Shown here: in pieces, positions 1 through 32,220 of the stretch | Layout of the letters: the number at the start of each line of letters is the position of its first letter | How positions within the stretch are numbered: position 1 is the stretch's first letter | Source of the DNA: Clostridiisalibacter paucivorans DSM 22131 | GTDB taxonomy: Bacteria > Bacillota > Clostridia > Tissierellales > Clostridiisalibacteraceae | Assembly (NCBI RefSeq): GCF_000620125.1 | Contig: NZ_JHVL01000040.1 | Coordinates: 1-32,220 of the forward strand | Reading direction: 5' to 3' | DNA: 32,220 nucleotides | Program-made: the position numbers and the translations under genes | Notes under the pieces: generated by a model | Seen by the model: only the letters and a program-made list of their open reading frames with translations | What the model was told of the DNA's origin: nothing | Database searches by the model: none

Positions 1-96
1 AAAGAATTATCCTTCGCTAATTATTCTATAAGTATATTTTAGCCTTAGGATATCTCTTTGTAAAAGTGTAATAAGAAATAAAATAAATTAATATGC

Positions 97-123
97 TTAG
101 AACACTTTTAAGAGTGGTTCTAA
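97..123 (+). promoter_or_regulatory. hairpin in the leader upstream of pduC
   Basis: Arms TTAGAACACT and AGTGGTTCTAA can pair with one bulged G around a short loop. There is no T-run after it, so it does not look like an intrinsic terminator. It lies 26 bases before the pduC start and could be an mRNA processing or stabilising hairpin if pduC is co-transcribed with genes upstream of the window. I saw no convincing promoter in bases 1-149. Confidence 0.35.
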
Positions 124-149
124 ACATATTATACGAGGAGGGAAATATC

Positions 150-1817
150 ATGAAGAGGTCAAAACGATTTGAAATATTGGAACAAAGAGAAGTAAATAAA
201 GACGGATTTGTAAAAGAATGGCCTGAAGTTGGATTGATAGCCATGAATGGTCCTAATGATCCAAAGCCAAGTATAAAAATAGAGAATGGAAAAGTAGTAG
301 AATTAGACGGAAAAACTAGAAACGACTTTGATATGATAGATATATTTGTTGCTGATTATGCTATAAATTTAGATAAAGCAGTTGAAGTTATGGGAAAAGA
401 TTCAACTGAATTGGCAAAGATGATTGTGAATGTTGATGTGCCTAGGGAAGAAATAATTAAATTAACTACAGCTATGACACCAGCTAAGATTGTAGATGTG
501 GTTGAGCAAATGAATGTAGTTGAAATGATGATGGCATTACAAAAGATGAGGGCAAGAAAAACACCTTCAAACCAATGCCATGTAACCAATGTAAAGGATA
601 ACCCTGTACAGATTGCAGCCGATGCAGCAGAGGCAGCATTGAGGGGATTCGATGAGATGGAAACTACAGTTGCTGTGGCCAGATATGCACCATTAAATGC
701 ATTGGCGTTATTGACAGGAGCACAGGTTGGAAGGGCAGGTATATTGACCCAATGTGCTGTTGAGGAAGCTACAGAGTTAGAACTTGGTATGAGAGGATTA
801 ACTTGTTATGCAGAGACTGTTTCTGTATATGGAACTGAAAGTGTTTTTGTGGATGGAGATGATACGCCTTGGTCTAAGGGATTCTTGGCATCTGCATATG
901 CATCTAGAGGACTTAAGATGAGATTTACATCAGGTACTGGTTCAGAAGTATTGATGGGTTATGCAGAAGGTAAATCTATGCTTTACCTTGAGGCAAGATG
1001 TATATATGTTACTAGAGGAGCAGGAGTACAAGGTCTACAAAATGGTTCCATTAGTTGTATAGGGGTTCCGGGCTCAGTACCATCAGGAATCAGAGCTGTA
1101 TTGGCAGAAAATCTTATAACAACAATGCTAGACATGGAAGTTGCATCAGGAAATGACCAAACTTTCTCCCATTCACCAATGAGAAGAACTGCAAGGACAC
1201 TTATGCAAATGTTACCAGGAACAGACTTTATTTTCTCAGGATATAGTGCTGTGCCTAATTATGACAATATGTTTGCTGGTTCAAATTTCGATGCTGAAGA
1301 CTTTGATGACTATAATATTATCCAAAGGGATTTAAAGGTAGATGGAGGATTGAAGCCTGTATCTGAAAAAGAAATTGTAAGTATAAGAAATAAAGCTGCT
1401 AAGGCAATTCAAGCTGTATTTAAAGGATTGGGATTGCCACAAATAACAGATGAAGAAGTAGAAGCTGCTACTTATGCCCATGGAAGTAAAGACATGCCAG
1501 AAAGGGATATGGTACAGGATATAAAGGCTGCTGAAGAGATGATGAAAAGAGGAATAACAGGTATAGATGTAGTGAAGGCACTTCATGAAAATGGATTTGA
1601 AGATATATCACAAAGGGTTCTTAATATGTTAAAACAAAGGGTTTCTGGAGATTATCTTCATACATCATCAATAATAGACAGCGATTTTAATGTAATAAGT
1701 GCAGTTAACGATCGCAATGATTATATGGGACCAGGAACGGGATATAGACTCAGTGAAGAGAGATGGAATGAAATAAAAGACATCCCTAATGCCAAGAGTC
1801 CAGAGGATTTTGAATAG
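150..1817 (+). CDS. pduC: B12-dependent propanediol/glycerol dehydratase, large subunit
   Basis: This is the large (alpha) subunit of adenosylcobalamin-dependent diol dehydratase, which turns 1,2-propanediol into propionaldehyde or glycerol into 3-hydroxypropionaldehyde. The 555-residue length matches the family. Conserved blocks are easy to see: the N-terminal SKRFE, MTPAKIV, VEMMMALQKMRAR, HVTNVKDNPVQIAADAAE, YAEGKSMLYLEARCIY, SGYSAVPNYDNMFAGSN and SGDYLHTS. The Q-x-H of the substrate pocket (TPSNQCHVTN, about residues 142-144) is present. The start at 150 was chosen because GAGGAGGG lies 8 bases upstream and the protein then begins like known PduC; an in-frame ATG at 93 has no such support. 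It heads the run pduCDEGH. Whether glycerol or propanediol is preferred cannot be read from the sequence, but the PduP/PduL/shell context favours diol catabolism in a microcompartment. Confidence 0.97.
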   Translation: MKRSKRFEILEQREVNKDGFVKEWPEVGLIAMNGPNDPKPSIKIENGKVVELDGKTRNDFDMIDIFVADYAINLDKAVEVMGKDSTELAKMIVNVDVPREEIIKLTTAMTPAKIVDVVEQMNVVEMMMALQKMRARKTPSNQCHVTNVKDNPVQIAADAAEAALRGFDEMETTVAVARYAPLNALALLTGAQVGRAGILTQCAVEEATELELGMRGLTCYAETVSVYGTESVFVDGDDTPWSKGFLASAYASRGLKMRFTSGTGSEVLMGYAEGKSMLYLEARCIYVTRGAGVQGLQNGSISCIGVPGSVPSGIRAVLAENLITTMLDMEVASGNDQTFSHSPMRRTARTLMQMLPGTDFIFSGYSAVPNYDNMFAGSNFDAEDFDDYNIIQRDLKVDGGLKPVSEKEIVSIRNKAAKAIQAVFKGLGLPQITDEEVEAATYAHGSKDMPERDMVQDIKAAEEMMKRGITGIDVVKALHENGFEDISQRVLNMLKQRVSGDYLHTSSIIDSDFNVISAVNDRNDYMGPGTGYRLSEERWNEIKDIPNAKSPEDFE

Positions 1818-1845
1818 AGATAAAAGCTCGAGAGGAGGTAAAATA

Positions 1846-2505
1846 ATGGCTGTTAATGAAAAAATTATTAAAGAGATAGTAGATGAAGTATTAAAGAGTT
1901 TAAATAGTAAAGATAATAATTCATCAAATATTAGCAATAAAAGAGAAGATAATTGTAAAGATGGATTGAAACTTGAAGTACTGGGAGATGCCAAAAAAGG
2001 TACTAGAAATGATGAGGTAGTTATAGGTATCGCTCCAGCATTTGGAATATATCAAAATAAAACTATAAATAAATTACCCCATGATAAAGTATTGAGAGAA
2101 TTAATTGCTGGTATAGAAGAAGAGGGATTAAAGGCACGTATTGTAAGGGTTAATAGAACTTCAGATGTGGCATTTATAGGATTAGATGCTGCAAAGTTAA
2201 GTGGCTCAGGAATAGGTATAGGATTACAGTCTAAAGGAACTATTATTATTCACCAAAAAGATTTATTTCCATTAACTAATTTGGAATTATTCCCCCAAGC
2301 CCCAGTAATTACTTTAGATGTATATAGGTCTATAGGAAAGAATGCAGCTAAATATGCCAAAGGAGAGTCTCCAAACCCAGTAGCTACAATCAATGATCAA
2401 ATGGCTAGACCAAAATTTCAGGCATTAGCGGCACTTTTGCACATAAAGGAAACAGAGCATGTGGATAAAAATGCTAAAACTCAAGAGATAAAATTTGAAA
2501 TTTAA
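1846..2505 (+). CDS. pduD: B12-dependent propanediol/glycerol dehydratase, medium subunit
   Basis: This is the medium (beta) subunit of the diol dehydratase, which forms the active complex with PduC and PduE and contributes to cobalamin binding. It has 219 residues, as expected. The core begins near EVLGDAKKGTRNDEVVIGIAPAFG and contains GIEEEGLKARIVRV, GSGIGIGLQSKGT and NLELFPQAP, all typical. The first 20 residues (MAVNEKIIKEIVDEVLKSLN) form an amphipathic helix, followed by a polar Asn/Ser-rich linker. PduD N-termini are known encapsulation signals in the Pdu family, so the same role is inferred here. The start at 1846 has AGAGGAGG about 8 bases upstream. An upstream in-frame ATG at 1789 lies inside pduC and is rejected. 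Confidence 0.96.
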   Translation: MAVNEKIIKEIVDEVLKSLNSKDNNSSNISNKREDNCKDGLKLEVLGDAKKGTRNDEVVIGIAPAFGIYQNKTINKLPHDKVLRELIAGIEEEGLKARIVRVNRTSDVAFIGLDAAKLSGSGIGIGLQSKGTIIIHQKDLFPLTNLELFPQAPVITLDVYRSIGKNAAKYAKGESPNPVATINDQMARPKFQALAALLHIKETEHVDKNAKTQEIKFEI

Positions 2506-2523
2506 TATGTGGAGGTGAAGATA

Positions 2524-3048
2524 ATGAATAATGAAAAAATGATAGAGGAAATTGTAAAAGAAGTAATGATGTCAATGGGTGGAAATATAGAAGAGAAAGT
2601 AGAATCTAAGTCTGATAGCAAGAATCTAAATAGTGATATAAATCCAAATAGAGATTATCCATTGGCTAAAAAAAGACCAGAGCTAGTTAAAACACCTACA
2701 GATAAAAAGTTAGACGATATAACATTGGGCGGAGTGTTAGAAGGAAAAATAAATGCTAATGATGTGAGGATAGCACCAGAGACTTTGGAGATTCAAGCAC
2801 AAGTTGCTGAAGGAGTAGGCAGAGATGCCTTTGCTAAAAATTTGAGAAGAGCAGCAGAGCTTATAGCAGTACCAGATGATAGGATATTAGCTATATACAA
2901 TGCCCTTAGACCTAATCGTTCTACTAAATCAGAGCTTTTAGAGATAGCTGATGAATTGAAAAATGAATACGGTGCAGTAATAAATAGTGATTTTGTAAAA
3001 GAAGCGGCAGAAGTGTATGAGAAAAGGGGCATGCTTATAAAGGAATAG
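2524..3048 (+). CDS. pduE: B12-dependent propanediol/glycerol dehydratase, small subunit
   Basis: This is the small (gamma) subunit of the diol dehydratase, 174 residues. The conserved core starts at DYPLAKKRPELVKTPTDKKL and continues with LRRAAELIAVPDDRILAIYNALRP, which matches the family. An N-terminal amphipathic segment (MNNEKMIEEIVKEVMMSMGG) followed by a charged linker looks like a second encapsulation peptide and closely resembles that on PduD. The start at 2524 follows GGAGGTGAAG; the ATG at 2509 overlaps that ribosome binding site and is unlikely. The gap to pduD is 18 bases and pduG follows after 30 bases, so the subunits are probably co-translated from one message. Confidence 0.96.
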   Translation: MNNEKMIEEIVKEVMMSMGGNIEEKVESKSDSKNLNSDINPNRDYPLAKKRPELVKTPTDKKLDDITLGGVLEGKINANDVRIAPETLEIQAQVAEGVGRDAFAKNLRRAAELIAVPDDRILAIYNALRPNRSTKSELLEIADELKNEYGAVINSDFVKEAAEVYEKRGMLIKE

Positions 3049-3078
3049 TTAGCTGATAGTATCTGGGAGGTTTTTGAT

Positions 3079-4905
3079 ATGAAATTAATAGCAGGTATAG
3101 ATATTGGAAATGCCACCACAGAAACAGCCATAGCTAAAATTTATGACAACGATGTGGAATTTATATCCAGTGGAATAGTTGAAACCACAGGTATAAAGGG
3201 AACTAGAGAAAATATTCATGGGGTATTTGCCTCCCTTAAGCAAGCATTAAAAAAGGGTAAAGTAGATATTGAAGATTTAGATTTAGTTAGAATAAATGAG
3301 GCAGCGCCAGTAATTGGTGATGTGGCAATGGAAACTATTACTGAAACTATAATTACTGAATCTACAATGATTGGACATAATCCATCCACACCTGGGGGAA
3401 TAGGTCTAGGTGTGGGATATACAATAAATATAAAAAATATAAAGAATATGACAGAGAAAAAGCCTCTGATAGTAATAGTGCCAAAAGAAGTGGATTTTTT
3501 ACAGGCTTCGTCCATTATCAATGAGGCCATAGAAAGTGGCATGGATATACAAGGAGCTATAGTACAGAGTGATGATGGTGTCCTTATAAATAATAGAATA
3601 TCTAAGGTTATTCCTATAGTAGATGAGGTAGCCTTGATAGAGAAGGTACATGAAGGAGTAAAGACAGCTATAGAGGTAGCACCAGTTGGTGGAGTAGTGG
3701 AAGTTCTTTCTAACCCCTTTGGTATAGCAACAGAGTTTGGTCTTGACTCCCAAGAGACTAAAATGATAGTGCCTATAGCTAGAGCCCTTATAGGAAATAG
3801 ATCAGCTGTAGTAATAAAGACCCCTAAAGGGGATGTAAAGGAGCGAAAAATTCCTTCAGGGAAGATAAATGTATTGGGAAAAAAGAGAAAAATGGATATA
3901 GATGTAGATGAAGGTGCATCGGCAATAATGGATGTATTAAGGGAATGTAACCCCATAGAAGATATAAAAGGAGAACCGGGTACCAATGCAGGAGGCATGT
4001 TAGAGAAAGTAAGACAGGTAATGGCTAATCTTACTAGTCATCATCCCAATAGTATAAAGATACAAGACTTATTGGCAGTAGATACCTTTGTACCACAAAA
4101 GGTAAAGGGAGGTCTTGCAGGAGAGTTTTCCATGGAAAATGCAGTAGGTATTGCAGCGATGGTAAAGTCGGATAAATTACAAATGCAGATGATAGCAGAT
4201 GAATTGGAAAAAGAGATAGGCATTGAAGTTGAAGTTGGTGGAATAGAGGCAGATATGGCCATAAGAGGTGCCCTTACTACACCAGGGAGTAATACACCAT
4301 TGGCTATATTGGATATGGGAGCAGGTTCCACAGACGCATCATTGATAAGTAGGGACATGGAAATAACATCTATGCATTTGGCTGGTGCGGGAAATATGGT
4401 AACCATGCTTATAAATACTGAATTGGGATTAGAAGATAAAGATTTAGCTGAAGATATCAAAAAATACCCCCTTGCTAAAGTAGAAAGTCTTTTTCATATA
4501 AGACATGAAGACGGATCGGTGGAGTTTTTTGAAAATCAATTGGATCCTAAAGTTTTTGCGAGAGTAGTAATACTGAAGGAAGAAAATATGATTCCTATCC
4601 CTATAAATGAGTCCTTAGAAAAGATAAAGATGGTCAGAAAGGCTTCTAAGAAAAAGGTGTTTGTGACCAATGCTATAAGGGCCCTTAAGATGGTAAGCAC
4701 AACGGGAAATATAAGAGATATTGACTATGTAGTATTGCTGGGAGGTTCAGCACTGGATTTTGAAATTCCTCAATTAGTTACTGATAGTTTAGCCCAATAT
4801 GGAATAGTATCGGGCAGGGCAAATATAAGAGGTATAGAGGGTCCCAGAAATGCAGTAGCTACAGGGTTGGTATTGTCATATGGAGAAGTGAAAGCAAATG
4901 AATAA
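3079..4905 (+). CDS. pduG: diol dehydratase reactivase, large subunit
   Basis: This is the large subunit of the ATP-dependent reactivating factor that releases damaged cobalamin from the diol dehydratase. Its 608 residues match the usual length near 610. It has the actin/Hsp70-like ATPase fold of the DdrA family: the N-terminal phosphate loop GIDIGNATTE, a second nucleotide-binding segment AILDMGAGSTDAS and the C-terminal VVLLGGSALDFEIPQL. TPGGIGLGVGYT and GVLINNRI are also typical. GGGAGG precedes the start by about 9 bases. Its last codons overlap the start of pduH by 8 bases, indicating coupled translation of the two subunits. Confidence 0.96.
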   Translation: MKLIAGIDIGNATTETAIAKIYDNDVEFISSGIVETTGIKGTRENIHGVFASLKQALKKGKVDIEDLDLVRINEAAPVIGDVAMETITETIITESTMIGHNPSTPGGIGLGVGYTINIKNIKNMTEKKPLIVIVPKEVDFLQASSIINEAIESGMDIQGAIVQSDDGVLINNRISKVIPIVDEVALIEKVHEGVKTAIEVAPVGGVVEVLSNPFGIATEFGLDSQETKMIVPIARALIGNRSAVVIKTPKGDVKERKIPSGKINVLGKKRKMDIDVDEGASAIMDVLRECNPIEDIKGEPGTNAGGMLEKVRQVMANLTSHHPNSIKIQDLLAVDTFVPQKVKGGLAGEFSMENAVGIAAMVKSDKLQMQMIADELEKEIGIEVEVGGIEADMAIRGALTTPGSNTPLAILDMGAGSTDASLISRDMEITSMHLAGAGNMVTMLINTELGLEDKDLAEDIKKYPLAKVESLFHIRHEDGSVEFFENQLDPKVFARVVILKEENMIPIPINESLEKIKMVRKASKKKVFVTNAIRALKMVSTTGNIRDIDYVVLLGGSALDFEIPQLVTDSLAQYGIVSGRANIRGIEGPRNAVATGLVLSYGEVKANE

Positions 4906-5371
4906 TAAACCTACTATAAATATATATTATTCAAATAGTATAAAAGACGATTCTTCATATACTCCATTAATATGGGGAATAGAAGAAGAGGGACTTCCCT
5001 ATCAGTGTGCTTCTAAGGATTTAAATAATGCAATAGAATTGGCATATAATGCAGCAGAGAGTTCTAGATTAAGTGTTGGAATAGGCATAGATAATACTGG
5101 GGATGTGGTATTACATTATCAAAAATTAGATAAGGACAAGCCCTTATTTAAGATTAATATAGATGAAGGATCTGATTATCTAAGAAAATTAGGAGCCAAT
5201 GGCGCTAGATTAATAAAAGGAATACCCTTTAAATCCTTTGAGGATGAAGATATTGAAGAAAAATTTGAGAATTCATTGGATACAGAAAAGGATAATGTGA
5301 AACAAGAAAATATAGATATAAAAGATATTGTAACGGAAGTGATAAAGAAACTATACGGTGAGGGGGTGTAA
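4898..5371 (+). CDS. pduH: diol dehydratase reactivase, small subunit, with extended tail
   Basis: This is the small subunit of the dehydratase reactivase, partner of PduG. The first ~112 residues form the expected core: TINIYYSN, PLIWGIEEEGLPYQ, AAESSRLSVGIGID and LRKLGANGARLIKGIPFK. The family is usually about 115-125 residues, but this one has 157. The extra part is an acidic Asp/Glu/Lys linker followed by an amphipathic C-terminal helix, IDIKDIVTEVIKKLYGEG, which looks like the encapsulation peptides on PduD, PduE and PduP but sits at the opposite end. The start overlaps the pduG stop. The targeting role of the tail is inference. Confidence 0.93.
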   Translation: MNNKPTINIYYSNSIKDDSSYTPLIWGIEEEGLPYQCASKDLNNAIELAYNAAESSRLSVGIGIDNTGDVVLHYQKLDKDKPLFKINIDEGSDYLRKLGANGARLIKGIPFKSFEDEDIEEKFENSLDTEKDNVKQENIDIKDIVTEVIKKLYGEGV

Positions 5372-5374
5372 TAT

Positions 5375-5956
5375 TTGTATAAATTTGCACTGGGTATGAT
5401 AGAAACAGTTGGCTTAGCAGCAGGAATAGAGGCTGCCGATACTGCAGTTAAATCTGCAAATATTAAGCTCTTGGGATATGAGTTGACAAGAGGTGGTGGT
5501 CTTGTAACAGTAAAGATTGCAGGAGATGTGGGAGCAGTAAAGGCCGCAGTTGAAGCGGGCAGCATTGCTGCTGAAAAAGTTAATAAAGTATGGAGCAAGC
5601 TTGTTATACCTAGACCCCATGATGAAATACAAGGATTGATTAAAAGTATGGAAACTGTTGGTTTATGTAATGATGAGACAGAAAAAAAAGAAAAGAAGTC
5701 AGAAAAAGAAGATAAAGAAATTGAAGAAGAACACAAAGAAGTTGAAACTATTAACATAAAAGAGGTTGAGACATCAGAAAATCAACAGAAAAAAGAGAAA
5801 ATAGAACAGGAACCTTTAGTAGAAGAAGATTTAAATGAAGAAAATAATAAAAAAAAAGAAGATATCTGTAATCTCTGTGGGGATCCGAAATGCCCTAGAA
5901 AAAAGGGAGAATCCAGATCTCTTTGCATACACAACAAAAATAAAAGGAGGAATTAA
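5375..5956 (+). CDS. pduK: BMC shell protein with charged linker and Cys-rich tail (PduK type)
   Basis: This 193-residue shell protein has an N-terminal BMC domain (residues ~1-90: [46 protein letters not shown]), then about 75 residues of Glu/Lys-rich, low-complexity linker. The C-terminus carries four Cys in the pattern CX2CX4CX10C within a Pro/Lys/Arg-rich segment. PduK proteins have this BMC-plus-Cys-tail design, and a metal or Fe-S site has been proposed for the tail. The start is TTG at 5375, because GAGGGGG lies just upstream and translation from it gives [13 protein letters not shown]; no better ATG precedes the BMC domain. It follows pduH by 3 bases. Confidence 0.9.
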
Positions 5957-5958
5957 TA

Positions 5959-6240
5959 ATGGGTGAAGCATTAGGAATGATAGAGACAAAAGGATTGGTA
6001 GGAGCAATAGAGGCAGCAGATGCAATGACAAAATCAGCAAATGTTACATTAATAGGATATGAAAAGATAGGCTCAGGATTAGTTACAGTAATGGTAAGGG
6101 GAGATGTGGGAGCAGTAAAGGCATCTACAGATGCAGGAGCTTCTGCAGCAGAAAGAGTTGGAGAATTGGTATCTGTACATGTGATTCCAAGACCACATAT
6201 GGACACAGAAAGAATTTTACCAAAGGTTGATAAAGAATAG
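5959..6240 (+). CDS. pduJ: BMC hexamer shell protein (PduA/PduJ type)
   Basis: This 93-residue single-BMC-domain protein would form the hexameric tiles of the microcompartment shell. The whole protein is the domain: [66 protein letters not shown]. PduA and PduJ are near-identical paralogues, so the letter J is assigned from gene order (after pduK, before pduL) and is not certain. AAAGGAGG lies a few bases before the ATG. It is the only plain PduA/J-type hexamer gene in the window, so either it does both jobs or another copy lies upstream of the window. Confidence 0.93.
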
Positions 6241-6275
6241 TAATGATTGGATTATAAGTATAGGGAGAGAGTTCT

Positions 6276-6917
6276 ATGACACAGATTGATAGGGCACTAA
6301 TTGAAAAAATAACAGAAGAAGTAAAGAGACAGATACAGAAATATGAAACAGGTATCCCTGTGGGTGTATCCAATAGACATATACATCTTAGTCAGCAGGA
6401 TTTATATAGGTTGTTTGGAGATGGGTATCAGCTAACTAAATATAAAGATTTAAGTCAGCCTGGACAATTTGCAGCTAAAGAGACAGTAACTATAATAGGG
6501 CCCAAGGGTAGCTTTGAAAGGGTTAGAATATTGGGCCCTGTAAGAGAAGATACCCAAATAGAAATATCTGTATCTGATGGATTCAAACTAGGAATAATTC
6601 CCATAGTTAAAGAGTCTGGAGATATTGATGGTACACCAGGAGTAATTATAGAAGGGCCTAAAGGAAAGGTTCAAAAAGACCAAGGAGTAATAGCGGCACT
6701 TAGACATATTCATATGCCTGTAGATTATGCCAGAGAACATGGCTTTAATAATGGAGATATGGTGACTGTATTGACAGAGGGAATAAGAAAGACTGCATTT
6801 TACAATGTATTGATAAGGGTTTCAGATAAATACAATCTGGAAATGCATATAGATATGGATGAAGCAAATTCTTCAGGGCTCAAGAACGGTGACAGGGTAA
6901 AGATAGTGAAAAAATAA
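6276..6917 (+). CDS. pduL: phosphate propanoyltransferase
   Basis: PduL converts propanoyl-CoA and phosphate into propanoyl-phosphate, recycling CoA inside the shell and leading to ATP via a kinase. The 213 residues match the family. Conserved features are VGVSNRHIHLSQ (His35, His37), RHIHM (His144, His146) and EMHIDMDEAN (His191), the metal-site histidine motifs of the PduL fold, plus LGPVR and GTPGV. Residues 1-22 (MTQIDRALIEKITEEVKRQI) form an amphipathic helix and look like the N-terminal encapsulation peptide known in PduL. The start has GGGAGAGAG upstream. No propionate kinase gene is in the window. Confidence 0.95.
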   Translation: MTQIDRALIEKITEEVKRQIQKYETGIPVGVSNRHIHLSQQDLYRLFGDGYQLTKYKDLSQPGQFAAKETVTIIGPKGSFERVRILGPVREDTQIEISVSDGFKLGIIPIVKESGDIDGTPGVIIEGPKGKVQKDQGVIAALRHIHMPVDYAREHGFNNGDMVTVLTEGIRKTAFYNVLIRVSDKYNLEMHIDMDEANSSGLKNGDRVKIVKK

Positions 6918-6930
6918 AGGGAGTATTTAT

Positions 6931-7761
6931 ATGAATCTTTCAAATGTAAATGAATACATTGAAAAATTTAATAAACTGATAATGAACAAAGAGAGTAAAT
7001 TTGAAGAGGGTAATCTAAAGGTAGGAATAGATTTGGGAACAGCTAATATAGTATTGGCAGTGGTAGATGAGGCAGGAAACCCCATAGCAGGAGCATCTAG
7101 AGAAGCAAAGGTAGTAAAGGATGGACTAGTAGTAGATTACGTGAAGGCCATAGATATAGTCAGGGAATTGAAGGCAGAGGTAGAAGATATTTTGGGAGAA
7201 GATATAAAAGAGGCAGCAGTAGCCATTCCCCCAGGAACCTTGAAAGGCAATACAAAGGCTATAGCCAATGTAGTGGAATCTGTAGGTATAGAAGTTATAA
7301 ATGTAGTAGACGAACCCACAGCAGCAGCATCAGTATTAAAGATTACCGATGGAGCAGTTGTAGATGTAGGGGGAGGTACTACAGGTATAAGTGTATTGAA
7401 GGATGGAAAAGTAATATATGTAGCTGATGAACCCACAGGTGGGACCCATATGACTTTGGTGTTAGCTGGTAGTTATAGGCTTTCCTTTGATGAGGCAGAA
7501 AATATAAAAAGAGAGGCTAAAAGGGAGAAGGAAGTATTTACAGTAGTAAAACCAGTGGTGGAAAAAATGGCTGATATAGTAAAGAGGCATCTATCCAATT
7601 ACCCTGTGGACAAGATATATATAGTTGGAGGGGCATGTAGCTTCAGTGAATTTGAAGATGTGTTTACAAAGTATATAGGGACAGAAAGTGTAAAACCATC
7701 GATGCCCCTTTTAGTTACTCCCCTAGGTATAGCATTAAATTGTAATAGGGATGGTGAATAG
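6931..7761 (+). CDS. eutJ: EutJ-type actin/Hsp70-fold protein
   Basis: This 276-residue protein has the actin/Hsp70 ATPase fold and matches the EutJ family of ethanolamine microcompartment loci: LKVGIDLGTANIVLAVVDEAG, AAVAIPPGT, VVDEPTAAASVLKI, AVVDVGGGTTGISV, ADEPTGGTHMTLVLAGSYRLS, KPVVEKMADIVKRH and IYIVGGACSF. EutJ is proposed to be a chaperone or reactivation-like factor, but its role is not firmly established. Here it sits in a Pdu-type operon between pduL and a flavoprotein, where enteric loci have pduM. About 30 polar residues precede the first phosphate loop. GGGAG precedes the ATG, and its 3' end overlaps the next gene by 11 bases. The assignment to the family is firm; the client is unknown. 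Confidence 0.9.
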   Translation: MNLSNVNEYIEKFNKLIMNKESKFEEGNLKVGIDLGTANIVLAVVDEAGNPIAGASREAKVVKDGLVVDYVKAIDIVRELKAEVEDILGEDIKEAAVAIPPGTLKGNTKAIANVVESVGIEVINVVDEPTAAASVLKITDGAVVDVGGGTTGISVLKDGKVIYVADEPTGGTHMTLVLAGSYRLSFDEAENIKREAKREKEVFTVVKPVVEKMADIVKRHLSNYPVDKIYIVGGACSFSEFEDVFTKYIGTESVKPSMPLLVTPLGIALNCNRDGE

Positions 7762-8503
7762 ATTGGGTTTTGATGAAATGATAGAGATTATTGTAAAAGA
7801 AGTAGTAAAAAGAATAAATAGTGAAATACAGCCTCCAAAGAAAGAAGCATTGTTGATATTTACAGGTGCAATATCAGGATGTAATGATGCTTTAAATGCA
7901 TTGAAAAAAATGGGTAAAGAGGGTTATAACTTTAAAGTAGTTTTATCTGAGAGTGCCCAGCAGATATTGGACCAAGATAAGATAAAAGAAGAGCTGGATG
8001 TGACAGATATATATGTGGATGGAACTCCAGAGAATGTAGACTATTTGAAAAGGGATATAGATAAAATAGTGATTCCTACATTGACCAGAAATTCTGCTGC
8101 AAAAATAGCAATGGGTATATCGGATACATTGGCCACATATCTAGTATCTTGGGGTATAATGTCAAATATCCCCATAGTGGCATCTATAGATGGATGTAAT
8201 CCTCAAAAGAGTAAATCATCAGCTTATAGGGATATGCTTAATAACAATATAGAGATATTGAAGGAGTATGGAATAGCATTAAAAGAGGCTAAGGATATCT
8301 ATAAATGTGAAAAAAATATTGTCCAATGTGAATATAAAAAAGAAAAAGAAGTCTTCTTAGAGAAGAAATTGATTACTAGAGAAGATGTGATAAATGCCAA
8401 AAATAATAATCAGCAAATATTAGTTTCTAAAAACACTATAATTACCCAACTTGCAACAGATATAGCTCGACAAATAGGAGTTACTATAAAAACCACAAAT
8501 TAA
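7751..8503 (+). CDS. flavoprotein-like microcompartment protein with PduM-like tail
   Basis: This 250-residue protein is not a canonical Pdu enzyme. Residues ~7-22 (FDEMIEIIVKEVVKRI) resemble an encapsulation peptide. Residues ~30-180 look like a flavoprotein domain of the CoaC/HFCD type: ALLIFTGAISGCNDALNALKKM, FKVVLSESA, DKIVIPTLTRNSAAKIAMGISDTLAT and IPIVASIDGCNP. The last ~40 residues, KLITREDVINA...ILVSKNTIITQLATDIARQIGVTI, resemble, from memory, a C-terminal segment of PduM and other shell-associated proteins. FMN binding and a cargo role are inferred. The ATG at 7751 overlaps eutJ; a TTG at 7763 is an alternative start and would still leave the helix intact. Confidence 0.75.
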   Translation: MVNRLGFDEMIEIIVKEVVKRINSEIQPPKKEALLIFTGAISGCNDALNALKKMGKEGYNFKVVLSESAQQILDQDKIKEELDVTDIYVDGTPENVDYLKRDIDKIVIPTLTRNSAAKIAMGISDTLATYLVSWGIMSNIPIVASIDGCNPQKSKSSAYRDMLNNNIEILKEYGIALKEAKDIYKCEKNIVQCEYKKEKEVFLEKKLITREDVINAKNNNQQILVSKNTIITQLATDIARQIGVTIKTTN

Positions 8504-8516
8504 AGGTGGGTTTCAT

Positions 8517-8786
8517 ATGTATATAGGAAAAATAATAGGAGTGGTTGTATCTACCACTAAAGATCAGGGACTTGTAGGAAAAAAACTTTTAATAGTACAA
8601 CCAATAGATACTAAAAACAATCCCATAGGAAATTGTGAAGTAGCCATAGATTCCGTAGGGGCAGGTGCTGGAGAAGTTGTACTGGTAGCTACTGGGAGTT
8701 CTGCAAGGCAGATTTTCAATGATGAAAAATCTCCAATAGATAGATCAATAGTGGCTATAATTGATAACATTGAAGTTACTCAATAA
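8517..8786 (+). CDS. pduN: microcompartment vertex protein (EutN/CcmL family)
   Basis: This 89-residue protein would form the pentamers that close the vertices of the shell. It matches the EutN/CcmL family from end to end: MYIGKIIGVVVSTTKDQGLVGKKLLIVQPID, VAIDSVGAGAGEVVLVATGSSAR and DRSIVAIIDNIEV. It starts 13 bases after the flavoprotein gene, with AAAGGTGGG upstream. pduO begins 13 bases after its stop. Losing vertices leaves shells open in other systems, so this single copy should be essential for closed compartments. Confidence 0.95.
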   Translation: MYIGKIIGVVVSTTKDQGLVGKKLLIVQPIDTKNNPIGNCEVAIDSVGAGAGEVVLVATGSSARQIFNDEKSPIDRSIVAIIDNIEVTQ

Positions 8787-8799
8787 AGGAAGTGATATT

Positions 8800-9786
8800 T
8801 TGGGAAGGATATATACCAAAACTGGTGACAGAGGAGACACTGGTTTGTTTGGAGGTAGTAGAGTTAATAAGGACAACCTAAAAGTTGAGTGCTATGGAAC
8901 AGTAGATGAAGCCAATTCTATGATTGGAGTAGCGTATTCGCTAGTAAAGAATAGAGAAATAAAAGATGAATTGAGAGAAATACAGAAGAGATTATTTATT
9001 GTGGGAGCTGAAATTGCCAGTGATGCCAATGGTGTAGAAAAACTTACCGATAAAATATCTCAGAGAGATGTAGAGTTATTGGAAGAGACTATAGATATAC
9101 ACACAGCAGAGGTTGAACCGCAAGATGGTTTTGTAATACCTGGGGGAGCCGTTTCAGCATCGACGCTGCACATGGCTAGGACCGTAGTTAGGAGAGCAGA
9201 GAGGCTCGTAGTTTCCCTGGATAATCAGGTTGAAATCAATAGCAATATAAAAAAATATTTAAATAGATTATCTGATGTATTATTCATAATGGCAAGGGTA
9301 GAGGAAAAATATAACTTTATTCAAGAAGTAAAATCAAGGGTACTAGATAGACTTAAAGATAATACAATAGAATGGAATTTGAGCTTGAAACTTAGCAAAA
9401 AGATGGCAGAGGCAGCAGAGAGAAAGGCAATAGAAATAGGAGTGCCTGTGGTATTTACTGTGATGGATGCAGGAGGAAATATAGTATTAGTTCATAGGAT
9501 GGAAGACTCTTTGTTGGCAAGCCTAGATATATCTATGAATAAGGCATATACATCGTTGTCTCTAAAAATGTCCACTGATAAAGTTGCCAATATAGTAAAA
9601 GAAGACAGTAATTTATATGGCATACAGTGGAGTAATAAAGGCAGAATAGTTCCCTTTGGTGGAGGTTATCCATTGAAGCACAAAGGAAAAATTATTGGGG
9701 GAATAGGCGTAAGTGGCGGCACAGTTGAACAGGATGTTAAGGTAGCATTAAATGCATTAAAGGTATTTGAGATTGAAAGGAGTTAA
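8800..9786 (+). CDS. pduO: ATP:cob(I)alamin adenosyltransferase with GlcG/HbpS-like domain
   Basis: PduO makes adenosylcobalamin, the cofactor of PduCDE. The N-terminal domain (residues ~1-185) is the PduO-type adenosyltransferase: RIYTKTGDRGDTGLFGGSRV, CYGTVDEANSMIG, FVIPGGAVSASTLHMARTVVRRAER and NRLSDVLFIMAR. The C-terminal domain (~195-328) is of the GlcG/HbpS (DUF336) type: MAEAAERKAIEIGVPVVFTVMDAGGN, MNKAYTS and GGGYPLKHKGKIIGGIGVSGGTVEQD. The TTG at 8800 is chosen because AGGAAGTG lies about 6 bases upstream and the protein then begins at the conserved GRIYTKTGD. An earlier in-frame TTG at 8761 would overlap pduN. Confidence 0.94.
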   Translation: MGRIYTKTGDRGDTGLFGGSRVNKDNLKVECYGTVDEANSMIGVAYSLVKNREIKDELREIQKRLFIVGAEIASDANGVEKLTDKISQRDVELLEETIDIHTAEVEPQDGFVIPGGAVSASTLHMARTVVRRAERLVVSLDNQVEINSNIKKYLNRLSDVLFIMARVEEKYNFIQEVKSRVLDRLKDNTIEWNLSLKLSKKMAEAAERKAIEIGVPVVFTVMDAGGNIVLVHRMEDSLLASLDISMNKAYTSLSLKMSTDKVANIVKEDSNLYGIQWSNKGRIVPFGGGYPLKHKGKIIGGIGVSGGTVEQDVKVALNALKVFEIERS

Positions 9787-9791
9787 TAATT

Positions 9792-11198
9792 ATGGCTATA
9801 GATACAATGGATATAGAAAAAGTAGTAAAGGCAGTTTTGGAAAAAATGGATACCGAAGGTCATTCTATAGAAGGACAAAGTCCCCAAAATGGTATATTTT
9901 CAGATATGGATATGGCCATAGAAGCAGCATGGAAAGCTCAAAAGAGATTTTTTAAAGAATATAATTTGGAAGATAGAAGTAGAATTATAAAGGCTATGAG
10001 GGAAGATCTCATGGAAAATGTAGAGCTCTTGGCAAGATTGGGAGTAGATGACAGTGGAATGGGAAGATATGAGGATAAACTAGTAAAAAACAAACTTACA
10101 ATAGAAAAAACTCCTGGAGTGGAAGATTTAAAGGCAGAGGCATATACAGGGGATTCAGGTATTGCATTGATAGAGCTTTCTCCATATGGAGTAATAGGAG
10201 CAATAACACCTTCAACTAATCCATCAGAGACAGTAATATGTAATAGTATAGGGATGATAGCAGCAGGAAATTCAGTAGTATTTAGTCCCCATCCTGGTGC
10301 TAAAAATATATCAATGAAAACCATAGAAATAATAAACAATGCTATCAAAAGAGCAGGAGGACCAGATAATCTAGTAGTTACAGTGGACAATCCAAGTATT
10401 GAGAATGCCCAAAAGATGATGACCCATGAAAAGGTGAAGATGATTGTGGCCACAGGAGGTCCAGGAGTAGTTAAATCAGCAATGTCTAAGGGGAAAAAGG
10501 CCATAGGAGCTGGGGCAGGTAACCCACCAGCATTGGTAGATGAAACTGCTGATATAGAAAAGGCTGCAAGAGATATAATAGCAGGATGTAGTTTTGATAA
10601 TAATTTACCCTGTATTGCAGAAAAAGAGGTAATAGTAGTAGATAGTGTGGCAGATTATCTAATATTTTCAATGAACAAAGAAAATGTATATCATCTAGAG
10701 AATAGGGCAGATATAGATAGATTGGTAAAGATAGTATTCGATGAACAAGGAAGACTAAATAGAAAATATGTTGGAAAAGACGCCAAGTTTATATTAAATT
10801 CAGCAGGGATAAAATGTGAAGAAGATGTTAGGGCGGTAATAATGGAGGTAGAAAAAGATCATCCTTTTGTATTAGAAGAATTAATGATGCCAATATTGCC
10901 CATAGTTAGAGTAAAAGACGTTGAAGAAGGGATTAACTTAGCAGTAGCAGTGGAGCAAGGCAATAGACATACTGCTATCATGCATTCTAAAAATATAGAT
11001 AACTTAACAAGATTTGCTAGAGAAGTAGAAACAACCATATTTGTAAAAAATGCACCTTCATTTGCAGGGCTTGGATATGGTGGAGAAGGGTATGCCACAT
11101 TTACTATAGCAGGTCCTACAGGAGAAGGATTAACTTCAGCTAGAAGTTTTGCGAGAAAGAGAAAATGCTCATTGGTAGGAGGATTTTCTATTAAATAA
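9792..11198 (+). CDS. pduP: CoA-acylating propionaldehyde dehydrogenase
   Basis: PduP oxidises propionaldehyde (or 3-hydroxypropionaldehyde) with NAD and CoA to the acyl-CoA, which PduL then uses. The 468 residues match the family. Features seen: an N-terminal amphipathic helix MDIEKVVKAVLEKMDTEG resembling the known PduP encapsulation peptide; the Rossmann region GVIGAITPSTNPSETVICNSIGMIAAGN; VATGGPGVV; GAGAGNPPALVDETADIEKAA; and the catalytic Cys274 in NNLPCIAEKE. AAAGGAG lies 8 bases before the ATG. It is the last gene before a strong terminator, so the main operon probably ends here. Confidence 0.96.
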   Translation: MAIDTMDIEKVVKAVLEKMDTEGHSIEGQSPQNGIFSDMDMAIEAAWKAQKRFFKEYNLEDRSRIIKAMREDLMENVELLARLGVDDSGMGRYEDKLVKNKLTIEKTPGVEDLKAEAYTGDSGIALIELSPYGVIGAITPSTNPSETVICNSIGMIAAGNSVVFSPHPGAKNISMKTIEIINNAIKRAGGPDNLVVTVDNPSIENAQKMMTHEKVKMIVATGGPGVVKSAMSKGKKAIGAGAGNPPALVDETADIEKAARDIIAGCSFDNNLPCIAEKEVIVVDSVADYLIFSMNKENVYHLENRADIDRLVKIVFDEQGRLNRKYVGKDAKFILNSAGIKCEEDVRAVIMEVEKDHPFVLEELMMPILPIVRVKDVEEGINLAVAVEQGNRHTAIMHSKNIDNLTRFAREVETTIFVKNAPSFAGLGYGGEGYATFTIAGPTGEGLTSARSFARKRKCSLVGGFSIK

Positions 11199-11220
11199 AA
11201 GGGACAATATTGTCCCTTTT
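11197..11220 (+). terminator. intrinsic terminator after pduP
   Basis: A perfect palindrome of 24 bases with arms AAAAGGGACA and TGTCCCTTTT starts at the pduP stop codon and ends in a T-run. It is symmetrical enough to work in both directions. It separates pduCDEGHKJL-eutJ-flavoprotein-pduNOP from the membrane protein and pduT. Confidence 0.85.
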
Positions 11221-11288
11221 ACAAAGGAAATCGATTGCAATAAAATATACACTCAAAAACAACAAATAATAAAATAGGAGGGATGGAA

Positions 11289-12125
11289 ATGGATGTACAA
11301 CTGATTTTTGCTGCATTTGGAGGAGGTATATTGGGAGCAGCATTAGGTGCATTACCAGCATTTATATTTACAGGATTTGTAGGACTAATAGGTATAGCAG
11401 TGATAGCAGCTGGAGGCTCGGCGGCCATATTGAATGATGTAACCTTTGGCACATTATTAGGACCTCATATTGCCTTTGCAGGAGGAGTAGCTGCAGCGGC
11501 ATTCGCAGGAAATAAAAGAGAACATTTAGAGACGGGACTAGATATAATAACATCATTGAATAAATGTAAAGACCCCATGGTGTTGTTAGTGGGAGGCTTT
11601 TTCGGTATCATAGGATTTGTATTAAATAATCTATTTGTAAATATGAATATACCTACAGATACAGTGGCATTAACTGTGTTTGTATCTGGAGTAATAGCTA
11701 GAATATTATTTGGACAAACAGGTGTCTTTGGTAAATTCAATAATATTGATGGACAGAAGAGGACAATAGCACCAGATTCTAACAGTATAGTGATGGACAT
11801 AATAATAGGATTAGGATTTGGACTAGTTGTATCATATTTGATAATATTGACAGAAATCACTACTTTAGGATTTTGTATAAGTGCGGCATCATTAATATTT
11901 GTTCAAATGGGATTTGAGGCTCCAACTACACATCATATAACTATGGTTGCAGGGTATGCGGCTATGGCGACAGGAAATATGCTCATTGGTGCATTGGCGG
12001 CAGTTATAGCTAGTATATTGGGAGATTTAATAGGTAGAACAGTGAATAGTCATTGTGATACACATATTGATCCCCCTGCTACTACCATATTTATATGTAG
12101 CCTTGTAATCTTTATAGTATTTTAG
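11289..12125 (+). CDS. polytopic membrane protein of unknown function in the pdu locus
   Basis: This 278-residue protein is very hydrophobic, with about eight or nine predicted membrane segments that are rich in Gly and Ala. I do not recognise the family. Polar motifs inside or between the helices stand out: GPHIAFAGG, GFFGIIGF, GFEAPTTHHITMVAGYAAMATGN and, near the C-terminus, DTHIDPPATTIF with His and Asp. Such charged motifs in a membrane protein suggest a transporter or channel. Its place between pduP and pduT, with terminators on both sides, makes a diol or glycerol permease a reasonable guess, since no PduF-like facilitator is seen here. The ATG at 11289 is preferred because AGGAGGG ends 6 bases before it; the ATG at 11283 abuts that site. 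Confidence 0.7.
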   Translation: MDVQLIFAAFGGGILGAALGALPAFIFTGFVGLIGIAVIAAGGSAAILNDVTFGTLLGPHIAFAGGVAAAAFAGNKREHLETGLDIITSLNKCKDPMVLLVGGFFGIIGFVLNNLFVNMNIPTDTVALTVFVSGVIARILFGQTGVFGKFNNIDGQKRTIAPDSNSIVMDIIIGLGFGLVVSYLIILTEITTLGFCISAASLIFVQMGFEAPTTHHITMVAGYAAMATGNMLIGALAAVIASILGDLIGRTVNSHCDTHIDPPATTIFICSLVIFIVF

Positions 12126-12131
12126 TAATTA

Positions 12132-12167
12132 GAATAAGATATGCTTCCATTGAGGCATATCTTATTC
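12132..12167 (+). terminator. hairpin terminator after the membrane protein
   Basis: A perfect 13-bp stem, GAATAAGATATGC with GCATATCTTATTC, encloses a 10-base loop. There is no clean T-run after it, so termination may be weak or the hairpin may protect the 3' end of the mRNA. Confidence 0.6.
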
Positions 12168-12230
12168 CTATGATAAAATAGTTTCTAGTATATTTAAATT
12201 TTAAATAATTGAGTAAAGTGGTGATGTGGT

Positions 12231-12776
12231 TTGAATAGATCTTTGGGATTGATAGAGTTATCTAGTATATCCAAGGGTATAGCTATATTAGATGATATTA
12301 TTAAAAAAGTGGAAGTGGAGGTACTAACGGCCAGGTCTATATGTCCAGGAAAGTATATGATTTTAGTACAGGGCAATACTAGTTCTACAAAAATAGCAGT
12401 AAATACAGCAAATGAATTGGGACAAAAGTCTATATTAAAGAGTGAAGTAATAAATAATCTTAATGCCCATGTGTTTTCTGTAATAAAGGGAAAGATAACA
12501 CCTAAAAATATAAATGCCCTGGGAGTTGTAGAGACCAGAAATGTTATTTCTTCTATATTAATAGCAGATATGGTATGTGATTCATCAGATGTGGAACTTA
12601 TAAAGATAAGACTGGGAAATGGCATAGGAGGGAAAGGGTTATTAGCTTTTACAGGAGATGTATCATCGGTGAAAAATGCTGTAGAATATTGTAAACGTAA
12701 AGATGAATTATATAAAGGAGTTATAGATTACCAGATGATAAATTATCCCAGTATAACCACTATAAATAGTATATAA
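12231..12776 (+). CDS. pduT: tandem-BMC shell protein with Fe-S site (PduT)
   Basis: This 181-residue protein has two BMC domains in tandem (residues ~1-90 and ~95-170) and would form pseudohexameric trimers. The first begins SLGLIELSSISKGIAILDDI and the second ALGVVETRNVISSILIADMV. Cys38 in the SICPGK motif is at the position reported to bind a 4Fe-4S cluster at the trimer axis of Salmonella PduT, and GNGIGGKGLLAFTGDVSSVKNAV matches the second domain. This suggests electron passage across the shell, although pduS, its usual partner, is not in the window. The start is TTG at 12231; no other start gives an intact first domain, and the ribosome binding site is weak (GTGGTGATG). Confidence 0.88.
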   Translation: MNRSLGLIELSSISKGIAILDDIIKKVEVEVLTARSICPGKYMILVQGNTSSTKIAVNTANELGQKSILKSEVINNLNAHVFSVIKGKITPKNINALGVVETRNVISSILIADMVCDSSDVELIKIRLGNGIGGKGLLAFTGDVSSVKNAVEYCKRKDELYKGVIDYQMINYPSITTINSI

Positions 12777-12826
12777 ATACTTATTATATAACAAAAGATT
12801 ATTACTTAAAAAAGGAGAGGGTTTCT

Positions 12827-13863
12827 GTGAATAATGGGAAATCTAATTTAAGTTTAGAGAATATAAAGATACAAGATGTAATTGATGTGGAATTTTTACA
12901 AAAGATACAAGATGATTTTGCAGCAGCAGTGGGGGTAGCAAGTATTACCGTGGATTTAGAAGGAAACCATGTAACTAACCCTAGTAACTTTACAGAATTC
13001 TGTGATATAGTACATTCAACTAAAATAGGCCATAGTCGATGTGCAGCATGTGATAAAAAAGGTGGAGAAGAAGCTGTAAATACAGGCAGACCAGTTATAC
13101 ATGAGTGTCATGCAGGACTGATTGATTTTGCTGCACCAATAATACTTGAAGGCAAGTTAATCGGAACAATCCTTGGGGGGCAAGTATTGGCAGATTTTCA
13201 AGGAAAAAAAAATATAGAGAAATAGCCTTGGAGATTGGGGTAGATGCATCAAGCCTCATAGATGCTTCAAAGAGAGTTAAGAGGGTATCCAAGGATCAAA
13301 TTCGTGCTGCGGCTGAAGTATTATATTCTTTAGCCAATAATATGGCAAAGGATTGGTATAATCGATATAAATTAAAGGATGCTGCAGATACATTAAATGA
13401 GAGTTTAAGTCAAATTGCAGCTACTATGGAAGAGTTGGCAGCATCGGCACAAGAGTTGACTAATACTCAAGATAGTCTAAATAAAGAGATTGATAATGTC
13501 AATGATATGTCTGAACAAATTAGCCAAGTGCTAGAGTTTATCAAAAAAATAGCCGATGAAACTCAAATGCTAGGTTTAAATGCTGCTATTGAAGCCGCTA
13601 GAGCTGGAAATGCAGGGCTAGGGTTTGGAGTCGTTGCAGAAGAAATAAGAAATTTATCTAGTCAGTCTAAAGAAACTGTTGGTGAGATAAGGTCTTTTAT
13701 TGAGAATATTCAATCTTCAGTAAAAAATACTGTGAAAATGGGAGATAATACTGCATTAGTTACAGAACAACAGGCAGCAGCCGTACAGCAAGTAACTGCA
13801 AGCATAGAGGAGATAACAGCTCTATCGGAAAATTTAAATGAACTTGCTAAAGGGGATAATTAA
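12827..13863 (+). pseudogene. PocR-domain soluble chemoreceptor-like protein, split by a frameshift
   Basis: Two adjacent frames encode one protein of about 345 residues. The first part (from GTG 12827, with AAAAGGAGAGGG upstream) is a PocR sensor domain: VEFLQKIQDDFAAAVGVASITVD, CDIVHSTKIGHSRCAACDKKGG, HECHAGLIDFAAPI and LGGQVLADF. It runs into stop codon TAG at 13223-13225. The second part, in the -1 frame, continues directly with [16 protein letters not shown], the expected end of the PocR domain, and then a short methyl-accepting signalling domain with the hairpin tip [20 protein letters not shown]. The change falls at a run of nine A (13204-13212); ten A would restore one reading frame. 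No membrane helix or HAMP domain is present. PocR domains are linked to propanediol sensing in enteric bacteria, which fits the neighbouring pdu genes. It may be a mutation, an assembly error or expressed by slippage. Confidence 0.8.
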
Positions 13864-13892
13864 TCTGGATTTTTGAATGTTCAAAAAGTTTC

Positions 13893-13921
13893 TTGACTTA
13901 TATTTTCTAAGCTGTTATAAT
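13893..13921 (+). promoter_or_regulatory. sigma-A-type promoter of the attenuation leader
   Basis: TTGACT at 13893-13898 and TATAAT at 13916-13921 are separated by exactly 17 bases. A start of transcription near 13928 would put the leader peptide's ribosome binding site at the very start of the message. A small inverted repeat (TTTTTGAA/TTCAAAAA, 13870-13887) just upstream may end the preceding transcript. Confidence 0.8.
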
Positions 13922-13952
13922 ACCTATAAATCATTTCGAAGGAGAATAAAGA

Positions 13953-14009
13953 ATGAATACTTTACTGAATATATATACACAATTCTTTTTTAATAGCCAA
14001 TTTAGATAG
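13953..14009 (+). CDS. 18-residue leader peptide
   Basis: A small reading frame encodes MNTLLNIYTQFFFNSQFR. GAAGGAGAA lies just upstream with good spacing, and it sits about 25 bases downstream of the predicted transcription start. Four of 18 codons are Phe, three of them consecutive (13983-13991), and the stop codon overlaps the first pairing segment of the downstream RNA structure. This is the expected layout of an attenuation leader in which ribosome position decides folding. The peptide itself need have no function. It does not match a leader peptide that I can name. Confidence 0.65.
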   Translation: MNTLLNIYTQFFFNSQFR

Positions 14010-14199
14010 GGTTTGTACCTATGCCTAATTAGACATAGATATAAACCCTAAAAGATTAACAAAATTGTTTTTTAGGGTTTATATCTATGTTGGCGTATAT
14101 TTAATAAATATGTGTATCTATATTTGAGTAATATTTTTTATATATTAATATATATGTGAATTGAAGCCACATAGATCAAAATGGTCTGTGTGGCTTTTT
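14008..14199 (+). promoter_or_regulatory. attenuator with alternative stems in front of the ABC importer
   Basis: Segment 1 (14008-14023, AGGGTTTGTACCTATG) can pair with segment 2 (14034-14049, CATAGATATAAACCCT) with one G-U and one mismatch. Segment 2, extended to 14033-14053, can instead pair perfectly over 21 bp with segment 3 (14070-14090). Segment 3, extended as ATCTATGTTGGC (14083-14094), can pair with GCCACATAGAT (14166-14176), which is the 5' arm of the terminator. So 1:2 frees 3 to block the terminator, while 2:3 allows it. A ribosome at the leader stop would cover segment 1 and favour termination; one stalled at the Phe codons would not. The direction of control is inferred. No T-box or known riboswitch core was recognised. 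Confidence 0.7.
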
Positions 14200-14204
14200 A
14201 TTTT
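14164..14204 (+). terminator. regulated intrinsic terminator
   Basis: AAGCCACATAGAT pairs with GTCTGTGTGGCTT (with two G-U pairs) around a short loop and is followed by TTTTTATTTT. It lies 31 bases before the ATG of the permease gene, too close to serve a gene upstream, and shares its 5' arm with an alternative pairing partner. It is therefore most likely the off-switch of the leader. Confidence 0.8.
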
Positions 14205-14234
14205 GCAAAAAATATAAGAAGGGAGCAATAGTAT

Positions 14235-15137
14235 ATGGATGCAGTAATAGGTGTTATGATTCAAAGCTTAATATTAGGAGTCATGGTATTGGGAGTATAT
14301 ATAAGCTATAGTATTTTAGATTTTCCTGATATGTCGGCAGATGGAAGTTTTGCATTGGGAGGTGCCATTGTAGCGGTAGTGTTGGGATATGGTATATCTC
14401 CAATAGTCGCAACTATATTGGCAATATTAGCAGGGCTCTTGGCAGGACTTTTGACAGGGATACTCCATGTGAAGGCCAGAATATCTAATCTTTTGTCGGG
14501 AATTTTGGTTATGGGTATTTTATATTCACTAAACTTAAGGATTATGGGAAAGGCCAATATACCTTTGTTTAATGAGAGGCATGTCTTTACAATTATAGAT
14601 AACCCATTGATATTTTCCATAGTAATGATAGTTTTAGTAAAATTAAGTTTAGATACATTTTTAAATACAGGACTGGGATATACATTGAAGGCTGTTGGAG
14701 ATAATGCCCAGATGGTAAAGTCTTTAGGTATAGAAATAGGTAAGGTAAAGATATTTGGATTGATGATTTCCAATGGATTGATAAGTTTATCAGGGGCAAT
14801 TATGGCACAATATCAAGGATTTGCAGATGCATCCATGGGGATAGGGACATTGGTATTGGGTATTGCATCTATCATAGTAGGGCAAGTAATATTACAAGGG
14901 ATAAATAAGATAAAGGAAAGTAGTAAGATTTTATTGGGTACTATTGTATATCAAATTACTATATATTTAGCCATGAATATGGGATTAGGTGCTACAGATT
15001 TAAAGATGATTACATCTGTAGTAATAATACTATTTTTGGCATCTGGACAATTTAGACAGAAGATATCATTAAAAAGACGATCTGTAAGGGGGTGGTTAAA
15101 TGTTAAAAGTGGAAAGTCTATCAAAGAGATTTCATAA
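14235..15137 (+). CDS. ABC importer permease (TrpY-like)
   Basis: This 300-residue membrane protein belongs to the branched-chain/sugar-type permease superfamily found beside ABC_sub_bind binding proteins. About eight or nine membrane helices are visible. Typical segments are ILDFPDMSADGSFALGGAIVAV, ARISNLLSGILVMGILYSLNLRIMG, GYTLKAVGDNAQMVKSLGI (the cytoplasmic loop that contacts the ATPase) and ASIIVGQVILQG. It is the first gene after the attenuator, with GAAGGGAG upstream. The last 38 bases overlap the ATPase gene. The nearest named systems are the TrpXYZ tryptophan importers, but the substrate cannot be read from the sequence; the Phe-rich leader peptide makes an aromatic amino acid worth testing. 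Confidence 0.85.
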   Translation: MDAVIGVMIQSLILGVMVLGVYISYSILDFPDMSADGSFALGGAIVAVVLGYGISPIVATILAILAGLLAGLLTGILHVKARISNLLSGILVMGILYSLNLRIMGKANIPLFNERHVFTIIDNPLIFSIVMIVLVKLSLDTFLNTGLGYTLKAVGDNAQMVKSLGIEIGKVKIFGLMISNGLISLSGAIMAQYQGFADASMGIGTLVLGIASIIVGQVILQGINKIKESSKILLGTIVYQITIYLAMNMGLGATDLKMITSVVIILFLASGQFRQKISLKRRSVRGWLNVKSGKSIKEIS

Positions 15138-15855
15138 TCCCTATGGTAAAGATAATATAATATTTTCCAATCTGTCATTAGAGATTAATAAAGGAGATTT
15201 TGTAAGTATTATAGGGAGCAATGGAGCTGGGAAGTCCACATTACTCAACATAATATCGGGGATCATAGAGCCTTCTTTAGGTAGAATAAGCTTAAAAGAT
15301 GAAATACTTACTGATATGCCCCAGCATAAGAGAACTCAAATATTGAGTAGGGTATTTCAGTCACCAGATATGGGCGCCTGTCCTTCGATGACAGTAAGGG
15401 AAAATCTGTCCATGGCATTAAATAAAGGAAGATTATTAAATTTGAGGAGATGTCTTAGACATAGTGATGAATATTTGGAAGGGATATTAGATGGTGTACC
15501 ATTAAACTTAAAAAGATATATGGATGTAGAAGTTAGATATCTTTCTGGAGGACAAAAACAGGCATTATCATTGGTTATGGCAACTATATCATCACCTAAT
15601 ATATTGCTTTTAGATGAACATACAGCTGCCTTGGATCCTAAGACCTCAAATGAAATTATGGATTTGACTGAGAGGATAGTCAATGAAAGAAATATAACAA
15701 CACTCATGGTTACCCATAATTTAAAACATGCATTAGAATATGGAAACAGGCTAATAATGCTTCATAATGGAGAGATTATATTAGATGCCTATGAAGAAGA
15801 AAAGAGAAAAATAACTATAGAAGATATATTGTCAAAATTTGAATATGCAGTATAA
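15100..15855 (+). CDS. ABC importer ATPase (TrpZ-like)
   Basis: This 251-residue ATPase drives the importer formed with the upstream permease and downstream binding protein. It has the Walker A motif GSNGAGKST, the Q-loop RVFQSPDMG, the signature LSGGQKQALSL, the Walker B NILLLDEHTAALDP (His replaces the more usual Pro after the catalytic Glu, as is common in this subfamily) and the H-loop VTHNL. The ATG has GGGGGTGG about 7 bases upstream and lies inside the permease gene, so translation is probably coupled. It has no membrane segment. Confidence 0.93.
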   Translation: MLKVESLSKRFHNPYGKDNIIFSNLSLEINKGDFVSIIGSNGAGKSTLLNIISGIIEPSLGRISLKDEILTDMPQHKRTQILSRVFQSPDMGACPSMTVRENLSMALNKGRLLNLRRCLRHSDEYLEGILDGVPLNLKRYMDVEVRYLSGGQKQALSLVMATISSPNILLLDEHTAALDPKTSNEIMDLTERIVNERNITTLMVTHNLKHALEYGNRLIMLHNGEIILDAYEEEKRKITIEDILSKFEYAV

Positions 15856-15876
15856 ATTAAAAGGGAGATGATAAAG

Positions 15877-16857
15877 ATGATAAGAAATATGATTAAAATA
15901 ATTATAGTGACAGTCTTAGGAATATTGGTATTGGCAGGGTGTGGGAAGACTGATTCAGCTCAGAAGAAGATAGAGATAGGAATAAGTCAAATAGTAGAAT
16001 ATAGTGCATTGGATGAAAATAGGGAAGGATTTCTAAAGGCCCTAGAGGATAATGGTTACAAGAATGGAGATAATATAGAAATCGAATATCAGAATGCCCA
16101 GGGAGATTTGGCTACAGCCCAGACTATAGCTAAAAATTTTGTATCGAAGGATAAAGAGTTAATATTTGCCATAGCTACTGGATCAGTACAAGGGTCATAT
16201 AATGCTACTAAAGATATACCTATTTTATTTAGTTCTGTAACAGACCCTGTGGCAGCAGGGGTAGTTGAATCTTTAGAAATGCCAAATACTAATGTTTCTG
16301 GTACATCAGATTATATACCTGTGGAAAAACAGATGGATTTAATTAAAAAATTTGTTCCCAATGCTACTAACATAGGGGTCATATATAATACCAGTGAAGT
16401 AAATTCTCAGGTACAGGTGTCTAAATTGAAGGAAAGTGCAGATGAATATGGGTATAAAATTGTGGAGGTTGGAGTGACTAGTACCAATGAAGTAAATCAG
16501 GCTATATCAAGTTTAACCAAAGATATAGATGTATTATTTGTACCTACTGACCAATTGGTGGTATCGTCAATGCCTGTAATAGTTCAGCAGACTATGAAAA
16601 AAAATATTCCTATTATAGCATCTGAAAAGGGCTCAGTAGAATTGGGAGCATTGGTTACCCAAGGAATAAATTATTATGATTTGGGATATAAGACAGGTGA
16701 AATGGCTGTAAAGGTATTAAATGGAGAAGATATTTCTAAAATGCCTGTAACAATGATGGATGAGATGGAGATAATAGTAAATGAAGATTCCTTAAAGGCC
16801 CTAGGCATTGATAAACCACAGGATGAAAATATAATTTATATCAATACAAAAGAATAG
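15877..16857 (+). CDS. substrate-binding lipoprotein of the ABC importer (ABC_sub_bind, TrpX-like)
   Basis: This is a 326-residue extracytoplasmic binding protein. A hydrophobic signal sequence ends in the lipobox LAGC with Cys22 as the lipidation site. The mature part has the ABC_sub_bind pattern: IEIGISQIVEYSALDENREGFLKAL, TAQTIAKNFVSKDKELIFAIAT, DIPILFSSVTDPVAAGVV, VSGTSDYIPVEKQMDLIKKFVPNA, IGVIYNTSEVNS and VPTDQLVVSS. Known relatives bind tryptophan or other aromatic compounds, but the family is diverse. The ATG at 15877 is favoured because GGGAG ends 9 bases before it; the ATG at 15868 abuts that site. No clear terminator follows. Confidence 0.88.
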   Translation: MIRNMIKIIIVTVLGILVLAGCGKTDSAQKKIEIGISQIVEYSALDENREGFLKALEDNGYKNGDNIEIEYQNAQGDLATAQTIAKNFVSKDKELIFAIATGSVQGSYNATKDIPILFSSVTDPVAAGVVESLEMPNTNVSGTSDYIPVEKQMDLIKKFVPNATNIGVIYNTSEVNSQVQVSKLKESADEYGYKIVEVGVTSTNEVNQAISSLTKDIDVLFVPTDQLVVSSMPVIVQQTMKKNIPIIASEKGSVELGALVTQGINYYDLGYKTGEMAVKVLNGEDISKMPVTMMDEMEIIVNEDSLKALGIDKPQDENIIYINTKE

Positions 16858-16928
16858 ATGCAGTATAGCTAACCATCTTCTATAAGTGGGATATGAATTT
16901 TGCCTATGCCATATGTAATCAAAAGCAG

Positions 16929-16957
16929 TTGAAGATATCTGTACTAAATGGTATAGT
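16929..16957 (+). promoter_or_regulatory. probable promoter of the coiled-coil gene
   Basis: TTGAAG (16929-16934) and TATAGT (16952-16957) are separated by 17 bases, about 60 bases before the start codon. Nothing else notable is seen in 16858-17017. Confidence 0.45.
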
Positions 16958-17017
16958 ATAGATGTAAGTAATTAGGAAATTATGCTGTGAATCAGTATGC
17001 AAATGTGGAGGGATTTT

Positions 17018-17428
17018 ATGGAAGAAAAGATGTTTGAATTATTAGAAAAAGTGTATATTGAAGTGCAGGATATGAAGGGCAGAATGGAAGGTATAGAAGG
17101 CAGAATGGAAGGCATGGAAGGCAAAATGGAAGGCATGGAAGGCAGAATGGAAGGTATGGAAGGCAAAATTGAAGGCATGGAAGGCAAAATTGAAGGCATG
17201 GAAGGCAAAATTGAAGGCATGGAATCCAGAATGGAAGGCATGGAAACTGAAATGCGGCAAGGGTTTCTTAGACTTGAAAATAAGATGGATGAAAATGATA
17301 GAGCACTATATGATGGATATAAGCAAAGTATTGAAGGAATAACAGATATTAGACATAAATTAGATAAATTGACAGATAAAGTGGAAAATCAAGAAATAAG
17401 ATTACAGGTATTGAAGACAGCCAAGTAA
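17018..17428 (+). CDS. coiled-coil protein with heptad repeats
   Basis: This 136-residue soluble protein is almost entirely charged and helical. Residues ~21-76 are eight copies of a seven-residue unit of the form G(R/K)(M/I)EGME, with small changes at the ends. The spacing of Met/Ile at positions 3 and 6 fits a heptad of a coiled coil, so a long parallel or antiparallel bundle is likely. After the repeats come MRQGFLRLENKMDENDRALYDGYKQ and a second amphipathic part KLDKLTDKVENQEIRLQVLK. There is no signal peptide, membrane helix or catalytic motif. The function is unknown; similar small coiled-coil proteins are common in Clostridia. The ATG at 17018 has GTGGAGGG upstream; an earlier ATG at 16997 has not. 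Confidence 0.7.
   Translation: MEEKMFELLEKVYIEVQDMKGRMEGIEGRMEGMEGKMEGMEGRMEGMEGKIEGMEGKIEGMEGKIEGMESRMEGMETEMRQGFLRLENKMDENDRALYDGYKQSIEGITDIRHKLDKLTDKVENQEIRLQVLKTAK
17078..17245 (+). repeat. eight 21-bp tandem repeats inside the coiled-coil gene
   Basis: Eight head-to-tail units of 21 bases have the consensus GGCARAATKGAAGGYATGGAA. Units 5 to 7 (17162-17224) are identical to each other, which points to recent duplication or unequal recombination. Each unit is one heptad, so copy-number change keeps the frame. Confidence 0.9.
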
Positions 17429-17433
17429 AAAAC

Positions 17434-17462
17434 TTGACAAATATAAAGGTATGGAATAAAAT
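17434..17462 (+). promoter_or_regulatory. promoter of the tetR-ABC exporter operon
   Basis: TTGACA (17434-17439) and TAAAAT (17457-17462) are separated by 17 bases. The predicted start of transcription falls in the first operator just downstream, which fits autorepression. Confidence 0.8.
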
Positions 17463-17463
17463 A

Positions 17464-17526
17464 TGACTACAAAGTCACATGACTATGTAGTCATATTTTT
17501 TTAATCTCAAGATGACTATGTAGTCA
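17464..17526 (+). promoter_or_regulatory. three operator copies for the TetR regulator
   Basis: Three palindromic 14-base sites share the halves TGACT and AGTCA: TGACTACAAAGTCA at 17464-17477, and TGACTATGTAGTCA at 17480-17493 and 17513-17526. The second and third are identical perfect palindromes 33 bases apart, about three helical turns, and the first two are 16 bases apart. They cover the transcription start and leader of the tetR operon, so the regulator downstream is the likely binder. Confidence 0.75.
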
Positions 17527-17549
17527 CATACTATTTAAGGAGTGATTAT

Positions 17550-18176
17550 ATGCCAACAGATACATTTTTCAATTTATCAGAAGAAAAGAGAAATAAAATT
17601 CTAAATGTGGCCATAGATGAATTTGCAGAGTATTTTTATCATAATGCCAGTATAAGTAGAATAGTAAAAGAGGCCAATATAGCAAAGGGGAGTTTTTATC
17701 AGTACTTTTCAGACAAGAAAGATCTATTTAAATATATTATGGATATATCAGCACAGAAAAAATTAAAATATTTGGCTAAAAGTATAGATGAACAAAGAGA
17801 AATGGATTTTTTTCAAAGGGTTAGAGAAATCTATATTATGGGGTTAAGATTTGCAAAAGATCATCCAAAACTTCAAAAGATAGGTATAAATTTAGTTCTT
17901 AGTCATGATGAAGGATTTAAAAGAGACATTTTAGGGGAAAATATCCCTAAAAGTGATGAGTTATTTGAAAAGTTGTTAAATCAAGGTATAGAAAGTGGAG
18001 ATATAAACCCAGATATAGATTTGAAAGTGGTAGCCCACATGATAACTACCATGAGTATATCCATCAGTGAATATTTTCTAATGAAAATGGGAGATAAAGA
18101 TATTATGGACATTATGAATTTAGTAGATAATATGCTAGATGTGTTTAAAAATGGAATTAAAAATGAAAGGAAGTGA
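17550..18176 (+). CDS. TetR/AcrR family regulator of the ABC-2 exporter
   Basis: This is a 208-residue repressor. The N-terminal helix-turn-helix (residues ~8-55) is typical: EEKRNKILNVAIDEFAEY, ASISRIVKEANIAKGSFYQYFSDKKDLFKYI. The remaining helical domain (KYLAKSIDEQREMDFFQRVREIYIMGLRFAKDHP...) is the ligand and dimer part and gives no clue to the inducer. The ATG has AAGGAG 9 bases upstream. It is 6 bases from the exporter ATPase gene, and three palindromes lie at its promoter, so it most likely represses itself and the exporter until a toxic compound binds. Confidence 0.88.
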   Translation: MPTDTFFNLSEEKRNKILNVAIDEFAEYFYHNASISRIVKEANIAKGSFYQYFSDKKDLFKYIMDISAQKKLKYLAKSIDEQREMDFFQRVREIYIMGLRFAKDHPKLQKIGINLVLSHDEGFKRDILGENIPKSDELFEKLLNQGIESGDINPDIDLKVVAHMITTMSISISEYFLMKMGDKDIMDIMNLVDNMLDVFKNGIKNERK

Positions 18177-18182
18177 AACTAA

Positions 18183-19037
18183 ATGTTAGATGTAAAAAAT
18201 CTTTACCATTCCTATACAAAAGACAATAGATATGCTGTAGAAGATGTAAATTTTGAAATAAAAGCAGGTGAGATATTTGGTTTTTTAGGACCCAGCGGAG
18301 CGGGTAAATCTACTACCCAAAATATATTGATAGGTTTATTGCCATTGCAAAAAGGAAAGGTGGAATTATGGGGAAAGGATATAAAGAAGTCAAAGGGAGA
18401 ATTTTTCAATCAGATAGGGGTATCTTTTGAACAACCTAATGTATATAAAAAGCTTAGTGGCTTAGAAAATCTGAATTTTCATAAAAATATGTTTGATGTA
18501 CCCACTGAAGATCCCATACAGTTATTGAAAATGGTAGGATTAGAGGATGCGGCCAATAAAAAGGCAGGAGGATATTCAAAGGGTATGTTACAACGATTAG
18601 TATTTGTGAGGTCTATGATTAATAATCCTAAAATCTGGTTTTTAGATGAACCAACATCTGGACTTGACCCCAATACTGCCAATAAAATTAAAAATATAAT
18701 AAAAGAAAAAAACAATATGGGCACCACCATATTTTTGACTACCCATAATATGCATATAGCAGAGGAGCTTTGTGACAGAATAGCCCTTATAAATGAAGGC
18801 AAGATAGAGCTTGTAAATTCTCCTAGAAATTTGAAGCTTAAATATGGAGAAAAACTTATAAAGGTAGAATACAAAGAAGATGGAAATATGAAGACAGAGA
18901 GACTTTCTATTGTAGATGAAAAGGATAAGAAGAGATTAAATGGTCTTATAAATGAAGGTAAAATAGAGACTATGCATTCCCAAGAGGCAACATTAGAAGA
19001 GATATTTATAAAGGTCACAGGAAGGGAGTTGAGTTAA
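18183..19037 (+). CDS. ABC-2 exporter ATPase
   Basis: This 284-residue ATPase belongs to the drug or lipid exporter group (DrrA/CcmA-like). Motifs: Walker A GPSGAGKST, Q-loop SFEQPNVYKKLSGLENL, signature GGYSKGMLQRL, Walker B IWFLDEPTSGLDP and H-loop TTHNMHIAEEL. The C-terminal ~70 residues (KLIKVEYKEDGNMKTERLSI...EIFIKVTGREL) are the accessory domain common in this group. It follows tetR by 6 bases and precedes two permeases, so a heterodimeric pump under TetR control is likely. The substrate is unknown. Confidence 0.92.
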   Translation: MLDVKNLYHSYTKDNRYAVEDVNFEIKAGEIFGFLGPSGAGKSTTQNILIGLLPLQKGKVELWGKDIKKSKGEFFNQIGVSFEQPNVYKKLSGLENLNFHKNMFDVPTEDPIQLLKMVGLEDAANKKAGGYSKGMLQRLVFVRSMINNPKIWFLDEPTSGLDPNTANKIKNIIKEKNNMGTTIFLTTHNMHIAEELCDRIALINEGKIELVNSPRNLKLKYGEKLIKVEYKEDGNMKTERLSIVDEKDKKRLNGLINEGKIETMHSQEATLEEIFIKVTGRELS

Positions 19038-19039
19038 AA

Positions 19040-20095
19040 ATGATTCAGAGATTTTTAGCTCTAACCAAGAAAGATATTATAAATGGATATAGGAATTATT
19101 TTTTTGTTGTGACCATATTTATAGCAGTATTCTTCGGGCTTGTTATTAATTTTATAGTGCCTGAAGATACCAGTATTAAACCTGATTTATATATTTATAA
19201 TAGTTATGATGGTGAATATGTAGGACTTATGGATGGAATAATTGAAGGCTCTCAACAAAAACATAGTAATATGTATATGTTGAAATCTAAGAGAGAAGTA
19301 GTAGAAAATATGAAGGATAATTTCAATAGTATAGGTTTAGTGATTCTTGAGAAATCAGGATTACCAAATATGGAATTTATAATGCAGGGTTATGAAAATG
19401 AAAAGATTGTAAATACCTTAATCTTATCCATGGAAGATGATATTAAAAAGAAAATTTATGGAGATATAAATATAGATACCATAGTGTTGAAACAGGATAT
19501 GGAGTTAGCTGATATACCCTTTAATAAGAGTATATTGCCCATGTTTTTAGTTATGGAGCCAGTATTATTGGGATTTATAATGATTCTAGCCCTTGTATTT
19601 ATGGAAAAAGATGAGGGGACTATAAAGTCATATATGGTATCTCCCGGTGGAGTATCCGAATATTTAGCAGCTAAAATTGTATTTATGATAATTTTGGGGT
19701 GGATATCGGCTGTTATAAGTACATTAATGGTAGTGGGAGTGAATGCAGACTATATAAAATTATTGTCAATAGTAACGGTAGGAGGGATATTTGCATCGGG
19801 ATTGGGGCTTATAGTGTCTAGTTTTTTTGATAATCTGTCTAAATCTATGGTTTGGATAATGATAGTTAGTATACTACTATCATTGCCATTTATATCATAT
19901 TTTGTACCCAGTTTTGCACCTAATTATATAAGACTGATACCAACATATTCATTGCTATTTGCCATGAAGGAAGCAGTATTTCCCACAGGAAACACAGCTA
20001 TAATATATAATACATTAATTACATTTTGTATACTGGCAGTTATAAATTATATATTGGCATTATTAGTATATAGATATAATCTATCTAAGATGTAA
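19040..20095 (+). CDS. ABC-2 exporter permease, first subunit
   Basis: This 351-residue membrane protein has the ABC-2 layout: one N-terminal helix (YFFVVTIFIAVFFGLVINFI), an extracytoplasmic part of roughly 130 residues, then five or six C-terminal helices starting at SILPMFLVMEPVLLGFIMIL. The cytoplasmic motif MEKDEGTIKSYMVSPGGVSEYLAAK is typical of ABC-2 permeases. It starts 2 bases after the ATPase stop, with GGAAGGGAG some 15 bases upstream. It probably pairs with the next permease. Confidence 0.87.
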   Translation: MIQRFLALTKKDIINGYRNYFFVVTIFIAVFFGLVINFIVPEDTSIKPDLYIYNSYDGEYVGLMDGIIEGSQQKHSNMYMLKSKREVVENMKDNFNSIGLVILEKSGLPNMEFIMQGYENEKIVNTLILSMEDDIKKKIYGDINIDTIVLKQDMELADIPFNKSILPMFLVMEPVLLGFIMILALVFMEKDEGTIKSYMVSPGGVSEYLAAKIVFMIILGWISAVISTLMVVGVNADYIKLLSIVTVGGIFASGLGLIVSSFFDNLSKSMVWIMIVSILLSLPFISYFVPSFAPNYIRLIPTYSLLFAMKEAVFPTGNTAIIYNTLITFCILAVINYILALLVYRYNLSKM

Positions 20096-20106
20096 AGGAG
20101 GAAAAT

Positions 20107-21105
20107 ATGAAGAGAATATTAGCCATATTCAAGAGAGATATAATTAGTAGTTTAAGAGAATTTATGCTCATATATATGATGGTGGCTCCAATACTTTTGG
20201 CTATAGGTCTTAGATTTTTCATACCAAGTGTTGGTTCTGCCTCTATTCAATTTGCAGTGGATAATAGTGTAGATAAAGATATAATAGATATATTCAATAG
20301 ATATGGAAATGTGGAAAGATATGATTCGGTCGAAGATGTTAAAAAAAGAGTCAATAGTATAGATGATATAGCAGGGGTAATTGTAGATGAAAAAAATAAT
20401 TTTAAGTTGATATTAGAGGGCAATGAGTCCCATGATACTGAAGAAATACCTAAAAAGATAATTAGAAGCATAAAATATGAAGATGGACTCAATACTGGGC
20501 ATTCAATAACAGATATTGGGATTAAAAACTCTCCTATAGCCACAATAGGAACAACATCCCTTATAATTATGGCCATAGTTATGGGAGGTATAGTAATAGG
20601 GCTCAACATAATAGAAGAAAAGGAATCGGGAACAATAAGGTCATTGATTGTATCTCCAATGAGCAAAATTGAATTTATATTGGGAAAGAGTGTAATAGGT
20701 GTCATTTTGCCCATAATACAGGTTTATATAATTTTATGGATACTGGGCATGGCCAATGTAAATATATATATGGTGTTGATTTTGACATTGATTAGTATGT
20801 TGCTGACCATAACAATGGGATTTTTAATCGGAGTTATAAGTGGAAATCAGATAGCAGGAATTGCAAATTTAAAATTATTGTTTCTGATCGTATCTTTATC
20901 TATAATAGGAGCAATAATGCTTCCACAGAGCAAACAATTTTTACTGTATTGGGCACCTCCATATTGGTCATTTATAGGATTTAGGGATATCTTACTTCAT
21001 AATATTACATGGTATCAATTATTTATATATTGTCTATGGATATTGGGATTAAGTACTATAATATTTATGTTGGTCAGAAAGAAAATTAATAACAGATTAT
21101 CTTAG
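20107..21105 (+). CDS. ABC-2 exporter permease, second subunit
   Basis: This 332-residue permease has the same design as its neighbour: an N-terminal helix (FMLIYMMVAPILLAIGLRFF), an external region of ~120 residues, and C-terminal helices starting at IATIGTTSLIIMAIVMGGIVIGL. The loop IIEEKESGTIRSLIVSPMSKIEFILGK is the ABC-2 signature region. AAAGGAGG precedes the ATG. It is the last gene of the operon, ended by a strong terminator. Two different permeases with one ATPase suggest a heterodimeric channel. Confidence 0.88.
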   Translation: MKRILAIFKRDIISSLREFMLIYMMVAPILLAIGLRFFIPSVGSASIQFAVDNSVDKDIIDIFNRYGNVERYDSVEDVKKRVNSIDDIAGVIVDEKNNFKLILEGNESHDTEEIPKKIIRSIKYEDGLNTGHSITDIGIKNSPIATIGTTSLIIMAIVMGGIVIGLNIIEEKESGTIRSLIVSPMSKIEFILGKSVIGVILPIIQVYIILWILGMANVNIYMVLILTLISMLLTITMGFLIGVISGNQIAGIANLKLLFLIVSLSIIGAIMLPQSKQFLLYWAPPYWSFIGFRDILLHNITWYQLFIYCLWILGLSTIIFMLVRKKINNRLS

Positions 21106-21116
21106 GAGAAAGTTAT

Positions 21117-21147
21117 AAGTTAGTAGTTAGTAACTACTAACTTTTTT
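21117..21147 (+). terminator. terminator of the exporter operon
   Basis: A perfect 13-bp inverted repeat, AAGTTAGTAGTTA and TAACTACTAACTT, surrounds a single central G and is followed by a T-rich tail. The minimal loop is formed by opening the centre. Confidence 0.85.
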
Positions 21148-21167
21148 ATTTACAAAAGAATATATAT

Positions 21168-21183
21168 AGTGTAAAATTACACT
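21168..21183 (+). promoter_or_regulatory. palindrome, possible operator of the XRE regulator
   Basis: AGTGTAA and TTACACT flank a central AA, 23 bases before the XRE gene and just after a TATATA-rich segment that could be a -10 region. Its position fits an autoregulatory site; this is inference. Confidence 0.45.
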
Positions 21184-21206
21184 AAAAGAGAAAAGAGGGT
21201 GAAATA

Positions 21207-21662
21207 TTGGATAGAGATAAATTTGTGGACATGGTAAATGACAAATTAAAGCTGATAAGAAACGAATATGATTTTACCCAGGATAGGATGGCGGAAATTA
21301 TAGGTATATCAAAAAAGACTTTAGTACAGATAGAAAAGGGTAGGTCCAGCTTAGGATGGACAGGGGCTGTAGCAGTATGCACTATATTTAAAGATAGTGA
21401 GATATTGCAGATGATATTTGGAGGAGATACTCAAGATATTATATTGTCAATTGCATTTGAAAATTACGATAAGAATTATGAAAATACCATGGGTGGCAAA
21501 GTGTGGTGGAGAGATGTAGAAATCAACGGGAATTATAGGATACAACAAAATATAATAAGCAATCACTATAGGATATTGGATGGGGACGATAGGAGGATAA
21601 GTTCTTCTTTTGATATTGAATATATAAATAAAAGAATGAAGGAACTTTTAGGAGATGAGTAA
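21207..21662 (+). CDS. XRE-type helix-turn-helix regulator
   Basis: This 151-residue protein has an N-terminal XRE helix-turn-helix (residues ~8-60: LKLIRNEYDFTQDRMAEIIGISKKTLVQIEKGRSSLGW). The C-terminal half carries GGKVWWRDVEINGNYRIQQNIISNHYRILDGDDRR, a conserved-looking Trp/Tyr/His-rich part that is probably a sensing or dimerisation domain seen in clostridial regulators. The start is TTG at 21207 with GAGGGTG upstream. The stop is 2 bases before the first radical SAM gene, so it probably belongs to the same operon and controls it through the palindrome upstream. Confidence 0.82.
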   Translation: MDRDKFVDMVNDKLKLIRNEYDFTQDRMAEIIGISKKTLVQIEKGRSSLGWTGAVAVCTIFKDSEILQMIFGGDTQDIILSIAFENYDKNYENTMGGKVWWRDVEINGNYRIQQNIISNHYRILDGDDRRISSSFDIEYINKRMKELLGDE

Positions 21663-21664
21663 AT

Positions 21665-22939
21665 ATGATTACAAATATACTTAGAAGATTAATACTTGGA
21701 AAAAAAGAAAAATTTACATTTAACAGATATAAAAGAGGAAATATAGATTTCGAAACTATAGGAGATAGTATAGGGTTATATATCCATATACCCTTTTGCA
21801 AAAGTATTTGCCCATATTGCCCATACAACAAGATATTGTATGATAAATCCTTAGCAGAAAGATATAGAGATGCCATTATAGAAGAATTAAAAATATATAA
21901 GGATATAATAAAGCAAAGAAAAATTACATCCATATATATAGGAGGTGGGACTCCTACATTAATGACATATGAACTCAAGGATATATTAGTCTATATTAGA
22001 AATAATTATAATTTTTCTGGGGATATAGGAATAGAAACTCACCCCAATGAAATCAATAGTGAAATCTTAGAAGAAATAAAAAACATGGGCATAACTCATA
22101 TAAGTGTAGGGGTACAGACATTTAATAATGATACTCTTAGTATTATAGGAAGAAATTACAATAGAGAACATATTTATCAATCACTGGAATTGATAAAAAA
22201 GTTTGATTTTAAATGTGTAGATGTAGATATAATGACTAATCTTCCTAATCAGACATTGAAAGATATAGAATATGATATAAAAACAGTGTATTCCTATGAT
22301 ATAGATCAACTTTCCATATATCCTTTAATTATGTTTCCTATGACAGGAATGAAGGAAGCTATGAAAGATAAGGAATTTACAAGATTTGGAGAATTAAAGG
22401 AGGCAAAGGTGCTTAAAACTATAGATAATATATCTAAAGAATATGGCTATAGCAGAAGCTCCATATGGACCTATGGAAAGGATGAAGATACTAGATATAC
22501 ATCTGTAACCAGGGAGAGTTTTATAGGATTAGGGGCCGGAGCAAGTTCATATTTTGGTAATTATTTTTATCTAAACACTTTTGATGTAAATGCTTATATA
22601 GGGGCATTAAACAAAAAGAATATAGCTATTAATATATTTACAAAAATGACAGATAGGGAAAGTATGGCATTTTGGCTATTTTGGAGATGTTATGATGGAG
22701 TAATTGACAAAAATAGATTCTTTAAGATGTATGGTAAAGATATGAAAAAGGAATTTAAATTATTATATAAGATTATGAAGTTATTTAAGATAGTAACAGA
22801 AAAAGGGGACAAGCTTATACTTACAGACCTGGGAATATACTTATATCATATGGTGGAAAAGAGGTATTCTACACATTATTTAAACGATATGTGGCAGCAA
22901 TCAATGGAGGAACCATGGATAAAAGAGCTTAAATTATAG
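21665..22939 (+). CDS. HemW/HemN-like radical SAM protein
   Basis: This 424-residue radical SAM protein resembles the HemN/HemW family. The cluster motif is CX3CX2C in YIHIPFCKSICPYCPYNK, and SIYIGGGTPTLM is the SAM-binding glycine motif. Further family signs are ETHPNEIN, HISVGVQTFNNDTLSIIGRNY, VDVDIMTNLPNQT and FIGLGAGASSYFG. The fourth Cys of true HemN (CXC after the third) is missing, as in HemW-like proteins. HemW relatives act as haem chaperones or haem-cleaving methyltransferases rather than oxidases, so the HemN label would be unsafe. It lies between an XRE regulator and a second radical SAM gene; the substrate is unknown. Confidence 0.85.
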   Translation: MITNILRRLILGKKEKFTFNRYKRGNIDFETIGDSIGLYIHIPFCKSICPYCPYNKILYDKSLAERYRDAIIEELKIYKDIIKQRKITSIYIGGGTPTLMTYELKDILVYIRNNYNFSGDIGIETHPNEINSEILEEIKNMGITHISVGVQTFNNDTLSIIGRNYNREHIYQSLELIKKFDFKCVDVDIMTNLPNQTLKDIEYDIKTVYSYDIDQLSIYPLIMFPMTGMKEAMKDKEFTRFGELKEAKVLKTIDNISKEYGYSRSSIWTYGKDEDTRYTSVTRESFIGLGAGASSYFGNYFYLNTFDVNAYIGALNKKNIAINIFTKMTDRESMAFWLFWRCYDGVIDKNRFFKMYGKDMKKEFKLLYKIMKLFKIVTEKGDKLILTDLGIYLYHMVEKRYSTHYLNDMWQQSMEEPWIKELKL

Positions 22940-22951
22940 GAGAGGAAAGTC

Positions 22952-23854
22952 ATGAAAATAAAACATTTTTTATCTTTAAGTTATTTTGGAATTAAAACTT
23001 TAATATCTAAACAGAGAAAACCTATATTAGGGACAATAATATTGACAGATTATTGTAATTTACATTGTAAACACTGTGCTGTAAATAATATTAAGGCTAC
23101 TATGTATCCATATGAGGACATAAGGGCTGAAATGGAGAAATTTTATGATGAGGGCATAAGGATATTATTTTTTTGTGGAGGAGAAACCCTACTATGGGAA
23201 GATAAAGGCAAAACAGTTAGAGAATTGATAAAAGAGACAAGGGAAATAGGATTCTATATAGTAAACGTAGTTACCAATGGTACAGTAACGTTGGACATAC
23301 CTGAAGCAGATATAATATTTTTGAGTCTTGATGGATTAAAGGACAGCCACAATATCATTAGAGGAGATACCTTTGATACTATAATGGAAAACGCAGATAA
23401 GGCCAAAAACTCCAACATATGTGTATATATGGCGGTTAACAAGTTGAATTATAGAGATATAAAAGGAGTTACACAATTAGTAAATAACCATCCAAATTTA
23501 AACTCTATATCCTTTAATTTTCATACCCCTTATAAAGATACAGAGTATCTTAAACTTGATGAAGGGGAAAAAATACAAGCGGTAAATACTATTAAAGAGA
23601 TGATAAAGACTAAGATGCCAGTATTTAATCTATATAATAGTTTAGATGTATATCTAAAAAATACTTGGAAAAGACCATGCTACCAATGTATAGTTAGCGA
23701 ATTGGGTAAAAGATATATATGTGGTAGATGTGTAGAAGAAGATGGACTATGTGATGAATGTGGCTATCTATTTTCAGTGGAATTTTCAATGTTATTTAGT
23801 GGAGATATAAAAATTATATTTGAAGTGCTTAAGACATATCTAAAGTATGTATAA
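22952..23854 (+). CDS. radical SAM protein with Cys-rich C-terminus
   Basis: This 300-residue radical SAM protein has the cluster motif CX3CX2C in LTDYCNLHCKHCAVN, the SAM motif FFCGGETLLW and NVVTNGTVTLDIPEADIIFLSLDG, typical of the MoaA/SPASM-like group. The C-terminus has six Cys in three CX2C pairs (PCYQC, ICGRC, LCDEC), which suggests an extra Fe-S cluster or a metal site. The gap to the HemW-like gene is 12 bases, with AGGAGAGG before the ATG, so the two are co-expressed. The last ~35 residues are hydrophobic (LFSVEFSMLFSGDIKIIFEVLKTYL) and may touch the membrane. No peptide precursor gene is obvious nearby, so the substrate is unknown. Confidence 0.82.
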   Translation: MKIKHFLSLSYFGIKTLISKQRKPILGTIILTDYCNLHCKHCAVNNIKATMYPYEDIRAEMEKFYDEGIRILFFCGGETLLWEDKGKTVRELIKETREIGFYIVNVVTNGTVTLDIPEADIIFLSLDGLKDSHNIIRGDTFDTIMENADKAKNSNICVYMAVNKLNYRDIKGVTQLVNNHPNLNSISFNFHTPYKDTEYLKLDEGEKIQAVNTIKEMIKTKMPVFNLYNSLDVYLKNTWKRPCYQCIVSELGKRYICGRCVEEDGLCDECGYLFSVEFSMLFSGDIKIIFEVLKTYLKYV

Positions 23855-24020
23855 CATGTTTCTTTAGCAATGGCACTATAATATACACAATATTAAGAAT
23901 ATATAAACTTCTATTTTTGGCATAATATTATAATTTTTACATATTTTATATGTTATACTATTATTGTGATTACATAAACTTGAAATTTTAAAAAATTAAT
24001 TAGAATGGGGGAATTAAAGT

Positions 24021-24689
24021 ATGAAAAAATTTTTTTGTTTTTTAACAATTTTTGCATTGGTATTTTCAATATCTACAACTGTTTTTGCTGAAAGAAGTAA
24101 AGAAGTAGAATTTAAAGACTTGATAAATTGGGCTGAAAATAGGGGATTTAGAATTGATGGTGATATTTCAAGTGTTGATTATGATAGTTTAGATCTTAAT
24201 AAATTGAAAAGAGATTTGGAAGCAGTTAGTTCATTAGGAAAAGAGCTGAATTTTGAAGAATCAAATTATTTACAAAAAGAAAATCTAAATAATTTATCAA
24301 TTAAACCAACAATAGGAACAAGAGTTTGGGATGAAAAAATTGTACCAATGCTTGTAAAAAAAACTTATAGTGGGACTAAAGATGTTGATGGTGAAGATTA
24401 TAATTTTAAAGTGTATGTATATATAGATTATAATTGTTTAGTGAGTAGAGTAAATGGTGAAGTTTTAGGAATTGATAGCATTAACAGTGTAACATCTGAT
24501 GGAGGACAAGCTTCATTCATTAGAGACTATGAGCATGATAGTGGCACAGAAGTTTGGGAGATATCAAGTAAAAGAGCAAAAGTTAGAGGACAAGGTGTTT
24601 TTAAAGTTGGAATAGGTGATAATTTTTCATTAAATTGGAGAATTATTTTTAAAGTTTCATTTAAGGCTGGAGAAGGTAAAGCTATTTAA
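24021..24689 (+). CDS. secreted protein of unknown function
   Basis: This 222-residue protein has a clear signal peptide (MKKFFCFLTIFALVFSISTT, cleavage probably after VFA at residue 23). The mature part begins with a charged helical region (LINWAENRGFRIDGDISSVDYDSL...), followed from about residue 95 by a probable beta-rich domain with YNFKVYVYIDYNCLVSRVNGEVLGID and ending WRIIFKVSFKAG. I do not recognise a family. GGGGG lies about 9 bases before the ATG. Upstream, 23855-24020 holds no clear terminator or promoter consensus. A small membrane protein gene follows after 16 bases and may be its partner. Confidence 0.7.
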   Translation: MKKFFCFLTIFALVFSISTTVFAERSKEVEFKDLINWAENRGFRIDGDISSVDYDSLDLNKLKRDLEAVSSLGKELNFEESNYLQKENLNNLSIKPTIGTRVWDEKIVPMLVKKTYSGTKDVDGEDYNFKVYVYIDYNCLVSRVNGEVLGIDSINSVTSDGGQASFIRDYEHDSGTEVWEISSKRAKVRGQGVFKVGIGDNFSLNWRIIFKVSFKAGEGKAI

Positions 24690-24705
24690 TTTTGGAGCAT
24701 AGATT

Positions 24706-25002
24706 ATGTTTATGGATATAATAGTGATATTGACGCAACTAATATTTATATTTTTGATATTAATAGTGTTGTTTAGTCCAGTTTTAAGTAAAATAATTGG
24801 AAATAATTATTTTATAAATATTAAAGAAAATAAAGATCTAATTTTACAATTCATATTTTCCAATGGATTATTAATGCTAACTCTGTATGGATTAAGTTAT
24901 ATGGATTTGACTATTTATAAAGTAGTTTTTAAAATTTTAATTTATTTGATTATATATATTAATTTTTACAAAATTATAAAACTTGTTAATTGTAAAAAAT
25001 AA
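24706..25002 (+). CDS. small membrane protein
   Basis: This 98-residue hydrophobic protein has about three membrane segments (ILTQLIFIFLILIVLFSPVLS, LQFIFSNGLLMLTLYGLSYM, VFKILIYLIIYINFYKIIK) and a basic C-terminus. No family is recognised. TTTTGGAG lies 8-9 bases before the ATG; the ATG at 24712 is an alternative start. Close spacing to the secreted protein suggests a two-gene unit. Confidence 0.6.
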   Translation: MFMDIIVILTQLIFIFLILIVLFSPVLSKIIGNNYFINIKENKDLILQFIFSNGLLMLTLYGLSYMDLTIYKVVFKILIYLIIYINFYKIIKLVNCKK

Positions 25003-25091
25003 ATGTTTAGAGAAAAATGATCTGTCTTAGTAGGTTGTATCAAAAACTTTGTAAAAAGTGGAAAAAATTTTTATATCAATAATTAAAAATG

Positions 25092-25148
25092 AAAAAGAAC
25101 CTATATAATAGATAGTTTAAAAAGTTTATCTATTAGAGGTTCTTTTTT
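25092..25148. terminator. bidirectional terminator between convergent genes
   Basis: AAAAAGAACCT and AGGTTCTTTTT form the base of the hairpin, with an inner ATAGATA/TATCTAT stem. It has T-runs on both strands and lies between the plus-strand membrane protein and the minus-strand oxidoreductase. Confidence 0.8.
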
Positions 25149-25195
25149 ATATTAATGAAACTCATAGGGTTCCCACCATAAACTATGGACTATAT

Positions 25196-26593
25196 TTACA
25201 TCATAGACATCATTTGTTCCATAGCTCCTGATTGAACCATTTTGGTCATCCATTGTTGAGCTATCATGGAATTTAACGTAGATATAGTGGGAAAAGAGTG
25301 TTGAGTCATTGCTATATTGAACATGGAAAGCCCATTTTGCATAGCCAATGTCCATTCATGGATTAATTCACTGGCTGATTCACCTATTATGGTAGCACCA
25401 TAAATCTTTCCTGTATTATCAGCCAAAACTTTAATGAACCCTTCTGTTTTACTATCAGCTATGGCTCTACCATAGTTTTTATATTCCATCTGAATAGGCA
25501 TATATTCTATATTTTTTTCTTTGGCTTGCTTTTCAGTTAATCCCACTTGTGCTACTTCTGGCTCAGTAAATACAGACCATGGAACTAGCCAATTTTCATT
25601 TTTAAATGATTCAATAGGTTCTGGACTCAGGGCATTCATAAGGGCTAACATCCCTTGATGCATAGCGGCATGGGACAATAGAGATTTTCCGTTGCAATCT
25701 CCTATGGCATAGATATGATTTTTATTTGTTCTATAATAACTATCTACATTGATACCCTTTTTATCATATTCTATCCCTCCATTTTCAAGGGCTAGTGGTT
25801 CCAATACTGGAGTTCGTCCTGTGGCCACAAGTATTTTATCTGATTCAAAGGTGCCTTTATCAGTATATGTGTAAATTTTATTATTTTTTTCTTCTACTTT
25901 TTCTATATTAGTACTATTATAAACCTCTATATTTTCTTCTTTAAATACTTCTTCCAACAATCTACCTGCATCTTCATCTCCCACGGGTATTAGATGGGGG
26001 TCCATTTGGACAAGAGTGACCTTAGAGCCTAGTCTTGCAAATGCTTGAGCCATTTCTGATCCTATAGCACCTCCTCCAATTATTGTAAGGGTTTCAGGGA
26101 TAGATTTTTGTTCAAACAGATTGGAATTAGTCAATATAGGTACTTCTTTTAATCCGGGAATTGGAGGAACAAAGGGCTTGGTACCAGTGGATATAAATAT
26201 ATTTTTTCCTTTGTATTGCTCATTTCCTACTTCTACTGTGTGTTCATCTATAAATTTTGCTTTACCTTTATTTAGAATTAAATCTGCTTTTTCAAATACA
26301 TTATTTGTCTTATTGCCATTGATACTTTGAATCTTGTTTCTTACTATTTGCAAAGGATCTTCTATTTCAGGACTGAAAGATTTTAGTCCGAATTTTTCCA
26401 ATGTTTCTGAGTTGTGTTTTGCTTCCGCTGCCTTTAGTAGAGATTTACTAGGTATACATCCATAATTTAGACATTCTCCACCTATTTTGTGATCTTCAAT
26501 TGCAAGGACATCTAATCCCATGGATACAGCCATGCTAGTTACAGCCATACCTGCTGGACCTAAACCTATAACTATTAATTGATATTCTTTCAT
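25196..26593 (-). CDS. dihydrolipoamide-dehydrogenase-like flavoprotein disulfide oxidoreductase
   Basis: This 465-residue FAD enzyme belongs to the pyridine nucleotide-disulfide oxidoreductase class I family. The FAD motif is VIGLGPAGMAV, the redox-active Cys pair is Cys41 and Cys46 in GGECLNYGCIPSKSL, the NAD(P) motif is TIIGGGAIGSEMAQAFARLG, the second FAD motif is IYAIGDCNGKSLLSHAA, and the C-terminal active-site His occurs in TQHSFPTIST. It resembles dihydrolipoyl dehydrogenase and mercuric reductase cores but lacks the vicinal Cys tail and the metal-binding domain of the latter. No 2-oxo-acid dehydrogenase genes are adjacent. AAAGGAGGA precedes the start. A CsoR/CstR-like palindrome at its promoter suggests control by metal or sulfur stress, so a disulfide or persulfide reductase role is possible. 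Confidence 0.88.
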   Translation of the reverse strand: MKEYQLIVIGLGPAGMAVTSMAVSMGLDVLAIEDHKIGGECLNYGCIPSKSLLKAAEAKHNSETLEKFGLKSFSPEIEDPLQIVRNKIQSINGNKTNNVFEKADLILNKGKAKFIDEHTVEVGNEQYKGKNIFISTGTKPFVPPIPGLKEVPILTNSNLFEQKSIPETLTIIGGGAIGSEMAQAFARLGSKVTLVQMDPHLIPVGDEDAGRLLEEVFKEENIEVYNSTNIEKVEEKNNKIYTYTDKGTFESDKILVATGRTPVLEPLALENGGIEYDKKGINVDSYYRTNKNHIYAIGDCNGKSLLSHAAMHQGMLALMNALSPEPIESFKNENWLVPWSVFTEPEVAQVGLTEKQAKEKNIEYMPIQMEYKNYGRAIADSKTEGFIKVLADNTGKIYGATIIGESASELIHEWTLAMQNGLSMFNIAMTQHSFPTISTLNSMIAQQWMTKMVQSGAMEQMMSMM

Positions 26594-26629
26594 AATTTTA
26601 AAATCCTCCTTTAAATGTTTTCCTTTTAT

Positions 26630-26654
26630 ACATATACCCCCTATAGGTATATGT
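26630..26654 (-). promoter_or_regulatory. palindromic operator resembling CsoR/CstR sites
   Basis: ACATATACC and GGTATATGT flank the spacer CCCTATA, giving a C-tract centre like the ATACC...GGTAT operators of the CsoR/CstR repressor family. It lies directly at the predicted transcription start of the minus-strand oxidoreductase. No csoR-like gene is in the window. Confidence 0.5.
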
Positions 26655-26661
26655 AAACATC

Positions 26662-26690
26662 ATTATATATAAATTATATGATAATGTAAA
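26662..26690 (-). promoter_or_regulatory. promoter of the oxidoreductase gene
   Basis: Read on the minus strand, TTTACA (26690-26685) and TATAAT (26667-26662) are 17 bases apart. The expected start of transcription lies at the edge of the palindrome just downstream. Confidence 0.65.
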
Positions 26691-26745
26691 GTTTTGTGTT
26701 ATTATTATATGATTTAATTTAATAATTTTGTAACCCTATGATAAC

Positions 26746-26773
26746 TTGAAATAATGTATGATAGAACTATATA
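26746..26773 (+). promoter_or_regulatory. possible promoter of the GH18 gene
   Basis: TTGAAA (26746-26751) and TATATA (26768-26773) are separated by 16 bases, 27 bases before the start codon, with GGGAG in between. Confidence 0.45.
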
Positions 26774-26800
26774 AAAATTATCTATGGGAGTGTTATAAAT

Positions 26801-28477
26801 ATGAAAAAAATAATTATAATATTGATTATAGCAATAGCAATTGGAGCAGGAACTTTTGTTGTAATAAAGAATATGAATGAAGTAACAGAGCCTGCATTTT
26901 ATAGGATGGACGAGCCTTCAATAATTGTTAAAACAAATGATGATATAAAGGAATACATGGGCAGGGAGCATATAAGAATGGACAATGACCATATATATGT
27001 AAGTAGAGAAATATTGGAAAATGATTTGGGAATAAATATAAATTACAATTTGGATCATGATATTGCAGTTATGACCACATTAGATGATGTTATAAGATTT
27101 TATGGTGAACAGGGAAAGATAAAACTAAATCAGGATATAACAGAGGACATATCTGAAATGCTAGTTACAGAGGATACAGTTATGTTCCCCATAGATGCAT
27201 TAAAGGATTACATCAATATTGAGTATAGAGAGGTAGATAATGTAGATAGGGTGGTTATGTGGGATATATTTTCAAATAAAAAGATGGCTAAAGTGAATGG
27301 TAAAACAAAAATAAAAGAAGGTAGAAGCTTTTGGACTGACAATTTAGGAATAATTTCTGATGAAAATAATGTAGAGATAATATCCGAGGAAGGGCCATGG
27401 GCAAAGGTAATTACCGAGGGAGGCATAATAGGATACGTAAAAGAGGATAAATTAAAGGATATAAATGAGATAGGAGGGGTGAAAAGACAAGAAAAAACAC
27501 CTATATGGAAGCCTGAATCTGGAAAAATCATATTGACATGGGAACAGGTTCATAGTAGAAATCCCAATACTGATAAGATAAATCATATGGAAGGAGTAAA
27601 TGTCATTTCTCCTACTTGGCTTAGCTTAAAGGATGCATCAGGGGATATTTCTAAAAAGATTAGTAAAGACTACATGAAATGGGCCAAAGGAAGGGATTAT
27701 AAGGTATGGGTGTTATTTTCTAACTCTTTTAATCCAGATTTGACCGATAAATTTTTAAATAATCCCATAGCAAGAGAAAAGGCCATAAATGATTTAGTTA
27801 GTACGCTAACTAATATTGGTGCTGATGGTATAAATATTGACTTTGAGAATGTATATTTAAAGAATAAAGAGATCTTAGTACAATTTGTCAGGGAATTAAC
27901 CCCCATAATGCATAAAAATGGATTAGTGGTATCTATGGATGTAACTATAAAGGGTGGCAGTGACAATTGGTCTAAATTTTATGATAGGAAGGCCATAGGA
28001 GAGGTAGTAGATTACGTGGCATTGATGACATATGATGAACACTGGGCAGCAAGTCCTATAAGTGGTTCTGTGGCGTCTATTGGATGGGTGGAAAATGGAG
28101 TAAAGGGTCTTTTAGAGGATGTACCTGAAGAAAAATTACTATTGGGGGTACCACTATATACAAGGTTATGGACAGAGACACCATCCACTGAGGAGCCCAA
28201 TAAAATGGTAGTAAAATCTAGGGCATTCGGCATGGAAAGAGTGAAAGAGATTATGGAAAAGGAAAATATAGTAAAACTGTGGGATGATGAAGCAGGACAA
28301 TATTATGTTGTATATATAGAGGATGGGGCAGTCCATAAGATATGGGTAGAAGATGGTAAGTCTATTGAACTCAAATCTGAACTTATAAATAAATACAATT
28401 TAGCAGGAATAGCCACATGGAGCAGGGGATTTGAAACTACTGATATCTGGCATGTAATAGATAGAATTATAAATTAG
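26801..28477 (+). CDS. membrane-anchored GH18 glycosidase-like protein with SH3-like domain
   Basis: This 558-residue protein starts with an uncleaved-looking membrane anchor (residues ~3-23). Residues ~38-150 resemble a copper-amine-oxidase-N-like domain (VSREILENDLGININYNLDHDIAVM), ~155-220 an SH3-like cell-wall domain (KVNGKTKIKEGRSFWTDNLG, GPWAKVITEGGIIGYVKEDKL), and ~240-558 a GH18 domain. The GH18 active-site motif is DGINIDFE at 342-349, with Asp347 and the catalytic Glu349 kept; MTYDEHW and GIATWSRGFE also match. Relatives such as SleL/YaaH and YdhD are spore or cell-wall glucosaminidases, so a peptidoglycan role is likely. No lipobox is seen. Confidence 0.85.
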   Translation: MKKIIIILIIAIAIGAGTFVVIKNMNEVTEPAFYRMDEPSIIVKTNDDIKEYMGREHIRMDNDHIYVSREILENDLGININYNLDHDIAVMTTLDDVIRFYGEQGKIKLNQDITEDISEMLVTEDTVMFPIDALKDYINIEYREVDNVDRVVMWDIFSNKKMAKVNGKTKIKEGRSFWTDNLGIISDENNVEIISEEGPWAKVITEGGIIGYVKEDKLKDINEIGGVKRQEKTPIWKPESGKIILTWEQVHSRNPNTDKINHMEGVNVISPTWLSLKDASGDISKKISKDYMKWAKGRDYKVWVLFSNSFNPDLTDKFLNNPIAREKAINDLVSTLTNIGADGINIDFENVYLKNKEILVQFVRELTPIMHKNGLVVSMDVTIKGGSDNWSKFYDRKAIGEVVDYVALMTYDEHWAASPISGSVASIGWVENGVKGLLEDVPEEKLLLGVPLYTRLWTETPSTEEPNKMVVKSRAFGMERVKEIMEKENIVKLWDDEAGQYYVVYIEDGAVHKIWVEDGKSIELKSELINKYNLAGIATWSRGFETTDIWHVIDRIIN

Positions 28478-28614
28478 AGATACAGTTAGTAGCTAGTAGT
28501 TTACTGATGAAATGTATAGGACTTCTACCATATAAGAAAGGATAAAATTATCTCTAAGACGAAACCGTCAAAAACATGGATAAATATGTATACAAAGGAA
28601 ACAGTTGCTTTTAA

Positions 28615-28660
28615 AAAATAAAAATAGATGTAAAAAATTTTTTGCATCTATTTTTATTTT
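28615..28660 (+). terminator. long A/T-rich hairpin terminator
   Basis: Arms AAAATAAAAATAGATG and CATCTATTTTTATTTT pair perfectly over 16 bp around an inner A6/T6 hairpin. It ends directly before the next promoter and probably terminates the GH18 transcript, about 140 bases after the stop. The 28478-28614 stretch before it shows nothing recognisable except a short GTTAGTAGCTAGTAG motif. Confidence 0.75.
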
Positions 28661-28661
28661 A

Positions 28662-28690
28662 TTGACAAATTTTATTTTTTATATTAAAAT
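28662..28690 (+). promoter_or_regulatory. promoter of the tetR-MATE operon
   Basis: TTGACA (28662-28667) and TAAAAT (28685-28690) are exactly 17 bases apart. The -10 element touches the first operator. Confidence 0.8.
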
Positions 28691-28724
28691 GAACTTAAAT
28701 TCATTTTAAATGAACGCACATTCA
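28690..28724 (+). promoter_or_regulatory. two operators for the second TetR regulator
   Basis: TGAACTTAAATTCA (28690-28703) and TGAACGCACATTCA (28711-28724) share the halves TGAA and TTCA, with identical length and starts 21 bases apart (two helical turns). The first is embedded in a longer inverted repeat, AAAATGAA/TTCATTTT. They cover the transcription start, so autorepression by the gene downstream is likely. Confidence 0.7.
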
Positions 28725-28740
28725 TAAAAGGAGATTTAAA

Positions 28741-29292
28741 ATGCCTAAAATTATAAAAGATATAGAAGAAATAATATTTCAAACTGCATTAAATATGTTT
28801 ACAGAGTATGGTTATAAATCAGTAGATATGAAAGGTATAGCTAAGAATGCAGGAATAGCTGTGGGTACATTGTATAATTATTATCCCAATAAACAACAAC
28901 TATTTTTAGACGTTTTCAAAAAAAGTTGGGAAGATACCTTTAGTAGATTAGATGAACATGCTAAATTCCATGGAGTATCTGATTTCATAGAGATACTTTA
29001 TGATGAGATTGATAAGAGAAAGGGGTTAGGGAAACAATTAACAGATTTAGGGAAACAAAAAGAAGAACTTAAGGAACAATTCTATTTTATAAAAGAGGGG
29101 TTACGAAAGAGATTTATTGCTATATTGAACAGTGAACACAATAGGGGCCAACAATTAATAGAAATGGGAATGGATGAAAGACTATTGGAGATGGTTATCA
29201 ATGCCACTGTAGGTATGTTGATAAAATATAGTAATGAAAGGGAAAAGAATATTGAGTTTTTAAATAGAATAATCAATGGTTTTTTTGGTTAG
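28741..29292 (+). CDS. TetR/AcrR family regulator of the MATE pump
   Basis: This 183-residue repressor has an N-terminal TetR helix-turn-helix (residues ~8-55): IEEIIFQTALNMFTEYGYKSVDMKGIAKNAGIAVGTLYNYYPNKQQLFLDVFKKSW. The C-terminal ligand domain is short and helical (GLGKQLTDLGKQKEELKEQFYFIKEGL...). AAAGGAG precedes the ATG. It is 16 bases from the MATE gene and has two operator-like palindromes at its own promoter, so it probably represses both genes. The inducer is unknown. Confidence 0.88.
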   Translation: MPKIIKDIEEIIFQTALNMFTEYGYKSVDMKGIAKNAGIAVGTLYNYYPNKQQLFLDVFKKSWEDTFSRLDEHAKFHGVSDFIEILYDEIDKRKGLGKQLTDLGKQKEELKEQFYFIKEGLRKRFIAILNSEHNRGQQLIEMGMDERLLEMVINATVGMLIKYSNEREKNIEFLNRIINGFFG

Positions 29293-29308
29293 ATTTGGAG
29301 GTATATAT

Positions 29309-30700
29309 ATGGAAATGAATGAAAAAAGAGCCAAAATGATGGGAGAAGAAAATATATCTAAATTATTAATGAAATTAGGCCTTCCTGCAATATTGGCAAT
29401 GCTTGTAAATGCTATTTATAATGTGGTGGATACCATGTTTGTGGGAATGCTTAACAATACCAGTGCTATAGCTGCAGTATCGGTAGTATTTCCCATATTT
29501 ATGCTTATAGGAGCTGTAGGATTGACCTTTGGAGTAGGTGCAGCTTCTTATATATCTAGATTATTAGGTGAAAATAATAAACTTCAAGCAGATAAGAGTG
29601 CTTCAACTGCTTTTTTTAGTAGTTTACTTTCAGGTATTATATTTGCAATTATAGGGCTTATATTTATAAGGCCTATATTAAAGGCATTTGGAGCCACAGA
29701 TACTATAATCCCCTATGCCATTGACTATGCAAGAATATTAATTTCAGGATCTATATTTACCATGCTGAATATGACTATGAATAATATGATTAGGGCAGAA
29801 GGAAATGCCAAATATAGTATGATAGGCATTATGATGGGAGCAATATTTAATATTGTGTTAGACCCTATATTTATGTTTAAATTTAATATGGGAATAAAAG
29901 GTGCAGCATTGGCTACAGTTATAGCCCAGATATTTTCTTTTATATATTTGCTCAGATATTATTTATTTGACAAAAGCTATGTAAAGATTTCTATAAAATA
30001 TATAAAAATATCTAAAAAGATATATGGAGAAATAATGAAAATAGGCACTCCCACGTTTGCTAGACAGTTTTTGACAAGTATGGCGTTTGGAATGATAAAT
30101 CTAGGTGCAAAGCCATATGGAGACGGAGCAGTAGCGGCTATAGGTATTACAATGAGGGTTATTTCTATTGGATATTTTGTTGTATTTGGATATAGCCAAG
30201 GGTTTCAACCAGTGGCAGGATACAATTATGGAGCGAGAAAATATGAAAGAATGTTTGAATCCATAAAGAAGTCTATTGTATGGACTACTATATTTACTTC
30301 ATCTTTAGCCCTAGTATTTGCATTGGGAGCAAAGGGTATAATAGGAGTATTTTCAGATGATCCTCAGGTTATAGAAGTGGGGGTCAAGGCATTGAAATAT
30401 CTATGTCTCTTTTATCCACTATTTGGATATCAAAATGTAAATGCAACATTATTTCAAGCATTGGGCAAAGGCAGAGAGGCCATGATACTTTCTATTAGTA
30501 GACAGGGTTTGTTTTTAATGCCAGCAGTATGGATATTGCCAAAATTCTTTGGATTAGATGGGGTATTGATAAGTCAACCAGTAGCAGATCTATTGACTAT
30601 TATAGTGACATTTGTATTGTCTACTAGAACTATGAAAAGTCTTAAGGAAGAATGCAAAAATTATAATATAAGTAGTAATAATACAGTAACTGTAAATTAA
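29309..30700 (+). CDS. MATE family efflux transporter
   Basis: This 463-residue transporter has twelve predicted membrane helices in two related halves. Typical MATE segments are LLMKLGLPAILAMLVNAIYNVVDTMFVG, LTFGVGAASYISRLLGENN, MNNMIRAEGNAKYSMIGIMMGAIFNIVLDPIFMFKFNMGIKGAALATVIAQ and FGYSQGFQPVAGYNYGARKYERM. Such pumps expel cationic drugs using a Na+ or H+ gradient; the substrate is not readable. The ATG at 29309 is preferred because TTTGGAGG lies 8 bases upstream; an in-frame start at 29276 would overlap tetR. A strong terminator follows. Confidence 0.93.
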   Translation: MEMNEKRAKMMGEENISKLLMKLGLPAILAMLVNAIYNVVDTMFVGMLNNTSAIAAVSVVFPIFMLIGAVGLTFGVGAASYISRLLGENNKLQADKSASTAFFSSLLSGIIFAIIGLIFIRPILKAFGATDTIIPYAIDYARILISGSIFTMLNMTMNNMIRAEGNAKYSMIGIMMGAIFNIVLDPIFMFKFNMGIKGAALATVIAQIFSFIYLLRYYLFDKSYVKISIKYIKISKKIYGEIMKIGTPTFARQFLTSMAFGMINLGAKPYGDGAVAAIGITMRVISIGYFVVFGYSQGFQPVAGYNYGARKYERMFESIKKSIVWTTIFTSSLALVFALGAKGIIGVFSDDPQVIEVGVKALKYLCLFYPLFGYQNVNATLFQALGKGREAMILSISRQGLFLMPAVWILPKFFGLDGVLISQPVADLLTIIVTFVLSTRTMKSLKEECKNYNISSNNTVTVN

Positions 30701-30738
30701 TAAAATAAGATACTATTTATTATGGACATAATTAGTAG

Positions 30739-30779
30739 GGGACAGTTTATCGATATCATATCGATAAACTGTCCCTTTT
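30739..30779 (+). terminator. terminator after the MATE gene
   Basis: A perfect 17-bp stem, GGGACAGTTTATCGATA with TATCGATAAACTGTCCC, has a 3-base loop and a TTTT tail. It is one of the strongest hairpins in the window. Confidence 0.88.
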
Positions 30780-30858
30780 CTATGGAAATATAGTAGCACC
30801 ATTTCTATTTAAAATATATTATATATATGATATCATGTTTTGGAAGGGGTGAATATAT

Positions 30859-31707
30859 ATGGAAAATACTAAACTATATGAAAGAATACTTGATATTGGG
30901 CTTATAATACTATTATTTGTTGTAATAATAGCAGATAATATAGGGATTACATCTTATTATCAAGGAATAATTGTTTTAATTACCATAGTTGCAACTTCCA
31001 TATTTTATCCTCTGGTAAACTATAAAAATATAAATAAGAAGATATATATCATAGGGATTGTAAATATTGTGGTCTTTATATATACATACATAAATATATT
31101 TTTGACTTCAAACTATAATTTGAACTATTCTTATTACATATTTACTATATCTTGTATTGTTTTAGTGATAGTTTTTTTAAATACAAAATGGAATGTAAAT
31201 GAAGTAAAATGGAATTCAACTAAAGGGAAAATACATCTTTTGATGGATATAGTATTATCGGTTGTTGTTTTTGGTCTTGTTTTGTTTCCTATTTCATGGG
31301 GATTAACAGGAGGATTTTCAAATGGAAATAATGTTTTAAAGATACATGAATATCCCACTACTTTGTATTTTGAACATATATTAAAAGAAGACGATAATAT
31401 GAAGATAGAAGATGAAGTGATTATTAAGGAATTTGTAGATAGTATCAATGAAGGTAGCTTTAAGCCATTAACAGGTATAGAGGCAGCAAACTATATGAAA
31501 CGAAGATATACAGAGCCATATTATGAAATGTTTTCAGATTTTGTATATGATGGATTTTACGTATTTGAAGTATATTCATGGCATGATATATATGTAGTAA
31601 AAAAGACTTTAAGCTCAATAAAAGGTAATATCTACTATAGATGTGACATCCCTGAAGATGTACTTACTCTAATAAAGAAGCAGGCAATGGGAAAAATGAA
31701 TTTGTGA
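30859..31707 (+). CDS. membrane protein of unknown function
   Basis: This 282-residue protein has about five N-terminal membrane helices (within residues 9-150, for example IGLIILLFVVIIAD, GIIVLITIVATSIFY, IIGIVNIVVFIYTYINIFL, YIFTISCIVLVIVFL, IVLSVVVFGLVLFPISWGLTGG), then a soluble domain of about 130 residues rich in acidic and aromatic residues (MKIEDEVIIKEFVDSINEGSFKPLTG, YEMFSDFVYDGFYVFEVYSWHDIYVV). I do not recognise it. GGAAGGGGTG precedes the ATG. It converges with the last gene in the window. Confidence 0.7.
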   Translation: MENTKLYERILDIGLIILLFVVIIADNIGITSYYQGIIVLITIVATSIFYPLVNYKNINKKIYIIGIVNIVVFIYTYINIFLTSNYNLNYSYYIFTISCIVLVIVFLNTKWNVNEVKWNSTKGKIHLLMDIVLSVVVFGLVLFPISWGLTGGFSNGNNVLKIHEYPTTLYFEHILKEDDNMKIEDEVIIKEFVDSINEGSFKPLTGIEAANYMKRRYTEPYYEMFSDFVYDGFYVFEVYSWHDIYVVKKTLSSIKGNIYYRCDIPEDVLTLIKKQAMGKMNL

Positions 31708-31730
31708 TATTTTCCCATTGTTTTATTATT
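31685..31730 (+). terminator. terminator overlapping the end of the membrane protein gene
   Basis: CAATGGGAAAA (31685-31695) and TTTTCCCATTG (31710-31720) form an 11-bp stem around the stop codon, followed by TTTTATTATT. Confidence 0.75.
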
Positions 31731-31755
31731 AGACTACTAACTACGAACTAATTTG

Positions 31756-32220
31756 CTATTCCTTATGTCTATAATCTTTATGAGGCTCCATTTCAATAAC
31801 ATCGTATTGATAAACCTTTCCATTTTTATATGCATATCTATAAAGGACTTCAGGTTCATCATTGAATGCTATAAATACTAATTCTTTATCCTTTTCAATA
31901 TTATTTACGATGGCTGAGTTTATATCTTTATCAGTATATCCCCTTTCTTCTTTAAGGTAGGCAATTACTTCTCTTTTTGCCCTAGGCACGCCACTATAAC
32001 TTTCATCAAATACCATAAACATACCTACTATCAATATGGGTACTATTATCATAAATATAGCAAGGGCATATGGATTTTTACATTGACCACTATCCATCTC
32101 GTTAAATATTTTTTTAATATAGTGTATAGCTAGTATTATTAACCATATATGTGAAAGAGGAGTTATTAACATATAATTGATAGATAGAAAAGAGAAAAAA
32201 GAAATTATTATTGCAAATGT
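31756..32220 (-). CDS. small membrane protein of unknown function, 5' end outside the window
   Basis: The reading frame stays open to the window edge. At least 154 residues are visible; the ATG at 32172 has no ribosome binding site and is preceded in frame by more hydrophobic residues (TFAIIISFFSFLSINY), so the true start lies beyond 32220. The visible part has helices around MLITPLSHIWLIILAIHYI and YALAIFMIIVPILIVGMFMVF, then a soluble tail (AKREVIAYLKEERGYTDKDINSAIVNNIEKDKELVFIAFNDEPEVLYRYAYKNGKVYQYDVIEME) with a probable beta structure. A DUF3139-like tail is possible but not certain. Confidence 0.65.
   Translation of the reverse strand, partial: TFAIIISFFSFLSINYMLITPLSHIWLIILAIHYIKKIFNEMDSGQCKNPYALAIFMIIVPILIVGMFMVFDESYSGVPRAKREVIAYLKEERGYTDKDINSAIVNNIEKDKELVFIAFNDEPEVLYRYAYKNGKVYQYDVIEMEPHKDYRHKE

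Follow-up and report, generated by a model that had tools for sequence, protein, structure and literature searches.

The region at 13893–14204 of the window (here, the whole 32,220-nucleotide stretch of Clostridiisalibacter paucivorans DSM 22131 DNA that was analysed) is very probably a ribosome-mediated transcription attenuator acting on Phe (aromatic) codons, and one branch of a modular family in Firmicutes. It precedes an operon for an ABC importer; its anatomy, its conservation, the pair counts and the match between control codons and genes are read directly in the sequences. On the best reading, the wider family spans Clostridia together with one or more other families of Firmicutes; its members would share an RNA core and differ in their control codons, which suit the gene downstream.

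Leader anatomy and genomic surroundings

The leader and the operon that it precedes contain the following features:

13893–13921, + strand: promoter TTGACT-17-TATAAT with TG before the −10, 11 of 12 consensus bases (sequence)
13939–13945, + strand: ribosome binding site AAGGAGA of the leader frame, preceding the ATG at 13953 (sequence)
13953–14009, + strand: leader peptide frame MNTLLNIYTQFFFNSQFR*, 18 codons (translation; open frame kept in relatives)
13983–13991, + strand: control codons Phe11-Phe12-Phe13; a fourth Phe codon lies at 14001–14003
13993–14008, + strand: segment 0, the last leader codons, which mimics the terminator 5' arm in pairing with the 3' half of segment 3
14008–14023, + strand: segment 1, which pairs with segment 2
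14033–14053, + strand: segment 2, partner of segment 1 or segment 3 (pair counts)
14070–14095, + strand: segment 3; the terminator 5' arm and segments 0 and 2 are alternative partners of its 3' half (14082–14097)
14131–14141, + strand: degenerate box, helix P1 partner of the leader start-codon region (covariation in relatives)
14163–14204, + strand: intrinsic terminator (14163–14197) with a T-rich tail to 14204 (terminator prediction and pair counts)
14166–14176, + strand: segment 4, the terminator 5' arm and half of antiterminator 3:4
14235–15137, + strand: ABC permease, BPD_transp_2 family (domain search)
15100–15855, + strand: ABC ATPase (domain search)
15868–16857, + strand: substrate-binding lipoprotein, ABC_sub_bind, TrpX-like (domain search)

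An earlier sequence-only reading of this DNA had named a consensus promoter, an 18-codon frame with a good ribosome binding site and four Phe codons, segments 1, 2 and 3 with the terminator arm and their pairings, and a short gap between terminator and permease; all of these are found, the permease ATG lying about 30 bases past the T-rich tail. The leader frame also enters two further helices that are absent from that reading, P1 and segment 0:3. Core pairs in the window are 14009–14020 with 14037–14048 (1:2), 14033–14047 with 14076–14090 (2:3) and 14083–14095 with 14165–14176 (3:4); 9 of 13 P1 pairs remain there, as counted by eye from the alignment. The 279-nt leader has a predicted fold of −86.7 kcal/mol against a mean of −46.0 (sd 4.05) in 200 shuffles, a z of −10. 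Promoter-like boxes are seen by eye before several relatives' leaders too, and by eye 12 of 13 importer leaders have a second tandem terminator, the window being without one. At gathering cut-offs no Rfam family, those of the enterobacterial-type attenuators included, matches anywhere in the window, and the Rfam model search finds no T-box riboswitch (RF00230) in the window leader.

The importer is predicted to carry Phe (or Phe/Tyr); its binding protein scores 302 bits against the TrpX equivalog NF041285, below the cut-off of 390, and so falls outside TrpXYZ as defined by that model. The genome itself has one clear attenuator copy (the next separate site has E = 0.8) and 20 T-boxes over the cut-off, all elsewhere; a paralogue of the importer (53% identity) has no T-box within approximately 470 bases upstream. 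The stretch at 12827–13863, upstream of the leader, encodes a PocR sensory domain and, back to back with it in a different frame, the signalling domain of a methyl-accepting chemotaxis protein, as if they were one broken PocR-MCP gene. These PocR-like domains are preceded by a diol/glycerol dehydratase cluster at 93–11198 (large and medium subunits, reactivase, aldehyde dehydrogenase), and the importer operon is followed at 17550–21105 by a TetR regulator and an ABC-2 type exporter with its ATPase and two membrane components.

Conservation and alternative pairing in the importer branch

A first DNA search of 60 relatives gave a single clear further copy, which lies before the orthologous permease in a genome from another family of the same order; among the many matches listed at E 0.001–1, those of the window and of genome G008 were the only real leaders in the part inspected. 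A protein-guided scan of named genomes, limited to the best 80 of 481 loci, contains 12 permeases (L051–L062) that are 60–72% identical to that of the window and 68 at 39–52%. Model R2, built from 30 leaders, finds the leader in 12/12 of the former and 0/68 of the latter; since 11 of the 12 loci (all but L054) were in its training set, the informative results are the 0/68, among which two loci have less than 400 bases of upstream sequence (L086 and L087), and the direct reading of frames. No T-box is found in the leaders of the 12 relatives, while five T-boxes lie elsewhere in their loci.

The 13 close leaders end in FFFNSQFR, FFFNSKFR, FYYYSQFR, VVFNSQFR, FVFTSQFR, FVFSSQFR, FFFSSQFR, IIFISQFR, VFFNSQFR or FFFNSQFI. 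Codons 11–13 are FFF in six of these and in 8 of the larger set of 35, with FVF, VVF, IIF, VFF, FYY, HVF, FSF and YYY as variants in relatives; codon 13 is Phe or Tyr in 35/35. Because codons 11–13 vary in close relatives, "aromatic/Phe" is a safer description than "Phe only". The larger set is alignment A6, 35 importer-branch leaders from which identical or near-identical copies were left out; the frame is open for 16–24 codons in all 35, gaps inside it (11/35 rows) are always of three bases, and the stop codon is displaced in six leaders, earlier in three and later in three. A start codon and ribosome binding site are also seen in relatives' leaders. Conservation across homologous leaders had been proposed as a check on the attenuator, and both the small frame and the alternative pairings are kept in the 35.

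Six helices were named: P1 (leader start region with the box before the terminator), P2 (segment 0 with the 3' half of segment 3), 1:2, 2:3, 3:4 and the terminator. The proportion of paired cells is 87.8% in P1, 87.6% in P2, 92.6% in 1:2, 94.5% in 2:3, 97.1% in 3:4 and 94.2% in the terminator, compared with 15–59% in slid registers; the structures were drawn on one of the 35 sequences, a choice that gives the unslid register an advantage. Cells changed on both sides number 36 in P1 (6–15 when slid), 9 in 1:2, 6 in 2:3, 7 in 3:4 and 11 in the terminator; P2 has three, and is therefore mainly conserved rather than covarying. Counted as such cells, no helix is equalled in 500 shuffles except P2 (66/500). 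Counted as pairs with both sides changed, of which 1:2 has four, 1:2 (2/500 shuffles as high) and 2:3 (0/500) are clearly above shuffling; P1 (211/500), P2 (150/500), 3:4 (168/500) and the terminator (359/500) are not.

The antiterminator and terminator helices are mutually exclusive and both conserved across the 35 leaders. P1, P2, 1:2 and the terminator can all form at once and together close the entire leader frame; P1 and P2 are incompatible with the nested antiterminator. From these pairings a mechanism may be proposed, in which the waiting of the ribosome and the kinetics of the switch are inferred. When charged tRNA-Phe is ample, the ribosome would pass through the leader frame to the stop codon and cover segments 0 and 1, so that 2:3 pairs and termination follows; in the absence of a ribosome it is segment 2 or segment 0 that would hold segment 3, and the terminator would again form. 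A ribosome waiting at the Phe (aromatic) codons would cover segment 0 and leave segment 1 free to pair with segment 2; segment 3, once released, would pair with the terminator 5' arm, and the importer would be transcribed.

This scheme was modelled by equilibrium folding of the RNA downstream of the ribosome to the end of the terminator 5' arm, with an assumed footprint, kinetics outside the model, and a hand-set stop position for three rows (L170, L177, L182). The mean probability of 3:4 (n = 35) is 0.67 with the A site 5–8 codons before the stop, compared with 0.06 without a ribosome, 0.24 with one at the stop codon and 0.35 with one near the start; this last value makes the preference for the control codons a relative one. 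The control-codon value is at least 0.3 above that without a ribosome in 25 of 35 leaders and above that at the stop in 26, with 10 and 9 leaders, respectively, missing the margin. In the window itself the values are 0.11 (control codons), 0.00 (no ribosome) and 0.01 (stop), and the switch is barely visible at equilibrium because the 2:3 hairpin is very stable; one leader, L056, is reversed (0.05 at the control codons versus 0.55 at the stop). The logic put forward in the sequence-only reading, 1:2 with 3:4 for expression and 2:3 for termination, is thus supported by conservation and pair counts in the 35 leaders, by ribosome-position folding on average over the same leaders (weakly for the window), and by the codon–gene match described below.

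A proposed family with one core and different control codons

A search with model R1, built from 13 importer leaders only, covered 249 genomes from the order and 391 from the class at E ≤ 0.01 and gave matches in 10 and 13 of them, respectively. These represent 25 separate sites (opposite-strand duplicates excluded), 22 of which have a leader frame and the module, three of the 22 being training members; L134, L139 and L152 look like chance matches, about six of which are expected from the rough E-values. The genes that follow the new members are those of sodium:neurotransmitter (SNF) symporters, whose leaders have Tyr, Phe or Leu codons, of a BrnQ-type carrier (Tyr/Phe codons), and hisZ/hisS (His codons). 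The broader R2 matches 74/297 genomes of one clostridial order, 23/381 of the class and 4/329 of the phylum, the class and phylum counts including the genome of the window; the order-level sites are the stronger ones among the matches listed, those with E above approximately 2e-5 being left out except G411. A pattern scan of viral contigs gave one chance match (L131).

In total 137 sites were catalogued and 128 classified; eight were dropped for having no leader or no fitting gene (L134, L139, L199, L201, L202, L203, L204, L206), and L140 as its contig ends before any gene. Classes come from blastp clustering, with Pfam and NCBIfam applied to representatives only; L180 and L174 were put in the importer class by their leaders, although clustering places L180 in the binding-protein group and assigns L174 no downstream protein. 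At least HHH is present in 47/47 sites before his genes (39 hisZ/hisS-type, 1 hisD) or family-3 solute-binding proteins (7), and the seven family-3 proteins would, from these codons, carry histidine. At least two F/Y within the last nine codons are present in 63/63 sites before 39 importers, 4 TrpX-first operons, 19 BrnQ-type carriers and 1 Na+/H+ antiporter type; the 18 SNF sites have at least two F/Y in 15 and LLL in three. Outside these classes HHH is found in 0/81 sites; 78/81 have two or more F/Y codons among the last nine, and the other three have LLL. At least two F/Y also occur in 2/39 hisZ/hisS sites. These sites are not independent, many coming from close species, and the 39 importer sites represent 25 distinct peptides. 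Peptide ends differ over the family (YYYYYSHYF, HHHHHRLKGL, LLLLANLR), with runs of one codon type persisting.

One genome has two tandem Trp-like importers 3.7 kb apart, with FF and YYYYY as their respective leader codons (L146 and L156). A single phylum-level match (L294, E = 0.009) has the leader end TWQNWRR, containing Trp codons, before an ABC_sub_bind protein; it is a possible Trp-codon member of the family.

A looser version of the folding calculation was run on 88 leaders of the other gene classes; the margin is present in 44/88 relative to no ribosome and in 50/88 relative to the stop. The means for none, control and stop in this version are 0.27, 0.80 and 0.20 for BrnQ-type leaders, 0.20, 0.48 and 0.17 for SNF, 0.21, 0.48 and 0.30 for hisZ/S/D, and 0.23, 0.41 and 0.28 for family-3.

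The Rfam family RF02863, whose consensus contains helices 0:3 and 1:2, scores above its gathering cut-off of 61 in 4 of 20 loci scanned (L226, L224, L240, L227; 61.3–78.2 bits), all leaders of BrnQ-type carriers in clostridial genomes; the window itself scores 27.1 bits, below the cut-off and among chance matches at loose cut-offs. In the family of genome G1136, probably the enterococcal relatives to judge from the Rfam family, RF02863 is found at E ≤ 0.001 in 22/29 genomes, 13 of them over the cut-off, and in 0/14 control genomes. Twenty of the 31 listed matches in that family were examined, and all 20 have an aromatic-rich leader end of the YFSYFR type; the genes that follow are aroE-type in 15 and ABC_sub_bind-type in five, with L295 and L297, and likewise L290, L291 and L293 from the phylum-level search, as the Pfam basis for these types. 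A published E. faecium RNA with the same name as this Rfam family, sRNA_2410, is reported to be 195 nt long and to give two transcripts on Northern blots (PMC5593968). Judged by its sequence, Enterococcus sRNA_2410 (RF02863) belongs to this attenuator module, and would be a terminated leader. The sequence-only reading had considered the leader an unrecognised type on a TrpXYZ-like importer without a T-box; the lack of a T-box stands, while the leader proves to be a branch of a large family and not an isolated type.

Alternative explanations and comparison with known systems

A drug-sensing leader of the erm/ABC-F kind, in which an antibiotic stalls the ribosome on the peptide and the downstream gene is switched on, is very unlikely here; the short frame, the nearly invariant SQFR-stop end in the closest relatives and the hydrophobic variants of codons 11–13 (VVF/IIF/FVF) are consistent with it, and leaders of that kind are known in Firmicutes. 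However, codons track gene function, with His before his genes, Leu before some SNF symporters, and Tyr/Phe before aroE, TrpX-like, BrnQ-type and SNF genes; the SQFR-stop conservation may be due at least partly to base pairing with segment 3. The peptides of the family differ and track the gene, rather than forming a conserved arrest peptide unrelated to the amino acid of that gene. Of the two triggers named in the sequence-only reading, slow decoding of Phe codons is thus favoured by the codon–gene match over the family, while the antibiotic finds no support.

The conserved S-Q-F-R-stop C-terminus of the closest relatives could also belong to a metabolite-sensing arrest peptide (TnaC-like), with free Phe or another ligand stalling the ribosome at the stop and turning the importer off, and the antiterminator is indeed less probable with a ribosome at the stop than with one at the control codons (0.24 vs 0.67); this explanation is given slightly less weight again, as peptide ends vary over the family while single-codon runs persist, and the calculation terminates without any ribosome too. 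The least probable reading, and a very unlikely one, is that the terminator is an ordinary one, the short frame has arisen by chance or has no regulatory role, and the conservation comes from another RNA function, e.g. a small RNA; the Rfam relative is described as an sRNA (PMC5593968), but the frame-keeping gaps, the start codon and ribosome binding site in relatives, the conserved alternative helices and the codon–gene match all argue against this. Attenuation on aromatic codons remains the preferred reading.

A broader proposal is considered somewhat better than even: that a single core spread among Clostridia and into one or more further Firmicutes families, its control codons being exchanged between Phe, Tyr, His, Leu and Trp; that it contains a lock, made by the last leader codons, which mimic the arm of the terminator, and in importer leaders also by a downstream box that closes over the start codon, leaving expression possible only with the ribosome at one exact place; and that sRNA_2410 is the terminated leader of aromatic-amino-acid genes. 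The usual view of Firmicutes is that a lack of amino acids is detected at genes like these through T-boxes or proteins. If true, the proposal would allow the substrates of transporters known by family alone (ABC, SNF, BrnQ-type, Na+/H+ antiporter type) to be guessed directly from the codons, would turn a catalogued small RNA into a cis leader, and would provide a natural set of leaders that differ mainly in their control codons.

The His branch is already in print. In the available portions of these papers, His leader peptides are described in bacilli before hisZ/hisS* (Naville and Gautheret 2010, PMC2965389), and His attenuators of his operons in the B. cereus group, Peptostreptococcaceae, Lutispora and Erysipelotrichales (Ashniev et al. 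2022, PMC9413887). In the open-access literature no counterpart with Phe, Tyr, Leu or Trp codons was found, although Panina et al. 2003 may cover part of the aromatic branch; nor was anything found there on attenuation in C. difficile or on a "PCE" element, and for Enterococcus aroE/tyrosine only a review on other bacteria.

As those portions describe them, the Firmicutes His attenuators (PMC2965389, PMC9413887) resemble the present family in having a short frame with a His-codon run and a terminator and antiterminator before hisZ/hisS* and his operons; unlike it, they are His only, with no core common to several amino acids and no leader-frame helices, a comparison made by description. The T-box riboswitch of Streptococcus suis trpXYZ (PMC9382623) senses amino-acid tRNA charging before a related importer, as the window leader would, but the latter is without a T-box. 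RF02863 shares helices 0:3 and 1:2 with this module, and is filed as a small RNA. In the enterobacterial phe, trp and his attenuators, runs of control codons are present and the position of the ribosome chooses between hairpins. The present leaders have such runs as well, and ribosome position would likewise decide between their helices; they differ in that the antiterminator is formed by segment 3 and the terminator 5' arm, with 0:3 and 2:3 holding segment 3 off.
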